A DNA stretch of 64,000 nt. Source: a virus. The stretch's first letter is position 1, and each line of letters starts with the position of its first letter. The notes below the pieces were generated by a model. The model was not told where the DNA came from, searched no databases, and saw nothing but the letters and a program-made list of their open reading frames with translations. Below, piece by piece: positions 1-64,000 of the stretch. The translations under genes and the position numbers were made by a program. The DNA is taken from positions 1 to 64,000 of the IMG/VR virus record IMGVR_UViG_3300023301_000006; one strand, given 5' to 3'.

Positions 1-117
1 TGGTGTAATAGTTATGATTTATATACTAAATACACAAAACCACTAGAACCGTATTTAGAAAAATACCACAGGGAGATGATATTAAATGAAAGTACAATCA
101 ACAGTAAGACCTGATAA
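1..117 (+). CDS. C-terminal end of an upstream protein (partial)
   Basis: An open frame enters from the left edge and runs through a TGA at 112-114, read as Trp, to TAA at 115-117. Only 38 residues are visible, beginning W-C-N-S-Y-D, and they show no family signature. It overlaps the next start by 32 bases. Its position just before an XkdX-like gene suggests the end of a tail fibre or baseplate protein, which is inference from gene order only. Confidence 0.4.
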
Positions 118-325
118 AATTGAAATATTAGGCAATAAAGTATTAATAAGAAGTAATATTGTTGAAACAGAAAAAGTTGAAGAGAATGGCGATATTCAAA
201 TTATATTTGAGTATGACGAAGTAGTTTATGCAAAAGATGAATATATAAGAATGATAAGTATTAAGAATTCGGAAACAGAAGAAGTTGTAGACCAAATACT
301 ATTAAACGATTTAATGGGGGTGTAA
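86..325 (+). CDS. Small hypothetical protein of the tail module
   Basis: A 79-residue acidic, beta-rich protein (starts MKVQSTVRPDK, ends LLNDLMGV). GGGAG lies about 10 bases before the ATG. I do not recognise a family. It sits between the end of a probable tail protein and an XkdX-like gene, where Gram-positive siphophages and myophages commonly carry small accessory tail proteins. TAA stop; the next gene starts two bases later, so the two are probably translated together. Confidence 0.6.
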   Translation: MKVQSTVRPDKIEILGNKVLIRSNIVETEKVEENGDIQIIFEYDEVVYAKDEYIRMISIKNSETEEVVDQILLNDLMGV

Positions 326-326
326 C

Positions 327-449
327 ATGTTCGAATATCTTAAAAGATTATACGATGCTGACAGATTAGATGAGCAAGGATTGCAAAAGGCTTTAGATAG
401 AGGTTGGATAACGCAGGAAGAATTTAACAATATTACTAGTGTCCAATAA
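327..449 (+). CDS. XkdX-like short tail-module protein
   Basis: A 40-residue protein (MFEYLKRLYDADRLD...). It ends in the pattern that typifies XkdX-family proteins: a short helix followed by G-W-I-T-x-E-E-F-x-x-I-T. XkdX homologues lie directly downstream of tail fibre/baseplate genes in many Bacillota phages; their function is unknown. The GGGGGTG ribosome site is inside the end of the previous gene. The small size fits the family. The assignment rests on this motif and gene order. Confidence 0.55.
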   Translation: MFEYLKRLYDADRLDEQGLQKALDRGWITQEEFNNITSVQ

Positions 450-484
450 AGGGGATTCACAAAGTTTATCCACTCTTTCCTAGT

Positions 485-513
485 TTGACTTTCGCCTCAA
501 AATATGATATAAT
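485..513 (+). promoter_or_regulatory. Promoter for the lysis-side operon
   Basis: TTGACT, a 17-base spacer and TATAAT, with the extended -10 TG one base upstream. It lies 25 bases before the gene at 538 and probably drives the lysis genes. Confidence 0.75.
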
Positions 514-537
514 AGGTATAAGGATATGGAGGTAAAA

Positions 538-1209
538 ATGGAAAACACAGTACTCATAACAGTAATTGTGACTCCTGTCATAGCCTTTTTCCTAAAGGTT
601 CTTTATCAAGAATATTTATTCTTTAGGAATAAAAATGAGAGACCAACAACAGTGTTGAAAAAACATGAGTTGTTGAATTCTTATTTCGACAATCGGTTAA
701 ATTTTATAAATAACATATGAAATATTTCTGATAAGGGTAGACAGACTGTTGTAAGAATTGCGATGACAGCTTATTTGGAGATTTGGAGAGAACATTTATT
801 GGAGTTAGCAAAGGAGGTAGACGAGTCACACAAACGAGAAAAAGAATGTGCAGACCTATACCAAATAAACATGAAGGCTTTTAATACATCGATAGAAGAG
901 TACACTCATTTCTATCAGAATAATAATTTCTCAAAGGAGGAAAATGAAATATTTGAGATTTTTATGGATAAGTTTCAATCTTATCATCTAAGCAACATCA
1001 AATCAATAGAGGGGTTTGTATTTAGAATATGTATGAATAAGTTAATAACAAATTGTGTAGAAATACAGTATATGATATTCTCAAATTACTTAAGTGCATT
1101 TGATATTACTTTCATGGACATGAATGATACTGTCTCAAAGTTAAATGGAGAACTTACTGGGAAAATTATTAATGACATAAAAATAGGAGAATTAAAGGAG
1201 GTGTATTAA
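538..1209 (+). CDS. Membrane-anchored coiled-coil protein (lysis region)
   Basis: A 223-residue protein with an N-terminal membrane segment (about residues 4-22, ENTVLITVIVTPVIAFFLKV). A charged, largely helical domain follows. The frame runs through a TGA at 718-720 (N-N-I-W-N-I-S). I chose the ATG at 538 over the one at 526 because GGAGGT lies just upstream of 538 and the earlier ATG is part of that ribosome site. Its last codons (K-E-V-Y) overlap the start of the next gene (TAATG). The function is not recognised. Its position before holin- and lysin-type genes suggests a role in lysis or at the envelope. Confidence 0.6.
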
Positions 1210-1460
1210 TGAATAACTTTTGGACAAATGGATTTAGTATTGAAGAAACAAAATTTTCTACTCTAGTTCTTGTTTTATTCGTAGCATTCATTTATGTAAT
1301 ATATGCAGATGTTGCTAATGGGTATATTTACACTGATAAGATATTCGATGTTATCAAGTGGTTGATAGCAGGAATAGCAGGTATTAATGGATTACGTGTC
1401 TTGGGAGATTTGAGCGACAATACAAGCCATGACGAAAAAGAATATGATATTAGAGGATAA
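1209..1460 (+). CDS. Small two-segment membrane protein, holin-like
   Basis: An 83-residue protein with two hydrophobic stretches (about residues 17-35 and 48-66) and a charged tail. This is the general layout of small phage holins, which open the membrane for the lysin at the end of infection. It overlaps the upstream gene by one base and directly precedes the lysin gene. No family-specific motif was seen, so holin is a guess from size, topology and context. A second holin candidate lies at 5075. Confidence 0.4.
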   Translation: MNNFWTNGFSIEETKFSTLVLVLFVAFIYVIYADVANGYIYTDKIFDVIKWLIAGIAGINGLRVLGDLSDNTSHDEKEYDIRG

Positions 1461-1485
1461 AAAAAACATAATTATACTTGAATTT

Positions 1486-1527
1486 GCCCTTAAATTACAT
1501 TTGTAATATAAAATATAGTTTAAGGGT
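1486..1527 (+). promoter_or_regulatory. Stem-loop in the leader of the lysin gene
   Basis: GCCCTTAAA (1486-1494) pairs with TTTAAGGGT (1519-1527), and a second hairpin (ATTACA/TGTAAT) is nested inside. It is not followed by a T run, so it looks more like an mRNA structure in the 130-base leader than a terminator. Confidence 0.45.
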
Positions 1528-1593
1528 ATATTTATATCAAGAAAATAAAAGTAGTTTAGAACGAGATTTCATAAAAAGGGGTGATTGGGAAAA

Positions 1594-4236
1594 GTGAATA
1601 AAAATTTTGATGTATTCGAAAAGTTAAACATACATGAATGACATAGGGCAGGGTATACTGGAAAAGGTGTAAGAATAATGGAGTTAGAAGGTGCAAATCC
1701 ATTAAACCCTCAATTCGATAATATGTTGATAAATGACTTCGACGATGGTCTAGAAAAGGGAGACTTAAATAATTCCCACGGAAGCAAGGTTTTTGATGTT
1801 ATTCATCAAGTGTGTCCAGACTCAAAGTTGTTCGTAGGTAGCTCTTCTACTTCTGACATAATTAGTAAAACAGTACCCTACATTGATAAAAACGACATTC
1901 ATTTAGTCGGAGCTAGTCTAGGGGGATTTGATAGAGAAAAAGTTAATATAAAAATAAGGGAGCTCAAGGAAAAGGGTGTGGCTTTCTTTACTAGCGTTGG
2001 AAACACTGGAGATAGAGGAGCTGGTGAGTTTGCTAAAAGCGAAGAATGAATAAATACTGGTGCTGTTCATTTAAAGAAAGGTAAGCCTTACAGACCTTCT
2101 TACTCATCTATAGACGAAGTGTTAGACTTTACATGTTATTCCAATATTTACATTGAGTCAGATAAAAAAGATGGATACTGATTTAAACAACAAGGAACAA
2201 GTTTTTCCAATCCACTTCTAATGGCTATGGCAGGACTTATAAATCAGAAAGCATTAGAAGAAATTGGTAGAGTACTATGTCAGAGTGAAATTGAAGGTAT
2301 ATTCAAAGATAATGTTATGGACTTAGGAAAGGTCGGACGAGATGAATACTACGGACATGGATTGGTTATATTACCAAACCCAAAAGACTTAAAACTATCG
2401 AATTATGTAATGGGCAACAAGAAAGAAAAGACATCAAAGACAAATATGAAAGAACAGAGTAAAGTAGGAGGTACGGACATGAATTTTAAAAATAAGTATA
2501 ATATTAGATATGATTTATTAAGAGAAGGAAGTAAAAGAAGAAGTGGTAAAAGTGCTAGTAAAATAGGTTTTATAGTAGCCCATGATACAGGGAATAAAAA
2601 CTCTACAGCTGCTAATAATGTAGCTTTCTATAAAAGGAGAAATAAAGACGACTACGCTTCTGCACACACTTTCATAGACGATAAAGAAATAATAGAAATC
2701 ATACCAGCAACCAAAGGAAGAACTGAAAAGGCTTGGCATGTAAGATATAATACACCCACAGATAATTTAGCTTACGATAATGAGGCAAATGACTCAGCTA
2801 TTGGAGTAGAATTATGTTATGGTGACAATATTAATTTTCAGAAAGCCTATGATAGGTATATATGGTATATAACTTATCTTACTATACTATATGACTTAAA
2901 TCCTTATATAGACATAACGGGACACTTCTTATTAGACTCAACAAGAAAAACAGACCCAGTTAATGCTTTAAGGTTCGGTGGCAAAACTTGGAAGGAATTT
3001 CTATTGGATGTAATAAGCTTATACGAACAATATAAAGACACTTCAATCGAATTAAAAGATGAAGAGAAAATAGAAGTAAAAGTAAGTAATAACTACAAAC
3101 CAAATTTAAAAGTTGGAATGAGTTCTGAATATGTTACACTCTTAGAGAATGCTCTTATACAATTAGGGTACTTTACAGAAAAGCAATATTTAGACCAATA
3201 CTATGGAACTTACACTGAAAAAATCGTAAGGGAGTTCCAGACAGCAGAGGGAATTGAGATTGATGGTAGAGCAGGTCCTCAAACTTGAGCCACTATACAA
3301 AAAGCTATTGATAGAAAGAAAAAAGGCTCTTCTGTAGACTTCTTAAAAGAGAAGATGAACGGTGGCGAAGTAGTTATAATGGAGAAAATGTTAGACTTCG
3401 TTGGCTATAATTTAGGCAGTTATAAAGATGACTATTTTGGTTGGGTTACTACAAAGGCTTTAAAGAAATTCCAAGAAGATAACAACTTAGATGTAGATGG
3501 AATTTATGGCATAAATACTAAAAAGGCTTTAGAAGAAGCTTATATTAAAAAAAAAGAACAACCAGTAGTAGCTAGTGCCTATAGAAAAATTAGAATGTAT
3601 GATAGTGATATCCATATCTATAAAACGCAACCACAAGACAAAGTTAGAGTAGAAATAGGCAATCCAGGAGTGTTAGAGAAACTAAGTAATATATTTAATC
3701 CAGCAAAGGCAAAGATAAATGCAGGATTTTTCGGTGGCGGGAAAGAACACCTAGGAATGTTAATTAGAGAGGGACTTTATTATTATCCTCCTACTAGCAA
3801 CTTCATAGATTTTATCTATTACAAAAATGGTAAAACACAAATAAAGAACCTTGATGGATACGATGGTGCTTTATTAAGTAGTTTTCAGAATGAAGCACAT
3901 TGGGCGATTGGAACAAGCTGGTCCTTAATTCAAGAAGGAGAAGTCAATTTAGAAAACGCTGACAAAATATCTCATTCTGGTTGGAGAAATCCAAGAACAT
4001 TCTTCGGACAAAATAAAGATGGGACGTTTACGTTATGCGTAATAGACGGCAGGAAAATAGCAACTAAAGGAGTTACTGCAAAGCAAGAGGCTGAGATAGC
4101 TAAGCACTTGGGACTCTGGAACGCAGTCAACCTAGACGGTGGCGGTTCATCGGTAATGATAGTTGCTGGAAAGATAATGAATAACCCTTCTGATAAAGAT
4201 GAAAGGTTAATTGGTTCGGCAATAGTAGTAAAGTAG
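1594..4236 (+). CDS. Fused subtilase - amidase - PG-binding - phosphodiester glycosidase lysin
   Basis: One uninterrupted frame of 880 residues once TGA codons at 1639, 2047, 2179 and 3286 are read as Trp. Domains in order: a subtilisin-like protease (about 1-260; G-Y-T-G-K-G-V, N-S-H-G-S, G-T-S-F-S-N-P, with Glu where the catalytic Asp is expected); an amidase_2/PGRP-like domain (about 310-470; I-V-A-H-D-T-G, later G-H-F-L-L-D); two peptidoglycan-binding repeats, the first ending G-P-Q-T-W; and a C-terminal phosphodiester-glycosidase (NAGPA-like) domain with N-L-D-G-G-G-S-S. Start GTG after AAGGGGTGAT. An internal AGGAGG (2466-2471) before an in-frame ATG at 2479 could also give the lysin without the protease. 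Likely role: degrading surface protein and peptidoglycan at lysis. Confidence 0.8.
2466..2481 (+). promoter_or_regulatory. Internal ribosome site and start inside the fused lysin
   Basis: AGGAGG, 7 bases, ATG, in the same frame as the surrounding gene and located between the protease and amidase domains. It would yield a 585-residue amidase/PG-binding/glycosidase protein on its own. Confidence 0.55.
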
Positions 4237-4243
4237 GTGTAAA

Positions 4244-5053
4244 ATGAAAGATGTTTATGATTTAAGCAACGCTGGAATATGAGCTTCAAAAGGATACAAA
4301 GGTCAAGGGACACATGTTGTAGTTCTAGATGATGAAGGAGACGCAACCCCTTGAATGAATCAAGTCAAAACAATTGGTACAATCCCAGGAGTCTTTTCGC
4401 ACAACACAAAAGTAAGTTTAGTTGTAAAAAAAATGGCTCCACTATGTAGAGTAACTATGATTAATTTCATTGGTGAAAACAGCAATAGGATTCAGGCTTT
4501 AGAATGGTTAAAGAAAAACAAAGAAGACATTGACTTAATAAACATGAGCTTTTCATTGAGTCGTGCACAAGAAGGCTACCGACAGATTCTAAGATTGGGA
4601 ATTCCCATGATATGTTCTGCAGGCAATCAAAGTCTTGAGTACGTGAGGTATCCTGCTTCTGATTATCAAACCGTTGCAGTAGGAGCATTTGATAGGACTA
4701 CAGGAGAAATAAAAGATTACAGTAACATTGGTCGGAAACTAGATTGTGTTGGATTTACAGATATTAGCGTACAAAGGAATGTATCTGGGTTTATGTATTC
4801 AGTACGAGGCACTTCTGCCTCAGCTCCCTATGTGACAGGAATAATAGCTATATACATGAGTTTCCTTAAGTCTAAGGGTGTGTATAAAAAAATGAACTAC
4901 CGTGAAGTGAAACGATTCTTAAAAAACATCAGTGTCGATTTAGGCTCTACAGGAAAGGATGTTAGAACAGGGTCTGGTTTAATAAAGTTACCCAAAGAAA
5001 TTAAATTACACAATCCTTGTTGGACTTGATGGAATAAATTAAAAAGTTTATAA
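4244..5053 (+). CDS. Subtilisin-like serine protease
   Basis: A 269-residue S8 protease. The catalytic signatures are present: V-V-V-L-D-D-E-G (Asp), F-S-H-N-T-K-V (His, in a diverged G-H-G-T motif) and R-G-T-S-A-S-A-P (Ser). The oxyanion-region sequence C-S-A-G-N is also seen. Three TGA codons (4280, 4352, 5027) are read as Trp; the first gives A-G-I-W-A-S-K-G-Y-K-G-Q-G, the normal start of the subtilase core. No signal peptide is visible, so release probably depends on the holin. It follows the fused lysin by seven bases. The two protease domains are clearly diverged from each other, not a recent duplication. Confidence 0.8.
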
Positions 5054-5074
5054 ACTATAAAAAGGAGAGTAAAA

Positions 5075-5455
5075 ATGGATAGTACAATTTTTATATTATT
5101 AGGAGTTCTTGCAGTCTCTATAGGTTTGCCTTTTGCAGTAAGATGGGCTAGAGAAACGTACGGAGTTTCCGAACAAGACTTAAAAACCGCATCAGATATC
5201 TTAAATATTTCAATAATGATTTTAGAAGAATTGGATTTTGAAAAGGGAGATGATGTAATAGGGTTTGCCACACTGGTAAGAATTTCAATAGAGTTTGCAT
5301 CTGAATTTGAAGGAGAAGACGACAAAGAGCAAATGAAATTAATTGCTTATGACCATGCAATAACTCAATTGGAAAATCTAAAGATAGAAGTTACAGAGAG
5401 AAGAATGCAAATAATCAGAATGATGATAGATGCAACTTTAAGATTCTATGTATAA
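5075..5455 (+). CDS. Holin-like protein
   Basis: A 126-residue protein with one N-terminal membrane segment (about residues 5-22) followed by a helical, acidic cytoplasmic part. This topology resembles LL-H-type phage holins. It is the last gene of the lysis operon, has the ribosome site AAAGGAGAG, and ends directly before a strong terminator. The holin call rests on topology and position, not on a diagnostic motif. Confidence 0.5.
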   Translation: MDSTIFILLGVLAVSIGLPFAVRWARETYGVSEQDLKTASDILNISIMILEELDFEKGDDVIGFATLVRISIEFASEFEGEDDKEQMKLIAYDHAITQLENLKIEVTERRMQIIRMMIDATLRFYV

Positions 5456-5486
5456 AAAAAAGAGACCTCATTAAGAGGTCTTTTTT
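5453..5486. terminator. Bidirectional terminator between converging operons
   Basis: AGACCTC/GAGGTCT hairpin flanked by an A run on the left and a T run on the right, so it can stop transcription from both sides. The reverse-strand gene at 5471 ends inside it. Confidence 0.85.
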
Positions 5487-6061
5487 ATTGCCTTAATTCC
5501 TGCTTCTTCTTCCAATGCTATCACTAAATCAAGGAGGGTGTCAGAGCTTCCCCTATGGTATTTTATCTTAACAGAGGCACTTGACGTTAATAAATTAGTT
5601 TTTTTATCGTCGACGAGAATTCCTCCACTCATGTCTATAAGCTCCTTGGTGTTTTCAAATGGGTCCAATTGAAGTCCTATAATCTGACTAATGAAAGGTA
5701 AATTAGTTCTACACCATTTTGTTTTCTTAGAAATATTTCCTTGGGTTCCAATAGTACATATATACAAATCGAATTCTTCGCTTAATCTAGCTAAGTAACC
5801 TCTGTCTTCTTCTGACATTTCTATTCTTTCAAAAAAATCGTCACTTTTATAAAAGGTTTCAATAATGTCTGAGGCTGATTTCTTGTCATTCTCTTCGAAG
5901 ATTACTGGCAACTCTGTCGAGTAATCCCATGAGTTACTTCTAAAAAACATTCTTTGCACCTCTTTATCTAAGTGTCCATAATATTTTCTATACATATCAT
6001 AAATAATCTTATCTGAATTTATAATAACATTGTCGAAGTCTAAGAAAAGTTTTATTTTCAT
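5471..6061 (-). CDS. HAD-family 5'(3')-nucleotidase-like protein
   Basis: A 196-residue protein with the HAD motif I F-L-D-F-D-N-V near the N-terminus, a Thr-containing motif (Y-I-C-T-I-G-T) near residue 100 and the acidic motif I-L-V-D-D-K-K-T near residue 150. This resembles the deoxyribonucleotidase/NagD-like proteins found in many phages, which dephosphorylate nucleoside monophosphates. It overlaps the permease stop by one base and is the last gene of the reverse-strand nucleotide operon. The exact substrate cannot be read from the sequence. Confidence 0.65.
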   Translation of the reverse strand: MKIKLFLDFDNVIINSDKIIYDMYRKYYGHLDKEVQRMFFRSNSWDYSTELPVIFEENDKKSASDIIETFYKSDDFFERIEMSEEDRGYLARLSEEFDLYICTIGTQGNISKKTKWCRTNLPFISQIIGLQLDPFENTKELIDMSGGILVDDKKTNLLTSSASVKIKYHRGSSDTLLDLVIALEEEAGIKAIKKTS

Positions 6062-7188
6062 TAAATCGCCAATTTCTTAATCGCCATGTAACTAACTACA
6101 GAAGTGATAAATGACACTGTAATCGGTGATACAACTACTAAATTTCTACTAAGAATAAAAGCCAACAATGATAGTGCTGTTACTATTGCCTTTGTCTTAT
6201 TGAATTTAATATCCATTAAAGTTGTTGCTCCTAGATTAATGAATAAGAATAATAATAGGGCTCCGTATATTGGAAATGGAACTCTGGATAAAGAATTAGC
6301 TATAATTGGGACAAAAGCCATAACTATAAATATTAACGCTGTGTATATCTGAGCTGTTGGATGTAAATCCCTCTCTCCAATACTCTTTAAGAAACCATTA
6401 TTTTCAGAATAAGATACCGTTGGTACTCCGAAAAATGATGAGAATATATTTGCCGTTCCTATCCCAAAGAATACACAAGACCAACTCATATCTTCTCCTA
6501 ATTCAACTTCGTTTATCATTGCTGTCGCTGAAACATCTCCAAACACTTCTCCTATAACAGATATCGAAATTAAACTGATTGCAGTAAAAGCAGTGATTGA
6601 AACATGAGGAACTGTAAGGAATATAGAACCTGTGTCCATTGGAGCCACTCACATTCCCGCATAATATGTTCCTGCTCCCATTAATAGTAATGACAACGGC
6701 AATGCGTAATCTTTAACCTTTGGTATAAATGATAGTGTTAATAAAATACCTATTGTTATAAAACCAATTTGCGAGTTCGCCATACTCCAACCAATTGGAA
6801 TTAACAGTAAAGATATATATACAACTGATAATTTAAATATAAACTTGGGAACTCTGTTTAATAGGTTGGGGAATTTTTTAAGTATGGCTCCAACTCCTAG
6901 ATATATTAAACCTATTCCTAACACTCCAAACCCTACATATTCGTTCCCCAGTGTCTGAGATATCAATAACATACCACCAATGTATGAGGCTGATACACCC
7001 AATACACTAGATAGTTTATTTTTTGTAAAGATGTGAAAAATCAATGTTGACAATCCAACTGCCAAAAAGGCATTACTGGGAGTCACACCAACTGTTGCCG
7101 CAACGAATAAAATACTGGTTAAAGCTACTGCCATGTGCTCAAGCCCCATTGCAAAGTGCTTAATATGTCTCTTAAATATGCTTACCAT
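6061..7188 (-). CDS. NCS2-type nucleobase (uracil/xanthine) permease
   Basis: A 375-residue polytopic membrane protein with about a dozen hydrophobic segments, starting with the family-typical stretch H-F-A-M-G-L-E-H-M-A. The frame crosses a TGA at 6649-6651 (Y-Y-A-G-M-W-V-A-P); without the reassigned codon it would be two half-proteins. Family members import uracil, xanthine or related bases by proton symport. A GGAGGG ribosome site precedes the ATG. It sits between a deoxyribosyltransferase-like gene and a nucleotidase, consistent with base salvage for phage DNA synthesis. A transporter of this class is uncommon on a phage. Confidence 0.75.
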
Positions 7189-7720
7189 TCGTTTCCCTCC
7201 AATATTCTTCTAAAGATGCAAAGCTAGAGTAGAACTCACCATTGCCCAAAACTTTTAATCCTCCAATAACAAATTGATTATATCCTTTTGGAACTCCCAT
7301 TCCAACATAATCTCCAGCTGTCTCTCTTCTTATGTCTGAAAGTATTGCATCTACCCTTATCTTTTTGAAAGGATTATGTTTCTGAATGATTGCTAAGGCT
7401 TCTGCATCTAACTCTGGAGTCATTTTGTCTAATGCTTCCATGAACAAGTTGCCAGACAAAACCATTCCTAGCTCCATCATTAATCCAGGGTCTTCGTTGT
7501 CTATTGGAGCGGTTACAACATCAGAGGTTAATATCTTACTCATATCCTGAAGAAAGATATCTTCATTCGTAGGGACACTATCCTTTTTATTTATTTCATC
7601 ATTGGCTATCGGATTATAAACTTTGAATCCTAGTTTTTCTAAGCTCTCTCCTTCTAGAACCCTTTGTCTTACTTCTGCCTCCGTAAAGAGCTCACCACCT
7701 ATATAAAATCTTAAACTCAT
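7172..7720 (-). CDS. Nucleoside 2-deoxyribosyltransferase-like protein
   Basis: A 182-residue protein beginning M-S-L-R-F-Y-I-G-G-E-L-F-T. A later segment (D-V-V-T-A-P-I-D-N, then G-L-M-M-E-L-G-M) matches the Asp and Glu pattern of the N-deoxyribosyltransferase fold, in which a Glu attacks the sugar. Such enzymes exchange bases on deoxyribonucleosides or hydrolyse dNMPs. The ribosome site AGGAGGT sits just after the resolvase stop. The 3' end overlaps the permease start by 17 bases, suggesting coupled expression of base uptake and use. Confidence 0.65.
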   Translation of the reverse strand: MSLRFYIGGELFTEAEVRQRVLEGESLEKLGFKVYNPIANDEINKKDSVPTNEDIFLQDMSKILTSDVVTAPIDNEDPGLMMELGMVLSGNLFMEALDKMTPELDAEALAIIQKHNPFKKIRVDAILSDIRRETAGDYVGMGVPKGYNQFVIGGLKVLGNGEFYSSFASLEEYWRETNGKHI

Positions 7721-7731
7721 ATTACCTCCTA

Positions 7732-8268
7732 TTAAATACTACTATTCTCTATGTCAAATACTATGTCTGCTGAACTTGCGTCCTCCCCCCATTGATATTC
7801 ATTCAATTGTTCAATAGCATGTACTCCTATCAATATTGCGTCACTTTCATCATTCGTTACTTTTATATTAAATCTATCCAACACGTATTTTTTTGAAGCT
7901 CTCTTTTTTTCAGTTCTTCCTTTACCTTTAATGCTTGAAGAACTCCTCCATTGAGAAGCTGTAACAACTAAAAACTGTATGTTGTTTTCATATAGTCAAG
8001 TTACTAATACATATAGTAGTCCAGATAATTTCTTATGTGTCGCTGCATTCCTCATATAGTAAACATCTTCAACTACTACTGCATCAATATCGTATTCCTC
8101 AACTATTTCTATCATTCATTTTTTTATTCCGGCAATCTTCTCTACGTACTTATTTCCATCCACTTTCATTTTCCCGTAATCTAACATCGATGCTTTACCA
8201 TCTTTGTAATTAAATACGGCAAACCCACTTGTGGTTGCTTGGTCTAAGGCTAAAATGTTTAATTCAAT
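7732..8268 (-). CDS. RuvC-like Holliday-junction resolvase
   Basis: A 178-residue RNase H-fold protein. The first strand carries L-A-L-D-Q-A-T-T-S-G-F, the second acidic site V-V-V-E-D and the C-terminal pair E-S-D-A, the RuvC-type carboxylates that bind two Mg2+ ions. TGA at 8116 (K-K-W-M-I-E) and 7996 (V-T-W-L-Y) is read as Trp. No ATG, GTG or TTG lies in frame near the ribosome site. AAGGAG is followed after 8 bases by ATT, which I take as the start. The start overlaps the region of the thymidine kinase stop. Role: resolving branched DNA before packaging. Confidence 0.75.
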
Positions 8269-8270
8269 GA

Positions 8271-8858
8271 TTACATCTCCTTCAATTGTTTTTTTAAAAA
8301 GTGTTTAGGACAAAGTGGTATATACATTTCATCACCAACTAACACTTCTTCACCATCCGTGACTACTTTCCCATTGACAACTCGTGAGTTAAACTTTGCT
8401 CGTTTGCCACACCAACATAAACCTATTATCTCATCAAAGCTATCTCCAAGTTCGAATAGTCTTTTGCTCCCTTTAAAAAACTCTCCCTTAAAAGTTGTCT
8501 TTAGTGTATAGGTTAAAACTGGGATTCCTCTCAGGTGTGCTATCCTATATAACTGTTCTACTTGTTCGCCACTTAGAAATTGAGACTCATCTATAATTAT
8601 AACATCTGTTTCTATGTTCCTTTGAATCCTTTGGTCTAATAACACTAATATATTGTCATGTTTTGTTATAGGTTCGGCAGGTGTACTACTACCCTCCAAC
8701 CTAGACTGTATTTGGTTCGTTCCTTCTCCTCTGTCACTGATGTCTAATTTTAAAGTCCAAACACTCTTATTTCTTCTTTTGTATTGGTAAACAACTCTTA
8801 ATAAATCTAAAGTTTTACCAGCTCCCATTGTCCCATGCTTGACATATAATTTTGACAT
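8271..8858 (-). CDS. tdk: Thymidine kinase (type II)
   Basis: A 195-residue protein, normal for the family. The P-loop is G-T-M-G-A-G-K-T (residues 9-16). The Walker B/lid region reads I-I-I-D-E-S-Q-F, and a C-terminal zinc site is formed by C-W-C and C-P-K-H. It phosphorylates thymidine to dTMP with ATP. It lies in a nucleotide operon with dUTPase, RNR and dNMP kinase. Confidence 0.9.
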   Translation of the reverse strand: MSKLYVKHGTMGAGKTLDLLRVVYQYKRRNKSVWTLKLDISDRGEGTNQIQSRLEGSSTPAEPITKHDNILVLLDQRIQRNIETDVIIIDESQFLSGEQVEQLYRIAHLRGIPVLTYTLKTTFKGEFFKGSKRLFELGDSFDEIIGLCWCGKRAKFNSRVVNGKVVTDGEEVLVGDEMYIPLCPKHFLKKQLKEM

Positions 8859-9029
8859 TTAGTCCACTTTAAGTTTCTCTTTTAAATACGGACTTAAATC
8901 AATAGCTATCCATATTGGCAGATATATTAAAATTATTTGCCACCAAGTAGCATCTGGGTAGTACATGCCACTCATTCTTGTCCAAACGATTGGTAATGCC
9001 ATTATTAAAATGTAAAGTAATCTTCTCAC
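8859..9029 (-). CDS. Small membrane protein
   Basis: 56 residues, GTG start seven bases after AGGAGGT, with two hydrophobic segments rich in Trp (L-L-Y-I-L-I-M-A-L-P-I-V-W and W-W-Q-I-I-L-I-Y-L-P-I-W). No family recognised. It is packed between thymidine kinase and another membrane protein in the same operon. Confidence 0.55.
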   Translation of the reverse strand: MRRLLYILIMALPIVWTRMSGMYYPDATWWQIILIYLPIWIAIDLSPYLKEKLKVD

Positions 9030-9038
9030 TTTGACCTC

Positions 9039-9302
9039 CTATTTTTTATCCATTATATAAATACAAACCAATAAGAACAAAACCACTCCTATAAAATCAA
9101 AAGCCAAGTCTGGTAAAGAACTTGTCCACCTCGAACCTTTGACGGTTATATCATATATTTCTTTTCCTATTCCTATCATTAAAGTTAAATTAAAACCATA
9201 TCTAATTGCTCTTATTTTATCATATTTGAGCAAAAGAACTCCTGATTGATAAATGGTATTGGCAATAATAAAACTACAAACTAAGTGTAAAATAGAACCC
9301 AT
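9039..9302 (-). CDS. Small membrane protein (DUF2279/YfiM-like pattern)
   Basis: 87 residues with hydrophobic N- and C-terminal segments. The motif G-K-E-I-Y-D followed by S-L-P-D-L-A-F-D-F-I-G resembles the K-E-x-x-D ... D-L-x-x-D-x-x-G pattern of the YfiM/DUF2279 and VanZ-like small membrane proteins. The function of that group in phages is not established. The gene is tightly packed, one base after its upstream neighbour. Confidence 0.5.
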   Translation of the reverse strand: MGSILHLVCSFIIANTIYQSGVLLLKYDKIRAIRYGFNLTLMIGIGKEIYDITVKGSRWTSSLPDLAFDFIGVVLFLLVCIYIMDKK

Positions 9303-9303
9303 A

Positions 9304-9549
9304 TTACATCATGTTCTCCTTCGTTATACTTGCGATATTTTCTTGCATGTGACTTGAAACTTTAGCATATCCTTCGTCATTAACTTCTTCGGGAAATCCT
9401 CTAAATTCAACTCTAGCAGGGTACACTTCTAATATCTCCCCATCTTCAACATCAAAGACAATAGCCCATCCGAATAGATGTAAAGTAGTATTTATGAACC
9501 AAAGCAAACCACTATCTTGAAATTCTTTCCATTTTTTTCTTTTTATCAT
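9304..9549 (-). CDS. Conserved small phage protein
   Basis: 81 residues. The core G-L-L-W-F-I-N-T-T-L-H-L-F-G-W-A-I followed by Y-P-A-R-V-E-F-R-G-F is a recurring pattern in small phage proteins of unknown function. I start it at 9549 rather than 9561, because GGGAGG just before 9549 is the ribosome site and the earlier ATG lies within it. Confidence 0.6.
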   Translation of the reverse strand: MIKRKKWKEFQDSGLLWFINTTLHLFGWAIVFDVEDGEILEVYPARVEFRGFPEEVNDEGYAKVSSHMQENIASITKENMM

Positions 9550-9562
9550 AGAACCTCCCATT

Positions 9563-10030
9563 TTAATCTGTGCTTCCTATTCCTCCAGCTCTCTCCTCTG
9601 TTACTTCTTCTTCATCGTCAACTGTTTTATAAGTCATAAATATTCCTTGTGCAATAGCGTCTCCAGCACTTATTGTCAATGGAACGTTACTCTCATTCCT
9701 CATCTTTAACCATATGTGACCTTCATTCGGTGAACCAATATAGTCTGCATCAATTACGGCAGTCGTATTAGCAAGTCTAACATAGTATTTAAACCCCAAT
9801 GAACTTCTTGGCATAATGAGTAAAACCTCATCTTCTTCCATATCAACTTTTATTCCCGTAGGGAGTTTTATTTCGTCTCCGCTGTCTAGTATAAAATTAT
9901 AAGGGGAGAAAAAATCATACCCCGCTGACATCTTCGTTCCTCTTTTAGGAATTTTTATATCTTCTCTACCCATTTCCTTCATGTCTTTGTCCATTTGGAC
10001 TTGCGATATTCTATGAAACTTTCTACTCAT
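9563..10030 (-). CDS. dut: dUTPase
   Basis: A 155-residue trimeric-type dUTP pyrophosphatase with the family motifs in order: M-S-A-G-Y-D-F (I), P-R-S-S-L-G-F (II), T-T-A-V-I-D-A-D-Y-I-G (III), G-D-A-I-A-Q-G-I-F (IV) and R-A-G-G-I-G-S-T-D (V). It hydrolyses dUTP to dUMP, keeps uracil out of phage DNA and feeds dTMP synthesis. The start overlaps the preceding gene by 8 bases. Confidence 0.92.
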   Translation of the reverse strand: MSRKFHRISQVQMDKDMKEMGREDIKIPKRGTKMSAGYDFFSPYNFILDSGDEIKLPTGIKVDMEEDEVLLIMPRSSLGFKYYVRLANTTAVIDADYIGSPNEGHIWLKMRNESNVPLTISAGDAIAQGIFMTYKTVDDEEEVTEERAGGIGSTD

Positions 10031-10691
10031 CGTCTTCCTCCTCTAAATCCTTTTCTCCTAGTATTATTTCATTAACTTCACAATCTTTTGAGTTCACATA
10101 GTAGATTTTACCGCCTACACTCAATACATGTTCTTCTGTTAATTTTATAGCATTAATCAATTTGTCAACTGGAGGTGTATCTTCGTCCCAATTAAGCATT
10201 TTCATAACGGCTGTGCTATGGTATTGACCACTACCAATTACATAGTAATCATTTTCTATAGGAACCATAGAGTAATCTCCACTCATAAGGTACATTTTAT
10301 CTTTAAAAACTATTAATAATTCCCCATCAAAACGCTCCCCGTCTTTAGGACTATGCGTTGTAACAATTTCTATTACTTCCTTGAGTTCAAATTTTACCTG
10401 AGTGATAAATTCATAATCTCCTAAATTATTTTGAAATTCTTTATTAGCTCTCTCTAAAGCTCCTCTGACTTTCTCATTCCTTGTTTCTGACATTATCTTC
10501 GGCAAAAATTCATAATATTGTAATTCAGACAAGCCCAATTCTCCCACCATTCCAATAAGTAAATTCCCATCCATGGTTGGGTTAACCTTGCATATATCTA
10601 ATCTAGTATCTGTAAAAGAATTGCTAGCCATTGAATCACTAGCCATATGAATTACCCCTTCTTTATCTCTAATTGCTATTACTACACTCAT
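10023..10691 (-). CDS. Proteasome beta-like Ntn-hydrolase protein
   Basis: 222 residues. The start S-V-V-I-A-I-R-D followed by H-M-A-S-D-S-M and later L-L-I-G-M-V-G resembles the N-terminal half of proteasome beta/HslV-type Ntn hydrolases, where the residue after Met would be the nucleophile (here Ser). Related proteins of unknown substrate occur in several phages. The C-terminus is strongly acidic. The fold assignment is moderate; activity is not shown. It lies in the nucleotide operon, just upstream of dUTPase. Confidence 0.5.
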   Translation of the reverse strand: MSVVIAIRDKEGVIHMASDSMASNSFTDTRLDICKVNPTMDGNLLIGMVGELGLSELQYYEFLPKIMSETRNEKVRGALERANKEFQNNLGDYEFITQVKFELKEVIEIVTTHSPKDGERFDGELLIVFKDKMYLMSGDYSMVPIENDYYVIGSGQYHSTAVMKMLNWDEDTPPVDKLINAIKLTEEHVLSVGGKIYYVNSKDCEVNEIILGEKDLEEEDDE

Positions 10692-11024
10692 TTATACTTT
10701 CCTTTCATATTCAATTATTTCTACTGTGTAGGGTTCAACATAATAGAATTCTGGGTTTGTAGACTGTCCCTCTTGCATTTCCGTTAAAGGTTCATCATAT
10801 TCCACTGCAACAAAGTAGTCATTTATCTTAAATATAGATTTTACTCTTGCATGCCATCTATGTTTTTCAACTTGTACGTCAACTATATACTCGAACTCTT
10901 CTGTACTGGCAAAATCCAACCTATCTAAGGTACTAAAAACAATATCTTCGAAATATGAATCATAGTCAGTAGTCGAGCTTTGTAATTCCTTAAGCAATGT
11001 TCTTTCCTGCTCTGGTGTATACAT
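10692..11024 (-). CDS. Hypothetical protein, paralogue of the gene at 38825
   Basis: 110 residues. The C-terminal half (K-H-R-W-H-A-R-V-K-S-I-F ... Y-T-V-E-I-I-E-Y-E-R) aligns with the product at 38825-39145 (K-L-R-W-Q-I-V-M-E-S-I-F ... Y-E-V-E-K-I-E-R-E-V), so the element carries two divergent copies about 28 kb apart. A GGGGAGGATAAA ribosome site precedes the ATG. Function unknown. Confidence 0.6.
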   Translation of the reverse strand: MYTPEQERTLLKELQSSTTDYDSYFEDIVFSTLDRLDFASTEEFEYIVDVQVEKHRWHARVKSIFKINDYFVAVEYDEPLTEMQEGQSTNPEFYYVEPYTVEIIEYERKV

Positions 11025-11040
11025 TTTATCCTCCCCTTCA

Positions 11041-11075
11041 TAAAAAAAATAGAAGTAAAAATACTCCTATTTAAT
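11041..11075 (-). terminator. Terminator after the small ORF at 11071
   Basis: On the reverse strand AATAGGAGTA pairs with TACTTCTATT, followed by a T run. It sits between the short ORF and the gene at 10692, so it may attenuate rather than end the operon. Confidence 0.6.
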
Positions 11076-11151
11076 TTTTATACCAATAGTTATTAAATAA
11101 ATTCACAGATTTATCTCTTAACAAATATGCAATAATCATTTCTGAAAACAT
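11071..11151 (-). CDS. Possible 26-residue leader peptide
   Basis: MFSEMIIAYLL...NNYWYKN, TAA stop, preceded by an unusually strong AGGAGGAGG site. It lies between a consensus promoter and a hairpin with a T run, the layout of a leader peptide or a tiny membrane-associated protein. Coding status rests mainly on the ribosome site. Confidence 0.4.
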   Translation of the reverse strand: MFSEMIIAYLLRDKSVNLFNNYWYKN

Positions 11152-11201
11152 TTTCCCCTCCTCCTTTTTTTAAAGAGAAGTCTTTTTATCTTCTAAAATA
11201 T

Positions 11202-11230
11202 ATTGTATCACATATTACAATATCTGTCAA
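11202..11230 (-). promoter_or_regulatory. Promoter downstream of the RNR gene
   Basis: TTGACA, 17 bases, TACAAT with extended -10 TG. It begins right after the RNR stop and reads into the Ntn-hydrolase/dUTPase/thymidine kinase genes. Confidence 0.75.
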
Positions 11231-11232
11231 GT

Positions 11233-14200
11233 TTATCTTACAGGACAGTGACCACTTTCACATCCTGCTCCATCGTCTATCTCGAAGTCCGAACCATCTT
11301 CATAATCTGATAGTAACTCTTCGTCGAACTTTGGAAGTTCTTGAACCATATTCTTGTATTCGTCTTCAGTTATACTCTCGAAAGGAAGTAACTCATAAAA
11401 GCTATCATCTAATGATAAGAAAGATATTCCTACGAAACAATCCCAATTATCCCACAACCATTCCTCTACTAAGTCCCATTCATCTTTTCTAACATGGACA
11501 GTAATACTAGCATTATGGTCTACGAATTCTTCCATTAATAATTTGTACTCATCCAATTGTTCAATTGCACCTACGTCGTACTTAGTCCTACCCTTTGGAG
11601 CTTTAACAGGAAATTCAAATACTTTCGTAGAATGCTCTTCTCTAGTTTGTCCTACTTCTGGCTTCCATTCGAATCCGGAGTCTATCATAGACATCGCAAC
11701 AGGGTCTTTAGCTGATACTCTAACTCTTCTTATATAAAAAGGACTATGTGACCAATGAATACCCGAAGAAGCACTGTTAGGTAATATTGAAACTGTTCCT
11801 GCTGGTTGTGCTGTTGTTACTAATTCTGCTTTTGTTACATTATATTTCTTAGCTAATTCTTCATTCATGTTGTTTGCAACACTTCTCATGAATTTCAACA
11901 GCTTTTTCTTTTCATCTTGACTAATATTTCCTTTGTTTATAAAGTCTTGATATCCAGTCATTGAAACGCCAATTATTCTATCTTCTCTTGCAACATCATC
12001 CCACTCCAGTAAGTCCAACTCTTGTAGACTAATAATGAATGCTATATAAGTTGCCCATTCTACTGATTGCTCTAATTCATCATATAATATCCCTCCTGAT
12101 TCGTCTAAGAAAGATAACATGGATATAATGGTTAAATTACAATGTTGTTTCGATTTTAAAAGTATTTCCGCACCTTACCACACTTACTTTCATAAGCCAA
12201 CTTTAAGTTGTTGTAGTCTGGACTATACCATATTACATTTAAGTAATGAGATATTATAGTCTCTGAACATCCCCTATAAAATAAGGTTTTGATGCTGATT
12301 GTCCAATTCATACAATTTTTAACATTCGCGTTTATAGTTTCCTATTACGCTGTAGTTTGTATGACTCTAAGGAGTTTCCAGCAGTTTAATCTCTTTTAAA
12401 TCCACATGTTTGGTCTATGGATTAAGTCCTTCTGCGTCTGGTTTTCTTCTTTGAATCTCTTCTAGATTAGCTATTCCCACTTATATTAATCATAGACGCT
12501 ATTCATATGACCAGTCCTTAAAATGTAATAGGGACTGCTATATATTTCTATATAGGTTAGACTATATCATGACTCATTTGAGTCTCTTCCGCTTCGAATA
12601 CCAATAACTTGTATTCTACTCCTTTTCAGGATAGTCGTTGAACTTTAACAGTGTTGGAAGTTACATGTAACACTATTCTTAGCTGCTGATTGTCTTTGCC
12701 ATTACGCAGTAAGAGTTTCCAGCAATTCAAAAGATTTATAGAACCCAGTTTTTACTTTAGGCTCTCCAGAAACTTTCATAGTTTGAACATGCTCGTGTAA
12801 AGCCTCTCTTGCAGGTTTTTTCTTATACAGTACAGTGTTATTGCTCATTTGTCTATGTTTTATATCTGTGTCTATTTGCCATTTACCATTAACTTCTGTA
12901 TATAAGTTAGTCTTTGCATTTCTTGTTTCGTAATCGTCAGCAGACACTAAGGCAATTTCAGCTGCTCTCCTTACCATTTATATTCGAACATGTTCGTTAG
13001 GCATATCCCGTTCTCCTATGAACTGCTATATGTTGCCATATAGATTAGACTATATCTTCACTCTTATACATTTAAGCAAAAGAGGTTTCCTGTTTCCACT
13101 CACTTGAGTGTACGTCTTTCGACTAGTCGTTGCACCTTTTATAATTAATCTTCTTTTTATTTTTTTTACCAATCTTCCTTACAGAAGATTAATTATAACT
13201 TGGCTCAGAATTGTCTTAAGATACACTTAAGAGTTTCTCTGAATTTAAGAAATGTTTTTTTGTGTTGGAGGCATAAAATTTACCACCAACAACTATTGCT
13301 TCTGCTATTAAGCCATTAATATCTAACATATCAATAGGCTTTAGCTTAACTCTATGTCTGGTTATCTTACCACCGTTAGAATTTTTAATAATTCTGTCTA
13401 TTCCACTAAAAGACTCTTTTAAAGGTATATGACCACTTGCTGTGCCACCAAATGTCTTTAGGACCTCTCCCGCAGGACGAACATTATCATAGTTGAATAA
13501 GATAGTTTTTATTAAACCATCACTTGAACTAGCTTTGTAGTTGACTAAAAACTCTAAATAAATCTTTAATGATTCAGTCCAACCTCTTTTAGAATCTCCA
13601 ACTACAATCTCTAGTATAGAATTATTACTTAATGTCGTTGTTGTTAACTCTTGTCTAGCTAGTCTTGGAACAGGCTGATAGTCCTTGTGAATTATTTCTA
13701 TGTCTTGTCTTACTGGTTGTATCTTTTCAACGTCTTCTTTCAGTATTCTATATCCGACACCACTACCCAACATTAATAAGTACATTGCGTCAACTAGGTT
13801 AAATATATCGTCCATTGTGACATAACTACAATTAAAAGCACTTTGGAAATTTCTTTTAATGGATTCTGTCCCACCCGTATATCTGATTCTGCCAGAAGAA
13901 AATACTTTGAAATTGTACATCAAGTCAAATAATTCTTCTGCTTTCTCAGAGTCACCTTTGGGGTCTAACTCTATCATATAGTCCACAACTCTTGCGTTCA
14001 TTTCCAACCAAGTTTCTCGTCTATTTATGCCTTTAATAAATCTAGAGTATGTTCTATAGAAAGTAAATTTTGATAACTCTGAGTCAAATGGATTTGGGTC
14101 TCTAGCATAATCTCTTAAAAACTCTTTGTTCAAATATTTAAATTTCTTGTAAGGGTGCCACCTCTCCCTTATCTGTTTGTGCTTTTCTCTATATAATATA

Positions 14201-14457
14201 AAAGCTTTTACTACTTTGCCTTGGTCTGCGTGTACTAATTCAGACTCAACCATATCCTGTACTTGTTCTATTGTGAAACTTTTACCCATAAAATCTTCAT
14301 GATGTTTAGCTTCTTCTTCTATAGTTCTTCCTATATCCGAACACAGCTTCATATCAAGTTCTACGTCTTTGACATCTGAAAAGGCTGAGGCTATAGCATT
14401 AATAACCTTGTCTTTCTGAAATTCTTCTTCACTTCCATCTCTTTTAATAATAAACAT
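11233..14457 (-). CDS. nrdJ: Class II (B12-dependent) ribonucleoside-triphosphate reductase, interrupted by three introns
   Basis: Four exons: 14457-13282, 12974-12759, 12477-12417, 12173-11233. Spliced, they give exactly 798 codons in one frame. The N-terminus has an ATP-cone-like region (F-I-I-K-R-D-G-S-E-E-E). The core reads N-C-S-Y-V-T, G-S-G-V-G-Y-R, G-T-A-S-G-H-I, then across the splice junctions V-V-G-G/V-R-R-A-A-E-I-A, S-G-E-P/G-I-A-N-L-E-E and G-L-N-P/C-A-E-I. The C-terminal C-E-S-G-H-C pair is the thioredoxin-accessible tail. The pattern fits monomeric adenosylcobalamin-dependent reductases. It makes dNTPs for phage replication. Start ATG after AAAGGAG. Confidence 0.85.
12174..12416 (-). 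ncRNA. Group I intron 3 of the RNR gene (243 nt)
   Basis: The 5' exon end AATCCAT pairs with the internal guide GTGGATT, giving the U.G pair at the splice site; the last intron base is G. The P7 strands GACTATA and TATAGTC are present. Splicing joins G-L-N-P to C-A-E-I. No endonuclease ORF. Confidence 0.85.
12478..12758 (-). ncRNA. Group I intron 2 of the RNR gene (281 nt)
   Basis: Exon end AGAGCCT pairs with guide GGGTTCT (U.G at the splice site); the intron ends in G. The P7 element ATATAGTC is seen near 12560. Splicing restores S-G-E-P-G-I-A-N-L-E-E, the expected RNR sequence. No ORF inside. Confidence 0.85.
12975..13281 (-). ncRNA. Group I intron 1 of the RNR gene (307 nt)
   Basis: Exon end GTTGGTGGT pairs with guide GCCTCCAAC with one mismatch and the U.G pair at the splice site; the intron ends in G. 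P7 strand GATATAGTCT is present. Splicing joins V-V-G-G to V-R-R-A-A-E. No ORF inside. Confidence 0.85.
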
Positions 14458-14492
14458 ATATCACTCCTTTATTCTTTTACCGTGTAAACTCT

Positions 14493-14521
14493 ATTATACC
14501 ATAGATTTTTATTGTTGTCAA
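14493..14521 (-). promoter_or_regulatory. Promoter of the RNR gene
   Basis: TTGACA, 17 bases, TATAAT, with TGG before the -10 (extended -10), 36 bases upstream of the RNR start. Confidence 0.8.
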
Positions 14522-14523
14522 GT

Positions 14524-15048
14524 TTACGCGAAAAGACTTTCCATTACCATATCTATCTTTTGATATAATTCTTCTTTTGTTGTGTCATTAGATATGTCAA
14601 TCATTTCTTTGTTTTCCGCTCCTCTTTCTGATTCATGGTCAAATCTATTTATATCGCATGAACCATCTCTGTTTTTTACTCTTTGTTCTGCTAAGTCTAA
14701 TGAAGCAGAAATTCTAATAGGTAAAAAGTTATTTTTTAATCCCCAAAGATATTCATTCTCTTGTCTTAAGTCTGATATAACTAACTTATCTGTTCCTACT
14801 AATTTTTCTATATCTTTTATCTTTCTCTCCATTTCATTTATCCAAACATCTTGGTCTAAAGAACGAAATCCCTCTCCTATAGATTGTAACAATACCCTAT
14901 CTTTATCTTTCATATCGAAGTACTGATTAGCTATCGTATAAATAGCTCCAGCAAAAGAAACTTTGGTATATCCATACTTATTAACTAAATAGTCTGCTAC
15001 TGTATCTTTACCACATCCTGGGCTAGGTGAACTTAACATTATTTTCAT
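14524..15048 (-). CDS. Deoxynucleoside monophosphate kinase-like protein
   Basis: 174 residues with P-loop P-G-C-G-K-D-T near residue 10, the segment V-I-S-D-L-R-Q-E-N-E-Y near residue 95 (a pattern shared with T4 gp1-type dNMP kinases), and R-V-K-N-R-D-G in the lid region. It would phosphorylate dNMPs to dNDPs for the polymerase. It is translated from an upstream transcript and lies directly before the RNR promoter. Confidence 0.7.
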   Translation of the reverse strand: MKIMLSSPSPGCGKDTVADYLVNKYGYTKVSFAGAIYTIANQYFDMKDKDRVLLQSIGEGFRSLDQDVWINEMERKIKDIEKLVGTDKLVISDLRQENEYLWGLKNNFLPIRISASLDLAEQRVKNRDGSCDINRFDHESERGAENKEMIDISNDTTKEELYQKIDMVMESLFA

Positions 15049-15051
15049 ACT

Positions 15052-15537
15052 TTACTCTCCTATCCTTTTTAAATCATCAATCTGATAAGCCTCGTCATCT
15101 CCTTCTACATATACTAAGTTGCCAAGTCTAGCAAAAACTTTTAAAACCGTATTTGCCGAATACTTTTCCGTACTCTCTCTAAAAACAACAGAGTCTCCTA
15201 TATTTATTCTCATATGGCTCCCCCTCTCACTTTTCATCAACTCAATGAATGAGAAACTTCCGATGCTACTTCTTTCATAAGTTTTTACAAAAGATGCTAT
15301 AAAAGCTTTACTAACTTTCTTAATTTCTACCGCACTTGGCGGAACGTCTATTATAAATTCTTTGTTCGAAGAAAGTAGACTTAGTGCAAATGTTAAGTTC
15401 AATTCGTTGTCTCCAAAATCAAAGAAATCATCCACTTCCTTCTTTTCTTCTTCTGTTATTAATTCAGTGCAGAAAAAATTGACTTTCTTTCCACATAGAA
15501 TTTCTAATTCAAATGTTAATAAATTACTATAATTCAT
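15052..15537 (-). CDS. Hypothetical protein with possible C-terminal SH3-like segment
   Basis: 161 residues. I start it at 15537 (M-N-Y-S-N-L-L), where AGGAGG lies a few bases upstream and a consensus promoter lies just beyond; a longer frame upstream lacks a ribosome site. The last 50 residues (M-R-I-N-I-G-D-S-V-V-F-R ...) form a separate beta-rich unit preceded by a purine-rich GAGGGGGAG, so an internal start is possible. No family recognised. Confidence 0.5.
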   Translation of the reverse strand: MNYSNLLTFELEILCGKKVNFFCTELITEEEKKEVDDFFDFGDNELNLTFALSLLSSNKEFIIDVPPSAVEIKKVSKAFIASFVKTYERSSIGSFSFIELMKSERGSHMRINIGDSVVFRESTEKYSANTVLKVFARLGNLVYVEGDDEAYQIDDLKRIGE

Positions 15538-15573
15538 ATATTTCCTCCTATTTGTATTTTCTATCCTAATTAT

Positions 15574-15602
15574 ATTATACCATTTAAGTAAAAGAAAGTC
15601 AA
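15574..15602 (-). promoter_or_regulatory. Promoter before the gene at 15537
   Basis: TTGACT, 17 bases, TATAAT, extended -10. It lies just after the end of the polymerase gene. Confidence 0.75.
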
Positions 15603-15619
15603 GGTTTTTCTTACAAAAG

Positions 15620-18600
15620 TTAACTATGTTTCTCACTTCTCATTTCTAATTTTCCATCGTCTGTTATTTTTTCAATTAAGTAAACTAAACTTTGCTTTGT
15701 CCTGGAATAATCTTTCCCCCTAAAAGTGGTTTCGCTCGACCTATATCCAGTAATCATAATTTTGTTGCCCCTACTAAAAAAACTACTATCTATAATAGAG
15801 CTATTCTTTTTGACTTGTCTATCGTAGTACGCAAAATCAGAACCTTTAAACTTTACAGTAACGACTCCACTCCTAGTTAATATTTGAGTCATATGTTTAT
15901 TCTTATTTCTGCTAAGGCAAGTTCCAATTATCGTTGATAAGTGAAATACTGGGTACTTGTCTTTCCAATAAAACTTCACAGGTTTTATTTTTAAGTCTTT
16001 AAATTTATCCACGAATGGATAATATTCATAGTCTATATAGTCTAATTCATTGTCTGTGGCATAATAGGATATAGAATCCATTTCCCATTTACCTATTGTT
16101 CCTTCAGTATAGTGGGACGCTTCTTCCACTATTATGATTTTATTGTACTCTTTTAAAAGTTCTTTTTCATTCTCTTTAATAAATTTTCTTAACTTATCTG
16201 CATCTTTCTCATAAGTAGACTCGAAAACTGATGACTCTACTAAATATTTGTCTTTCTTGTAAACAACTTTTAACTCTGGGTGTTCTACATTTAAAAATTC
16301 AATCATCATTTCTTGTAATGGAAAATATTTTTTGTCATCTACCTTTATTTCTTCGTTTGAACGTAGTATTTTTCTTAAGTACCACATTATTGAGCTATTC
16401 TTAACTTTTGTATTACTAAAAAATTTAGCATCAAATAGTCCAGCCATATTCCTTAAAGACAAGGAAGTTTTTACCTTTGCTTTTCCAGCAATATAATCCA
16501 TTAATAATTCTCTTCTGTCTTTTTCTTCAATGTTCCTGAAGGCATTTGACTTAATCAAGGATATATTTTTCCTCTTTGACGGTTTTATTCTTTTATAAAA
16601 GTCTCCATAGCTAGTGTATGGTCTACTCTCTACTATTTCAGTAACAAGGTCATCACCAACGTAAGACATTCCTTTTAGTCCGAATAATATAACTCCTCCA
16701 TCAAAGTCTGGGGTAAATACATATCCAGATTTATTGATGTCTGGAGGTGCTATTGTTATTCCAACTTGCTCCATATTACTAATTGCCACAGCTACTTTAC
16801 CATAGTTAGAAGATGTGTTCTTATCTCCATCTTGGTCTATTGCACCACTTTCAACTGTTAAACAAGCTGAATTCCAAGCTAAGTCATTATACTCATATGT
16901 TAAGTTTAAAATTTGCAAAGCTATCATAGAATAAGGTAAGGTATGATTCCGACTAAAACTATCATGTTGTTCCCACATTTTTGTGGGCATGGACTAACTC
17001 TTTAAAGTTTAATATCTCTCTAATAAGGTATTAAACTTTATCCACTGTTTGGAGAATAGGAATTTCACCTAAACTCTACTTCCCTTGCGGGAATAGTCTC
17101 TACACTCGCTTTCGCTAGCACGGGATTGTCATATCCATAAATGGACTTAGATTTCCCCGTTAGCACTAAATTAATAGTACACCCTATATTTATAGGTTAA
17201 GTGGAATGGGCAATTTTATTTACCCAAGTTGAGGAACTACACAATGATGCCATACGTAATTTATTATTTCCTCTCTTGCTCCAGTTCTTTCCTTCGCTTT
17301 ATCGAAGTAATCTTCTTTTAACTTATCTATTAATTTAGCTTTCTTCTTTGCTATGGCTTTTCTAGCCTTATGTGCCTCTACAACAGTAAAGCCAGATATG
17401 GATTCGTCCATTAGGATTTCCATAATGTCTTCTTGTGTAGCCGCAATGCCGTAACTTTTATCTAAGTGTTTCTTCATTGTCATTATCTCATCTTCGTTTA
17501 AGCCTTGTAGGTGCATTTCTTCATACCAAAGACTTATATCCTTTCTAAACTTAATAAACTTATCTAATGGTTGAATACTTCCTCCACTAGATGATAATCT
17601 CATTAATGAGTTTGCTGTTGCCATCTCCACCAATGAATGAGGTGCTACTTCTCTTATGGCTTTAGAACCCACCATTGTATCAAATTGGAATAGAGAAACA
17701 ATTTCACCTTTCGCAGCTTTGTCCCACATTTCTAAGTTGTCATACTCAAGGACAGCAGGAGATAAATACTTATCATAAGTCTCCCTTAGTGTTTCTTGTC
17801 TTTCCATCGCACCGTTGGTGATTAAATGATTCATAGTTATTCTAATTTTATCTAGAATCTTTACAGTTAAGAAGTCAAATTTGACTCCTCCCATATACAT
17901 CTTTATCCTATGTTTCCACAGGGACGGACTATTTCATGTTCTATTTTAAAATAGAACTCTTGCACTTCGACTGGGACAATATCCAGTCTACGCCTCTCGG
18001 CTAGTCTCTACATCTTTCTCTTGCTTCAATAATAGTTTTTATAAAGTTCTGAGGTTTTAAAAGCCCTATAAAGTTGGGAATGCCCCTTTAAATTTAAGTC
18101 TCTTAGGACTAAAGTTACTGAGTCATATACCTCAACTAGATTCCAATTGATATCATATTTGTAAACTTTTTTAGAACTTGTTGCACCGACATCAACTTTA
18201 CCAATATTAGAACCAACAACTCCTTTTTTAGATTCACTTATTTTTTATTGTTATTTACACTATTATTAAAACTTAAGACTTGACACGAGATTGCCATATT
18301 GCCGAAGCAACTTAGGTTTCCTCGTTAGCTTAACCCCTTTAATAAGGATTAAACACCCTTTTTGTCGTAAGGTTCACAAAATTTACTATAACTCTCACAA
18401 GTTATAGGGACTATATAATTAATCCGAATCTGACATGTCAAACTGAGTTGTAGGAACATCACTCGGAGACATCATCAAAGCATTCCTTTTATAATAAGGT
18501 TCATTATATATATAGATACCAGAGGCATGTATGCTTCTCTTGTCTATAATTCCCTCGAATGCTAATATCGTCTCCTGTAATTTTTTATCTTCATATTCTT

Positions 18601-20233
18601 CCAACTTAGACAAAAACTCTTGTTGAACTCCTCTTTCCTTTTCTCTATTGCCGAATATAACGTCTGCCAATGGTCAGTTAGCACCCCTCTCTTCTGGAAC
18701 CAATCCAGTTAAATATAATGCTTCTGACTCCTCGATACCTAAACCACGACAAGCAGATGTTATACTACTCCTAGAGCCAATTGTTCCAAAGGTGGCTATG
18801 TTTAATACTCTATCTTCTCCAAACTCTACATTTAAAGCCTTAAGTATTTGACCTCTCTGTGACTTTTGTGAGTCCAAGTCAATGTCCATAATGTCTGGTC
18901 TGTCTTTGTGGAGAAACCTCCACCAAGGAATGTCCCATTTTAAAGGGTTTATTTGTATTATGTCTATCAAGTAATTTATTAATAATCCTGTTGCTGAACC
19001 CCTTGAAGGTCCTACAAGACTGTCTCCCTCTTCCCACATTATTTCAACTAATCTCTTTGTTGTCAATAAATAATTAGCCATATTCTTACCAATTCTCTCA
19101 CTCGTTCCTAGTATATGTTCTAATTCTACATCCACTCTTTGTAGTACTTCTTCTGTTGGTTCAATATCTTTTTTACTCTTTATTCCTCTTAACGTATGAT
19201 AAATTAGAGCCTTATCATATCTGTCCTGGCTATTTAAGTATCTAGTAATATATTTGTACCCCTTAAACATTTCTTTTGTCTTAGAGTCAAATTCATGGTC
19301 CTCAACTGGAACTTTGGTTATATCCACTGATTGAGCCAGACTAATATTCTGACATTGCTCTCCTATAATCAATGTATTTCTAAAGCATTCGTCTATTTCT
19401 TCTTCTGGAATGTGATTGTGCATTATTTCCTTTATTTCTTTTTCTGACATCATATAGGTAAAACCATAAAAGGCATCGACCTCTCTCTCTCCTTCTTGAG
19501 ATTGTAAAAAAGCTCTGTGAATACTTCTATCTTCTTTTGACAGATAATGGGAGTCAGTAGTTATTATACTCTTAATGTCTTTCGAATCCCCTATTGATTT
19601 TATCATTCTATTCACCATAGTTTGTTCTTCTGATGTTGATGGTTGTAATTCAAAAAAGAAGTTGTCTTTCTCAAAAGCATTGATACACCATTCGATAAAC
19701 TTCTTAATCCTATCTTGAGCTACTGATTTTTCTATCTCACCATTATACATCCCCATTAAAGTATTAGGCAGAAAACCACCTAAACAAGCTGTTGTAGCCA
19801 TTAAGTGACCTCTGTTTGTACTAATAATTTCTTCTATTTGGGAATAAGTTATTGGAACTCTTCTCATTCCTCTATCATAGTAAGAATTGGTCCAAGCTTG
19901 AGACGATATCTTTTTTAATTGCTCATAACCGATTTCATCTTTCGCTATTAATATAAAATGATAATACTGTTGATTGTTCCCTAGTGAATCTACTAAATAT
20001 ATTTCGTCTCCAAAAGCCACAGTAAAGTTTTCATCTATAACTCCTTCTTCTACTAATTTGGTTCTATATTTGTCTGCTTTCACATGTGAGCTTAATACCT
20101 CATGGTCTGTTATTGCTAAACCACTTAATCCTAGCTCTATTGCCCTATCTATTAAGTCTGTAACTTTATTTGTAGAGTCTGCTAGTCTTAAGTTAGAATA
20201 ATCTGTATGATTGTGTGAAGAAAAATAATTCAC
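15620..20233 (-). CDS. dnaE: DNA polymerase III alpha (DnaE-type), interrupted by two introns
   Basis: Exons 20233-18422, 17897-17254 and 16973-15620 give 1269 residues in one frame. The N-terminal PHP domain starts F-S-S-H-N-H-T-D-Y-S and has A-I-T-D-H. The palm carries G-P-S-R-G-S-A-T-G and D-I-M-D-I-D-L-D, the catalytic Asp residues of C-family polymerases. Finger-domain sequence T-Q-F-D-M-S-D-S-D joins Y-M-G-G-V-K-F-D-F-L across intron 1, and I-N-Y-V joins E-Q-H-D-S-F-S across intron 2. A TGA at 18674 is read as Trp (G-A-N-W-P-L). This is the phage replicase. No beta-clamp gene is seen in the window, so it may use the host clamp. Confidence 0.85.
16974..17253 (-). ncRNA. Group I intron 2 of the polymerase gene (280 nt)
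   Basis: Exon end AATTACGT pairs over all 8 bases with guide GTGTAGTT; the intron ends in G after a CCCACA...TGTGGG hairpin. The P4-P6 signature (AACGGGGAAA ... CAATCCCGTGC on the reverse strand) and a P7 strand TTAGTCC are present. No ORF. Confidence 0.85.
17898..18421 (-). ncRNA. Group I intron 1 of the polymerase gene (524 nt)
   Basis: Core elements AACGAGGAAA ... CAATCTCGTG and P7 strand AAATAGTCC are present. The guide pairing I can find is short (GGAT with GTCC), so the exact 5' boundary is less certain than for the other introns. The extra length is a homing-endonuclease remnant at 18008-18241. Confidence 0.75.
18008..18241 (-). pseudogene. Remnant of a homing endonuclease (NUMOD1-like segment)
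   Basis: An open stretch inside the polymerase intron reads K-K-V-Y-K-Y-D-I-N-W-N-L-V-E-V-Y-D-S-V and later Y-K-N-Y-Y-W-S-K-R, with TGA as Trp. This resembles the NUMOD1 DNA-binding module found at the end of HNH and GIY-YIG intron endonucleases. No nuclease domain and no good start codon are present, so I read it as a decayed homing endonuclease. Confidence 0.55.
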
Positions 20234-20272
20234 TTATACCTCCTTTTCTTTTTTTTCTTATCTTATATATAC

Positions 20273-20301
20273 ATTATACCATTATTTTATAATTTTTACA
20301 A
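20273..20301 (-). promoter_or_regulatory. Promoter of the polymerase gene
   Basis: TTGTAA, 17 bases, TATAAT with TGG extended -10. It lies over the 5' flank of the polymerase, just after the RecJ stop. Confidence 0.75.
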
Positions 20302-20313
20302 TATCTTTTTTTC

Positions 20314-22056
20314 TTAAAAAACGAAAGAACTACTTGCTTTTATCTCACACTCATCTACGATAATTTGAGGGACAACCTTACCATTTCACTCATTCGTGTT
20401 CGGCTTACCTATTAAACTAATTTCAAGGGAGTTACCATTTGGTATATTTGCAATTATTTCCTCTGCTCTAAACATTATATACTCAACACCATTAAAAATA
20501 ATCTTTATAATATTAGATTTCTTTCCGATTAGTTGTAGCTCTGATGCGTCTATTTTAATATTAGATACCATAATCTTAGGCTCTCTCAATCTAGTTCCCC
20601 AAAGGTGTTTCATATCATTTAATTTAAAGATGTACTCGCTACTTACTTCAGTGGAGTCCATTAAGAAGTCTATGCTAAATACTTTTTCAAAATCATAGTC
20701 TTTTAATAGGTTGTTACTTAGCTCTATTAATGGTTTTATATTTTCTGGTTTTATACAAGTTCCGAAAGCTGCTTGATGACCTTCTGCGTATTCTACTAAA
20801 CCAGTATTGTTTAAGTACTTCTTAAATTCATTTAGTTTTGTTCCAGAGGGGCATCTACCACTACCATAAAATAAACCGTCTTCTTCATTCTTTAAAAGTA
20901 TTAAAGTTGGTCTATTATACTTGTCTTGTATTTTATTGGCAACTAGTCCAGTCATAGACCGCTCAATTATATTAGTCGCATTTAAGATTATAACTTTATT
21001 TCCTAATTGGTCTTTCTCAACTAACTGTGTTAATTTTTTCATACCATTAGTTTCTGCCTTCTTTTGTCTTATCTTAATATTACCTGCCATTCTAGCCATT
21101 TCCTTTTCAATGAATACTAGTTGTCCTTTGTTGTTTCTACCAGAACCTATTACCTTACTACCGTCTAGTATAAATGCTTTAAACATCATAATCTTCTCTT
21201 GCATATTTCCAAGTCTAATGACAGCATTTATCAATGGAGCTATATAGAACATTATGTCTATTGGATAAACATTGTCACCCAAAGAGTAGCTCTTTTTCTT
21301 TATTAATGCCTTGATGAATAAGTTTCCTTCAATATCATCATTCATTAATTTTACGCCTCTTCTGACTATTACAATATTATCTCTCAACCTCATGTCCATA
21401 TTATCTGAGGCTATCCCTAATGCTGCTAAATCTACTAACTGTTCTGAGAAATTAATACTATTTACATCATCTAGTGCTTGACAAAATTTAAACGCAACTC
21501 CAGCTCCACTTAAGAATTTATTGTTGTAGTCTGGAGATAATTGGTTGTTAACCACCATTGCATATTCAGATTCTTTACTTGCTTCATGGTGGTCTAGTAC
21601 AATAATACTTGTACCAGCGTCTGAGAGTTCTTTATGCTTTTTATATTGACTACTACCCGCATCTGGAATTATTACTAAGTCATATTCTTTCATCTTTTCA
21701 AGCTCTTCTCCATCTGGTAGTCCTACTTCTTTGTTTTCGTGTATAAAAAAGTCCATATCAGTAAGATTATAAACCTTATATAAATACTTTCATATGATAG
21801 ATGCTGAGGTATAACCATCAACGTCACTATCTACTACTATCATTACTTTTTTGTCACCTTGGCTAAGTTGTTCATCTAAGAACACAGATGTCTCTTTAAG
21901 ATTCTTTAACCTATACTTATCTTCTTCGTAATCTACGCTTGTGTCTTCTCTACTTAAAAATATGTTAATATCATCTGGACTTACTCCTCTTTTTAAAAGT
22001 AAATCCTCTTGAATAGAACTAGAAAGTCCTACTAAATTGTCTAATGAAAATTGCAT
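20314..22056 (-). CDS. recJ: RecJ-like single-strand DNA exonuclease (DHH family)
   Basis: 580 residues through two TGA codons (21790 and 20386). DHH motifs: V-D-S-D-V-D-G-Y-T-S-A (I), I-I-P-D-A-G-S (II), L-D-H-H-E-A (III) and D-L-A-A-L-G-I-A-S-D-N (IV). The DHHA1-type region has G-S-G-R-C. The end reads N-E-W-N-G-K-V-V-P-Q-I-I-V, the OB-domain tail in which Trp comes from TGA; without reassignment the protein would lose this end and its first 88 residues. It is a Mn2+-dependent 5'-3' exonuclease in recombination and repair, placed between the primase and the polymerase. Confidence 0.82.
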
Positions 22057-22080
22057 TTAATCACCCTTCTTTTTTTTAAT

Positions 22081-22290
22081 TTAACATTGGAAAAATTCCA
22101 ATGGATATATTCAGTCAATACTTTCTTCTGGAATGTTGAATTCTAACCCTTGTGCTTCGTAAACATTTTGCCCAGTAAATAGGTAGTCTTCCGCAACACC
22201 TACTCACACAAAATGGAAGCTTTTACCATCCATTTCTACCATAGATTTAGATAGCCCTTTAGTGATTTTTGGTCTATAAATTCCCTTCAT
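22081..22290 (-). CDS. Small hypothetical protein between primase and RecJ
   Basis: 69 residues, beginning MKGIYRPKITKGLSK, hidden from standard-code annotation by two TGA codons (22204, 22111) that give F-V-W-V-G and I-D-W-I-Y-P. TAA stop. No family recognised. Short beta-rich proteins at this position in replication operons are often accessory factors; that is inference. Confidence 0.6.
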
Positions 22291-22301
22291 ATTATCAGCT
22301 C

Positions 22302-23411
22302 CTACATTCTAATTTTTTTATGATATATTTTTTCGAAGACTTCTTTGCCCTGGTCTATTGGAGATTGCTTTCTCCTTAATAATTCATGCTCATCAACCAT
22401 TATAAAGACAGTAAAGTAAGGCTTTAAAAACTCTGCTAGTTTAAGCATGTTCTCAAAACATTCAACTCCTTCATCTGAGTAAAAATCTGTGTAATCTTTG
22501 TCTAAAGCCAAAACAACTCTATCTACATCTAAATGTAATAGCAATTTCACTTGTTGACTACTTATCTTTTTTCCAGCCATGGCTAAAGTAAAGTTGTTAT
22601 TCGGATAAATCGTTTCTGCTTTTAGAACACTTTTTTCTGATTCAAAAATTACTACTTGTCTTAAATTACGTATTACTTTTTTATTCCTGTATATACCATA
22701 AAAGTTCATGGAGGTAGGATGTGAAAAAATCTTCTTTTGTATCGTCATAGGCATGTATTTATATCCATCATTGATTTCACTTTTTCTAAGTGCTCTACCT
22801 CTTATTCCTATCAGATTATTATTTATATCGTAGTGGGGAATAACTACCCTGTTATCTGTTATTGAATATTTTATATTAAACTTCTTCATTGAGTCTATAG
22901 ATATTCCCTCTTGGATTCATCCTTTATAGAAAGCATCTTTATAAAAATTTATTGTGTAACTGGGTATCTTTTTAATTACCTGTATCTCTTCTTTACCATC
23001 TTCCATTGCTCTTTTGTATTCATCTATAAAATCTCATGTAAACTGTGTGTCTCTTTCTCTCTCTGTTTCTGTTTCTATACCAAAACCTAAGTTTATAGTT
23101 GTATGGTTTACAACGTATTCTATAGATTCTTCTAAACTTATCTTGTATCCTCTATACCACATTGTATCCTGTACTAACCCATATATATCATACGCATCTT
23201 GACCTCCTGTATAACATTTAAAAATCCCAGTTTCGAGATAATAATATAATTTATAACTCATCTTATCGTCTGGGTGGTGGTGGCACACTGTTTGGAAGAC
23301 AAGGCTATCTTTCCTTCTTTGAGGATAACTACTACCTAAGGACATTAAAACATCAATGATGTCATCCTCAGTTAGCTTGTCTCTTATGTCTTCTTTCATT
23401 TCAAAGAACAT
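22302..23411 (-). CDS. dnaG: DnaG-like primase
   Basis: 369 residues with TGA at 23034 and 22917 read as Trp. The N-terminus has a zinc-site pattern (V-C-H-H-H ... F-K-C-Y-T-G-G), where ordinary DnaG has C-H-x-x-C ... C. The TOPRIM domain has V-I-F-E-S-E-K-S (the Glu) and V-L-A-L-D-K-D-Y (the Asp pair). It makes RNA primers for the phage replisome. It is shorter than host DnaG and has no helicase-interaction domain that I can recognise. The start lies 15 bases after the helicase stop, with GGGAGG between them. Confidence 0.8.
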
Positions 23412-23426
23412 TTAAGCACCTCCCAC

Positions 23427-26400
23427 TTAAAAGGTTTCGCTAGGGACATCCTCTGTACCCTGTTGTCTTTTTTTCTGTTCATTCTCAATAGTTATTACTG
23501 TTGACTTCATTGGTATTAATTCATATTTCGAATTAGTGACAAATAAATCAGTTATTCTACACGTTCCCAAATCTGCTATCGACCATAATTTTACGCCCTT
23601 GTACTTAGAACGTCTGTTCTTGTATACATGGAACACTATATTAGGTACTTCTAAGAAATTCTCATCTAAGATATGGGATATAGCTTTAATATCTTTTTCT
23701 GTTGGTTCTAAAGCAATTATTCCAACATCAATTTTCGTTTATACCGTCACTTTCGTGATATTTAATACGGACTAGACTATATCTGCACCTCCCTAGATGG
23801 GAGGGACTGGCTCTTCGTAATAAGGAATTACACCTTAAAACTACTCCCTTTATTGGCTGGGATAGTCGTTACACCTTTAACTAAACTTGGCACGGGATTG
23901 TCATAGGATTTCTCCCTTAGAGTTTCCCCGTTAGCACTAAATTAATAGCACACCTTACATTTGTAAGTTCACCAGTACCTAACTACGCCATTGCTGACAT
24001 AGACGACTCTAGTTTACTTTTTATTCGCATAGATTTATAATATTTTCTATGCTACTTACTTCTATTTTTTTTCAATTTCAACACACCTTTCTAAGATGCG
24101 AATAAAAAGTTATTCAAATCTGCCATTGATTTTGCCGTGTTACTCTTGTGTTTCCACAAGCACTGACTATCTCTTACTCTCCTACCAAGGAGAGAATTTC
24201 TGTTTCGGTTCTCAGTAGTTTAATTACTTAAAACTACGTTACTTATCAATAGTAACCCTACTTTCCATCTAACTGGAAATAGTCGATACAGCGACTTACT
24301 TAATACATTATTAAGTAATATGCCACGAGATTACCATAGCTCTCACCTTAGGCTTCCTCGTTAGCTTTAATTTGTTAAATTAAAACCCCACTTGATATGC
24401 GGATAAGAAATTTAGTGGCGTAAAAACACCACGTAATAAATTTTGTGTAGCTTGGTCTACTTTATCCCAGTCACCATTAACTTGCGTAGCAGTATATATA
24501 AAGACTCCTAACTCATTGGCTATCTTCTTTAATCTACTTACAAACATCAACAGAACATTATCTTCTCTTAGTCTGACTCCTCTACTGGCAGAAGCAATTT
24601 CGGCAAGTATCTTTAAAGTAGTGTGAACATAATCGAAAAATACATAATGTACATCATGCTTTAATTTATGTCTCGTTACCATATTGTCTACTTGTTGAAT
24701 ATTATGATTAGACAAGTGTTCTATCCAAATTGGAGCTCCCTTTATGATGTGTGCAGCTTCTATTACCCTTTCCTTTTCTCCTTCGTCATATTCTCCATCT
24801 AATATATGTGCCTCATTTACATTTGAGACAAAGGCAAGGAATAATGTTTGTATCTCTTGTATTTCTAGCTCTGTAGTAATAAATAGTGATGGCATACTTA
24901 TACCATTAGATACTCAATCATTTTTCTTTGAGTCCCAAACTTTATCTACTGCTAGGTTTATAGCATCTCCCGCACTGAATCTAGTATTGTGAGTTACAAT
25001 ATAATCATTCATTAGGAACAAGTGTTCATCGTTGTCAACTGTAAAACAAGTCATCTCTGTAGAGAAACCCATTTTTTCTATATTTACTATTGGATTATAA
25101 TCTTTATGCTCTTTTCTTTTTAACGTTAAAACATACTTATTCGCAATATTTAATTTTCTAGAAAACCTAAATACTTTTAGCTTATCTTCGTGTGGCATTT
25201 GTATATTAATTTTATAACAAACTCCTGTAGAGTATTTATCTCTTATGTCCTCTATGATTGTTGGTATATAACCAAGACTTCTAGCTAAACTCACAACGTC
25301 ATCTTTAAGTTTTACACTAATAGTGTGATAAGCAACTCTTCCTTTTTTATCTATTGAGCCATCTGTATCAAGAAGCCCCTGTAGTAGGCACATTCTTTGG
25401 TCTATAGACCCCAATAAATAGTCGTCAGGAATAAATTTATCTTCACTTTTGGCATTCCATAAGTCTTTGTAACCTATTGATTCTTCAACAGAAATTCTGT
25501 TGTTAGTGTTTTTTTCTTTCCTAAAGAACCAAGAATAGTTTTCACTTTTTTCTTTCTCATAGTGCCACCCCTCTAATTTGGACATTGTAGATATTATTTC
25601 TTCATCGGCAGCAGAGAACGTTAAATCTCTTCTTCCACTTACATACCTGAAACTTCCATCTCCCAATAGTGCTCCAAAAGTGTAGGGTTTAAGTCCATAT
25701 TCTTTTTCATTATACTCAACTGCACCATTTATCGGAACTTTAAAAGTATACCCACTTGTTCCTTTAAATCCACCAAGAGATTTAGCTTCTTCGAGTATCT
25801 GCTTAGTAGTTTTTGTCTTATGGGCACATCTTCTATCTGTAAAATATTCCCATAAGTGTTCGTCACATGTTTCGGCAACTCTACCATCAGCGAAAGTAAC
25901 TTTGTTTATTTCTTTTTCACTCTCTTGCGGATGGACGCCCACTACTTTTGTTGGCTTTCCATTTCTTCCAAAAATGTAAGAACCAATTTTTACCTCATCA
26001 ACCCTTTTAAATCCTTCTGGAGTTGGTATCTTAGTATAGTTTGGGATAGCCTTCCCCACACCAGTAGGAGCACTTCTCATATAGAGTTTTTTAAGTCTTG
26101 CACCTCTTACGATACCGTTTATATAACTGCCATTTAAAGGTAGTCCAATTGCAGGTTTTTCTAATAAGTCATCTATTAAACCAACAATATTTTGACCAGC
26201 TCTTTGTCCATAACTATCTGCACTCATTTCAAAGCTTTGTCTAACCTCTACTATCTTCATGTCTACTAGATTAATTATTTCATTTATAGACATCTTGTCT
26301 AAACCATTTTGCATTTTTTCTTTCTTGTCTGAATTAAGTTCGTCTGGGTCATATATAAATCTTATGTCTACCCCAGACTTCAAATAAGCCCTCAATAAAG

Positions 26401-26755
26401 AGAACTTTTTTACACGATTATAGTAATACACAAAATTGTCTCCATCAGCACTATTCTTTGCAAATTCAAGAGCTTCTAGTCCTCTATTACTCCGAAATAT
26501 TTCATACTGCTCTGGATACTTATTTAAATAACTGTCTATCGCAATAGAGTCCAACCTATCCACTCCAGAATTAACTAAATTATTTATCGCAGAGAAAACA
26601 ATTCTATGATGTCTTGCTACAAAATCTGACACCTCTAATTTAAATCTATCATGTTTTAATAATGTTGTTGGGTTGTTCAAAAGAGCACCAAATAACATTA
26701 ATACTGCTTTGTTGTCGTACAATTCTTCTATATTTATATCTTTAAAACTACTCAA
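23427..26755 (-). CDS. dnaB: DnaB-like replicative helicase with an intein and two introns
   Basis: Exons 26755-24428, 24136-24119 and 23735-23427 make 884 codons. Residues 236-590 are an intein in the P-loop, so the mature helicase is 529 residues. The N-terminal DnaB domain is followed by S-A-P-T-G-V-G-K/T-R-F-S-A-G (P-loop after intein removal), then the RecA-fold core. Junctions read L-L-R-G/A-K-S-M-A-D/K-I-D-V-G-I, the usual DnaB motif-4 region. The end has V-Y-K-N-R-R. A TGA at 24914 gives N-D-W-V-S-N. It unwinds the fork and pairs with the primase encoded just downstream. Confidence 0.85.
23736..24118 (-). ncRNA. Group I intron 2 of the helicase gene (383 nt)
   Basis: Contains AACGGGGAAA ... 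CAATCCCGTGCC and P7 strand GATATAGTCT; the last base is G. A long hairpin (CTTTTTATTCGCAT with ATGCGAATAAAAAG) lies near the 5' end. The P1 pairing is short (AGAT with a distant GTCT), so the 5' boundary rests mainly on the protein junction D/K-I-D-V-G. Confidence 0.75.
24119..24136 (-). other. 18-nt microexon of the helicase gene
   Basis: Six codons, Ala-Lys-Ser-Met-Ala-Asp, lying between two group I introns. They complete the helicase motif R-G-A-K-S-M-A-D-K-I-D-V-G. Both flanking introns have their own core elements. Confidence 0.8.
24137..24427 (-). ncRNA. Group I intron 1 of the helicase gene (291 nt)
   Basis: Exon end GTGGT pairs with guide GCCAC 8 bases into the intron, with U.G at the splice site; the intron ends in G. 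AACGAGGAAG ... CTCGTGGC core and P7 strand AGATAGTCA are present. No ORF. Confidence 0.8.
24986..26050 (-). mobile_element. Intein with LAGLIDADG endonuclease in the helicase P-loop
   Basis: 355 residues inserted between Lys and Thr of the P-loop. The N-terminal block is A-I-P-N-Y-T-K-I-P-T-P-E-G-F, with Ala instead of Cys or Ser at position 1. The C-terminal block ends I-V-T-H-N, followed by Thr as +1 residue. Two LAGLIDADG-type helices are seen (F-G-A-L-L-G-D-G-S and L-Q-G-L-L-D-T-D-G-S), so it may still home. Ala-1 inteins are known to splice by attack of the +1 residue. Confidence 0.85.
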
Positions 26756-26765
26756 AGTTCACCTC

Positions 26766-27260
26766 CTATAATTCTTTCATATCTATCTTTCTTTTCTCGA
26801 AAACACTTTTTTTATCTGGTCTCGCTATAACTACCTTATGTTCTTCCTTATTCACTTTTTGGTTACCAGACTCCTTGCTCTCTTTAACCTTCCTATAGTA
26901 AATAGAAGCGTCCTCATAAACGTAGGGTACTATTCCTATTCCGCCATGAGCTTTCTTAGTAGAATTCCCTTCTAGTATAAACCAGTACTCTAGGGTTTTT
27001 CATATGCCAAAGTAAGTGTAACCTTTTTTTTGATAGTCTTTTATCTGTTTAAGTATTCTAGGACTTGGATATTTTATATCAAATATTTTTTTTATTATTT
27101 CCACCATATTTTCATGGTTTACCACAGAATTCGCTTCATCAACTTCTGCTTGTTCTTCTACACATTCTTTGTGATAATATCTTCTTCCCTTCTTCACAAA
27201 ATCCACTTCTTCTTTATAGAAGCGTTCCTCACAAACTGGACATTTTACTTTATTTGCCAT
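26766..27260 (-). CDS. Zinc-binding protein of the replication operon
   Basis: 164 residues with a TGA at 27000 (F-G-I-W-K-T). The N-terminus has C-P-V-C and, 22 residues later, Y-H-K-E-C, a likely zinc site. The middle is helical and the end is Lys-rich. No family I can name. Position between the Sak4-like ATPase and the helicase suggests a role in replication, for example as loader or mediator, but this is only inferred from context. Confidence 0.55.
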
Positions 27261-27279
27261 TTAACCACCTCTTCATTAA

Positions 27280-27310
27280 TAAAAAAAATAGGAGTATTAT
27301 ACTCCTATTC
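27280..27310 (-). terminator. Terminator or attenuator between the Sak4-like gene and the zinc-protein gene
   Basis: AATAGGAGTA/TACTCCTATT hairpin followed by eight T on the reverse strand. Confidence 0.7.
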
Positions 27311-27317
27311 AATTTTA

Positions 27318-28349
27318 CTACTTCAATTCGTTCTCTATTCTATTATTTATTAGGAATAAAATGTCTACTTGAGATTTACTCATCTCAGAAACCTTTCTTC
27401 CTTTTCCTAGTTCTTCTTCTACTAGGGTTATTATTTTGTCTGACAACTCTCTTTTGCCCTGAGTAACTTCATCAGGGTCTTCTAAATTACCTAGTAATGC
27501 AATTCCCTCTTCCATAAACGCTCCAGTTAAATCATCAAATCTATTTTTTTCTTCCTGGAAAGTTCCGTGGTCTTCTGCAGTTTCTTCTCTTAAGTTCTTT
27601 ACTTCTTCAGAAACTTTAATGCCTTTTTCTTCCGCCTCAGACAAGACTGCATCTTTAACTGCCTCGGCTAATCCATCATGAGAAAACTCTACGAAAGGTT
27701 TGATATTTTTAAATCTACTTCCAGCTTCAAATCTCTCTGTTCCTCTTAAGAATAATTTTCTGCTTTCAACCCCCTCTGAATTTGTCACCATTCTAGCATA
27801 AGCGTAAATATCAACAGCTCTTGTTACAACCTTGTGAGCTCTCTTGTCTAATGTTGTTGTGATTTTATTGTACTCATGACCACTTTCATCAGTGAAGACT
27901 TTATCTTTATCATGAGAGATGATTACTAGACCATATCCCATTTTTGGAATTTCTCTAATGAATCTATCAAATTCTTCTTCATACATTCCATAACCTTGTC
28001 CGTATCCAATATCTCCTATTTTACCAACTTGTTCTCTGTTACAGATATAATCTTTTACGTACTCTACAGCTATGTCAGCAGTGTCGACTATGACAGTCTC
28101 ATACTGGTCCTTGACTTCATCTTTCGACAACTGTCTTAATACTTCTTTAGCTTCAGTTCATTTATTAATTGATACAGCCTTTACTCCGAATAAAGCACTG
28201 TACCCTTTTTCAAAAGCTAATAGTAGAGGTTTTGGAAATTGACTTGCATTGTATGTTTTGCCAACTTTTTTCTCACCATAAATCATTACTGAATACCCCT
28301 TTAGATTGGTACTAGGGATATGTTCTTCCACATTCATTAAATCTAACAT
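27318..28349 (-). CDS. Sak4-like RecA-fold ATPase (AAA_24 type)
   Basis: 343 residues through a TGA at 28158, which gives S-I-N-K-W-T-E-A, the Trp found at this place in the family. P-loop G-E-K-K-V-G-K-T near residue 30, Walker B-like E-T-V-I-V-D-T-A-D and V-I-I-S-H-D as a later motif. Phage proteins of this type bind ssDNA and help single-strand annealing or recombination together with a cognate ssDNA-binding protein, which would fit the next gene upstream. Confidence 0.75.
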
Positions 28350-28396
28350 CTAATCACTCCTTTTATTTTTTCTAATAACTTACGACTGCATTCTGA

Positions 28397-29284
28397 CTAA
28401 AAGTTTGATGGGTCAAAACTACCGCCAGAACCACTAGTCTCTTTAGCTTTAGGTTTAGCAGGCTTAGATGTTTTGCTTTTTGACTTTAAATTGATATTTC
28501 TCATCTTAAGTGCTTCTTTAACTTCTTCAATGGCATATTCTTTACCATCTGAGTAAGGAGTTGTTCCTCTAGTGACAAGCAATCTTTTCTTCGATACTGT
28601 TCTTTCTTGAACAATGTCTTCTCCAAAAGCCATCTCTTCTGTCTTGGTGATAGTAACTTCTTTATTTTTCATTTGACCGAATAATTTAACAGTGTCTCCT
28701 TTTTTATATTGAGACTCAACGTAACTCACTCCTTGTGGACTTTCTACTGCAAATTCTAACTCCACAACGCTTCCTGCGTACCCAATAAAATAACCTTTTA
28801 TAATCTTAGCTCCTGTTTCCATTTGTGTTTCCTCATCCATTTCATCAAATATAGAGTCAATTAATACTTCAACTTCGAATGTTCCAGTAGGTTCGAATTC
28901 TCCTTTTATTCTATTTGGGAATACACCTCTTACATTGTAGTTCTCAAGTATACTTCCATCATCTGTCATAAAACTATTTGGAGATAACTCTGCACTAGTA
29001 AATTCTACATTATCTCCTTTTTGCCCTTCTCCTGCGTCTGCTGAAGACTTATAAGTTTCCATGATAGATTTGAAACTCTTGAATAATTTACTTTCCCCAC
29101 CAGCTTTTTTAAACTTTCCTGCATACATGTTTACTTTGACAATATTATCATCACTTGTTTTGATTGACAAGTCTCCTGCGATATAGGGGAAACCATCTCT
29201 CTTACTAATATTTTGCTCGAGAGTATTCTCCATTAATTCTCCCTTAATAACTACTGAACTGTAACCCTGTCTTAAATCTGACAT
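28397..29284 (-). CDS. Probable single-stranded-DNA-binding protein
   Basis: 295 residues, mainly beta-rich (OB-fold-like spacing), with a Lys/Ser/Pro-rich linker near the end and a short tail ending F-D-P-S-N-F that resembles the acidic/aromatic tail of SSB proteins. No direct motif proves DNA binding. The call rests on the tail, size and its place before a Sak4-like ATPase. It is the first gene behind a consensus promoter. Confidence 0.5.
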   Translation of the reverse strand: MSDLRQGYSSVVIKGELMENTLEQNISKRDGFPYIAGDLSIKTSDDNIVKVNMYAGKFKKAGGESKLFKSFKSIMETYKSSADAGEGQKGDNVEFTSAELSPNSFMTDDGSILENYNVRGVFPNRIKGEFEPTGTFEVEVLIDSIFDEMDEETQMETGAKIIKGYFIGYAGSVVELEFAVESPQGVSYVESQYKKGDTVKLFGQMKNKEVTITKTEEMAFGEDIVQERTVSKKRLLVTRGTTPYSDGKEYAIEEVKEALKMRNINLKSKSKTSKPAKPKAKETSGSGGSFDPSNF

Positions 29285-29332
29285 TACATCACTCCTTTAT
29301 TTTTTTTTATACTTTCATTTTCTACATCTATA

Positions 29333-29361
29333 ATTATATCATATAAATTTAATTTTGTCAA
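29333..29361 (-). promoter_or_regulatory. Promoter of the SSB/Sak4/helicase operon
   Basis: TTGACA, 17 bases, TATAAT, extended -10 TGA. Confidence 0.8.
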
Positions 29362-29371
29362 ATATTATTTT

Positions 29372-30439
29372 CTAAAAACATTCGTAACATATATCGTCTT
29401 CAGTCATATAACTCTTTCAATTATATTCCCCACAAGACTTGCACTTAATCATAGTGTCACAGTCGCTACACATAATCATATCTTCACTATCAATATGTTT
29501 TTCGCCACATATTGGACAAGGGATTTTCATAATCCCAATATCTACAGATAATTCCATACTTCCCTTCTTATGATATATAGCACTCATATCTTTTTCTTCA
29601 GAGGAGGATAATAATATATCATTGTAATCAAAAGTCATACCGACATCATTTATTGATTGTCTTATGATTCCCATCTTTTTCACTAACATCCATTTATTCT
29701 GTAAATTTTTATATTTAGATAACAGCTCCTCAAGATTTTCTCTAACAGCAGTGCTTAAAATATCTGATTCATAAGGATAGTTCTTAGAAAACAATGCTTG
29801 AGACCTTTCTATATTAATATGTACTAATTGCCTCCATTGTTTGTCGTCTATCTCAACCCCATTGATGACCGTTGTATTTGTCTTTAAATAAGCCACAAAA
29901 GTACTACTATCTAATAGATAAGCATAAGTCCCACCCCTGTATATACCATCGGTGAGATTTAGACAACTACTCCAATTTTTATTATTTAAACTTATTGTGA
30001 GCATATCTAAAATATCTACACTAAAAACAAGTTGTCCAACTATCTTCGACTTCTGTATAATCATTGAATAGTCAGTTTGTAAATCGTACGGATTATAATT
30101 TACAGCTTTTTTGAGTATTTTGGATACTTTCATTCCTTTATTAAATTTTTCCTCACTATACTCTATTTTGCTAGTAATTCTATTATTCAAAAATTCATCT
30201 TTGGTTATTAGCTCCAATAGTACATTTATGCCCTCATACTTCTTAGAAAAAACATTAAGAATCTTTCTATACTCTCTGTCACTTACTGTAGTTTCAATAT
30301 CTATTTCTATTTTCTTTTGACCCCCAAACATATTGATTATTTCCTTTTTATTTTCATTGTGTAAGGAAATAAGAGGATTGGGGTCAATTATCTCGACCCC
30401 GTAACCATTCTTATAAAAGTCTTTTATGTCTTTTAACAT
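29372..30439 (-). CDS. Member 1 of a three-copy zinc-ribbon family
   Basis: 355 residues. A TGA at 29417 is read as Trp and extends the C-terminal cysteine array (C-P-I-C, C-S-D-C, C-K-S-C, C-Y-E-C). The central block has N-N-K-N-W-S-S-C-L-N-L, then Y-L-L-D-S-S-T-F-V-A-Y and K-Q-W-R-Q-L-V-H-I. The same block (W-x-S-C ... K-W-R-x-L) occurs in the products at 31398 and 45140. The function is unknown. The cysteine clusters suggest treble-clef or rubredoxin-like zinc sites. Confidence 0.65.
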
Positions 30440-30452
30440 GTATCACCTCCGT

Positions 30453-31379
30453 TTAAGACGGAACCTCTAATAGTCCATGACATCCGTCACATAAATCCAT
30501 ACCATATACACTCTTCGAAAAAGTGTCTTTATGAAATTTCCCACACGCGTAACAGACTATATCAAATCCACCTTCTTCACTTTCTTGTTGATACATTCCT
30601 TGATAAAAATCAATAGTTTTATTTTTTCTCTTGTAGTAAACATATGTTTTTTCAATAAAAACTGGTTTCTCTTTAGGCAATGTATTTATCATCTTGGAAA
30701 CTTTTTCGATAGTAGCAATCATTTCTTTAATGTCTACGTATTCATATTCTCTATGTTCATTGTAGTATCCTATTGACAAGTTTACGCCACATATGTCCCA
30801 GATAGGCATTAGTGTATCAATATCTGTAAAGCTCCCACTAGTCTTTTTAAATCCGTACCCTTCTACTAAGGAATGAAAATCTGGGCTATCGCAACAATAA
30901 AACACTGCGTCTTCACTTCCTCGTCTATCCAGTTGAATTAAGTATTTTATATCAACTGGAACAATTTCTTCTTTTGAAGCCTTGCGAGCTCCAACTCCAC
31001 CAATTTCTTCATCTTCAGTAAACAGTATATGTGGGCGGTGTCCCGCTAAAAGTAGAGCTAGAATACCGAATATACCACATCTATCGTCTCCACCCAATCC
31101 ATCTGGCGAAGTTATTAACTCTTGTTCCTTGTCGAATATAAAAGTTGTTGGTGGAGTTTTGAATACTGTATCCATATGTGCAAGTAACATCACATCTTCT
31201 TCACCCACAACCTTAATATATCCGTCTTTGCTTCTAATCATGTCTTTGCTGTAGAACAGTGGTAAAATATCTTTAACCAGTGTGTTCTTTAATTCTTTTT
31301 GAGTAAGACCCAAAATTAGTTTAAAGGTTTCCACATCTCTAAGAGTCTCACCTATGGCTATGTTTTTTTGTTTTATCAT
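30453..31379 (-). CDS. M20/M42-like metallopeptidase with zinc-ribbon tail
   Basis: 308 residues. Metal-ligand motifs in order: L-L-A-H-M-D-T-V, G-G-D-D-R-C-G, F-T-E-D-E-E-I-G-G, I-Q-L-D-R-R-G and Y-Y-N-E-H-R-E. These follow the His/Asp/Glu/Asp/His pattern of co-catalytic zinc aminopeptidases. A C-terminal C-Y-A-C ... C-D-G-C zinc ribbon is not typical of the peptidase family but resembles the tail of the two flanking genes, suggesting a shared phage-specific module. Substrate unknown. Confidence 0.7.
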   Translation of the reverse strand: MIKQKNIAIGETLRDVETFKLILGLTQKELKNTLVKDILPLFYSKDMIRSKDGYIKVVGEEDVMLLAHMDTVFKTPPTTFIFDKEQELITSPDGLGGDDRCGIFGILALLLAGHRPHILFTEDEEIGGVGARKASKEEIVPVDIKYLIQLDRRGSEDAVFYCCDSPDFHSLVEGYGFKKTSGSFTDIDTLMPIWDICGVNLSIGYYNEHREYEYVDIKEMIATIEKVSKMINTLPKEKPVFIEKTYVYYKRKNKTIDFYQGMYQQESEEGGFDIVCYACGKFHKDTFSKSVYGMDLCDGCHGLLEVPS

Positions 31380-31397
31380 TATATTCTCTCCTCCTAG

Positions 31398-32558
31398 TTA
31401 ATAACTACAATCATTACAGGTATACCCGTAGTGACTATCTTCTCTTCCAAGTGAATAACCACAATCAATACAATAAGCTTCTGACCCAACTAGAAAATGT
31501 GGAATGTTTTTAAAACTCTCATGTGTTGTTTGAACTCCATGATGATTACTTCTTAAATCATAATAATGAGGAGCATTCTCATTTTCTTCAATATTCTCTG
31601 TTGGAATTACTTTTTTGTAAGATAGATTCTCACCTGCGAAATCATTTATCTTAGACATTAAAAGTCTTCTACTAATACTTTCTGCGTCAGATATATCATT
31701 GGGATATTGTCTAGATTGAGCTATTGTTAATGAATCATCAGAACAATTACTTTTCTGAATGTACATTAACTGTCTCCATTTTTTATCTAAGCAAGGGAAG
31801 TTATCGTTATACTTACCAATGAATGCTACTACTGTTGACCCATCTAAGATATAAGATAGACTCCCTGCACCGTACTCTCCTTGTAATCTCAAACAACTTT
31901 GCCAAGAATAGCTATTTTCACTCAATGTTAAAATATCTAAAGGTGAAATAGATATATAAAGGTCTTCTTTCATTCTATTGTTTTGAATAGAGTTTGAAAA
32001 AGTTGTTGTTACTATATTATCTCCACCAAACATATTAGCATATAGCTTTGAAACTTTTATACCACCATATTTACTAGCAACATTCTTAGACATATCAGAT
32101 GAATCTAATTTAATTTGTTCACTACAAGCAAAATTCAAATTAATAATATCATTTATTAACGCTTCTTTCTTTGTTGTATTTGATTCACTTTGTAGTTCGC
32201 TTTTCTTATCAGACTTCGCTACTTCAAATGCTCTCATTAAGTTATTAAATACTTTATGTTCTTCTACATCAATATCAACTTCTTGAGTAATTCGAACACT
32301 TCCTAAAAGCTTATATAAGTAGTACTTTGAAATAAAATAATCTCCTAACATTTTTTGAACCACACTAAATGTTTTTGAGCTTTCTGAGAAATACTCATAA
32401 AAGTCAATAAAAGACTCAGTTAAATAATCTAAATCACAATATTCACGAACTACTTCCTCATTTAATTCTGAACCGTTAAGTATTGCTTTATCTAGTTTGC
32501 TAAAAGAGTCTTCTAAAACATCATTGAAACTTTTTTCTTTATCGTTTATTGTTTTCAT
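31398..32558 (-). CDS. Member 2 of the three-copy zinc-ribbon family
   Basis: 386 residues. Shared block: L-S-E-N-S-Y-S-W-Q-S-C-L-R, Y-I-L-D-G-S-T-V-V-A-F-I and K-K-W-R-Q-L-M-Y-I. C-terminal Y-C-I-D-C-G-Y and Y-T-C-N-D-C-S-Y form a zinc ribbon. The N-terminal 130 residues are helical and differ from the other copies. Function unknown. It begins a short operon with the peptidase and member 1. Confidence 0.65.
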   Translation of the reverse strand: MKTINDKEKSFNDVLEDSFSKLDKAILNGSELNEEVVREYCDLDYLTESFIDFYEYFSESSKTFSVVQKMLGDYFISKYYLYKLLGSVRITQEVDIDVEEHKVFNNLMRAFEVAKSDKKSELQSESNTTKKEALINDIINLNFACSEQIKLDSSDMSKNVASKYGGIKVSKLYANMFGGDNIVTTTFSNSIQNNRMKEDLYISISPLDILTLSENSYSWQSCLRLQGEYGAGSLSYILDGSTVVAFIGKYNDNFPCLDKKWRQLMYIQKSNCSDDSLTIAQSRQYPNDISDAESISRRLLMSKINDFAGENLSYKKVIPTENIEENENAPHYYDLRSNHHGVQTTHESFKNIPHFLVGSEAYCIDCGYSLGREDSHYGYTCNDCSY

Positions 32559-32573
32559 ATTCTTCTCCTCCTA

Positions 32574-32657
32574 TTATTTTTTATAAACTCCAGTATTCAA
32601 TAATTCTGAAAATAGACTACCAACAAAGTATAAAATTCCCATTAATATAACACTCAT
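32574..32657 (-). CDS. Small membrane protein
   Basis: 27 residues (M-S-V-I-L-M-G-I-L-Y-F-V-G-S-L-F ...), one hydrophobic helix, AGAGGTG ribosome site. It is the first gene behind the promoter at 32696. Too short for a family assignment. Confidence 0.5.
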   Translation of the reverse strand: MSVILMGILYFVGSLFSELLNTGVYKK

Positions 32658-32695
32658 TTACACCTCTTTCTTTTTTTTTATTATCTTATATTAAT

Positions 32696-32724
32696 ATTAT
32701 ATCAGAAAATAAACAGTTTTACAA
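32696..32724 (-). promoter_or_regulatory. Promoter of the zinc-ribbon/peptidase operon
   Basis: TTGTAA, 17 bases, TATAAT, extended -10 TGA, followed by the common ATTAATATAAG leader. Confidence 0.75.
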
Positions 32725-32733
32725 GAACTATTT

Positions 32734-33348
32734 TTACAATTCTAAAAGATGAACTGGCTTATTCATTTCATCTACTAGCTTTTGCCATTTATGTTGGTTG
32801 CCTCTTATAATGTGAACGTAGATATGATAGTCGTTGTGTGTTTTCATCCATACATTTGCACCACCTATCCCCCTATTGTAAGACAATAGAGTCATATTCA
32901 TCAAACTGTCCCCAGTATACCCTTGATTTCTATAATATTCTCTATTATTGTAAAGTATTGCTAAACCACCTGAAATGTTATCATAAATATCGTATGGGTC
33001 AACTTCACAACCTAGTATTTCTTCTGCGTTTGGGACTCCCCACCTACTGTTTAGTTGGAAAAGTCCTATATCTACACTTGTTGGATTAGTACTTACCACC
33101 TCATTGTTGAATTTCCCTCCTGTTTCTAACTCTATTAGAGATAAAACTAAAGAAAGCTCCAAGTCTAATTCAATTGCTAAATCTCTCAGAAACAATTCTA
33201 CCTTGGGTTTTAAAACAGTTGTAGAAAAATAGAAAAAATCTTTATTTTTCTCTTGACTAAATGTATTAGTTATATTATAATGTTTAATAGAACTACTATT
33301 ACTATAATTAATACTTATATTCTGTATATCAACGTCTTGTATCAGCAT
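32734..33348 (-). CDS. SLT-type lytic transglycosylase
   Basis: 204 residues. Catalytic Glu in L-S-L-I-E-L-E-T-G-G, then D-I-G-L-F-Q-L-N and L-L-S-Y-N-R-G, the three signatures of the soluble lytic transglycosylase/lysozyme-like fold. No signal peptide is visible. It sits apart from the lysis operon, behind its own promoter next to early genes, so a role in DNA entry or as a free muralytic protein is as plausible as lysis. Confidence 0.75.
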   Translation of the reverse strand: MLIQDVDIQNISINYSNSSSIKHYNITNTFSQEKNKDFFYFSTTVLKPKVELFLRDLAIELDLELSLVLSLIELETGGKFNNEVVSTNPTSVDIGLFQLNSRWGVPNAEEILGCEVDPYDIYDNISGGLAILYNNREYYRNQGYTGDSLMNMTLLSYNRGIGGANVWMKTHNDYHIYVHIIRGNQHKWQKLVDEMNKPVHLLEL

Positions 33349-33380
33349 ATATTTTTCCTCCTTTTTTTATCTCTAATAAT

Positions 33381-33409
33381 ATTATATCAAATTATGGGGA
33401 AAATATCAA
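33381..33409 (-). promoter_or_regulatory. Promoter of the transglycosylase gene
   Basis: TTGATA, 17 bases, TATAAT, extended -10. Diverges from the promoter at 33486. Confidence 0.7.
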
Positions 33410-33485
33410 GAAAAATTTTTAGTATTTTCATCGAGAATCTATAAGGTCGGAAGGGAATTGTAAATACTACTTTACGAAATTGTTC

Positions 33486-33514
33486 TTGATATTTCTTTCA
33501 TATTTTGATATAAT
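33486..33514 (+). promoter_or_regulatory. Promoter of the gene at 33555
   Basis: TTGATA, 17 bases, TATAAT, extended -10 TGA. Confidence 0.75.
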
Positions 33515-33554
33515 ATATATATAAGATAAAAGAAAAAAAATAAGGAGGAATAGT

Positions 33555-33995
33555 ATGTCCTTGAGTAAAAGTCTCTTATATAAAGACATAACTAATCAAG
33601 TAAGGGGTAACTTTAAAGTATTGAAACTAAAAGGGATAGAACACGGAGAGTATTATATTCCAATCCACAAAGGAGCGGTAAAAACAGGAATGAAAATTCC
33701 TCGTGAGAACTTAAAAAGAGCAAGTCTTATTTATCAAGTAGGAGATGTAGTTAGAATAAAAACTAAAGAGCAGTTTGCAAGGGATTTCAAAATAAACTAC
33801 TCAGAACAAGAAAGAGAATTTTATGTTAGAACCTCAAATACATTTTCAGTTAGTATGAATGTTTACTGTGGTAGAGAATTTGTCATTGTTGGATACACGC
33901 GTGAGAGGGGGTATATGCTAAAAGACATCCCTTTCTTTAGTTTTGACTCAGATATGTTTGTAGCAAATAGGTGTTTTCTGTATAAAGAAATATAA
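33555..33995 (+). CDS. Family A small protein (copy near the tRNA side)
   Basis: 146 residues. Shares with the array at 52691-58237 the core V-G-D-V-V-R-I-K-T-K-E-Q-F, a M-N-x-x-C-G-R-E-F segment, F-D-S-D-M and the ending F-L-Y-K-E-I. The SH3-like spacing suggests a small beta-barrel; function unknown. It is alone here, 19 kb from its relatives and on the opposite strand. Confidence 0.65.
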   Translation: MSLSKSLLYKDITNQVRGNFKVLKLKGIEHGEYYIPIHKGAVKTGMKIPRENLKRASLIYQVGDVVRIKTKEQFARDFKINYSEQEREFYVRTSNTFSVSMNVYCGREFVIVGYTRERGYMLKDIPFFSFDSDMFVANRCFLYKEI

Positions 33996-34003
33996 AATTG
34001 TTC

Positions 34004-34032
34004 TTGATAATTTATTAATATTGTTATATAAT
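34004..34032 (+). promoter_or_regulatory. Promoter
   Basis: TTGATA, 17 bases, TATAAT, followed by the shared ATAAGTATAGA leader. Confidence 0.7.
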
Positions 34033-34100
34033 ATAAGTATAGAAAGAAAAAAATAAAAAAAGAAAGGAGTAACTATACTTAAAATAACTAGAAAAACTTA

Positions 34101-34129
34101 TTGACATCTTGTTTATATTGTTATATAAT
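34101..34129 (+). promoter_or_regulatory. Promoter of the genes at 34210-35014
   Basis: TTGACA, 17 bases, TATAAT, same leader. It follows the previous promoter by about 100 bases, with a ribosome-site-like AAAGGAG but no convincing gene between them. Confidence 0.75.
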
Positions 34130-34209
34130 ATAAGTATAGTAAAAAAAAAGAATTATTTTAAGTAACTAGTAGTGTTGACGAGAACATCATAAAAATAGTA
34201 GGAGGATTT

Positions 34210-34443
34210 ATGAAAAAAACTGAAAAAGAATTAACTATTGAAAGAGCAAAAACTTATATTGTCTTTTCTCAATTCAAAGCAGGCTTTCTTATGATGAAGG
34301 GATTTAAACTCCATGATATGGAAAAGAATAAGGATTTCCCCAATAAGAATGTATTTTTCTTTTCTAATATAGACGTATTGCATGAAGCCTTAAAGGATTT
34401 AGACAATAGGAATAAAGAAATTAATGAATTGATAGGAGGATAG
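34210..34443 (+). CDS. Small hypothetical protein (DUF5659-like pattern)
   Basis: 77 residues. The pattern A-G-F-L-M-M-K-G-F-K-L followed by N-V-F-F-F-S-N-I-D-V-L-H-E-A-L resembles the K-G-F ... V-F-x-F ... L layout of DUF5659 phage proteins. TAGGAGG before the ATG. First gene of a three-gene early-type operon. Confidence 0.5.
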   Translation: MKKTEKELTIERAKTYIVFSQFKAGFLMMKGFKLHDMEKNKDFPNKNVFFFSNIDVLHEALKDLDNRNKEINELIGG

Positions 34444-34446
34444 ATT

Positions 34447-34740
34447 ATGAAATTAAGTCAGAATGAAAAAGAAATACTAAAAAAGAAGTTGAATGAAATA
34501 TTTAAAACGGCAGAAAGAGAAATGTCTGCGTCTAAAGAGTTAATAACTAATTTAGATGAGGGACTTAGACCGTATGAAGCGAATAACATTATAATTTTAT
34601 TTGATAGAGTAGACGTTAAAGGAACTCAAGAAATATTACAAGTTGGTTCTATCTTGTCTAAATTAAGAACTTATGTTATTAATTCAGAAAAAGGAGGTAG
34701 TGATGAAAAAAATAGTGGAACTGATTCAAGAGAAGACTAA
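34447..34740 (+). CDS. Hypothetical helical protein
   Basis: 97 residues, Lys/Glu-rich and predicted helical, ending in a polar Ser/Asp tail. Ribosome site GGAGG overlaps the end of the previous gene. Its 3' end overlaps the next start by 38 bases. No family recognised. Confidence 0.5.
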   Translation: MKLSQNEKEILKKKLNEIFKTAEREMSASKELITNLDEGLRPYEANNIIILFDRVDVKGTQEILQVGSILSKLRTYVINSEKGGSDEKNSGTDSRED

Positions 34741-35014
34741 GAAAGAACTTTCCCTTGAAATGCGTAGTGTACTTTCAAAATACTTTAAGGGAATGACTGG
34801 TACGGAAGAAGAAAAGATGGTTTTAGTTAGTAATACATTAGAGGTATTGAATTCAGCAGAGTTACAATTATTAGATATTTTAGATTATCCAATGTATTCA
34901 GTAAAGTCTAAGAATCTTTTAATGCGTGGAGCCTATGAACATTTAAGAGTTCCAAATACATTAGTTCTAGAAGAAGAATTATTTAAAGACTTAGTAGCAA
35001 TTTATACTTATTAA
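34703..35014 (+). CDS. Hypothetical helical protein
   Basis: 103 residues from the ATG at 34703, chosen because AAAGGAGG lies just before it. Helical, with a core L-D-I-L-D-Y-P-M-Y. It overlaps the upstream gene in another frame. No family recognised. Confidence 0.5.
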   Translation: MKKIVELIQEKTKKELSLEMRSVLSKYFKGMTGTEEEKMVLVSNTLEVLNSAELQLLDILDYPMYSVKSKNLLMRGAYEHLRVPNTLVLEEELFKDLVAIYTY

Positions 35015-35025
35015 GAAAAAAGTTA

Positions 35026-35054
35026 TTGACTAATTGTGTTTATTTTGATATAAT
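35026..35054 (+). promoter_or_regulatory. Promoter of the gene at 35089
   Basis: TTGACT, 17 bases, TATAAT, extended -10. Confidence 0.75.
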
Positions 35055-35088
35055 ATATATAGAAGGAAAAAAAAGAAAGGAGTAAACT

Positions 35089-35343
35089 ATTAAATATTTA
35101 AATCATCTACTTGGAAAGAATGTAAGTATTGTTCACGATGATAAAGCGGACCTATTCAAACATAACCTGTATGGTGTGGTAAGAACCATTGGAGGAAACG
35201 ATAAGAATTTGGTATTGCAACTTACCAGCGGAAAAGTTATAAACTTTTCTGAAAGTGGAGAAATAGTTAAAGTTGAATACTCCAATGCAATGATTAGAGT
35301 TACTTATGCTAATGGAGTAAAAAAATTCTTGGATTTCTTTTAA
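35089..35343 (+). CDS. Small beta-rich protein with an ATT start
   Basis: 84 residues: a K-Y-L-N-H-L-L-G-K-N-V start, then V-R-T-I-G-G-N-D-K-N-L-V-L-Q-L and V-E-Y-S-N-A-M-I-R-V-T-Y. AAAGGAG is followed after six bases by ATT; there is no ATG, GTG or TTG near it in frame. The coding pattern is clear, so I take ATT as the start. TAA stop. No family recognised. Confidence 0.6.
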   Translation: MKYLNHLLGKNVSIVHDDKADLFKHNLYGVVRTIGGNDKNLVLQLTSGKVINFSESGEIVKVEYSNAMIRVTYANGVKKFLDFF

Positions 35344-35350
35344 AATGTTA

Positions 35351-35621
35351 TTGACAAATTACTATAATTTTGATATAATACAAGTATAGTAAAAAAATAA
35401 AACATATTAAATAATAATACGAAAAAAAGTTATTGACGAATTACTTATAATATGATATAATATAAGTATAGTAAAAAAATAAAACATATTAAATAACAAT
35501 ATGAAAAAAAAGTTATTGACAAATTACTTATAATATGATATAATATAAGTATAGTAAAAAAATAATATGAAGAAAAAAATGAGAAGAAGTTGTTGACAAA
35601 TTGAGTAAAATATTATATAAT
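35351..35621 (+). promoter_or_regulatory. Four tandem promoters
   Basis: TTGACA/TTGACG/TTGACA/TTGACA at 35351, 35433, 35516 and 35593, each with exactly 17 bases to TATAAT and an extended -10. The first three share long flanking sequence (ATAAGTATAGTAAAAAAATA and ACATATTAAATAA), so they are recent duplications. All read toward the gene at 35670. Confidence 0.8.
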
Positions 35622-35669
35622 ATTTATATAGTATAAAAAAAATAATATTAAAAAAGGAGTTGGACATTT

Positions 35670-36062
35670 ATGAAAATCACTATCAAAGATGTGTACGCAA
35701 GAATCGAACAGAACTTAGGTATTGACTTAACAGAACAGGGTGAATTAGCAATGAAGCAGTTAGAAGATGAAGCTAATCCATTCTCAGACGCAGACTTCAT
35801 CAAAAAAGGTGATATCGTTATCACTAAAGGTGGAGAAGGTAAGTCATTCATTGTTGTATTAGTTGATGAGAGATTAATCTTAGCTACTTTAGACCCTAAC
35901 TCAGGTAAAAAGCATGACTTGAAAGAAATTAACACTTATAATGCTCATCAAGATAAGAACAAAGTCTTCTTATCTGAACTAAGAAACAAGTTAACTTCAT
36001 TCTCTGATTGTGTTGTTATTGACAAGTGCAGAGTAGATAGTATTGTTGTTAATGTAAAGTAA
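35670..36062 (+). CDS. Hypothetical protein behind four promoters
   Basis: 130 residues (M-K-I-T-I-K-D-V-Y-A-R-I-E-Q ...), mixed alpha/beta, ending R-V-D-S-I-V-V-N-V-K. Its codon use is visibly less A-rich than its neighbours (GTTGTATTAGTTGAT-type runs), consistent with high expression. Ribosome site AAAAGGAG. Four stacked promoters upstream and a strong hairpin just after the stop suggest an abundant early protein. No family recognised. Confidence 0.6.
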   Translation: MKITIKDVYARIEQNLGIDLTEQGELAMKQLEDEANPFSDADFIKKGDIVITKGGEGKSFIVVLVDERLILATLDPNSGKKHDLKEINTYNAHQDKNKVFLSELRNKLTSFSDCVVIDKCRVDSIVVNVK

Positions 36063-36079
36063 TCTAAGTAAGTAAGGTT

Positions 36080-36110
36080 CTCTACCCACTCTTTAATTAG
36101 GGTGGGAGAG
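36080..36110 (+). terminator. Strong hairpin after the gene at 35670
   Basis: CTCT(A)CCCACTCT pairs with AGGGTGGGAGAG with one bulged A. There is no T run after it, so it could be a weak terminator or an mRNA-protecting 3' structure. Confidence 0.5.
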
Positions 36111-36119
36111 GTATCAACC

Positions 36120-36148
36120 TTGACAAAAGCACAAGAGTGTGATATAAT
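36120..36148 (+). promoter_or_regulatory. Promoter of the large structured RNA
   Basis: TTGACA, 17 bases, TATAAT, TG one base upstream. The expected start falls at the first bases of the closing stem of the RNA. Confidence 0.85.
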
Positions 36149-36156
36149 ACAAACAT

Positions 36157-36738
36157 GGTCTTTTAAAATTTAGTAATAACCACAACTAACCCAGTGAATA
36201 AAAAGTTTAACTAGCTTTTCTGGGACATATAGAAGATAGAGAGGTACGTTCTAAGGATATTTTGAATGTATAATCTTTTGCAGATAAGTAATTAAAAGCG
36301 AAAAGGAAGAAACTTCCAATTATAATATGTGTTGCAAATCTATTATTGTACTCAAAAGTACAAACCTAGTCGTTGTAATAATCCGTCTTCTAACCGAAGA
36401 TAACCTAAAATCTAGAGCCTATGGACGGCTTGTAGGGACTTAGGAATCCAACGAATACAATCAGTCTTGAACAGAGGAAACTCTGGTATAAGATTAGAAT
36501 TTGGTGCAAGTAGCCCTATGACTAAACAAAATTGGAATAACTTAAAATATAAAGTTATCAAGATGAATAGCGGGTGAAAGTTGCAAGTACACAATCTTGC
36601 TTAGGATTTTATTGGGGTAGAAAGTATGGGGGTAGCTCCTCTGTGCTCATCCTACTCTGCCTAGTGACTGAATATGATATGGTAATAGACTTGTAGAGTG
36701 AAGATTCAGTTGTGATTATTACTAAGTTTTAAAAGACT
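36157..36738 (+). ncRNA. Large structured RNA, ROOL-like
   Basis: About 580 nt without a usable reading frame, transcribed from a consensus promoter. Its two ends form a 20-bp stem (36158-36177 with 36718-36737) whose only deviation is one G.U pair. Inside are further hairpins and a GAGGAAACTC segment. Size, a long closing stem, a phage genome and a position directly before a tRNA array all match ROOL RNAs, described from Bacillota and phages and reported to assemble into large multimers. GOLLD is the alternative but is usually longer. The assignment is by architecture, not by alignment. Confidence 0.6.
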
Positions 36739-36745
36739 TGTTAAT

Positions 36746-36811
36746 GGGGGTGTAAAGAGGTCGACAGGTGCTTTAGTATACTGGACATGAGTTTAATTCT
36801 CATCACCTCCA
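36746..36811 (+). tRNA. tRNA-like element, anticodon unclear
   Basis: Acceptor GGGGGTG/CACCTCC, a good T arm (ATGAG TTTAATT CTCAT), discriminator A and encoded CCA. The D and anticodon arms are shortened, and I cannot place a standard 7-base anticodon loop. It follows the large RNA by 8 bases. It may be a degenerate tRNA. Confidence 0.4.
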
Positions 36812-36821
36812 CCATAAACTT

Positions 36822-36893
36822 GGGAATATAGTCAAGCGGTTAAGACACTACACTTTCACTGTAGTATCGCAAGTTCGATTCTTGCTATTCTCA
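36822..36893 (+). tRNA. tRNA-Glu (UUC)
   Basis: Cloverleaf with acceptor GGGAATA/TATTCTC, anticodon loop CTTTCAC and encoded CCA (36894-36896). Confidence 0.9.
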
Positions 36894-36949
36894 CCATATA
36901 CCTTTTCCCCTTTGTTGTGTGGGAAATTAAATATAGCACAACTACATTA

Positions 36950-37022
36950 TTGCCCTTTCGTCTAATGGTTAGGACGCCAGACTTTCACTCTGGAAACTTG
37001 AGTTCGACTCTCAAAAGGGTAA
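36950..37022 (+). tRNA. tRNA-Glu (UUC), second copy
   Basis: Acceptor TGCCCTT/AAGGGTA, anticodon loop CTTTCAC, encoded CCA. It differs from the first Glu tRNA in most stems, so it is not a recent duplicate. Confidence 0.85.
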
Positions 37023-37030
37023 CCAAATAA

Positions 37031-37113
37031 GGAGTAGTATGCAAATGGTTAAGCAAACGGGTTGCTAACTCGTGGCGGTTAAACGCTTGTAGGTTCAAGT
37101 CCTATCTACTCTT
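37031..37113 (+). tRNA. tRNA-Ser (GCU)
   Basis: Acceptor GGAGTAG/CTACTCT, loop TTGCTAA, long variable arm, encoded CCA. Confidence 0.85.
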
Positions 37114-37120
37114 CCAATAT

Positions 37121-37195
37121 GTAAATATAGCTCAGTTTGGTTAGAGCATCTGGTTGCCAATCAGAATGTCGTGGGTTCAATTCCCACTATTTACT
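37121..37195 (+). tRNA. tRNA-Gly (GCC)
   Basis: Acceptor GTAAATA/TATTTAC, loop TTGCCAA, encoded CCA. Confidence 0.88.
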
Positions 37196-37204
37196 CCAAA
37201 ATAA

Positions 37205-37278
37205 TGCAGAGTGGAACGTTGGTTTTTCCATCGAGGCTCATATCCTTGATTACATGGGTTCGATTCCCATCTCTGCAT
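37205..37278 (+). tRNA. tRNA with CAU anticodon (Met)
   Basis: Acceptor TGCAGAG/CTCTGCA, anticodon stem CGAGG/CCTTG with loop CTCATAT, encoded CCA. Confidence 0.75.
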
Positions 37279-37284
37279 CCATAA

Positions 37285-37373
37285 GGAAGGTTACTCAAAT
37301 GGTTATACGAGCGTAGCTTTGAAAGCTAATGTGTCTGAAATACGGCTTGGGGGTTCGAATCCCTCACCTTCTT
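37285..37373 (+). tRNA. tRNA-Ser (UGA)
   Basis: Acceptor GGAAGGT/ACCTTCT, loop TTTGAAA, long variable arm, encoded CCA. Confidence 0.88.
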
Positions 37374-37382
37374 CCAAAATGT

Positions 37383-37454
37383 GTATGTATAGCTAAAAGG
37401 CTTAGCATTCGGCTGTTAACCGAAAGTATATTGGTTCGAATCCAATTACATACG
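37383..37454 (+). tRNA. tRNA-Asn (GUU)
   Basis: Acceptor GTATGTA/TACATAC, loop CTGTTAA, encoded CCA. Confidence 0.9.
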
Positions 37455-37457
37455 CCA

Positions 37458-37728
37458 TAAGTCCCACTATGAGGGCATAAAGGCTTTGATGGAAACCCCA
37501 TCTGAAAGAGCGTATGGAAGCTCTAGTGTCTAAATCACATTAGTTTATAGATACGACATTTAAAAACAAATTTTTAAGAAATTGAATTGTGATAGCCTAT
37601 TAAGACTAAGGGCTTAAAATACAGAGTCTCACCATTGGCGGCAACCGAAAGTCGTGGGCTTAATTGCCCTTTCAAGTTATTAGGAACCCATTGGGGCTAA
37701 AGGTTTAAAATAGATAGTCCTATTATAA
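37458..37728 (+). other. Unresolved structured segment inside the tRNA array
   Basis: 271 bases with no ORF. Two D-arm-like repeats are visible (GACTaaGG...AGTC near 37603 and GGCTaaaGG...AGTC near 37695). There is also an anticodon-arm-like GGCGGCAACCG and a GGGCTTAATTGCCC hairpin. It could hold degenerate tRNAs or another structured RNA. I could not fold a complete tRNA. Confidence 0.35.
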
Positions 37729-37799
37729 CTAGGTGTGGGATAATGGTTGTCCGCTAGCTTTGGGAGCTAGTGACGGGGGTTCGATTCCTCCCACTTAGA
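37729..37799 (+). tRNA. tRNA-Pro (UGG)
   Basis: Acceptor CTAGGTG/CACTTAG, anticodon stem CTAGC/GCTAG with loop TTTGGGA. Unlike the others it has no encoded CCA. Confidence 0.82.
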
Positions 37800-37866
37800 A
37801 GTGGATATAAGTATATTGTATCTAGTTCTAAGTGCACAATAGTTTTGAGTAAATAAAAAAATGTTG

Positions 37867-37895
37867 TTGCAAGATTATTCATTTAATGATATAAT
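37867..37895 (+). promoter_or_regulatory. Promoter inside the tRNA array
   Basis: TTGCAA, 17 bases, TATAAT, extended -10, then the shared ATAAGTATAGAAAG leader. It starts a second tRNA transcript. Confidence 0.75.
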
Positions 37896-37924
37896 ATAAG
37901 TATAGAAAGAAATAAAAAAAATAA

Positions 37925-37998
37925 GGTCGTCTAATCCAACTGGCAGAGATAATAGGTTTAAGCCCTATCAAGTGTGGGTTCAACTCCCACGGCGACTA
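37925..37998 (+). tRNA. tRNA-Leu (UAA)
   Basis: Acceptor GGTCGTC/GGCGACT, anticodon loop TTTAAGC, encoded CCA. It lacks the long variable arm normal for bacterial tRNA-Leu, so the amino acid is assigned from the anticodon only. Confidence 0.7.
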
Positions 37999-38008
37999 CC
38001 AATAATAA

Positions 38009-38079
38009 TGTGATATAGTCAAGTGGTAAGACAATAGACTTTGAATCTATCAGCCTTGGTTCGAATCCAAGTATCACAA
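38009..38079 (+). tRNA. tRNA-Gln (UUG)
   Basis: Acceptor TGTGATA/TATCACA, loop CTTTGAA, encoded CCA. Confidence 0.9.
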
Positions 38080-38082
38080 CCA

Positions 38083-38251
38083 GAATGAAGGAGTAGAGGT
38101 CGCACCTCGAGGTAGGATGAAAGCTATCCGTAAAGGGAAAGCGGATAAATATCTCTGATTGATAGTTAGAGAAAAGTTTTTTGTAGTCTTAATAATACCA
38201 CCAACGCATTGGCTCTAAACGTTGAAAAAAATATAGAGAGCCATTAAGTAT
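38083..38251 (+). other. Unresolved structured segment between tRNA-Gln and tRNA-His
   Basis: 169 bases with no ORF. It contains several short hairpins (GGTCGCACC region, GGATgaaagcTATCC, and GGCTCT...AGAGCC near 38210-38242). It may be a decayed tRNA cluster or a separate small RNA; no family recognised. Confidence 0.3.
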
Positions 38252-38323
38252 GGTGGTTATAGCTCAATGGTAGAGCACATGGTTGTGGTCCGTGCTACTT
38301 GGGTTCGATTCCCAATAATTACC
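38252..38323 (+). tRNA. tRNA-His (GUG)
   Basis: Has the extra G at position -1 facing C73, acceptor GTGGTTA/TAATTAC, loop TTGTGGT, encoded CCA. Confidence 0.9.
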
Positions 38324-38330
38324 CCAATAA

Positions 38331-38404
38331 GCTCCAATAGCTCAATCTGGTAGAGCAACTGCCTTGTAAGCAGTAGGTTGTAGGTTCAATTCCTATTTGG
38401 AGCT
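38331..38404 (+). tRNA. tRNA-Thr (UGU)
   Basis: Acceptor GCTCCAA/TTGGAGC, loop CTTGTAA, encoded CCA. Confidence 0.92.
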
Positions 38405-38443
38405 CCAAAATCTTTTCCATACCAAAGGAAAAGTGTTTAATAT

Positions 38444-38525
38444 GGTATAGCTGAGCACTGGTGAGCTCCGCAGACTGTAAATTTGTCGTCGAAAGGCTTT
38501 GTTGGTTCAACTCCAACCTATACCA
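38444..38525 (+). tRNA. tRNA-Tyr (GUA)
   Basis: Acceptor GGTATAG/CTATACC, loop CTGTAAA, long variable arm, encoded CCA. Confidence 0.9.
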
Positions 38526-38533
38526 CCAAATAT

Positions 38534-38606
38534 GTTCCAGTAACTCAGTTGGGAGAGTGTCTGCCTTACAAGCAGAAGGTCGTAGGTTCGAGTCCTACTT
38601 GGAACA
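38534..38606 (+). tRNA. tRNA-Val (UAC)
   Basis: Acceptor GTTCCAG/TTGGAAC, loop CTTACAA, encoded CCA. Confidence 0.92.
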
Positions 38607-38615
38607 CCAAAATAT

Positions 38616-38687
38616 GCGGATATCGTATAATGCTTATTACCTCTGGCTTCCAACCAGATGACGAGAGTTGAATTCTCTCTATCCGCT
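38616..38687 (+). tRNA. tRNA-Gly (UCC)
   Basis: Acceptor GCGGATA/TATCCGC, loop CTTCCAA, encoded CCA. Confidence 0.9.
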
Positions 38688-38713
38688 CCAAATTACTAAT
38701 AGGAGGCAAAGAA

Positions 38714-38806
38714 ATGTGAATATGTGAAAAATGTTCAAAAACTTATAATTATCGTCCAAAAGATGATATTTGTGAGAAATGTACTGCAGATTGTTATTTT
38801 CAATAA
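38714..38806 (+). CDS. Tiny zinc-finger-like protein
   Basis: 30 residues, M-W-I-C-E-K-C ... I-C-E-K-C-T-A-D-C, with four or five Cys in two C-x-x-C pairs. The second codon is TGA (Trp), so standard-code gene finders would not see it. AGGAGG lies 8 bases before the ATG. It sits within the tRNA array, so it is probably co-transcribed with tRNAs. Confidence 0.6.
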
Positions 38807-38824
38807 AAAGGAGGAGGTACTACA

Positions 38825-39145
38825 ATGATGACTGAAGAAGAATTATTTGAAGACTTTGACACTTGAGAAGATAGGTTCTTAGAAGCTTACGAAAATGGTG
38901 TGAAATTTGATGAAAGTCTTATGGGAAATTTAGCTTGGGAAGCAGAAGTACAAAATGAACATGACAAGCTTCGTTGGCAAATAGTAATGGAATCTATATT
39001 CCAAGTCAAGAACAGATACTTTTGTATTGACTGGCAAAAAGGTTTAACAGAGAGCCAAATAGATTCATTCTCAGAACAACCATATGAAGTTGAGAAGATA
39101 GAAAGAGAAGTTACTAAGATGGTTGTTACTTGGGTAAAGAAATAA
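38825..39145 (+). CDS. Hypothetical protein, paralogue of the gene at 10692
   Basis: 106 residues with TGA at 38864 (F-D-T-W-E-D). The second half aligns with the 110-residue product at 10692-11024 (S-I-F ... Y-x-V-E-x-I-E-x-E). Ribosome site GGAGGAGG. It is embedded in the tRNA array between tRNA-Gly and a CAU tRNA. Function unknown. Confidence 0.65.
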
Positions 39146-39153
39146 CCATATTA

Positions 39154-39227
39154 GGACCTGTAACTCAGTTGATTAGAGTATTCGACTCATAATCGAACGG
39201 TCATTGGTTTAAATCCAATCAGGTCCA
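39154..39227 (+). tRNA. tRNA with CAU anticodon (probably Ile2)
   Basis: Acceptor GGACCTG/CAGGTCC, loop CTCATAA, encoded CCA. The GGACC start resembles lysidine-modified tRNA-Ile2 of Bacillota, which would read AUA, a very frequent codon here. Elongator Met is the alternative. Confidence 0.75.
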
Positions 39228-39235
39228 CCAAATAT

Positions 39236-39315
39236 GGGTGTGTAATCTTAAACTGAGCTGAGCTTAGGTGAGTCTCCAACACTCATGATAAAACGTTTGA
39301 TTCGTTACATGCCTG
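39236..39315 (+). tRNA. tRNA-Trp (CCA), atypical D arm
   Basis: Acceptor GGGTGTG/CATGCCT, anticodon stem TGAGT/ACTCA with loop CTCCAAC, G73 and encoded CCA. The D arm is longer than usual (17-base loop if ATCT pairs AGGT), and the T stem has a mismatch. Confidence 0.65.
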
Positions 39316-39323
39316 CCAATTAT

Positions 39324-39418
39324 GAGAGTGTATAGCAGTGAAGTACTGTGGCGGTCTTCAAAACCGTACGGCTGAGGTCCAAACTTGGTTTATGAGGGAG
39401 CGTTACCTTCCATTCTCG
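39324..39418 (+). tRNA. tRNA with UCA anticodon: candidate UGA decoder
   Basis: Acceptor GAGAGTG/CATTCTC (7 bp with one G.U), D stem GCAGT/ACTGT, anticodon stem GCGGT/ACCGT with loop CTTCAAA (anticodon UCA), G73 and encoded CCA. About 21 bases are extra between the anticodon arm and the acceptor: either a long variable arm or a duplicated T-arm-like hairpin (CTGAG GTCCAAA CTTGG). G73 is a tryptophanyl-tRNA synthetase determinant, and TGA encodes Trp in this element. The length is also tRNA-Sec-like, but no selenocysteine context is seen. Confidence 0.7.
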
Positions 39419-39424
39419 CCAACA

Positions 39425-39590
39425 ATAAATGTTTGCGGAGCATACCAAAACCGTTTTAATAGTGTGGGAAGTCCAGAGAGTGGACGCTTAAGACAATAAT
39501 GTGAGTTAAATAAAGGTGGGTAATCGTCTTTCCTTGTGAAGATTGAACCACTTTAACTCGATGCTAGGTTAAAATCCTAGCCCCACTACA
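39425..39590 (+). other. tRNA-like structured segment at the end of the array
   Basis: A perfect T-arm-like hairpin (GCTAGG TTAAAAT CCTAGC) is followed by CCCACT. A partial acceptor partner AGTGTGG and a D-arm-like GTCC AGAGAGT GGAC lie 100 bases upstream. A long hairpin (GAGTTAAA...TTTAACTC) lies between them. It could be a tRNA with an insertion or another small RNA. Confidence 0.35.
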
Positions 39591-39699
39591 TATACATATA
39601 AACATACACTCTTAATAAATTAAATCTAAATGAATTTGGAAACAGCTCTCTATTAGGAGAAGAGTTGTACAACATAAAAATTTACCAAGGAGGAAGATT

Positions 39700-40215
39700 A
39701 TGACAAATTTAAAGAGGAATACAAGTGCTTTACTGGTAGTATTGGGTTTATTAATGCTAGGTTTACTAACTGGGTGTGGTGTAAACCAAATTGAGCCAAA
39801 AGAAACTGAAGTCGAAGTAGAGGAACCTACGGTCGAAGTAGAAGAAACTGAGGTTGCATTAGAAGACAGAGGTGTTGCCGCAAGTGATATATACACTCCA
39901 GAAGTGTTAGCCGCTTTTAGAAAGACTTGTGATACTTTTGAGAATAAACCAGAGAATGTAAGAGCAATGCAAAAGAAAATTGCCATCGAAGATTGGACTG
40001 AAAACGGTGTAACTGATTGGGATATGGTTGATTATATAATTGAAAAACAGATGGAAAACTACCATTGGTTCTTAAGTGAAGTAAATAGAACTGACTTTGA
40101 CGGAACAGTTAATGAAGAAATAATAATAATGTCACTTGCTACATGGTCATATGATTTTGAAATGATTAAATATGACTATGAAAAACAAGTAACAGCTTAT
40201 TTAAAAGTGAATTAG
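39700..40215 (+). CDS. Lipoprotein
   Basis: 171 residues. N-terminal signal T-N-L-K-R-N-T ... then lipobox L-L-T-G-C-G at about residues 22-27. A Glu/Val-rich low-complexity stretch and a helical acidic domain follow. It would be lipid-anchored outside the membrane. Phage lipoproteins at such positions often act in superinfection exclusion; that role is only a suggestion. Ribosome site AAGGAGG. Confidence 0.7.
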   Translation: MTNLKRNTSALLVVLGLLMLGLLTGCGVNQIEPKETEVEVEEPTVEVEETEVALEDRGVAASDIYTPEVLAAFRKTCDTFENKPENVRAMQKKIAIEDWTENGVTDWDMVDYIIEKQMENYHWFLSEVNRTDFDGTVNEEIIIMSLATWSYDFEMIKYDYEKQVTAYLKVN

Positions 40216-40224
40216 GAGGAGATT

Positions 40225-40767
40225 ATGTCAAAGGGAAAAATGAGAGAATGTAAATCATGTGGAAAAGAAATTTCAGCAAAAGGTAAAGTTACTTGTCCAG
40301 AATGTGGAGCAGTAAATAAAAAGGCAATATATAAGAGAGCTTGGTTTATTATATTAGCTGTTTTAATAATCATGGGGGTATTAGGCTCTGGTGTGGAAGA
40401 TGAGGCACAGTTGGCTGATGCAACTCCAAATAGTCAAAATGAAGAAGAGATTGAAGTAACTGAAGTTAATATAGGAGAACTTTATGATGAATTAGAAGAC
40501 AATGCTTTAAAGGCTTCTAATACTTATAAGGGGAAATATATCCAAACAACTGGTAAATTAAGTAGTATTGATAGTTCTGGCGGTTATTTTACTTTAGAGC
40601 CTCTAGGTGGAGATTACATGTTTCAATCATTGCAGTGTCATATTAAAGAGAAGCACTTAGAACAAGTAATGGAATTTAACTCAGGACAAGAAGTAACTAT
40701 AAAGGGTAAAGTTACTATGGTTGGAGAGTTTTTAGGCTACAGTGTAGATGTCGAAGTTATTGAATAA
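40225..40767 (+). CDS. Membrane protein with zinc ribbon and OB-fold-like domain
   Basis: 180 residues: zinc ribbon C-K-S-C-G ... C-P-E-C-G (about 9-28), one membrane segment (about 38-55), an acidic linker, then a domain with Y-K-G-K-Y-I-Q-T-T-G-K-L and G-Q-E-V-T-I-K-G-K-V-T that matches the tRNA_anti-like OB fold found in host membrane proteins. Ribosome site GGAGGAG. It forms an operon with the lipoprotein upstream, so both may act at the envelope. Confidence 0.6.
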   Translation: MSKGKMRECKSCGKEISAKGKVTCPECGAVNKKAIYKRAWFIILAVLIIMGVLGSGVEDEAQLADATPNSQNEEEIEVTEVNIGELYDELEDNALKASNTYKGKYIQTTGKLSSIDSSGGYFTLEPLGGDYMFQSLQCHIKEKHLEQVMEFNSGQEVTIKGKVTMVGEFLGYSVDVEVIE

Positions 40768-40780
40768 TTAGGAGGAGATT

Positions 40781-41182
40781 ATGTCAACTAATGCCAATGT
40801 TAAGTTTTACAACGATGGTCAGTTCGTTGCAAATATGTATAAGCACTGGGACGGTTATCCAGAAGGTATTCTTCCTGTATTGTTGAGAAATATCGCATTA
40901 AAAGAAGAAACACAGGGGATTTCTGAAAATGCAACTATAAAAACACACTACAATGGATTTGGTTGTCTAGTTGCTCAAATTATAAAGGGATTCAAAAAAG
41001 GCATAGGTGATGTTTACTTAGAGCCAGAGGGAGATTCATCAGAATTCAATTACATTATTGATTACAATAAGGGTGAACTTAATTTTAGGGCTTATCATTA
41101 TGATGAATTAATTTTTGATGGTGGTCTTGATACATTAATAGACAATTCAAGAGACCCCATGTACTGGCGTGAATTACGGTAA
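40781..41182 (+). CDS. Hypothetical protein
   Basis: 133 residues, mixed alpha/beta (S-T-N-A-N-V-K-F-Y-N-D-G-Q-F-V at the start; Y-H-Y-D-E-L-I-F-D-G-G near the end). Ribosome site GGAGGAG. The early K-F-Y-N-D-G ... W-D-G-Y-P pattern resembles small phage proteins of unknown function. Last gene before the terminator at 41222. Confidence 0.55.
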   Translation: MSTNANVKFYNDGQFVANMYKHWDGYPEGILPVLLRNIALKEETQGISENATIKTHYNGFGCLVAQIIKGFKKGIGDVYLEPEGDSSEFNYIIDYNKGELNFRAYHYDELIFDGGLDTLIDNSRDPMYWRELR

Positions 41183-41221
41183 TTAATCCAATGGAATAGG
41201 ACATATAAATACAATTATCTT

Positions 41222-41256
41222 AAGAGCCTATTCTTAAAAAATAGGTTCTTTTTTTT
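41222..41256 (+). terminator. Terminator
   Basis: AGAGCCTATT/AATAGGTTCT hairpin followed by eight T. Confidence 0.85.
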
Positions 41257-41258
41257 AT

Positions 41259-41287
41259 TTGACAAGTCATAGGTTTTGTGTTATAAT
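41259..41287 (+). promoter_or_regulatory. Promoter of the gene at 41363
   Basis: TTGACA, 17 bases, TATAAT, right after the terminator. Confidence 0.75.
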
Positions 41288-41362
41288 ATATGTATAGTAA
41301 GATAATTGAAAAGAGCAATTGGTCTTTCTATATAAGAATATCTTTAGAAAGGAGGTATGGAC

Positions 41363-41596
41363 ATGAAAGAAGACGTTTTAAAGAAAGTAGATAAGTTATC
41401 AGAACTGGTAAGAGAAATAGAAAGTCTCTATGTCGAAGTAGAGTCTATGTTCGATGAGCAATACGCAGAAGATTTTATCGAAGACGAAATAGAAAAGCAA
41501 CAAGATGTCCTTTCCTCTTTATATGACTTGAAGTCTATGTATGGCGACGCTTATAAACAGTATTGCATAATTTCAGAAGAGTATGAAGAAGAATAG
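41363..41596 (+). CDS. Small coiled-coil protein
   Basis: 77 residues, acidic with heptad-like Leu/Val spacing, a likely coiled coil. I start at 41363, which is 8 bases after AAAGGAGG; the ATG at 41357 is too close to that site. Single-gene unit between a promoter and a terminator. Function unknown. Confidence 0.6.
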   Translation: MKEDVLKKVDKLSELVREIESLYVEVESMFDEQYAEDFIEDEIEKQQDVLSSLYDLKSMYGDAYKQYCIISEEYEEE

Positions 41597-41602
41597 ATTG
41601 AG

Positions 41603-41630
41603 TAAGCCTCTAGTGTGGAGGCTTTTTTTA
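41603..41630 (+). terminator. Terminator
   Basis: AAGCCTC/GAGGCTT hairpin followed by a T run. Confidence 0.85.
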
Positions 41631-41685
41631 TGAGAAAAATGTAGGTCGGAACGATTTTGTAATCTTTAATTTACATAGAATGTTA

Positions 41686-41714
41686 TTGTAATTTTGTTCA
41701 TTTTTTGATATAAT
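41686..41714 (+). promoter_or_regulatory. Promoter of the genes at 41759-42467
   Basis: TTGTAA, 17 bases, TATAAT, extended -10. Confidence 0.75.
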
Positions 41715-41758
41715 ATAATTAGAAGATAAAAAAGAAAAATAAAAAGAGAGAAGGTGTT

Positions 41759-42091
41759 ATGATGATTTTGCGAAGTTTTTTATTCGAGAGAGACATAACA
41801 ATTATTAGACCAGAGAGTAAGAAACAAGCCGAAGAACTAATGTTGGAGCTAAGCAGGAATGGTATTCGTTGGAATGGCGGTCGTTCGTTATTAGATGAAA
41901 TGCACCTCCATACACGAAATAGGGAGTTCGCGTATTTACTCCAAAAATCTAGTGAAGGAGTATACTCTCTTACTCGTGGGTATTATTGGGGTTACCTTGA
42001 AGATATGAAAAAATATAAAAGATATCCTAGTGGTTCTATATACTCTTATACCAACGTTGTGGTAGGTAGCTTCATTTATAGTGTTATATAG
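41759..42091 (+). CDS. Family B small protein
   Basis: 110 residues. Shares the family B core A-E-E-L-M-L-E-L-S-R-N-G-I-R-W-N-G-G with the array at 50729-58846 (L-S-x-E-L-x-x-x-G-Y-x-W-x-S-G). It ends F-I-Y-S-V-I. Function unknown. One of two forward-strand copies that lie far from the main array. Confidence 0.6.
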   Translation: MMILRSFLFERDITIIRPESKKQAEELMLELSRNGIRWNGGRSLLDEMHLHTRNREFAYLLQKSSEGVYSLTRGYYWGYLEDMKKYKRYPSGSIYSYTNVVVGSFIYSVI

Positions 42092-42104
42092 AAGGGAGGT
42101 AGTA

Positions 42105-42467
42105 ATGCAAAAATTAAAAAAATTTAAACTTGACAAAAACGAAAGCTTTGTTGTTCACGTTATTGATGAAGAACAAGGGGAAGTCTTATTACGCATTTTA
42201 GACTCCATGGGATTTAAGTGGAGTGGAGGATTCTCCTTATTAGAAGAGACACATTATAAAGATAAGTCAAGTATCGCTTACGAGATACAGGAAGGAGAAG
42301 GCAATTTTGTGGTCTACTATTCTTCATTAGGGTTTTATGAAAGATACTACGAAGTTAATTGTAAAAAGTACACACATGCTCTTGAAAATCCAGTAAGATT
42401 AGAAGCATACAAAATTTATTCATTCGAAGATGCGATTTCAAGAGACAGTATATATCAAATTATATAA
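42105..42467 (+). CDS. Family B small protein
   Basis: 120 residues from the ATG at 42105, which follows GGGAGGT. Core L-R-I-L-D-S-M-G-F-K-W-S-G-G-F; ends S-I-Y-Q-I-I. Second gene of the pair with 41759. Confidence 0.6.
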   Translation: MQKLKKFKLDKNESFVVHVIDEEQGEVLLRILDSMGFKWSGGFSLLEETHYKDKSSIAYEIQEGEGNFVVYYSSLGFYERYYEVNCKKYTHALENPVRLEAYKIYSFEDAISRDSIYQII

Positions 42468-42476
42468 AAATAGTTA

Positions 42477-42505
42477 TTGTAATTTCGCTTATTTTTTGAT
42501 ATAAT
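42477..42505 (+). promoter_or_regulatory. Promoter of the gene at 42543
   Basis: TTGTAA, 17 bases, TATAAT, then the shared ATAAGTATAAG leader. Confidence 0.75.
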
Positions 42506-42542
42506 ATAAGTATAAGATAAAAAAAATAAAAGGAGTGAAAAA

Positions 42543-42797
42543 ATGTTTGGTATTCATTGTGAGGTAGCAAAAGGAAAATATGACTTCCCTATAAAAATAT
42601 TATACATATTTGATGAGAAGTTTGAAGGAGAAAAAAACTGGGACAATTTCTATAGAATTTTAAACACTAGATTTGGTATTAGAAAAGTAAAAACTCTCGA
42701 GACATTTATTTTTGAAGATTACAATAAAGTTTCATTTAAATATGGTGGATACATAAATCTATCTTCTCACTTAGAAAGTTTTGATATTGAAAAATAA
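42543..42797 (+). CDS. Hypothetical protein
   Basis: 84 residues, mixed alpha/beta, with aromatic-rich segments (I-K-I-L-Y-I-F-D-E-K-F and N-W-D-N-F-Y). Ribosome site AAGGAG. Single-gene unit between two promoters. No family recognised. Confidence 0.55.
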   Translation: MFGIHCEVAKGKYDFPIKILYIFDEKFEGEKNWDNFYRILNTRFGIRKVKTLETFIFEDYNKVSFKYGGYINLSSHLESFDIEK

Positions 42798-42809
42798 TAA
42801 AAATTGTTA

Positions 42810-42838
42810 TTGAAATTTTGTCCATAATGTTATATAAT
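42810..42838 (+). promoter_or_regulatory. Promoter of the operon 42881-45014
   Basis: TTGAAA, 17 bases, TATAAT. Confidence 0.7.
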
Positions 42839-42880
42839 ATATATAGAAGATAAAAAAAAGAAAAACTAAGGAGGAAGATT

Positions 42881-43423
42881 GTGAAAACAAAAAAATTCTT
42901 ATCTGAAGAAAGTTTAAATAAGATGGCAAAATATATTACTGAGTTAGGTGAAGGTATTAGAGAAGAATCAATTGCAGATATCTTTAAATCAGATTTTGAA
43001 AAAAAGAAGTTCCTAGATTTTAAATTAGAAGAGGTGAAGAAAAACAAGAAGTATCTTCCAATAATGAATTTCACTGACTGTTTACCTTATGAAAAAAAAC
43101 AGGGAGTCTTAGACATTTTTGAAAAAGAATATGGGATGTCAGGGTATACTCACGAGATTTTAATAATTACAGAAATGTTCTTATTATTGGGAATAGATAT
43201 TAAATTAGAAGACGTGGGGAAAATTGCAACTGCACAGAAGTACGCGAAAGAAGCAGTCGTATATTACCTACTTATAAATTTTGATGTAACTACAAGTATG
43301 GAAATGTTAATCTTTCACCAGAGAGTGTCTTCTTCTATTATAAAAGGGACAAGCAAAGTAAAATTATACAAGTCTAAAGTTATTAAAAATAATATAGTGG
43401 ATAGTATGAAAGGGGTAAATTAA
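42881..43423 (+). CDS. Hypothetical helical protein
   Basis: 180 residues, GTG start after AGGAGG. Largely helical, Lys/Glu-rich, with a hydrophobic stretch I-L-I-I-T-E-M-F-L-L-L-G-I. The last base overlaps the next ATG (TAATG). No family recognised; first gene of a five-gene operon. Confidence 0.55.
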   Translation: MKTKKFLSEESLNKMAKYITELGEGIREESIADIFKSDFEKKKFLDFKLEEVKKNKKYLPIMNFTDCLPYEKKQGVLDIFEKEYGMSGYTHEILIITEMFLLLGIDIKLEDVGKIATAQKYAKEAVVYYLLINFDVTTSMEMLIFHQRVSSSIIKGTSKVKLYKSKVIKNNIVDSMKGVN

Positions 43424-44070
43424 TGGAAATGCAAAGAAAACCTTATGAAAAAAAATCATTTTATTTACTTTATGGCAGTTTCGTAGGTAACTTCATATTT
43501 AAGAATCTATTGTCTGGTTTAAAGTTGGAGGGGAAACCTTATGGCTCAGGAATAGAAATACTTAACATAGGAAACAGAATACTTTCTGGAGGATTAGTAG
43601 GTTTAGATGTTTTTGACGAAGAAGAAGTTCTTAGACCATTTTTTAATTCAGTGCATGCTTTGTTCCTTTATGAAACACATTTATTTTACACTGGTCATTC
43701 TTTCTTAGAAATATATTTCCCAAGTGAAGAGCAAGTTATTGAACTAGACTTAATTATAAAGTCAAAAGGGGATTACAAAGGGTATTTAGACCAAGAAGAG
43801 ATAGAGTATCGTCTAATGAGTAATCTAGACGAGTATAATTTTGATAACTTCACGTTCGAAAAAGAGAATTATATCGATACTATAGTAGACTATCTTCCAG
43901 ACGGAGGATTCATTCCTAATTTGAAGTTAATTAAAAGAGAAATAGACTACTTCTTTAATGAAAGTAAATCCTTTCTTGAGGGGTGGAGTGGAGACTTTTT
44001 CGATGGAATAGGACAAATTTATAGTAGCGAAAAAATTGAATTTACTATTATGGGTGAATTACTAGAATAG
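43423..44070 (+). CDS. Hypothetical protein
   Basis: 215 residues, mixed alpha/beta, with N-terminal Y-L-L-Y-G-S-F-V-G-N-F-I-F. No motif I can assign. Translationally coupled to the previous gene. Confidence 0.5.
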   Translation: MEMQRKPYEKKSFYLLYGSFVGNFIFKNLLSGLKLEGKPYGSGIEILNIGNRILSGGLVGLDVFDEEEVLRPFFNSVHALFLYETHLFYTGHSFLEIYFPSEEQVIELDLIIKSKGDYKGYLDQEEIEYRLMSNLDEYNFDNFTFEKENYIDTIVDYLPDGGFIPNLKLIKREIDYFFNESKSFLEGWSGDFFDGIGQIYSSEKIEFTIMGELLE

Positions 44071-44093
44071 AAGAGTGATAGGGGGATTTAAAA

Positions 44094-44387
44094 ATGATTA
44101 CTAAAAAAAGTGATAAGATAGACTACGACAAAATAATCAATGAAGATGTTAAAGAAAAATTATCAGAGAAAGCACAGGCTGTATTGAAAGCAGTTATAAC
44201 GTTAAAAAACAACGGCGAAGAGAATATAACTAATCAAATGGTTAGTGAACAATTAGATTTAACTCCAAGACAAGTAGTGGGAGTTATGAATGGGATCGTA
44301 AAGAAAGGGTTGCTAGTTCGAGACAAGGCAGAGATGATGGTAAAAAAAGAAGTTACTATTTTTAAAATGCCTAAATTGGGGGAATAA
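44094..44387 (+). CDS. Winged-helix DNA-binding protein
   Basis: 97 residues. Helix-turn-helix pattern A-V-L-K-A-V-I-T-L ... T-N-Q-M-V-S-E-Q-L-D-L-T-P-R-Q-V-V-G-V-M followed by a wing G-L-L-V-R-D-K-A, as in MarR/Rrf2-like winged helices. A likely transcription regulator of this early operon or of plasmid maintenance. Confidence 0.65.
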   Translation: MITKKSDKIDYDKIINEDVKEKLSEKAQAVLKAVITLKNNGEENITNQMVSEQLDLTPRQVVGVMNGIVKKGLLVRDKAEMMVKKEVTIFKMPKLGE

Positions 44388-44388
44388 T

Positions 44389-44658
44389 ATGGAGAATAAG
44401 ATAAGAGCTCTAATGAAAGAAAAGGAAATGGAATTAGAGAGTGAATTAAATACTTTTTCCCACGCAGTCTATGAGGTAGATGGAAGTATTTATGTTAACG
44501 CGACAAGTGAGATTTTTAATGGCATAACTTATAAAATAGACAATCCAAGTATGAATTTATGTCCAAGTGAAGACAAGGACTTGGAGTGGTATATTGACAA
44601 AATTGTTGATTACTACAACTTCATTTTAAGTTATTTAGAATTAACACAATACCAATAG
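44389..44658 (+). CDS. Hypothetical acidic protein
   Basis: 89 residues, acidic, containing Y-E-V-D-G-S-I-Y-V-N and W-Y-I-D-K-I-V-D-Y-Y-N-F. GGGGG before the ATG. Starts one base after the winged-helix gene. No family recognised. Confidence 0.5.
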   Translation: MENKIRALMKEKEMELESELNTFSHAVYEVDGSIYVNATSEIFNGITYKIDNPSMNLCPSEDKDLEWYIDKIVDYYNFILSYLELTQYQ

Positions 44659-44669
44659 GAGGTAGTAGT

Positions 44670-45014
44670 ATGATAAATTTAGTAACAGGAATGACATACT
44701 TAAATAGAGATAAAGTATTAAAGGTGGAGTTAACCCTCGACCAAGACAAAGAAATACTATCTAGTGGTGACTTGGGTAAAAATCTTTTTGGCAAACACGT
44801 ATTCTACAAAGAAAAGCCTGAAGATAGTAAAGTTGCTAAAGGTCAAGGCATATTGACGGCTGACCCATTTATTGACTATCCAGAAGAATCAGTTTTAACT
44901 TATGTAGGGTTGGATAAAAAAAATAATGGCGAAAAGAATTTCGATTTAATGTGTAAGGTTCTAAATTCTAATGGTTTACTAAATCAGAGGAGACTGTTAA
45001 AGTTAAGAAAATAG
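44670..45014 (+). CDS. Hypothetical protein
   Basis: 114 residues. Contains L-G-K-N-L-F-G-K-H-V-F-Y-K-E-K-P; ribosome site AGGAGG. Last gene before the terminator at 45021. No family recognised. Confidence 0.5.
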   Translation: MINLVTGMTYLNRDKVLKVELTLDQDKEILSSGDLGKNLFGKHVFYKEKPEDSKVAKGQGILTADPFIDYPEESVLTYVGLDKKNNGEKNFDLMCKVLNSNGLLNQRRLLKLRK

Positions 45015-45020
45015 AGTTGT

Positions 45021-45052
45021 AATACTACCTTCGAAGGGTAGTATTTTTTTAC
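45021..45052 (+). terminator. Terminator of the forward-strand operon
   Basis: AATACTACC/GGGTAGTATT hairpin and a T run. Confidence 0.85.
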
Positions 45053-45099
45053 GTTAAAATGGGTGCTGTCCCTCGGAAACGAATTGTAAATTTTAATAT

Positions 45100-45136
45100 A
45101 CAAAAAAAATAAGACCCAAGTTTCTAGGTCTTAGAG
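45100..45136 (-). terminator. Terminator of the reverse-strand operon
   Basis: On the reverse strand AAGACC/GGGTCTT hairpin followed by a T run, just past the stop at 45140. Confidence 0.8.
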
Positions 45137-45139
45137 GAA

Positions 45140-46453
45140 TCAGTTTTGTTTATGTGTTTTCTCTTCTACACAATACTCGCAGACATTATCTACCATCTCT
45201 TCTGAAAGGACAAATTCAGCACATTCTTCACAGCAAGAGTATTCTCTTGAGCACCTATTACAAACCCAAGTATCGTATCCAGTGAAGTGTGCACTATCTA
45301 CATGCTCTGTAACACCACAATCTTCACAATATATGAAATTCTCATTGAAACAAATTTCACATACGTTGCCCTCTTCTGTCGCATATATGTTTTCACTGTG
45401 ATGGAAGTCTCCACAATAAGCACACTCTTCTCCTTCCCTATAACAATTACACAAATCAACACTACCGCAACTTGGACAAGAGTAATCTTCAATTTGTCTT
45501 AAACCTGCGATGTATTCGTTGTCTGCCCTAAACTTTACATTAAGGACAGTAGAATCAACATAAGCATGGGTAAAATAATAATTATCAAGTGTCTGTTTAG
45601 TTGTTATCTCCCCATCTGCTAGCTCTTGAATCTTTTCTTTGATTTTTTCATTAAAGAATTTATTCTCAAAAGGGTAATTCTTTTTTAAGTCTACTGAAAC
45701 TACAGGGTCGTTGTCATTAAATGACTGAGTGGAAGTGACAAAAATTAAAGAACGCCATTTCTTATTATCAACTGCTCCAAGATAAGGCTTTGATGATTTA
45801 GTGTAGGCTACTGCTATCGAAGGACTGTTTAGATACTCTATTAATCCTAATTTATAACTGTGTTCTGAGTCTGTAGACATACAACTTCTCCAATTATTTG
45901 TATTACTACTCATGGATATGATATCTTCCAATTTTGTACTAATGTATATTGTCTCTTTCCCTTGTAAGTTTTGTATGAGCATAGAATACTCTTTCAAAAA
46001 AAACGTTGCAACTTCATCGTTTAAATAGGTTTTAAAAATCTTACTAATCACCTTTGTAATTTTCATACCTTTTTGGAATTTTAAATCCCTATACTCTTTT
46101 TTTTCTTCAAGTCTATTATTCTTTATATACTTGAAAATACCCACTGATGAATTAATTCCAGAATCTTTAACAAACTGGTACATGTGCTCTACGACTAGAT
46201 AAGATAGTTTAATCTTATTACTAAAATTCAACACCTTGGAGAAAGTACTTAATAGCTTATCAGAGGTATCTTCCCTACTTTCAGAGTGTTCTACCTCGAA
46301 TGAAATCTTTTCTTTTCCGCCCAACAGGAACTTACGTATTGTCTTCTTCTTTTCGTCCCATTCCTCGTACATTTCTTCAATAAAAAGTCTTGCAAAGTCA
46401 ACGTTCTCATAAATCTTACCTAATTGTACTGACATGAAATCAATTTTATCCAT
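45140..46453 (-). CDS. Member 3 of the three-copy zinc-ribbon family
   Basis: 437 residues, the longest copy. Shared block N-T-N-N-W-R-S-C-M-S, then P-S-I-A-V-A-Y-T and N-K-K-W-R-S-L-I-F-V. The C-terminus has about ten C-x-x-C-like pairs (C-P-S-C, C-A-Y-C, C-E-I-C, C-E-D-C, C-N-R-C, C-E-E-C, C-E-Y-C), a large zinc-finger array. Function unknown. A GGGAGG ribosome site precedes the ATG. Located 13 kb from the other two copies. Confidence 0.65.
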   Translation of the reverse strand: MDKIDFMSVQLGKIYENVDFARLFIEEMYEEWDEKKKTIRKFLLGGKEKISFEVEHSESREDTSDKLLSTFSKVLNFSNKIKLSYLVVEHMYQFVKDSGINSSVGIFKYIKNNRLEEKKEYRDLKFQKGMKITKVISKIFKTYLNDEVATFFLKEYSMLIQNLQGKETIYISTKLEDIISMSSNTNNWRSCMSTDSEHSYKLGLIEYLNSPSIAVAYTKSSKPYLGAVDNKKWRSLIFVTSTQSFNDNDPVVSVDLKKNYPFENKFFNEKIKEKIQELADGEITTKQTLDNYYFTHAYVDSTVLNVKFRADNEYIAGLRQIEDYSCPSCGSVDLCNCYREGEECAYCGDFHHSENIYATEEGNVCEICFNENFIYCEDCGVTEHVDSAHFTGYDTWVCNRCSREYSCCEECAEFVLSEEMVDNVCEYCVEEKTHKQN

Positions 46454-46467
46454 AGTATTTCCTCCCT

Positions 46468-46962
46468 TTATATTAAGAACTCTTTATCGTATCTGTTTAC
46501 TAAATTAGCATTATAAAAATCATAATCTCCAGTTACTTCTTCAGCGATATCTTCAATAGCTCCAACAAAACTCTCTGCATCAACAACACTTTCAAATTCC
46601 TTTTCTATTAAAACTAGTGACCTATCTTGAAAAACGTCTACTTCATATTCTTCAGAACAATATACAACAACAAGTCTACTTTTAGACAGGGAGTTCACTT
46701 CTTTTCCACCGAAAAGCTCCATCTTTTCATCAAAGTCCTTCATTGTTGTTCTGAAGGTTAGTTCATTCCTTACAAGTCCAAACCCTTCTTTATATACAAC
46801 TAAAGGCTCTTTTTGTTTAAGTCGAATTCTAATTTCATGTTCTCCCATGGATAAATATTTTTGGTATATATGGATTATCTTAATTATTTCACACTCTCTT
46901 AAGAATTCTTCAACGTCACCTTTAAACCACCATTTTCTTTCTATTTCCATCTTCTGTTTCAT
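46468..46962 (-). CDS. CYTH-domain protein
   Basis: 164 residues. E-I-E-R-K-W-W-F at the N-terminus is the E-x-E-x-K signature of CYTH enzymes. Later I-R-I-R-L-K, E-L-T-F-R and L-I-E-K-E-F supply the basic and acidic tunnel residues. CYTH proteins hydrolyse triphosphate substrates (tri-polyphosphate, nucleotides, thiamine triphosphate) or cyclise ATP. The natural substrate of phage versions is not established. Overlaps the phosphoesterase gene by one base. Confidence 0.75.
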   Translation of the reverse strand: MKQKMEIERKWWFKGDVEEFLRECEIIKIIHIYQKYLSMGEHEIRIRLKQKEPLVVYKEGFGLVRNELTFRTTMKDFDEKMELFGGKEVNSLSKSRLVVVYCSEEYEVDVFQDRSLVLIEKEFESVVDAESFVGAIEDIAEEVTGDYDFYNANLVNRYDKEFLI

Positions 46963-47468
46963 TATTCTACGCCTCCTTTAGCTTCAAAAAAAATCTCAAT
47001 TTCATGCATTGGGACTGGTTTGTAGTTGCTTAGTTCAACTCCTACGTTACAGTGGAATTTATCGTCCATTTTGCCGTTGTGTAGATGCCCATGGATATTA
47101 GCATAGGGCATATGCTCATTCATAAAAACTGGTTCATGTGAAAGAATATAAACTCCTTTGTAAATAATTGGAAATTCAGACACTTGCCAAAACCCACATT
47201 TTCCCCACCAGCTTGCAGTTCTATGTTTATCATGGTTCCCCATAATAAGAACGATGTGTCCGTTCAGTTGTGAAAAGATTTCTTTAATTCTATCTTGACC
47301 AGCAAAGGCGAAATCTCCCATGTGAAATACCTTGTCTCCTTTACTAACAATATTATTCCATGCTTTAATCATTTCTTTGTCCATTTGCTTTGTATTTTCA
47401 AATGGTCTGCCAGTGTATTTAATAACGTTCTGATGACCAAAATGATGGTCTGATGTAAAGTATACCAT
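46962..47468 (-). CDS. Calcineurin-like metallophosphoesterase
   Basis: 168 residues. T-S-D-H-H-F-G-H, H-M-G-D-F, M-G-N-H-D-K, L-S-H-E-P and N-I-H-G-H-L-H are the metal-binding motifs of the family, all present. Likely acts on a phosphodiester or nucleotide; substrate unknown. Behind its own promoter at 47515 and coupled to the CYTH gene. Confidence 0.8.
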   Translation of the reverse strand: MVYFTSDHHFGHQNVIKYTGRPFENTKQMDKEMIKAWNNIVSKGDKVFHMGDFAFAGQDRIKEIFSQLNGHIVLIMGNHDKHRTASWWGKCGFWQVSEFPIIYKGVYILSHEPVFMNEHMPYANIHGHLHNGKMDDKFHCNVGVELSNYKPVPMHEIEIFFEAKGGVE

Positions 47469-47514
47469 ATTGTTACCTCCTTAATATTTTTTTCTTTTTT
47501 TATCTTCTAATTAT

Positions 47515-47543
47515 ATTATATCATTAAACAAAAAAAATAGCAA
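47515..47543 (-). promoter_or_regulatory. Promoter of the phosphoesterase/CYTH genes
   Basis: TTGCTA, 17 bases, TATAAT, extended -10. It overlaps the terminator of the upstream kinase gene. Confidence 0.65.
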
Positions 47544-47572
47544 TAACAAATTTTATTTTGTTACTGCTTGAG
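47528..47572 (-). terminator. Terminator after the guanylate-kinase-like gene
   Basis: AGCAGTAACAAAA...TTTGTTATTGCT hairpin and eight T on the reverse strand. Confidence 0.7.
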
Positions 47573-47575
47573 TAT

Positions 47576-48058
47576 TTAGTTTTTAAGCACTGTAAAATTA
47601 TCCAAGTCCAGTCCTTTGAATCTTCCTATGTCTAATACAAACCTTCTAATTCCTTTTTTAAACCCATCTCTTTTAATAAGCCTAATTACCCTTGTGTACC
47701 ATTTAGAGTCAATAAATATAGGAATAACATTTTTTGCCCCAACAACTTTGGCAAACTGTTCAGGACCATCAACACCAGTAACTAAAATATTCACACAGTG
47801 TTCATGTAAATGCTCAACACTCGTGCCATATGTATTACCATAGATACTCATTTGTTGGAGTATGTTTAAGTTTTTAACTTCATCTTTAGTTATAAAATGA
47901 TAATCGACCCCGTCTACTTCATTAGGTCTTTGCGGTCTGGTAGTAAAACTAACCAACTTCCTCCACTGCAAAGAGGATTTTAAAAACTTACTCTCAAAAA
48001 AAGTTTTTCCTGAGCCGCTAGGTCCTACTATTACTATTACTACTGCATGTAATTTCAC
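47576..48058 (-). CDS. Guanylate-kinase-like protein
   Basis: 160 residues. P-loop G-P-S-G-S-G-K-T and S-F-T-T-R-P-Q-R-P-N-E-V-D-G-V-D-Y-H-F are clear guanylate kinase signatures. Shorter than host Gmk and without the usual C-terminal lid sequence, so the substrate could be another nucleotide. Last gene of the NAD-salvage operon. Confidence 0.75.
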   Translation of the reverse strand: MKLHAVVIVIVGPSGSGKTFFESKFLKSSLQWRKLVSFTTRPQRPNEVDGVDYHFITKDEVKNLNILQQMSIYGNTYGTSVEHLHEHCVNILVTGVDGPEQFAKVVGAKNVIPIFIDSKWYTRVIRLIKRDGFKKGIRRFVLDIGRFKGLDLDNFTVLKN

Positions 48059-48068
48059 ACTTACCTCC

Positions 48069-48671
48069 TTAATCCAACATCTTATAATCTGCTTTTGGGT
48101 TCTTAAATATTTCTAAATATCTTTCTCTAATTTCTTTATAATTCTCTATTATTACTTCAGGACAGAATTGCTCTATGCAATCAAAATCGTCATTCTCAAA
48201 GGCTTTTCTTATCTTCGTGGCACTAAGTGCATTAAATACTTTTTGTCGCTCTACGTAGATTATAGAAACTCGTTTTTGTATAAAATGACTATGTTTGAAC
48301 CAAAGTTTGATAAAATTTAAGTCATCAGAGTAATAAATACTAAAGTGCTTTTGGCGAATTCTTGCTACAATATTGTAATATAAATATTCTCCCCACTTAT
48401 CTAATTCCATCATTCCATTTTCTTTCCCCCAGTCAGGTAATTCCATAACTTTAATTTTCGACACGTCTTCTTCTGAAAAATTCTTAGATATGTGTCTGTA
48501 CAGATATGTTACTCTTTCTGAATGGGAGAATGGGTTTCTTAGAGTTTCTTGTTTGTTGCTTGAGCCTAATACAATAAGCACCATGTCGTTTTCCTTACAG
48601 GCTTTCTCAATCATCCATAAATGTGCATTGTGCATTGGTTGCATTCTTGCTAAAAATACTCCTACTTTCAT
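48069..48671 (-). CDS. NMN adenylyltransferase (NadM-like)
   Basis: 200 residues. V-F-L-A-R-M-Q-P-M-H-N-A-H-L is the H-x-G-H-like nucleotidyltransferase motif (here H-N-A-H). S-A-T-K-I-R-K-A-F near residue 155 is the I-S-x-T-x-x-R-like motif. It would join NMN and ATP to make NAD. Follows nadR and a small membrane protein in the same operon. Confidence 0.75.
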   Translation of the reverse strand: MKVGVFLARMQPMHNAHLWMIEKACKENDMVLIVLGSSNKQETLRNPFSHSERVTYLYRHISKNFSEEDVSKIKVMELPDWGKENGMMELDKWGEYLYYNIVARIRQKHFSIYYSDDLNFIKLWFKHSHFIQKRVSIIYVERQKVFNALSATKIRKAFENDDFDCIEQFCPEVIIENYKEIRERYLEIFKNPKADYKMLD

Positions 48672-48672
48672 A

Positions 48673-48990
48673 TTAAAAGTCCTCCTTTTTTACGTGATAC
48701 TTAGCATAATTTTGAATTGCACTCTTATATATTTCTTTACCTCTCACTAAGAGGAAAACGGCAATTAAGAATAGAATTATTATTCCTACCAACATAAAGT
48801 TAAACAGGAAGTATAGAAGCGTGAACAACAACGTAAAAAACAATATCGATTCCATAGTTCCAAGTATAATAGTAGATAAGACATCAACTTGTCCGTGGTA
48901 TGCCGTAGGGAAAAAATAGTATCTCATGAAAACTGGTAAAGAGAATAGAGCTATTGAAAGCAACATACAAATTTGTATAGACATACCCAT
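48673..48990 (-). CDS. Small membrane protein of the NAD operon
   Basis: 105 residues with three hydrophobic stretches (about 3-22, 38-58, 60-82). No motif I can name. Overlaps the nadR stop by one base (TAATG), so it is translationally coupled to it. Confidence 0.55.
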   Translation of the reverse strand: MGMSIQICMLLSIALFSLPVFMRYYFFPTAYHGQVDVLSTIILGTMESILFFTLLFTLLYFLFNFMLVGIIILFLIAVFLLVRGKEIYKSAIQNYAKYHVKKEDF

Positions 48991-50015
48991 TAAACAACAC
49001 CTCCTGAATTGATTAAATCATTGACCAACTTAAAAGATTTATTAAATCTGTTTAGATAGTCTCCATTGATTATCTTATACTCTATCCCAAGTTCATCAAA
49101 CATTCCTTTTAATACTTCATTGTTGTCTTCCCTAACCTTTTCCTCACCTTGGTCACGTAGTCCGTCTGCAACCCATTTTACATCAGGTTCAAGAAACAAG
49201 TATAAATCATACTCTTGATTTTTTGCCATCTCATTATATAGTTTTTTCTCATTATTGAAGTATATATCAAAATAGTATTGTGTTACAACTACCTCACTAT
49301 CAATGAACAATACTTTGTTTGAGTCTTTTACCTTATCTATCTCATGTACTTTCTGTTTAAAGGCAATCTCATCGAACATATCCTTTGTAAGGAAGTTGGA
49401 ATATTCTTCGCAAATATCTCTCCCATACTCTGCAACGTAATTGGTATTGAATACTCTTGCTAAGTTTTTAACAAGAGTGGATTTACCACAACTCTCTGTT
49501 CCAATGACTGCAATTCTTTTAACAAATTCCGCACGAACGTAATTAGGCATCTTGTCCCAATTCCCATAGACATCTTGTCTAATTTCTGTCGCACTTACGT
49601 TTACTACATTTCTTTCATTGTCGATTACGATATGTTTCGCATTTGGGTATAATCTATCAAAGGTTTCAGAATATCCAATCTCTGAGCTAAAGACAAAATC
49701 TATTTTTTCCCCTATCTCTTTTTTAATTTTCTCTGCTCCTTCTTCCCATGAATAATCTTCAACCCCATAATCATCTTCAATTTCTATTATGAACACGTTG
49801 TCTATCTCTGAAGCAAGTTTCCCCAACCAAGAGAGTCTTGTGGAAGGGTCTACATAAGGAAAGTTGTCCTTGATACTTAGTTTCTTCTCTCTCTTTTCTG
49901 AATGTGTCATTACAACATATAGTTTATCTACTAAATTTGACGCATAAGTTATTGCAAACACATGCCCTGAATGTAATGGATAAAATTTACCACCAATAAA
50001 ACCTACTGTTTTCAT
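48990..50015 (-). CDS. nadR: NadR-like bifunctional NMN adenylyltransferase / ribosylnicotinamide kinase
   Basis: 341 residues. The N-terminal half starts F-I-G-G-K-F-Y-P-L-H-S-G-H (nucleotidyltransferase) with N-V-S-A-T-E-I-R. The C-terminal half has P-loop G-T-E-S-C-G-K-S-T and the Walker B-like L-F-I-D-S-E. The DNA-binding domain of enterobacterial NadR is absent. It would phosphorylate nicotinamide riboside to NMN and adenylate it. With pnuC and the NadM-like gene it makes a salvage route from imported nicotinamide riboside to NAD. Confidence 0.82.
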   Translation of the reverse strand: MKTVGFIGGKFYPLHSGHVFAITYASNLVDKLYVVMTHSEKREKKLSIKDNFPYVDPSTRLSWLGKLASEIDNVFIIEIEDDYGVEDYSWEEGAEKIKKEIGEKIDFVFSSEIGYSETFDRLYPNAKHIVIDNERNVVNVSATEIRQDVYGNWDKMPNYVRAEFVKRIAVIGTESCGKSTLVKNLARVFNTNYVAEYGRDICEEYSNFLTKDMFDEIAFKQKVHEIDKVKDSNKVLFIDSEVVVTQYYFDIYFNNEKKLYNEMAKNQEYDLYLFLEPDVKWVADGLRDQGEEKVREDNNEVLKGMFDELGIEYKIINGDYLNRFNKSFKLVNDLINSGGVV

Positions 50016-50027
50016 ACTATTAACCTC

Positions 50028-50714
50028 CTATAATATCTTAAGAACTCTACGGAACATTCCATGAAATCTACCAATGTCTCTATCAAGATGATAGTGTCCG
50101 TAATACCATTGATAATCATGCTTGTGCTCTCTTAGTCTATTTCGAATAACGTTCATTTGAACTTCTGTGGGGTCGTCATAGTTGTTTTCCACAAGCTTTT
50201 CAGCAATTGAGTAAGGAGGTGCGTGTGTAATAACAAAGTCAATGTTCTTCTGACACTCCTCAATTGCTTTTATTGCTCTAATAGCTTCTTCATAAGTTGG
50301 TTCTTCTTCTTTCCACCAAGAAACAAACTCTGTTCTAAAGGCTTTGTCATGACTTCTTGCTCCGCCGAATGTCAAGAAAGTTTTTCCTTGAATATCATAC
50401 ACTTGACCTCTTTTTAAATGAAATACAGAATCATTAATTTTCCCAACCTTACCACCATACTTGTCAATAACAGGATATTGGTGAAGTAAATTAAAATTCT
50501 CATGGTTGCCGTCAACGAATAGAGTTGTAAAACTCTTTTCACTCAACCAATCCAACCAATACCTCATCTCGCTATTGTCTTTCCAAATTATACCAAAATC
50601 GCCACAGATAATAACAACATCTTCTTTAGTCATTTTCCGTTGGTCTGGAAAGTTATCTATACTTAGTCTTCTAATGTCAATGTTACCATGGGTGTCCCCA
50701 GTAATATAAATCAT
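50028..50714 (-). CDS. Metallophosphoesterase
   Basis: 228 residues. G-D-T-H-G, C-G-D-F-G, D-G-N-H-E and I-T-H-A-P, plus Y-Y-G-H-Y-H near the end, are the calcineurin-like metal motifs. Substrate unknown. It lies between family B and nadR. Confidence 0.8.
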   Translation of the reverse strand: MIYITGDTHGNIDIRRLSIDNFPDQRKMTKEDVVIICGDFGIIWKDNSEMRYWLDWLSEKSFTTLFVDGNHENFNLLHQYPVIDKYGGKVGKINDSVFHLKRGQVYDIQGKTFLTFGGARSHDKAFRTEFVSWWKEEEPTYEEAIRAIKAIEECQKNIDFVITHAPPYSIAEKLVENNYDDPTEVQMNVIRNRLREHKHDYQWYYGHYHLDRDIGRFHGMFRRVLKIL

Positions 50715-50728
50715 CGTTTCACTCTCCT

Positions 50729-51046
50729 TTAAATTTCTTTGTACAAATACTCTATATTCTTTAAATCAGCAATCTCATAAATTTCTTCATTAGAACGAAC
50801 TTCTTTCATTTCGAGATAAGTGTTTACACTTCCATAGTTTACCATTTTAGTGTTGTATCTATTAGTATAAATTCTATAACATAAATCTCTAGTATACATA
50901 TTCCAACGGTTGTTTATTAAAGGCTCCTGGCAAAATGAAATGTACCCTAATCTATCAAGTTCTTTGCACAGTTCTCTTTCGTCTTCGCCATTTCGGACTC
51001 TTACTATCGTTGTTTGTCCATTTAGGATTTCCTCATTTATTATCAC
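50729..51046 (-). CDS. Family B small protein
   Basis: 105 residues with E-L-C-K-E-L-D-R-L-G-Y (family B core with the following W-S-G diverged) and a Y-L-Y-K-E-I ending. First gene after the promoter at 51087. Confidence 0.55.
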   Translation of the reverse strand: MIINEEILNGQTTIVRVRNGEDERELCKELDRLGYISFCQEPLINNRWNMYTRDLCYRIYTNRYNTKMVNYGSVNTYLEMKEVRSNEEIYEIADLKNIEYLYKEI

Positions 51047-51086
51047 ACCTAACTCCTCCTTTTTTTTCTTTTTCTCTTATATTAAT

Positions 51087-51115
51087 ATTATATCACTTTT
51101 TAGATATTTCTGCAA
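51087..51115 (-). promoter_or_regulatory. Promoter of the family B/phosphoesterase/nadR operon
   Basis: TTGCAG, 17 bases, TATAAT, extended -10. Confidence 0.7.
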
Positions 51116-51141
51116 TAAAAAAATGCAGTTTTTACGCTGTA

Positions 51142-51810
51142 CTATGCTTGTTGATTCATTTTGTTCCAATTATATAAACCATACACTGAATTTACTAAAT
51201 AAGCAATCCACATAACCAACACAGAAATATCAGTTCCACCATTACTCAACGCATAAATCCAAAGGCATATGGAAGCCACATTAACGCCTATCCATAACAC
51301 CCATTGTTCTACATAACGCATCACCATTAAAATCATTGCTATAATAGATAGAATAGTTGATATTGAATCAAAGTAAGGCATATTACCACCAAGAGAAGCC
51401 AACCATTGCCCATAAAATAAAATGGCTACAATTGCAATTACGAACCAAGTAAAACGTTGTTTTTGAGTCATAATTTTAGTTTTAACTTCTTTGACTTTTG
51501 AATTCATATATTTTCGCCACAATAGAATACCAACAAATTGCATTGGTAAGAAAAATATTAGGTTTAACATCACTTCTCCGTAAAATTTCCATGAATAAGC
51601 CACCCAAGCATATGCTAATACGTTAACAATACCAACGTAGTAATTAGATATTTTACCTTTGGCTGCTAAAACTACACACCATATACCAGTTAAAGATGCA
51701 GTTACTCCAATCAGACCATCTCCCCAATAAAGGGATAATGATAATATTAATAGGGTAGATACCCCCAACCATATTTTTTCAAACGTCTTCCAATCATTAA
51801 AGTAATTCAT
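51142..51810 (-). CDS. pnuC: PnuC nicotinamide riboside transporter
   Basis: 222 residues, seven hydrophobic segments. Family features: G-K-I-S-N-Y-Y-V-G-I-V-N-V near segment 3, F-Y-G-E-V-M-L-N-L, and the C-terminal S-V-Y-G-L-Y-N-W. It would bring nicotinamide riboside into the cell by facilitated diffusion, with phosphorylation by NadR trapping it. It is the last gene of the upstream transcript; nadR follows 1.1 kb further on, behind a new promoter. Confidence 0.85.
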   Translation of the reverse strand: MNYFNDWKTFEKIWLGVSTLLILSLSLYWGDGLIGVTASLTGIWCVVLAAKGKISNYYVGIVNVLAYAWVAYSWKFYGEVMLNLIFFLPMQFVGILLWRKYMNSKVKEVKTKIMTQKQRFTWFVIAIVAILFYGQWLASLGGNMPYFDSISTILSIIAMILMVMRYVEQWVLWIGVNVASICLWIYALSNGGTDISVLVMWIAYLVNSVYGLYNWNKMNQQA

Positions 51811-51818
51811 AATTCCTC

Positions 51819-52118
51819 CTATACTTCTTTATATAATGGACAGTCATCTTTTATTTCTTCATATTTGTATAAGAATACGCGAGAATTGTTGTTTGCCTCC
51901 TTTATTGAAGATTTGTAGATTGATTTTGATGGAGGCTTGGGTATTTCATATATTATACCTTTTTCTTTCTCATCAAAGTACTTCAAATCAATTAAAGTTG
52001 AACCACTCTTCCATCTATAACCATTCTTGTGTAGTTCTTTAGACAACTCATTTATTTGGTCTTTATTTGTGAGTATGACTCTAAGACCTTGGCTCAATAG
52101 TTCTTGCCTTATTTTCAT
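51819..52118 (-). CDS. Family B small protein
   Basis: 99 residues: L-S-K-E-L-H-K-N-G-Y-R-W-K-S-G, ends P-L-Y-K-E-V. GGGGAGG ribosome site lies in the 3' end of the upstream gene. Confidence 0.65.
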   Translation of the reverse strand: MKIRQELLSQGLRVILTNKDQINELSKELHKNGYRWKSGSTLIDLKYFDEKEKGIIYEIPKPPSKSIYKSSIKEANNNSRVFLYKYEEIKDDCPLYKEV

Positions 52119-52119
52119 T

Positions 52120-52398
52120 TTATACCTCCCCGTATATTGGTTTTAATAGTGAAATGGCATCTATTTCAATTATCTTATAATTTTGACGATAGTGACTAAT
52201 AAAGCTATCTGCTTCTCAGGAAGAACTGGTCTCCCAAATATATCCTTCCCCCATCAAAAATAATGTACTATGCTCAATAGTGCGAAGTGACTTTACCAAT
52301 GGACCATCGAAACTCCAGCGGAGTTTTTTGTCAATTGCATATGACTCAAACAACTTAAGTATTTCTTTAGTTCTTATTGATACCACATAGTAATTCAC
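52120..52398 (-). CDS. Family C small protein, with one TGA codon
   Basis: 92 residues. GTG start at 52398, six bases after AAGGAGG; TGA at 52216 read as Trp (S-S-S-W-E-A-D). Aligns end to end with the products at 56388 and 56674 (I-R-x-K ... I-I-E-I-D-A-I-S-L-L-K-P-I-Y-G-E-V). Under the standard code it would be called truncated. Confidence 0.65.
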
Positions 52399-52399
52399 T

Positions 52400-52687
52400 T
52401 TATACCTCCTTATATAAAAAGATTGCTTCCCATATGTCCTCAAAGTTTAGTGTGATATCATCTTTTATGTCCAAATTTTCAATTTTATCATATGACACAC
52501 GAAGTTTATCTAAACGGACTTTATAATATAAAGGATACATATATTCAGGAGGAAGCCACTCTGGCAAAAAATCCCCATCTTGCCAACGGTAACCTAACTT
52601 ATTCAATGCTTTACTTACATCAATTACATCTGGTTGATTTTCTAATATAACGCAAAATTCATCTGGTAATCCTTTTCTCAATATCAT
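52400..52687 (-). CDS. Family B small protein
   Basis: 95 residues: V-S-K-A-L-N-K-L-G-Y-R-W-Q-D-G, W-L-P-P-E-Y; closest to the copy at 55101. Ends F-L-Y-K-E-V, coded by TATAAGGAGGTATAA, which is also the ribosome site of the next gene. Confidence 0.65.
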   Translation of the reverse strand: MILRKGLPDEFCVILENQPDVIDVSKALNKLGYRWQDGDFLPEWLPPEYMYPLYYKVRLDKLRVSYDKIENLDIKDDITLNFEDIWEAIFLYKEV

Positions 52688-52690
52688 ATT

Positions 52691-53104
52691 TTACACCTCC
52701 TGGTATAGATGGAATGGTCTAACTAACATATCAGAATGAAAAGAATAGCCAGTCTCTCCGTCTAGGTTGTATAAGTCATTTTGCTTTCTTGTTATTTCAA
52801 AAGTTTTTCCGCAGAACTTATTCATCTCTGCCGAAAAACCGTATCGAACGTCACTTATCTCAAATTCCCCCTGTAGATGATGGGTAGGGTTAATTAGAAA
52901 GTGTTTTTCAAACTCCTTTTTGGTTTTTACCCTTACTATGTCCCCAACTCTATAGACAGGAGAATATAGTTCTAAACTATCTGGTTTGAACGTAAAATCG
53001 AGTCTCTTTCTCTTGAGAAATGGTCGATTGTCGTTAACCTGAAAAGCCATTCCTTTGTGGGTTCCATCTTTCGTTGTATGTAACACATCCATTGCAATTC
53101 CCAT
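52691..53104 (-). CDS. Family A small protein
   Basis: 137 residues: V-G-D-I-V-R-V-K-T-K-K-E-F, M-N-K-F-C-G-K-T-F, F-H-S-D-M-L, ends H-L-Y-Q-E-V. First gene behind the promoter at 53153. Confidence 0.65.
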   Translation of the reverse strand: MGIAMDVLHTTKDGTHKGMAFQVNDNRPFLKRKRLDFTFKPDSLELYSPVYRVGDIVRVKTKKEFEKHFLINPTHHLQGEFEISDVRYGFSAEMNKFCGKTFEITRKQNDLYNLDGETGYSFHSDMLVRPFHLYQEV

Positions 53105-53152
53105 AAATTCACCCCTTTAAAATTTTATTTTTTATTTCTTTCTTATACTTAT

Positions 53153-53181
53153 ATTATATCACTTTTTAAGAAAACTTACAA
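53153..53181 (-). promoter_or_regulatory. Promoter
   Basis: TTGTAA, 17 bases, TATAAT, then the shared ATAAGTATAAGAAAG leader. Confidence 0.75.
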
Positions 53182-53182
53182 C

Positions 53183-53213
53183 AAAAAAAAGTAGAAAAAT
53201 AAATTCTACTCTG
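53183..53213 (-). terminator. Terminator inside the paralogue array
   Basis: AGTAGAATTTATTTTTCTACT hairpin-type sequence followed by eight T on the reverse strand. Nearly the same element occurs at 59092. Confidence 0.7.
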
Positions 53214-53222
53214 GATTTCATA

Positions 53223-53306
53223 CTAATTAAACATTATAACTAACATGATTATGATAAACGCTCCCCCAACTAAAGTCAATAAGAATGTGATTAGTAAATC
53301 TCCCAT
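53223..53306 (-). CDS. Tiny membrane protein
   Basis: 27 residues, one hydrophobic helix (L-L-I-T-F-L-L-T-L-V-G-G-A-F), AGGAGGAG ribosome site. Paired with the next small membrane protein. Confidence 0.5.
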   Translation of the reverse strand: MGDLLITFLLTLVGGAFIIIMLVIMFN

Positions 53307-53315
53307 AATCTCCTC

Positions 53316-53513
53316 CTAGCCTATTAAAATTGTACCAATGACGAAACTAAAACAAATTACAACAAAGGTTAAGTACCATACAAAAGGTTCGTCTTTTCGT
53401 TCATTTATGCCAAATGCGACCAATTCTGCAACAAGAAATACTATTGTTACTGTAATTACAATTACTAGTATGCCAGTAAGGAGCCTTGTAAAAAGACCAA
53501 TCATTGCTTCCAT
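53316..53513 (-). CDS. Small membrane protein
   Basis: 65 residues with two membrane helices (about 8-33 and 43-63). AGGAGG ribosome site in the 3' end of the family B gene upstream. Function unknown. Confidence 0.55.
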   Translation of the reverse strand: MEAMIGLFTRLLTGILVIVITVTIVFLVAELVAFGINERKDEPFVWYLTFVVICFSFVIGTILIG

Positions 53514-53515
53514 AA

Positions 53516-53815
53516 TTAAACCTCCTCATATAAAAAATTTTTATCTAAGATTTCTTCAAAACTAAAAATGTCATAACCCTTCCTAAGATAAACACAAACA
53601 GAAGCTTGATACACTTCTTTTTCTCCACCAAATGGCTTAACACGGTAAGCACGATTTCCCCCCGTTAAACCGAAGTAATTTAATTCCCTTAAGTCTTGTC
53701 CCATAGCCCAACTGTAGCCAATGCGATTTAACTCCATTGAAAGCTCATCAATTTGTTTCATCGTTCTTACTTTTACTACAAATCCTGTATCTAGTAACTT
53801 TCTCTTTATTTTCAA
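53516..53815 (-). CDS. Family B small protein
   Basis: 99 residues: L-S-M-E-L-N-R-I-G-Y-S-W-A-M-G, L-N-Y-F-G-L; ends F-L-Y-E-E-V, coded by the downstream ribosome site GAGGAGG. Confidence 0.65.
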   Translation of the reverse strand: MKIKRKLLDTGFVVKVRTMKQIDELSMELNRIGYSWAMGQDLRELNYFGLTGGNRAYRVKPFGGEKEVYQASVCVYLRKGYDIFSFEEILDKNFLYEEV

Positions 53816-53818
53816 TGT

Positions 53819-54268
53819 TTACACCTCCTTGAAGATGATTGGGATTTTAGTCAACATGTCTGCATCGAAAAGGTGGTAGGCGGTTTCATCATTAGCGTAG
53901 TCTTTACACTCATCTAGAATGTACACACCTTCTTCTTCAATACTTTTTATCTTAAAGATTTTACCACTAAGCTTATTCATATTTGTAGAAAAATAACACC
54001 TAGTTGTTACAAAAAAGCCATCAGAGAATGGGGATTTTTCAACTCTAAAATATCTACTAAATTCTTCTTTGGTCTTAACCCCAACTATTTCTCCAATTCT
54101 AAACTTAGGACTATAAGGTGTTAAATTACTCTCTTTAATAATTATTGAGGTGTCTATCTCACCTAAGTAGCACGGAAAAAAAAGACCCTCACTCAAAGAA
54201 CACAATTGAAAACCACCTTTAATACTGTTGTCTTTAGTACTGTATAGTCGTGTCGTTATTATTTTCAT
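53819..54268 (-). CDS. Family A small protein
   Basis: 149 residues: I-G-E-I-V-G-V-K-T-K-E-E-F, M-N-K-L-S-G-K-I-F, F-D-A-D-M-L, ends I-I-F-K-E-V, coded by AAGGAGGTG. Confidence 0.65.
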   Translation of the reverse strand: MKIITTRLYSTKDNSIKGGFQLCSLSEGLFFPCYLGEIDTSIIIKESNLTPYSPKFRIGEIVGVKTKEEFSRYFRVEKSPFSDGFFVTTRCYFSTNMNKLSGKIFKIKSIEEEGVYILDECKDYANDETAYHLFDADMLTKIPIIFKEV

Positions 54269-54270
54269 TT

Positions 54271-54699
54271 CTACACCTCCTTGTATATAATATTGTGTAA
54301 CTTGACAAGCATGTCTGAATCAAAATAAAACCCCATTCCATTTACTAATCTAAAAGTACCATCACTGGTTTTATGACTTATCTCATATTCTTTTCCACAA
54401 AATTCATTCATGTCTTGTTGAAAATTAGAACAAGTAATTACCCTAAATCCCCATGGTTGGTCATTTAAGATTGTAAAGTCTTTTTCAAATTCTCTTTTAG
54501 TCTTAACTCTAACCGTTTCTCCAATTCTAAATCTAGGAGCAGTCAACTTAATGACAGATGAATCATCAATGTGAATATTAAAGTAGGAACCTTTTTGGAA
54601 AATCTCATATCTATTACCATTTCTTATTGACTTGATAAAGAAATTTCCTTTTATAGTTCCATCAGTTGTTTTATATAGAGTTTCTTTTTTAAAGTCCAT
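54271..54699 (-). CDS. Family A small protein
   Basis: 142 residues: I-G-E-T-V-R-V-K-T-K-R-E-F, M-N-E-F-C-G-K-E-Y, F-D-S-D-M-L, ends I-I-Y-K-E-V, again coded by the next ribosome site. Confidence 0.65.
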   Translation of the reverse strand: MDFKKETLYKTTDGTIKGNFFIKSIRNGNRYEIFQKGSYFNIHIDDSSVIKLTAPRFRIGETVRVKTKREFEKDFTILNDQPWGFRVITCSNFQQDMNEFCGKEYEISHKTSDGTFRLVNGMGFYFDSDMLVKLHNIIYKEV

Positions 54700-55098
54700 T
54701 TATACCTCCTCGTAAATACTTAATACATTAACCAACATATCAGCGTGAAAGTAAAACCCTCCATTTTCCTCTGATAAATAAGTGTCAGAAGTGTCATCTT
54801 CTTTTCTAACCCTAAAAATCTTTCCACTATATTTGCTCATCGCCTCAAAAAACATAATAGATGCACCATGTACGGAAAATAAATTGTCATACTTACTTTC
54901 TTTAATTAAAAAATGTTTACTGAATTGCTCTTTAGTTTTTATTGCAACTAACGTCCCACTCCTAAAATTAGGAGAATACTTTCTTACTCCCTCTTTCTTT
55001 GGATTAAAATTAAGAAACTCACCTTTTAAAAAAGCTTCACCCCCTTGAAGTTTAAAAACTTCTCCTTCTTTAGTGATATACAGTACATATTCCTCCAT
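54700..55098 (-). CDS. Family A small protein
   Basis: 132 residues: S-G-T-L-V-A-I-K-T-K-E-Q-F, M-S-K-Y-S-G-K-I-F, F-H-A-D-M-L, ends S-I-Y-E-E-V. Its stop directly abuts the next ATG. Confidence 0.65.
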   Translation of the reverse strand: MEEYVLYITKEGEVFKLQGGEAFLKGEFLNFNPKKEGVRKYSPNFRSGTLVAIKTKEQFSKHFLIKESKYDNLFSVHGASIMFFEAMSKYSGKIFRVRKEDDTSDTYLSEENGGFYFHADMLVNVLSIYEEV

Positions 55099-55100
55099 CT

Positions 55101-55391
55101 TTAAACCTCCTTATAGATTACATTTTCTTCCCAAATGTCTTTAAACTTATAAGACCCCTTCCAAGAAGGTGTGTAATCAGATAGTTCGCTATATGTTATC
55201 CTGGCAAGGTCTATATGAATTTCATAATAAACAGGGAAAAAGGATTCTGGTGGAAACCAGTCTAGAGGGGCGTCACCCTCTTGCCACTTATATCCAATCG
55301 TATCTAATTCCTTAGAGATTTGAATGGCTTCTGATTTATCCATTACTTTAACAATAAATCCTCTTTCCAATAATATTTTCTTTATAAACAT
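55101..55391 (-). CDS. Family B small protein
   Basis: 96 residues: I-S-K-E-L-D-T-I-G-Y-K-W-Q-E-G, W-F-P-P-E-S; ends V-I-Y-K-E-V. Sister of the copy at 52400. Confidence 0.65.
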   Translation of the reverse strand: MFIKKILLERGFIVKVMDKSEAIQISKELDTIGYKWQEGDAPLDWFPPESFFPVYYEIHIDLARITYSELSDYTPSWKGSYKFKDIWEENVIYKEV

Positions 55392-55403
55392 GTTCTACCT
55401 CCT

Positions 55404-55829
55404 TTAGATTTCTGAATATATTTCATTGTTTTCTGCGAACATTTCTCTAGAGAACACATACGAGCCAACACCTTTTAAATCATATGAATTTATTGAAGGG
55501 TTAGCGTGGATTATAGTATACGTTTTACCACAGAATTTATTCATGACTTCTGAGAACAAACGTGGAACTCTAGCTCTAAAGTTAGATTGGCTCCCTACAA
55601 CAAGATTACTATGATTTTTTTTAAACTCTTGAAACGTTTTTATTCTAATCCTACTTCCTTTTCTGAATTGGTTTATCCTATATACATCAAAAGTTTCTCT
55701 CAGTTGACTCTCTGAGTAGACTTTGCCTTCCACAGTTCCTCCCCCTACTACTCTTCTGTGTTTCTCAATGATAGATATTACTCCAGTTTTCTTATGTATC
55801 AATTGACTCCCTCTTTCTATTAAATCCAT
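55404..55829 (-). CDS. Family A small protein
   Basis: 141 residues: G-S-R-I-R-I-K-T-F-Q-E-F, M-N-K-F-C-G-K-T-Y, F-S-R-E-M-F, ends E-I-Y-S-E-I. Closely related to its neighbour at 55858, so a tandem duplication. Confidence 0.65.
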   Translation of the reverse strand: MDLIERGSQLIHKKTGVISIIEKHRRVVGGGTVEGKVYSESQLRETFDVYRINQFRKGSRIRIKTFQEFKKNHSNLVVGSQSNFRARVPRLFSEVMNKFCGKTYTIIHANPSINSYDLKGVGSYVFSREMFAENNEIYSEI

Positions 55830-55857
55830 CTATTCTCACTTCCTCTCCAAATATTCT

Positions 55858-56292
55858 TTAGATTTCTGAATATATTTCATCGTTCTCTGCAAACATTTCT
55901 CTAGAAAACCCATACGAATTAATACCGTCCAACTCATATAAATTCCATTCAGGTGTGGAGTGAACTATAGTATACGTTTTGCCACAGAATCTATTCATTT
56001 CTACTGAAAATGAACGGGGAACCTTAACTCTGAAGGGAGGTTGGTTTCCTAGAACAAGACCCTTATGACTCCTTTTAAACTCTTGAAATGTTTTTATTCT
56101 AACTCTGTCCCCCTCCTTAAATTGATGTATTCTATATCCCTCAAAAGTTTCTTTTAGTTGACTCTCTGATAGGTAGTTACCCCCCACTAAATAAGCTATA
56201 GTTCCATTGTCTCTTCTTACGTTTCCTTCATTAACAAATACTTCTTTGGTTTTTATAGATACTAATTGGCATCCTCTGTTCGTAAGACTCAT
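55858..56292 (-). CDS. Family A small protein
   Basis: 144 residues: G-D-R-V-R-I-K-T-F-Q-E-F, M-N-R-F-C-G-K-T-Y, F-S-R-E-M-F, ends E-I-Y-S-E-I. First gene behind the promoter at 56338. Confidence 0.65.
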   Translation of the reverse strand: MSLTNRGCQLVSIKTKEVFVNEGNVRRDNGTIAYLVGGNYLSESQLKETFEGYRIHQFKEGDRVRIKTFQEFKRSHKGLVLGNQPPFRVKVPRSFSVEMNRFCGKTYTIVHSTPEWNLYELDGINSYGFSREMFAENDEIYSEI

Positions 56293-56337
56293 TTATTTCC
56301 ACTCCTTTATATTTTTTATTTCTTTTCTTATACTTAT

Positions 56338-56366
56338 ATTATATCAGAAAATGAATAAAATTACAA
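56338..56366 (-). promoter_or_regulatory. Promoter
   Basis: TTGTAA, 17 bases, TATAAT, shared ATAAGTATAAG leader. Confidence 0.75.
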
Positions 56367-56369
56367 GAA

Positions 56370-56394
56370 AAAAATGTAGCTTTCAAGCTACACC
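56370..56394 (-). terminator. Terminator overlapping the end of the gene at 56388
   Basis: TGTAGCTTGAAAGCTACA hairpin and seven T. The stop codon TAG of the gene is inside the stem. Confidence 0.8.
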
Positions 56395-56669
56395 TCTTTG
56401 TAAATTGGTGAGAGTAAATCAATTGCGTTAATTATTTGAAAATTACTTGGATTCTTTTCTTGTTGAATGTATCCATCATTAACTGCTACATCAATCGTCC
56501 AGAAGTCTTGCTCACCCATCAAGATAATCTCAGTTCTTCTTCCCATAAGTATTTTGAAATCAGAGTCTATATTATCATTATTATAAAAAAGATTATTAGT
56601 CTGTGCGTAGTGATATACTATTTCTATATCAGTTTTATTTCTTATTCGGATTATTGTGTAGTCCTTCAT
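56388..56669 (-). CDS. Family C small protein
   Basis: 93 residues: Y-T-I-I-R-I-R-N-K-T-D-I-E, F-W-T-I-D-V-A, I-I-N-A-I-D-L-L-S-P-I-Y-K-E-V. Very similar to the next copy upstream (56674), so a recent tandem duplication. Confidence 0.65.
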   Translation of the reverse strand: MKDYTIIRIRNKTDIEIVYHYAQTNNLFYNNDNIDSDFKILMGRRTEIILMGEQDFWTIDVAVNDGYIQQEKNPSNFQIINAIDLLSPIYKEV

Positions 56670-56673
56670 ATTA

Positions 56674-56955
56674 TTACACCTCTTTATAAAATCCTAAGGG
56701 CAAGTCAATTGCGTCAATTACTTGAAAATTGTCAAGATTCATTTTTTGTTGGCGATATCCATCTCTCAGTGCTATATCAACCGTCCAGAAGTCTGTCCCA
56801 TCTATCAAGATAATTTCAGTTTCTCTTCTCATAAGTATTTTGAAATCAGAGTCTATTTTATTCTTATTATAAAGAAGATTATTTGCAAGTGCATAGGAGT
56901 ATATTAACATTATGTCAATTTCACTTTTTACTCGGATTATCGTATATTTTTTCAC
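56674..56955 (-). CDS. Family C small protein
   Basis: 93 residues, GTG start after AAGGAGG. F-W-T-V-D-I-A, V-I-D-A-I-D-L-P-L-G-F-Y-K-E-V. Duplicate of 56388. Confidence 0.65.
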   Translation of the reverse strand: MKKYTIIRVKSEIDIMLIYSYALANNLLYNKNKIDSDFKILMRRETEIILIDGTDFWTVDIALRDGYRQQKMNLDNFQVIDAIDLPLGFYKEV

Positions 56956-56959
56956 GTTA

Positions 56960-57217
56960 CTATACCTCCTTGAATATCACTTCAAACATGGTTTCTCTTA
57001 TGTCTATTGTTTCATAAGTGAAACCCATAGATTGTAGAGCTTTTAATTCCTTGTTGTAATCTACGCCAAAACTAACCCGATTCCATACACTTATACACCC
57101 CACTTGTGCCCTTGAGGGTATATCAGAAGAATAATTGTGAATTCCTGCTGACCTTAAGTACTCTGGGAAATGTCTACGATTAAATCCAATTCTAAAATCT
57201 ATTACTTTATAATCCAT
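56960..57217 (-). CDS. Small hypothetical protein with the common tail
   Basis: 85 residues, unrelated core (V-I-D-F-R-I-G-F-N-R-R-H-F), yet ends V-I-F-K-E-V coded by AAGGAGGT. Part of the array. Confidence 0.55.
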   Translation of the reverse strand: MDYKVIDFRIGFNRRHFPEYLRSAGIHNYSSDIPSRAQVGCISVWNRVSFGVDYNKELKALQSMGFTYETIDIRETMFEVIFKEV

Positions 57218-57218
57218 A

Positions 57219-57494
57219 CTACACCTCCTTGTAAATGTAAATAAAATCTTTTATATATTTAATGCCTAACTCTTTCACTTCATTTCCTCTTTTTTTCTCA
57301 TATCCAAGAGAATCATCATAGTTCTCCACAAGCCAGATAGAGTTATTTTCTATTATTACTCCTTGACAAGGGTAATTAATTAGTGCGTTTTCGTTTCCTG
57401 CGTGTTCTCAGACGTAATCCTTTACTTTTGAAAAAATATAGAACATGTGTTTCTCAGAAAGATTAGTTAATCTAATTAAATCTATGGAACTCAT
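57219..57494 (-). CDS. Small hypothetical protein with TGA codon and common tail
   Basis: 91 residues, starts S-S-I-D-L-I-R-L-T-N-L, TGA at 57408 read as Trp (D-Y-V-W-E-H-A), ends I-Y-I-Y-K-E-V then TAG. Missed under the standard code. Stop and next ATG are one base apart. Confidence 0.6.
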
Positions 57495-57496
57495 AA

Positions 57497-57787
57497 TTAC
57501 ACCTCCTGATATAATGGAAAAGTGTCTAGAACTTCTATAAAATCATAAACTCGATTACCCTGTCTTTTATAATAAGAAACGGGACATTTTGTTACTAATT
57601 TAGAACTACGTATGTGGTAGGCAATATCCCTTTCTGCTCCTTCAAAGTAGTTAAGTTTTTCTAAGTCTCGTCCACTTTCCCATTGACAACCATCGTCACT
57701 TAACATTTTTGAAAGCATTCTGGTTTCATCGAGAGTTCGTAATCTTACTACAAATCCATTTTCTAATAAATCTCTTCTTATTTTCAA
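57497..57787 (-). CDS. Family B small protein
   Basis: 96 residues: L-S-K-M-L-S-D-D-G-C-Q-W-E-S-G, L-N-Y-F-E-G; ends P-L-Y-Q-E-V. Confidence 0.65.
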   Translation of the reverse strand: MKIRRDLLENGFVVRLRTLDETRMLSKMLSDDGCQWESGRDLEKLNYFEGAERDIAYHIRSSKLVTKCPVSYYKRQGNRVYDFIEVLDTFPLYQEV

Positions 57788-57790
57788 AAA

Positions 57791-58237
57791 TTACACCTCC
57801 TTGTACGTTTTATCAACGGGTCCAATTAACATATCTGCGTCAAAGCTATAAGGACTTCCTTCAAGACGATAAGTCCCATCAAAAGTAACAGTAGACACTT
57901 TAAATTTTTTGCCACAATGGTCATTCATACTGGGTAAAAAACCCTTTTTTGTATCAACTAAGAATCCACTGAATTCATCTTCTGGGAATCCCTCAACGAC
58001 TGTAAAATTCCTTTTAAACTGCGATTTAGTTTTTACCCACACTATATCTCCGACAGAGAATCGAGGAGAGTCGAGAATTAGCTCCTCTTCTTTAAGAATA
58101 ACATCAAAATCCGTAACTCCTTTATAGATAGGGTGATATACGGGGTTGTGATTACAAGATGAAGCAGGTCTAGTGGTAAATCCACCTTTGATTCTATTCC
58201 CCTTTGTCTTGTAAAGTACACATTGACATTCTATCAT
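57791..58237 (-). CDS. Family A small protein
   Basis: 148 residues from the ATG at 58237, which follows GAGGAGGTG; the longer frame lacks a ribosome site. V-G-D-I-V-W-V-K-T-K-S-Q-F, M-N-D-H-C-G-K-K-F, F-D-A-D-M-L, ends K-T-Y-K-E-V. Confidence 0.65.
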   Translation of the reverse strand: MIECQCVLYKTKGNRIKGGFTTRPASSCNHNPVYHPIYKGVTDFDVILKEEELILDSPRFSVGDIVWVKTKSQFKRNFTVVEGFPEDEFSGFLVDTKKGFLPSMNDHCGKKFKVSTVTFDGTYRLEGSPYSFDADMLIGPVDKTYKEV

Positions 58238-58239
58238 AT

Positions 58240-58542
58240 CTACACCTCCTCGTATAAGAATTTGCATACGTAAATTTCTTTATAATTATAAACAACAAGT
58301 CCTTGTTCTTCATATGTCACAGCACTATTGTATGACACAAACCCACCTTTCCAGCCAGGTTCCATACTATACGCCAAGGTACCTAGGGACATTCCGAAGA
58401 AGTTATGTTGTATTAAATTTCTACCTGACCACCACCTATAATCAAGAGAATCAAGTACTATTGAGAGTTCTCTAACTTCTTCCAACGTTTCTAACTTAAC
58501 TACAAATCCTTCGTCGAGTAACTTCTGTCTTATTTCCTTCAT
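58240..58542 (-). CDS. Family B small protein
   Basis: 100 residues from the ATG at 58542 after AAGGAGGT. L-S-I-V-L-D-S-L-D-Y-R-W-W-S-G; ends F-L-Y-E-E-V. Tandem sister of 58547. Confidence 0.65.
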   Translation of the reverse strand: MKEIRQKLLDEGFVVKLETLEEVRELSIVLDSLDYRWWSGRNLIQHNFFGMSLGTLAYSMEPGWKGGFVSYNSAVTYEEQGLVVYNYKEIYVCKFLYEEV

Positions 58543-58546
58543 AGTA

Positions 58547-58846
58547 TTATACCTCCTTGTACAAAAAACTTTCCTCAAGAATTTCTTCATATTCGCAAAA
58601 AATCTTCCCCGTTTTTCTACAAGACTCAGAGTTAGTAAATCCTACGTAATGGCTTCCAGAATAAGGCTCTATTACGTATACTAAATCTCCTCTTTCTCTT
58701 GGACTAGGAGTAAAGGTCACTAGACTTTCATTTGACCACCATTTGTAGTTAAGAAGGTCAAGTAATATTGAAAGTTCTTTGATTTCTTTCAACGTTTTTA
58801 GCTTAACTCTAAATCCTTCTTCGAGTAATTCCTGTTTTATTCTCAT
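58547..58846 (-). CDS. Family B small protein
   Basis: 99 residues: L-S-I-L-L-D-L-L-N-Y-K-W-W-S-N; ends F-L-Y-K-E-V coded by AAGGAGGTA. Overlaps the previous stop by one base. Confidence 0.65.
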   Translation of the reverse strand: MRIKQELLEEGFRVKLKTLKEIKELSILLDLLNYKWWSNESLVTFTPSPRERGDLVYVIEPYSGSHYVGFTNSESCRKTGKIFCEYEEILEESFLYKEV

Positions 58847-59019
58847 TACATACCAGCTTCTTTCATTAGCTCCTTTTCGTAGGCGTCAGAAGCTTCAATA
58901 GATTCAATGTTCCCTTCTAGTGCATCTCTGTACTCTCTTTCGTTAATTGCGTCCATTCCTTCGTGCTCCATAGCTTCTACTAGTTGGCATTGGTCTTCAT
59001 ATCTGTTAATGATTGTCAT
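58846..59019 (-). CDS. Small acidic protein
   Basis: 57 residues (M-T-I-I-N-R-Y-E-D-Q-C-Q-L-V-E-A), helical and acidic; AGGAGTGAGATA ribosome site. First gene behind the promoter at 59063. Function unknown. Confidence 0.55.
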   Translation of the reverse strand: MTIINRYEDQCQLVEAMEHEGMDAINEREYRDALEGNIESIEASDAYEKELMKEAGM

Positions 59020-59062
59020 ATTATCTCACTCCTTTTTATTTTTTATTTCTTTCTATACTTAT

Positions 59063-59091
59063 ATTATATCAAAATACGAACAAAATTACAA
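59063..59091 (-). promoter_or_regulatory. Promoter
   Basis: TTGTAA, 17 bases, TATAAT, shared ATAAGTATAGAAAG leader. Confidence 0.75.
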
Positions 59092-59126
59092 CAAAAAAAA
59101 GTAGAAAATTAATTCTACTCTATTCG
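59092..59126 (-). terminator. Terminator
   Basis: AGTAGAATTAATTTTCTAC hairpin followed by eight T; near copy of the one at 53183. Confidence 0.7.
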
Positions 59127-59345
59127 TTCTAAAAGTATCTTACTAGACTTTCTAAGAACATCATTTGATTCTTTACTGTCTGGTTTAAAACCAAGATTAT
59201 GTTCAATGTAGTCTTGAGCTTCCTCAATATATTTCGCCATAGTCATCATCTTTCTTGTTGGATTCCCAGTTCTTAAAACATCAAAATCTTCTTCTGACAT
59301 GAATGAATCTATACTACTTATGAACTTATTTAAATTTTTACTCAT
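59115..59345 (-). CDS. Small hypothetical helical protein
   Basis: 76 residues, helical, ends R-K-S-S-K-I-L-L-E-R-I-E inside the terminator stem. AGGAGGTG ribosome site overlaps the stop of the tiny membrane protein upstream. Confidence 0.55.
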   Translation of the reverse strand: MSKNLNKFISSIDSFMSEEDFDVLRTGNPTRKMMTMAKYIEEAQDYIEHNLGFKPDSKESNDVLRKSSKILLERIE

Positions 59346-59357
59346 ACTAACACCTCC

Positions 59358-59438
59358 TTACATAAGTAAATACCCTAAGACGAACACAAATCCCATAATA
59401 AAACACATGAATAACAATACAATAATTAGTTTATTCAT
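59358..59438 (-). CDS. Tiny membrane protein
   Basis: 26 residues, one hydrophobic helix (L-I-I-V-L-L-F-M-C-F-I-M-G-F-V-F-V), AGGAGG ribosome site. Function unknown. Confidence 0.5.
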   Translation of the reverse strand: MNKLIIVLLFMCFIMGFVFVLGYLLM

Positions 59439-59450
59439 ATTATTTACCTC

Positions 59451-59753
59451 CTAGTTTAAAGTTCTTCTTAAAATTTCCCAGTACTCTAATGTGATAACTT
59501 TTTCCACAAACTCATAATCCACTTTACCTAGTGCAAAGCCAGCTATCATTCCATCTAAATATGTGTCTAAGTTTAAATGGTTGGTATCTGCATAATCAAC
59601 TATTGAATTTGTTTCTGTGTTTACTATCGCAAAGGTTTGCCCATCACTATTGTATATGTCATCAAATCTTATGTCCCCAAAATTCATGTCCATACTGGTA
59701 AAATATGACATCACTTGCGGGTCCACGATGTAATATTTCTCAATTATTAACAT
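59451..59753 (-). CDS. Small hypothetical protein
   Basis: 100 residues, mixed alpha/beta (I-V-D-P-Q-V-M-S-Y-F-T ... V-E-K-V-I-T-L-E-Y-W). Resembles short phage proteins of the DUF type; no assignment. Confidence 0.5.
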   Translation of the reverse strand: MLIIEKYYIVDPQVMSYFTSMDMNFGDIRFDDIYNSDGQTFAIVNTETNSIVDYADTNHLNLDTYLDGMIAGFALGKVDYEFVEKVITLEYWEILRRTLN

Positions 59754-59754
59754 A

Positions 59755-60150
59755 TTACTCGCCTCCTTCTGGGTCTTCTATTTTATAAGTAGTGACTGGG
59801 GTGATTTTAAGTGATTGAATAAAAACACATGAGGTTTCAGCAAATCCACGAATACTATCTTCTTCTTCTTCTTCGACTTTGCTAAAGTCAAACATCTCAC
59901 ACTCTGAAAACTCAAAGTAAGGTGTATTGACGATTGCCCCAAGAACATCATTCTTGTCTGTTAAACACACTGGAACGCAACGTACTTCACTGTGTTTGCC
60001 ATCTAAATCACTCATCATCCATTCATCTCTTAATATATCAAACAATTCTTCAGCCTTATCTCTGCGGCACAATATTCCTTCAAATTTTATTGCTCCTGAG
60101 TACCACCCTTTTCCACGAAACCCCACATAAGCTAAATTCTCTAATTTCAT
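59755..60150 (-). CDS. Small hypothetical protein
   Basis: 131 residues with an acidic low-complexity stretch (V-E-E-E-E-E-D-S) and an acidic, Gly-containing tail (E-D-P-E-G-G-E) coded by the next ribosome site. No family recognised. Confidence 0.5.
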   Translation of the reverse strand: MKLENLAYVGFRGKGWYSGAIKFEGILCRRDKAEELFDILRDEWMMSDLDGKHSEVRCVPVCLTDKNDVLGAIVNTPYFEFSECEMFDFSKVEEEEEDSIRGFAETSCVFIQSLKITPVTTYKIEDPEGGE

Positions 60151-60152
60151 AA

Positions 60153-60296
60153 TTACAATACCCCCTTAGGCTTATAGTCCTTACAATTACTCACATCTGG
60201 GATTCTAAGAGATAAATCTAAATCCCAATGACCTTCAAAACACGCCATACCATCTTTCTTCATATTCTTGCAACCGTTACATTTTAATTGCTTCAT
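60153..60296 (-). CDS. Small zinc-binding protein
   Basis: 47 residues: L-K-C-N-G-C-K-N-M, later A-C-F and N-C-K-D-Y, four Cys positioned for one zinc site. Start overlaps the upstream stop (TAATG). Confidence 0.55.
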   Translation of the reverse strand: MKQLKCNGCKNMKKDGMACFEGHWDLDLSLRIPDVSNCKDYKPKGVL

Positions 60297-60739
60297 TATG
60301 CCTCCTCGTAATACGCGTAGTCTAATAATTCAAAGTTTTTTAACGTCTTTACTACTTCAGAAGTTTCAAGACCAAGACTGTGAAATGTAATAACTAGTCC
60401 ATGGTACAGAACCTTATAGTCACAAATTACGAACTTACCGTCATACTTAGCATATACTTTCGCCCCTGACCTAATGTTTTCCATAGCAGTCTTAAAATCA
60501 ATTTCTTCATACTTCTTATTCTCTAGTAACTCTAATTGATTTTCTTTTGCGTACAATACATTATAAATTAATCCACCTCTCTTTGAATGAATGATAATTC
60601 TAGGGTATACTTCTACAAAATCTGCTTCACGAGAGTCAATATCCAACATATCACAATAATCTGCCCACACTTCCCATGGAAAATCACTCTTGAGAATAGT
60701 AAATACTCCATTTCTCTTACTTTTACGAATATTATCCAT
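60296..60739 (-). CDS. Hypothetical protein of the array region
   Basis: 147 residues. Contains F-K-T-A-M-E-N-I-R-S-G-A-K-V-Y-A-K-Y-D-G-K-F, similar in layout to the product at 61063 (F-K-E-A-F-L-K-I). Ends Y-A-Y-Y-E-E-A, coded over GAGGAGG, the same ribosome-site tail trick as the array. Confidence 0.55.
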   Translation of the reverse strand: MDNIRKSKRNGVFTILKSDFPWEVWADYCDMLDIDSREADFVEVYPRIIIHSKRGGLIYNVLYAKENQLELLENKKYEEIDFKTAMENIRSGAKVYAKYDGKFVICDYKVLYHGLVITFHSLGLETSEVVKTLKNFELLDYAYYEEA

Positions 60740-60763
60740 TTGACACCTACTTCCTTTTTATAA

Positions 60764-61042
60764 TTATAATTTACTATCTCTAAATGCAAGTTCAGGGGAG
60801 AAGAATTCTTCATATCTCTTTTTCCCCATCAATTGAGATACTCTCACTGGTTTAGTGTTAGACTTCAAAGAGTCAAATTTTACCGCAAACCCACCCAATT
60901 CTATTCTATCTGGGGCGTTATAGCAACTTCCCTCTTTCTCAGGTTCTTCCATAGAAACCATTGCACAGTTGTGAGTTTTCCATACCCATTCGTATCTGTC
61001 TTTTAGCAATTTTAGTAACAGATATTCATTTTTAGTTAGCAT
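60764..61042 (-). CDS. Small hypothetical protein
   Basis: 92 residues; N-terminal M-L-T-K-N-E-Y-L-L-L-K-L-L-K-D-R-Y-E-W and a Gly-rich middle. Ribosome site AGGAGG. No family recognised. Confidence 0.5.
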   Translation of the reverse strand: MLTKNEYLLLKLLKDRYEWVWKTHNCAMVSMEEPEKEGSCYNAPDRIELGGFAVKFDSLKSNTKPVRVSQLMGKKRYEEFFSPELAFRDSKL

Positions 61043-61062
61043 ATTAATCCTCCTTTTTTCCG

Positions 61063-61740
61063 TTATATTACCTCCTTGTAAAACGTATGGTCGGATAAAT
61101 CACAAAAATTATAAATTTTATCACTCCCCAAGCACTTCACAGGTGCATATCTATCGTATTTACACATATAAACCCTAACTAACTCAACCCCCACACCATC
61201 TTCTTTTATAAATACATTGCTTTCTTTAGATAAATACTCACTTTCTGAAATTTTTAAAAAGGCTTCTTTAAAACTTATTTGTTTATACTCTTTGGCTTTT
61301 TTAAATGCTATGTTGCCTTTTAGCAACCCGATTAACACACTTAGTTCATTGACCTCTTTTAGAGGTATTGACTCAGTACCAAAGCTAATACTGGAATATA
61401 TTCTATCATCACCTACCCACCAGTCGTAATCTGAGTATTTGTGGTCTAACAACTTTATTCTTCCGCCACACTCTATTCCATTGTCTAATCTGAATTGCTC
61501 AACATAGTTTTTTCTCATTACCTCCTCAATTATTTCTGTCCAAGTATCAACAGCCCCTACAATTGTGCCATCAGGATATGATATTTCAAAGTAGAGCATG
61601 CCAGACGAAAACGGCATAGAGTGTTTTACTTTAGATATAGTGCCTATTTTTCCCTCAAACTCTCGCATTTCCTTGTTGAATAATTCCTTTTCTTCGTCTA
61701 ATACGATTTTTACTTTTCTACCTACTAATACTTCTTTCAT
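61063..61740 (-). CDS. Hypothetical protein ending in the common tail
   Basis: 225 residues from the ATG at 61740; the ATG at 61749 lies within the ribosome site. The N-terminal part (L-V-G-R-K-V-K-I-V ... G-K-I-G-T-I-S) looks like a KOW/SH3-type barrel. The C-terminus ends F-Y-K-E-V-I, coded by AAGGAGGTA. Confidence 0.55.
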   Translation of the reverse strand: MKEVLVGRKVKIVLDEEKELFNKEMREFEGKIGTISKVKHSMPFSSGMLYFEISYPDGTIVGAVDTWTEIIEEVMRKNYVEQFRLDNGIECGGRIKLLDHKYSDYDWWVGDDRIYSSISFGTESIPLKEVNELSVLIGLLKGNIAFKKAKEYKQISFKEAFLKISESEYLSKESNVFIKEDGVGVELVRVYMCKYDRYAPVKCLGSDKIYNFCDLSDHTFYKEVI

Positions 61741-61759
61741 AGTATTCATCTCCTATTCA

Positions 61760-61908
61760 TTAAACAAGTATTCTGTAGTTACAATGACCACAGAAGATTA
61801 CTTCATTATAGTCCCATAGTGATGTGTCATCATATTGTATTAAGCTACCACAGTGTCTACAGGTCACCGTTTTTATTAAGCGTATGTGGTTAAAACCTTT
61901 ACTGTCAT
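61760..61908 (-). pseudogene. Zinc-ribbon ORF with a disturbed start
   Basis: AAAAGGAGG and an ATG at 61908 open a frame that stops after ten codons. The shifted frame then reads V-T-C-R-H-C-G-S-L and F-C-G-H-C-N-Y-R-I-L-V to TAA at 61760, a clear zinc ribbon without its own ribosome site. Either a one-base indel or a frameshifted gene. Confidence 0.45.
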
Positions 61909-61930
61909 GATATTTCCTCCTTTTGTAAGA

Positions 61931-62167
61931 TTAACAATCCTTATATATTATATTTAATTTTGTTCTTACATAATAGTTATAGTGAAATAATTGAAACATT
62001 TGGATTCCATAGGTAGTAGAATCGTTTATTTCAAAAAGAAGGTATTCGTCAAACGTCTCGCTATACTTTACCACATATTTTTCCTCACGGTACTCAACAA
62101 AAGTTTCCAACCCATGGTTTAACCTTTCAAACATTTCTCTTGACGGTATTTTATGGTATTCAGTCAT
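61931..62167 (-). CDS. Small hypothetical protein
   Basis: 78 residues (M-T-E-Y-H-K-I-P-S-R-E-M-F-E-R-L-N), ends N-I-I-Y-K-D-C. Pattern P-S-R-E-M-F and V-E-Y-R-E-E-K-Y-V-V-K-Y resembles the C-terminal part of the 60296 product. AGGAGG ribosome site; first gene behind the promoter at 62201. Confidence 0.5.
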   Translation of the reverse strand: MTEYHKIPSREMFERLNHGLETFVEYREEKYVVKYSETFDEYLLFEINDSTTYGIQMFQLFHYNYYVRTKLNIIYKDC

Positions 62168-62200
62168 TTTGTTTTCCTCCTTTTTTTATCTTCTATATAT

Positions 62201-62229
62201 ATTATATCACCAAATGAAGGATTTTTCAA
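62201..62229 (-). promoter_or_regulatory. Promoter at the head of the reverse-strand array
   Basis: TTGAAA, 17 bases, TATAAT, extended -10. Confidence 0.7.
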
Positions 62230-62410
62230 GGACAATCTGTAGATTTCCATCGTGGGTGGGGGACTACTACCAGCGTGTAAGGTGGGGGAGTTACGAATAG
62301 TCAATGAATGTGTGTGGTGAATTATGGAAAATAAGGTGAAAATGAGGGTGGTTTATCGACACCACTCCACTGTGGAATAAACATTAATTACCAAATTTTT
62401 ACTGCCTCCC
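62230..62410. other. Non-coding, relatively G-rich part of the origin region
   Basis: No ORF. Contains GTGGGTGGGGG and GGTGGGGGAG runs and a CCACTCCACTGTGG inverted repeat near 62362. Its position beside iterons suggests regulatory or origin function; nothing specific recognised. Confidence 0.4.
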
Positions 62411-62460
62411 TCTATTTATATCTATTTATATCTATTTAAAGACTATTTAAAGACTATTTC
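62411..62460. repeat. AT-rich direct repeats, probable unwinding element
   Basis: Three TCTATTTA(TA) units followed by two AAAGACTATTT units, all A/T-rich. Such repeats beside iterons are typical DNA-unwinding elements. Confidence 0.65.
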
Positions 62461-62520
62461 AGAGAAAACGCCACTCCCCATAAACCCTTCTATAGCCTCA
62501 TCTATTGGGGTTTCAATAAT

Positions 62521-62625
62521 TAGTTAAACGGAAAATATAACTAGTTAAACGGAAAATATAACTAGTTAAACGGAAAATATAACTAGTTAAACGGAAAATA
62601 TAACTAGTTAAACGGAAAATATAAC
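62521..62625. repeat. Five 21-bp iterons
   Basis: Five perfect head-to-tail copies of a 21-base unit (TAGTTAAACG then GAAAATATAA then C) beginning at 62521, 62542, 62563, 62584 and 62605, with a degenerate sixth (TTATTCGGAAAAC). A 21-base period is two helical turns, as in Rep-binding iterons. Confidence 0.92.
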
Positions 62626-62642
62626 TTATTCGGAAAACGCAC

Positions 62643-62671
62643 TTGACAAATTCCGTATGTTGTGATACAAT
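62643..62671 (+). promoter_or_regulatory. rep: Promoter of the rep gene
   Basis: TTGACA, 17 bases, TACAAT, extended -10 TGA, right beside the iterons, so Rep bound there could repress its own gene. Confidence 0.85.
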
Positions 62672-62690
62672 ATAAATAGGAGATGATAAT

Positions 62691-63410
62691 ATGAACAACT
62701 TAGATGTAGTCAAGCACGGTAGCTTGATAGACGCAACGTCAGAGAAACCCTTTTCACAATTTGAACAACAGTTTATAGCAGAGGCACTGTCAAAGATTTC
62801 TATGGAGGACAATGAACTGAAGGATACGGAGATAGACGTAGATGAACTTTACGAAGAGTGTTTTGGAGGTGTTCCGTCAGGGGTCACTAAGAAAAAGGCT
62901 TATGGAGCCCTAGAGGGATTGACAGAGAAAAAGATAACGATACATGTAAATGGACTAAAAAGGAAAGAGAGAGCATCATTCTCGTGGCTCAGCTTGTTCG
63001 TATATGACAAAGTTACAGGCAAGGCTACAGCCCATATTAACAAAGATGCAGCAATATATTTGTTGAATCTTGACGATAATTTCACAAAGATAAAAAGGGA
63101 GATATACATGCTAATGAGTAATACTTATGGTACAAGACTCTTAGAACTCATGAGTAAGGTATATGGTGCTGTGAATGAGAGACTCTTTACAATAGAAGAA
63201 TTGAGAAAACTGCTTCATGTGGGGGACAGGTATCCGAGTAACTACGACCTTAAGAGATATGTAATAGAGCCAGCCATCGAAGGAGTGAATGAACTAGCAG
63301 ACTTTGTATTAAGTTATGAACAGATTAAAACAAAAAGGAGAATATCACACTTCAAATTTACAAAGCACAAGAAGAAAGATTTAGATGAGCACAAGCCTAT
63401 AGAGTTTTAA
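62691..63410 (+). CDS. rep: Rep_3-like plasmid replication initiator
   Basis: 239 residues. Two winged-helix-type halves: N-terminal S-Q-F-E-Q-Q-F-I-A-E-A-L-S-K-I and A-Y-G-A-L-E-G-L-T-E-K-K; central S-F-S-W-L-S-L-F and A-T-A-H-I-N-K; then N-T-Y-G-T-R-L-L-E-L-M-S-K, F-T-I-E-E-L-R-K-L-L and Y-D-L-K-R-Y-V-I-E-P-A, the typical Rep_3 second domain. Five iterons and an AT-rich tract lie directly upstream. It would start theta replication and control copy number. AGGAGATG ribosome site. Strong evidence that the element can exist as a plasmid. Confidence 0.85.
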   Translation: MNNLDVVKHGSLIDATSEKPFSQFEQQFIAEALSKISMEDNELKDTEIDVDELYEECFGGVPSGVTKKKAYGALEGLTEKKITIHVNGLKRKERASFSWLSLFVYDKVTGKATAHINKDAAIYLLNLDDNFTKIKREIYMLMSNTYGTRLLELMSKVYGAVNERLFTIEELRKLLHVGDRYPSNYDLKRYVIEPAIEGVNELADFVLSYEQIKTKRRISHFKFTKHKKKDLDEHKPIEF

Positions 63411-63495
63411 CAGCTCCATTTGTGTGTATCCACAACGCACCGTAGAAAGGAGGTCCACACCACTTTACACAGCTTAGTAACTACTGCTTTTGTTG

Positions 63496-63521
63496 ACACC
63501 CTACCTTAACAATAAGGGTGT
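63496..63521 (+). terminator. Hairpin after rep
   Basis: ACACCCT/AGGGTGT hairpin followed by ATTTA; a weak terminator. The stretch 63411-63610 has no ORF. It contains GTATCCACA (one base off a DnaA box) and an orphan AAAGGAGG. Confidence 0.5.
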
Positions 63522-63610
63522 ATTTAGCATACAAAGAATACAGTAAAGGTGAATCAAATCCTTACAAGCTCAATGATTTCCTTACAATGCCTCGGAATAG
63601 TTTTGTAAAT

Positions 63611-63638
63611 AAAAAATAACCTCCGTTAAGAGGTTACA
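63611..63638 (-). terminator. Terminator of the gene at 63634
   Basis: On the reverse strand AACCTC/GAGGTT hairpin followed by ATTTTTT. Confidence 0.8.
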
Positions 63639-63873
63639 TAATTCCTAATACTTTAAATACAAAAGATACAACAGCCCCTATAAATAAAATGGGGATTGTG
63701 AACGCCAGAAAGGATATTATATTATCCATCAGTTTGTCAAATACATTCGACCAATTAGTGTTTATAATGAATGCTTCATACATTTCTTCAAAGGCAAAGA
63801 CTATCAACATAGCCAGAGAGCCAATTACAAAAAGTGAAAGAAGAGAATTTAATATGGACTCTATAGCAGCCAT
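63634..63873 (-). CDS. Small membrane protein
   Basis: 79 residues with two long hydrophobic segments (about 8-32 and 49-75). Starts inside the end of the upstream gene. Function unknown. Confidence 0.6.
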   Translation of the reverse strand: MAAIESILNSLLSLFVIGSLAMLIVFAFEEMYEAFIINTNWSNVFDKLMDNIISFLAFTIPILFIGAVVSFVFKVLGIM

Positions 63874-64000
63874 AACATATCAAACCCAAACAAGTGTAAG
63901 ATGAATCCCACTATAAAGCCAATGGACGCAAGACACAACGTAACAATAATTGTACTAAAGAGAGCAAGTATAGTAGCATATAGGAACGTTCCTACCCATT
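63861..64000 (-). CDS. Membrane protein, cut by the window edge (partial)
   Basis: 46 visible residues (V-G-T-F-L-Y-A-T-I-L-A-L-F ... F-I-V-G-F-I-L-H-L-F-G), at least one membrane segment, TAG stop. Overlaps the next start by 13 bases. The N-terminus lies beyond the window. Confidence 0.6.
   Translation of the reverse strand, partial: WVGTFLYATILALFSTIIVTLCLASIGFIVGFILHLFGFDMLWLL

What the first reader, a model, noticed from the sequence alone, without database searches (positions are those of the whole stretch)
50729..62167. Tandem array of small paralogues whose C-terminal tail is the next gene's ribosome site
About 20 short proteins of at least three unrelated families (A: V-x-V-K-T-K-x-E-F; B: L-x-x-G-Y-x-W-x-S-G; C: I-D-A-I-D-L) end in the same Y-K-E-V-like tail. 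In most, the tail codons are TAC/TAT-AAG-GAG-GTG-TAA, that is, the Shine-Dalgarno sequence of the following gene. Some (33995, 51046, 51819) keep the tail with other codons and a separate ribosome site, so the peptide may matter too. The layout would let genes duplicate and shuffle as self-contained cassettes. Arrays like this often hold anti-defence proteins.
Basis: partly seen in the sequence, partly recalled or inferred. Interest (0 to 1): 0.7.

Follow-up and report, generated by a model that had tools for sequence, protein, structure and literature searches.

The report
Shared protein tail doubling as ribosome site
A bacteriophage carries about two dozen small proteins, built on at least two different folds, that all end in the same five-residue tail; the tail is kept even where it is not needed as the next gene's ribosome-binding site, so it is probably a real recognition tag, although nobody yet knows what recognises it.

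Summary
Twenty-three small genes of families A, B, C and D end in [I/L]-[Y/F]-x-E-[V/I]-stop; three more carry degenerate forms. Of 85 other genes in this phage, none ends this way. Where the next start codon lies within 6 nt, the tail codons contain GGAGG (15 of 16). Where it lies further away, they never do (0 of 9), yet the peptide persists with other codons (Fisher p = 5e-6). Two divergent family-B genes outside the array, one with its own downstream ribosome site and one with no close downstream gene, still end in IYSVI and IYQII. Among the four family-B genes without the ribosome codons (20-31% identical), the tail is the best-conserved 5-residue window of the protein. AlphaFold leaves the tail disordered in both main folds. 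SD packing alone therefore does not explain it: the peptide is selected, and its codons switch to serve as a ribosome site. I infer a C-terminal docking or sorting tag; the partner is unknown. Anti-defence function is untested. Relatives found in other phages lack the tail. Separately, this phage reads UGA as tryptophan, so two seemingly broken array genes are intact.

The parts
33555..33995 (+). Family A (Mib-SH3-like) lone copy; tail LYKEI with non-SD codons CTG TAT AAA GAA ATA; next start 214 nt away
41759..42091 (+). Divergent family B member outside the array; tail IYSVI, non-SD codons; own SD for the next gene lies after the stop
42105..42467 (+). Divergent family B member outside the array; tail IYQII, non-SD codons; next start 75 nt away
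50729..51046 (-). Family B; tail LYKEI, non-SD codons, separate SD for 50714
51819..52118 (-). Family B; tail LYKEV, non-SD codons TAT AAA GAA GTA; separate SD overlaps the stop
52120..52398 (-). Family C (weak alignment, 31% to 56388); one in-frame TGA (Trp in this phage); tail IYGEV with SD codons
52400..52687 (-). Family B; tail LYKEV with SD codons
52691..53104 (-). Family A; tail LYQEV with SD codons
53516..53815 (-). Family B; tail LYEEV with SD codons
53819..54268 (-). Family A; tail IFKEV with SD codons (Phe for Tyr)
54271..54699 (-). Family A; tail IYKEV with SD codons; folded (model m8d6c460380ae), residues 136-142 pLDDT <50
54700..55098 (-). Family A; tail IYEEV with SD codons
55101..55391 (-). 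Family B; tail IYKEV with SD codons
55404..55829 (-). Family A; tail IYSEI, non-SD codons TAT TCA GAA ATC; separate SD after the stop; tandem duplicate of 55858
55858..56292 (-). Family A; tail IYSEI, non-SD codons
56388..56669 (-). Family C; tail IYKEV; next start 95 nt away; tail codons lie inside a terminator-like hairpin 56399-56368
56674..56955 (-). Family C; tail FYKEV with partial SD (GAGGTG); tandem duplicate of 56388, unit 286 nt
56960..57217 (-). Family D; tail IFKEV with SD codons
57219..57494 (-). Tentatively family D (28% to 56960); one in-frame TGA (Trp in this phage); tail IYKEV with SD codons
57497..57787 (-). Family B; tail LYQEV with SD codons
57791..58237 (-). Family A; tail TYKEV with SD codons
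58240..58542 (-). Family B; tail LYEEV with SD codons
58547..58846 (-). Family B; tail LYKEV with SD codons; folded (model m21b444cb2587), residues 94-99 pLDDT <50
60296..60739 (-). Unrelated protein with degenerate tail YYEEA overlapping the SD of the next gene
61063..61740 (-). Unrelated protein with tail FYKEV followed by one extra residue (I)
61931..62167 (-). Unrelated protein with degenerate tail IYKDC, no SD role
59063..59091 (-). Repeated extended -10 promoter (TTGTAA-17-TATAAT with TG) heading a sub-operon; near-identical copies at 56366-56338 and 53181-53153, a variant at 62229-62201 and a related copy near 51068-51133

Best explanation
The tail is a C-terminal short linear peptide, [I/L]-[Y/F]-x-E-[V/I]-COOH, selected as a peptide and attached to small phage proteins of at least two folds (family A, a Mib/SH3-like barrel; family B, a small alpha/beta domain of the GYxWxSG type) plus families C and D. 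In the packed array the codons for its last three residues have also been recruited as the Shine-Dalgarno sequence of the next gene (AAG-GAG-GTG); where no start codon follows closely, the same peptide is written with other codons. The layout makes each gene a transferable unit: the upstream tail brings the SD, the gene brings its own tail. Shown here: the motif, its codon switch, its conservation without an SD role, its lack of predicted structure, and tandem duplications bounded at the tail. Inferred: that a common partner reads the tail (a docking or sorting tag), and that the variable domains are fast-evolving early host-takeover proteins. The partner, and whether it is a virion component, a protease or a phage hub protein, are not known.
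For: GGAGG occurs in the tail codons of 15 of 16 genes with a start <=6 nt downstream and 0 of 9 others, while the peptide is kept in both groups (Fisher p = 4.9e-6). In four family-B genes without SD codons, at 20-31% pairwise identity, no other 5-column window is as conserved as the tail (0 of 70), and Tyr is identical in all ten B members. At the Tyr codon the third base is free (TAT 11, TAC 10), and Phe replaces Tyr twice, so the constraint is on the residue, and it lies upstream of the SD. Val becomes Ile only where no SD is needed. Two B members outside the array keep IYSVI and IYQII. The lone A gene at 33555 keeps LYKEI with no gene close downstream. Tail pLDDT is <50 in both A and B models, outside otherwise modelled domains. 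In other phages only 1 of 100 SD-overlapped gene ends has aromatic-x-E/D-V/I/L. Co-transcribed neighbours such as PnuC, NadR and a membrane protein lack the tail. Units duplicated tail to tail are seen at 56389/56675 and 55402/55856.
Against: Only one phage genome carries the array; G001 is the same phage and L011 does not reach it. No partner was found. The two distant relatives located in other phages lack the tail, so it is lineage-specific. Some non-SD tails are paralogues of SD-type tails, so they are not fully independent events, and in family A alone the tail is not the top window (6 of 86 windows as good). Low pLDDT from an 8-sequence alignment is weak evidence of disorder.
Confidence: 0.6

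Rival explanations
1. By-product only: the tail is nothing but the Shine-Dalgarno sequence read in the upstream frame. Gene packing forces K-E-V and the peptide has no function.
For: Most array tails contain GGAGG and the next start follows by 0-4 nt. SD overlap with the upstream coding end is common in prokaryotes (PMC2784483). In other phages 66 of 100 SD-overlapped ends use this frame.
Against: Nine carriers have no SD role and still carry the tail. Tyr/Phe and Ile/Leu lie upstream of the SD yet are the most constant residues. Only 1 of 100 SD-overlapped ends elsewhere gives aromatic-x-E/D-V/I/L.
Confidence: 0.1
2. The tail is specifically a virion-packaging signal: early proteins are loaded into the head by a common terminal peptide and delivered with the DNA, as the T4 internal proteins are through their N-terminal capsid targeting sequence.
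For: T-even internal proteins are diverse defence-countering proteins that share only the capsid targeting sequence (PMC3012670; a 10-residue N-terminal CTS is described in PMC10229621). T4 IPI begins MKTFKEF, superficially like T-F/Y-K-E-V.
Against: The tail here is C-terminal; no head or scaffold genes were identified in this 72-kb contig, so nothing could be tested; a 4-residue likeness is weak; the array has early-type promoters.
Confidence: 0.15
3. The tail is a degron or a protease-adaptor docking peptide that gives the early proteins rapid turnover or couples their targets to a host AAA protease.
For: Short C-terminal hydrophobic peptides are classic signals of this type (general knowledge); the tail is flexible in the models.
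Against: It does not resemble the ssrA-type (LAA) or MuA-type C-termini known to me; no stability data.
Confidence: 0.12
4. The tail is structural: a last strand or clasp of each fold, conserved for stability, inherited from a very distant common ancestor of families A and B.
For: hhalign A against B scores higher with tails (67.5%) than without (12.5%, E 0.0023), so a distant link is not excluded.
Against: Both models leave the tail unpacked. The folds differ: A matches Mind bomb Mib repeats at Z 8.1 (rmsd 2.7, 73 aligned) and B does not. C and D show no profile link to A.
Confidence: 0.13
5. The tail is a recombination scar: a short DNA segment at every gene joint that serves as homology for shuffling cassettes, so it spreads with recombination.
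For: Two tandem duplications have units bounded at the tail.
Against: Codon third positions at the Ile/Leu and Tyr codons are nearly free, so the DNA itself is not conserved there; non-SD carriers share the peptide but not the DNA.
Confidence: 0.1

Closest known systems
T4 internal proteins IPI-IPIII with the capsid targeting sequence (CTS)
   Same: Diverse small phage proteins with little else in common share one short terminal peptide (PMC3012670, PMC10229621).
   Different: The CTS is N-terminal, about 10 residues, and cleaved by gp21; here the peptide is C-terminal, five residues, doubles as an SD, and no packaging is shown.
Overlap of Shine-Dalgarno sequences with upstream coding ends / translational coupling
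   Same: AAGGAGGTG inside the last codons of the upstream gene drives the next start (PMC2784483, PMC12548453).
   Different: Here the peptide is also kept in genes where no SD is needed.
Mind bomb repeat (Mib/SH3-like) domain, PDB 4tse / 4xi6, and phage proteins annotated 'Mind bomb SH3 repeat domain'
   Same: The family A core (residues 54-135) has this fold (Z 8.1, rmsd 2.7, 73 aligned).
   Different: A has an extra unmodelled N-terminal part and the tail; sequence identity is only 16%.
Small uncharacterised phage proteins with a GYxWxG-type domain (e.g. D4N4K7 of Leuconostoc phage 1-A4, Foldseek prob 1.00)
   Same: Same predicted fold as family B; 81 aa with QGYDWLNG.
   Different: The Leuconostoc protein does not end in the tail; the others were not read.

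Membership tests
T4-type capsid-targeted internal proteins | Shared short terminal peptide on otherwise diverse proteins | tested here: met
   23 genes of four families share it
T4-type capsid-targeted internal proteins | Peptide is N-terminal and cleaved by the prohead protease | tested here: not met
   The peptide is at the C-terminus in every carrier; cleavage not testable
T4-type capsid-targeted internal proteins | Proteins are found in the virion | not testable with these tools
   needs virion proteomics
SD/upstream-gene overlap (translational coupling) | SD within the upstream coding end, start codon 0-10 nt after the stop | tested here: met
   15 of 16 close pairs
SD/upstream-gene overlap (translational coupling) | C-terminal residues explained by the SD alone | tested here: not met
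   tail kept in 9 carriers without SD codons; Tyr and Ile/Leu lie upstream of the SD
Mib/SH3-like repeat (family A core) | Mib repeat fold | tested here: met
   4tse_A Z 8.1, rmsd 2.7, 73 aligned, above the next unrelated fold at 6.4
Mib/SH3-like repeat (family A core) | Sequence match to a Pfam family | tested here: inconclusive
   no Pfam hit above the cut-off
Anti-defence protein array | Members match known anti-defence families or inhibit a defence system | not tested
   no anti-defence library was available; PADLOC and NCBIfam gave no meaningful hits for array members

The most novel reading that the evidence does not exclude
A previously undescribed C-terminal sorting or docking tag of phages: one five-residue peptide that routes two dozen early proteins of different folds to one partner, and whose codons have been co-opted as the ribosome site of the next cassette, so that one 15-nt joint encodes both protein addressing and translation of the next gene.
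Probability: 0.45. Interest if true: 0.8.

Novelty: new variant of a known kind. Interest (0 to 1): 0.58.

Why it matters
If the tail is a tag, it offers a simple handle (a five-residue peptide) for fishing out a shared partner of a whole set of uncharacterised early phage proteins, and for recognising such sets in other genomes. It is also a clear case of dual coding, where the same amino acids are kept while the codons switch between ribosome-site and non-ribosome-site versions according to what follows. The code-4 finding matters for anyone annotating this phage, because standard calls break replication, lysis and array genes at UGA.

Tried and rejected
No relatives of the array families were found by tblastn in 50,697 phage records (one weak hit at E 0.9) or plasmids, nor by back-translated patterns in IMG/VR or GTDB contigs, apart from the same phage. 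The only related contigs are the same phage (G001/L010, 99.9% identical over 18.9 kb) and an 89% relative that does not reach the array (L011). A scan of IMG/VR for the exact DNA joint gave 83 stretches, none with more than two tails, so no second array was found. PHROGs, Pfam, NCBIfam and PADLOC gave nothing meaningful for array members, and solved-structure sequence searches for A and B found nothing convincing. Foldseek/VIA listed no solved fold for B beyond Z 2.8. The two in-frame TGAs were first taken for pseudogene stops; rejected, because TGA is a conserved sense codon in this phage and aligns with Trp. The UCA-anticodon tRNA candidate was considered as the decoder, but its long variable arm and G73 look Ser/Sec-like while the aligned residues are Trp, so it is left unexplained.
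Full report
What is there. The window is the first 64 kb of a 72,423-base IMG/VR virus contig, probably a large phage of Bacilli. Its replication genes match SPbeta-like phages, with the same order of AAA ATPase, a small protein, helicase, primase and RecJ. From about 62.2 to 50.7 kb on the minus strand lies a series of short genes heading towards NAD-salvage genes (PnuC 51142, NadR 48990). I called genes with their ribosome sites and listed the C-termini.

The observation. Eight family-A, ten family-B, three family-C and two family-D genes end in [I/L]-[Y/F]-x-E-[V/I]. The exceptions are one T and one F at the first position, and V or I for E in the two divergent B genes. Assignment of 52120 to family C and 57219 to family D rests on weak alignments (31% and 28% identity). 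Three further genes have degenerate forms. Two of the ten B genes (41759, 42105) were not in the finding; the B profile finds them at E 7e-7 and 2.5e-8. None of 85 other confidently called genes of this phage ends in hydrophobic-aromatic-x-x-V/I/L.

SD by-product or peptide? In 15 of 16 carriers whose next start lies within 6 nt, the tail codons contain GGAGG; in all nine others they do not (p = 4.9e-6). The 25 genes of this table are the 23 of families A-D plus the degenerate E and F. In those nine the peptide is still there: LYKEI, IYSEI (twice, one duplication), LYKEI, LYKEV, IYSVI, IYQII, IYKEV and IYKDC. The most constant positions, Tyr/Phe and Ile/Leu, lie upstream of the SD. The third codon base is free at Tyr (11 TAT, 10 TAC), and Phe replaces Tyr twice, so the constraint acts on the residue. 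Val turns to Ile only where no SD is needed, as expected if the SD demands G and the peptide accepts either. Among four B genes without SD codons, 20-31% identical, no other 5-column window scores as high as the tail (0 of 70); in family A the tail is among the best but not the top (6 of 86). Across 862 kb of other phage DNA, 1 of 100 SD-overlapped gene ends has aromatic-x-E/D-V/I/L, against 11 of 19 here (sites used to select those contigs were left out). Peptide-level selection is therefore well supported; a packing by-product alone is not.

What carries the tail. AlphaFold models from the 8-member alignments give a confident A core at residues 54-135 and a fair B domain. In both, the last six or seven residues are below pLDDT 50. 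The A core matches the Mind bomb Mib repeat (4tse, Z 8.1, rmsd 2.7, 73 aligned), and several phage hits are annotated as such. B matches small uncharacterised phage proteins, and the second look at solved structures listed nothing beyond Z 2.8. A and B show at most a faint profile link without their tails (12.5%). Two relatives elsewhere lack the tail: the A-like protein of Bacillus phage vB_BcoS-136 (profile E 1.2e-5) and the B-like 81-residue protein of Leuconostoc phage 1-A4 (assignment by length and GYDWLNG motif). The tail thus looks like a lineage-specific addition.

Layout. Near-identical extended -10 promoters stand before the sub-operons at 59.1, 56.4 and 53.2 kb, with variants at 62.2 and about 51.1 kb and relatives before the lone A gene and the two outside B genes. 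Two tandem duplications (286-nt and 454-nt spacing) have units that begin within 2 nt of the stop codon ending the tail, which fits cassette duplication.

Mechanism. Shown: a conserved C-terminal peptide, predicted flexible, on different folds, written with SD codons when the next gene abuts and with other codons when it does not. Inferred: a common partner reads the peptide. Candidate roles are virion loading (compare the N-terminal capsid targeting sequence of T4 internal proteins, PMC3012670, PMC10229621), turnover by a protease, or docking on a phage hub; no data here choose between them. The anti-defence idea is plausible by position only and was not tested.

Genetic code. The phage reads UGA as tryptophan. 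An 89%-identical relative keeps an in-frame TGA at 27000 with the downstream frame under purifying selection (substitutions 4/2/20 by codon position, no indels). Most of the table-11 'TGA ends' run on into open coding sequence. Pfam domains span TGAs in the AAA_24, DNA pol III alpha, DHH and RecJ_OB matches. In alignments to SPbeta-like phages the TGA falls on Trp in the AAA ATPase, helicase, primase and polymerase, on Tyr/Phe at one RecJ site, and on non-conserved residues at others. So the array genes at 52120 and 57219 are intact. TGA use is lower in the array (2 TGA, 48 TGG) than in 0-33 kb (22, 77; p = 0.004), which would fit early expression before the code change takes effect, an inference.

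Limits. One genome, no partner, no experiment. Public relatives with the array were sought and not found (see Tried and rejected).

Noticed in passing
window 538-30439, 45131-46453, 52120-52398, 57219-57494 and others: UGA is a sense codon (Trp) in this phage: conserved in-frame TGA in relative L011 with purifying selection downstream; Pfam domains span TGAs; TGA aligns with Trp in four SPbeta-like replication proteins. Standard gene calls are truncated.
   Followed up: yes
window 39324-39417 (+): Candidate tRNA with UCA anticodon, long variable arm and G at the discriminator position, next to the tRNA cluster; below Rfam cut-off (24 bits against tRNA-Sec). A possible UGA decoder, but it looks Ser/Sec-like while the aligned residues are Trp.
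   Followed up: partly
window 36500-36727 (+), start further left not determined: ROOL RNA (Rfam RF03087, 127 bits, cut at the 5' end of the stretch searched) beside the tRNA cluster.
   Followed up: no
window 36746-36814 (+): tmRNA-like match (44.8 bits, just under the 47-bit cut-off) between the ROOL RNA and the tRNA cluster.
   Followed up: no
window 38616-38690 (+): tRNA-Gly (UCC) missed by the default tRNA scan, found by Rfam at 57.8 bits.
   Followed up: no
window 24380-26755 (-): DnaB-type helicase interrupted by a LAGLIDADG intein.
   Followed up: no
window 62516-62626 and 62691-63410 (+): 21-nt iterons in tandem just before a Rep_3-type initiator gene, as in plasmids.
   Followed up: no
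window 33470-42868: Many short intergenic copies of a strong promoter-like repeat (TTGACA-like ... TGATATAATATAAGTATAG), several in tandem at 35.3-35.7 kb.
   Followed up: no
window 56368-56399 (-): A terminator-like hairpin whose 5' arm includes the tail codons of gene 56388, so here the tail codons take part in a different RNA element.
   Followed up: no
window 61741-61930 (-): Downstream of 61931 an open frame with a CxxC...CxxC zinc-ribbon pattern lacks an obvious start in its own frame; possible frameshift or assembly error.
   Followed up: no
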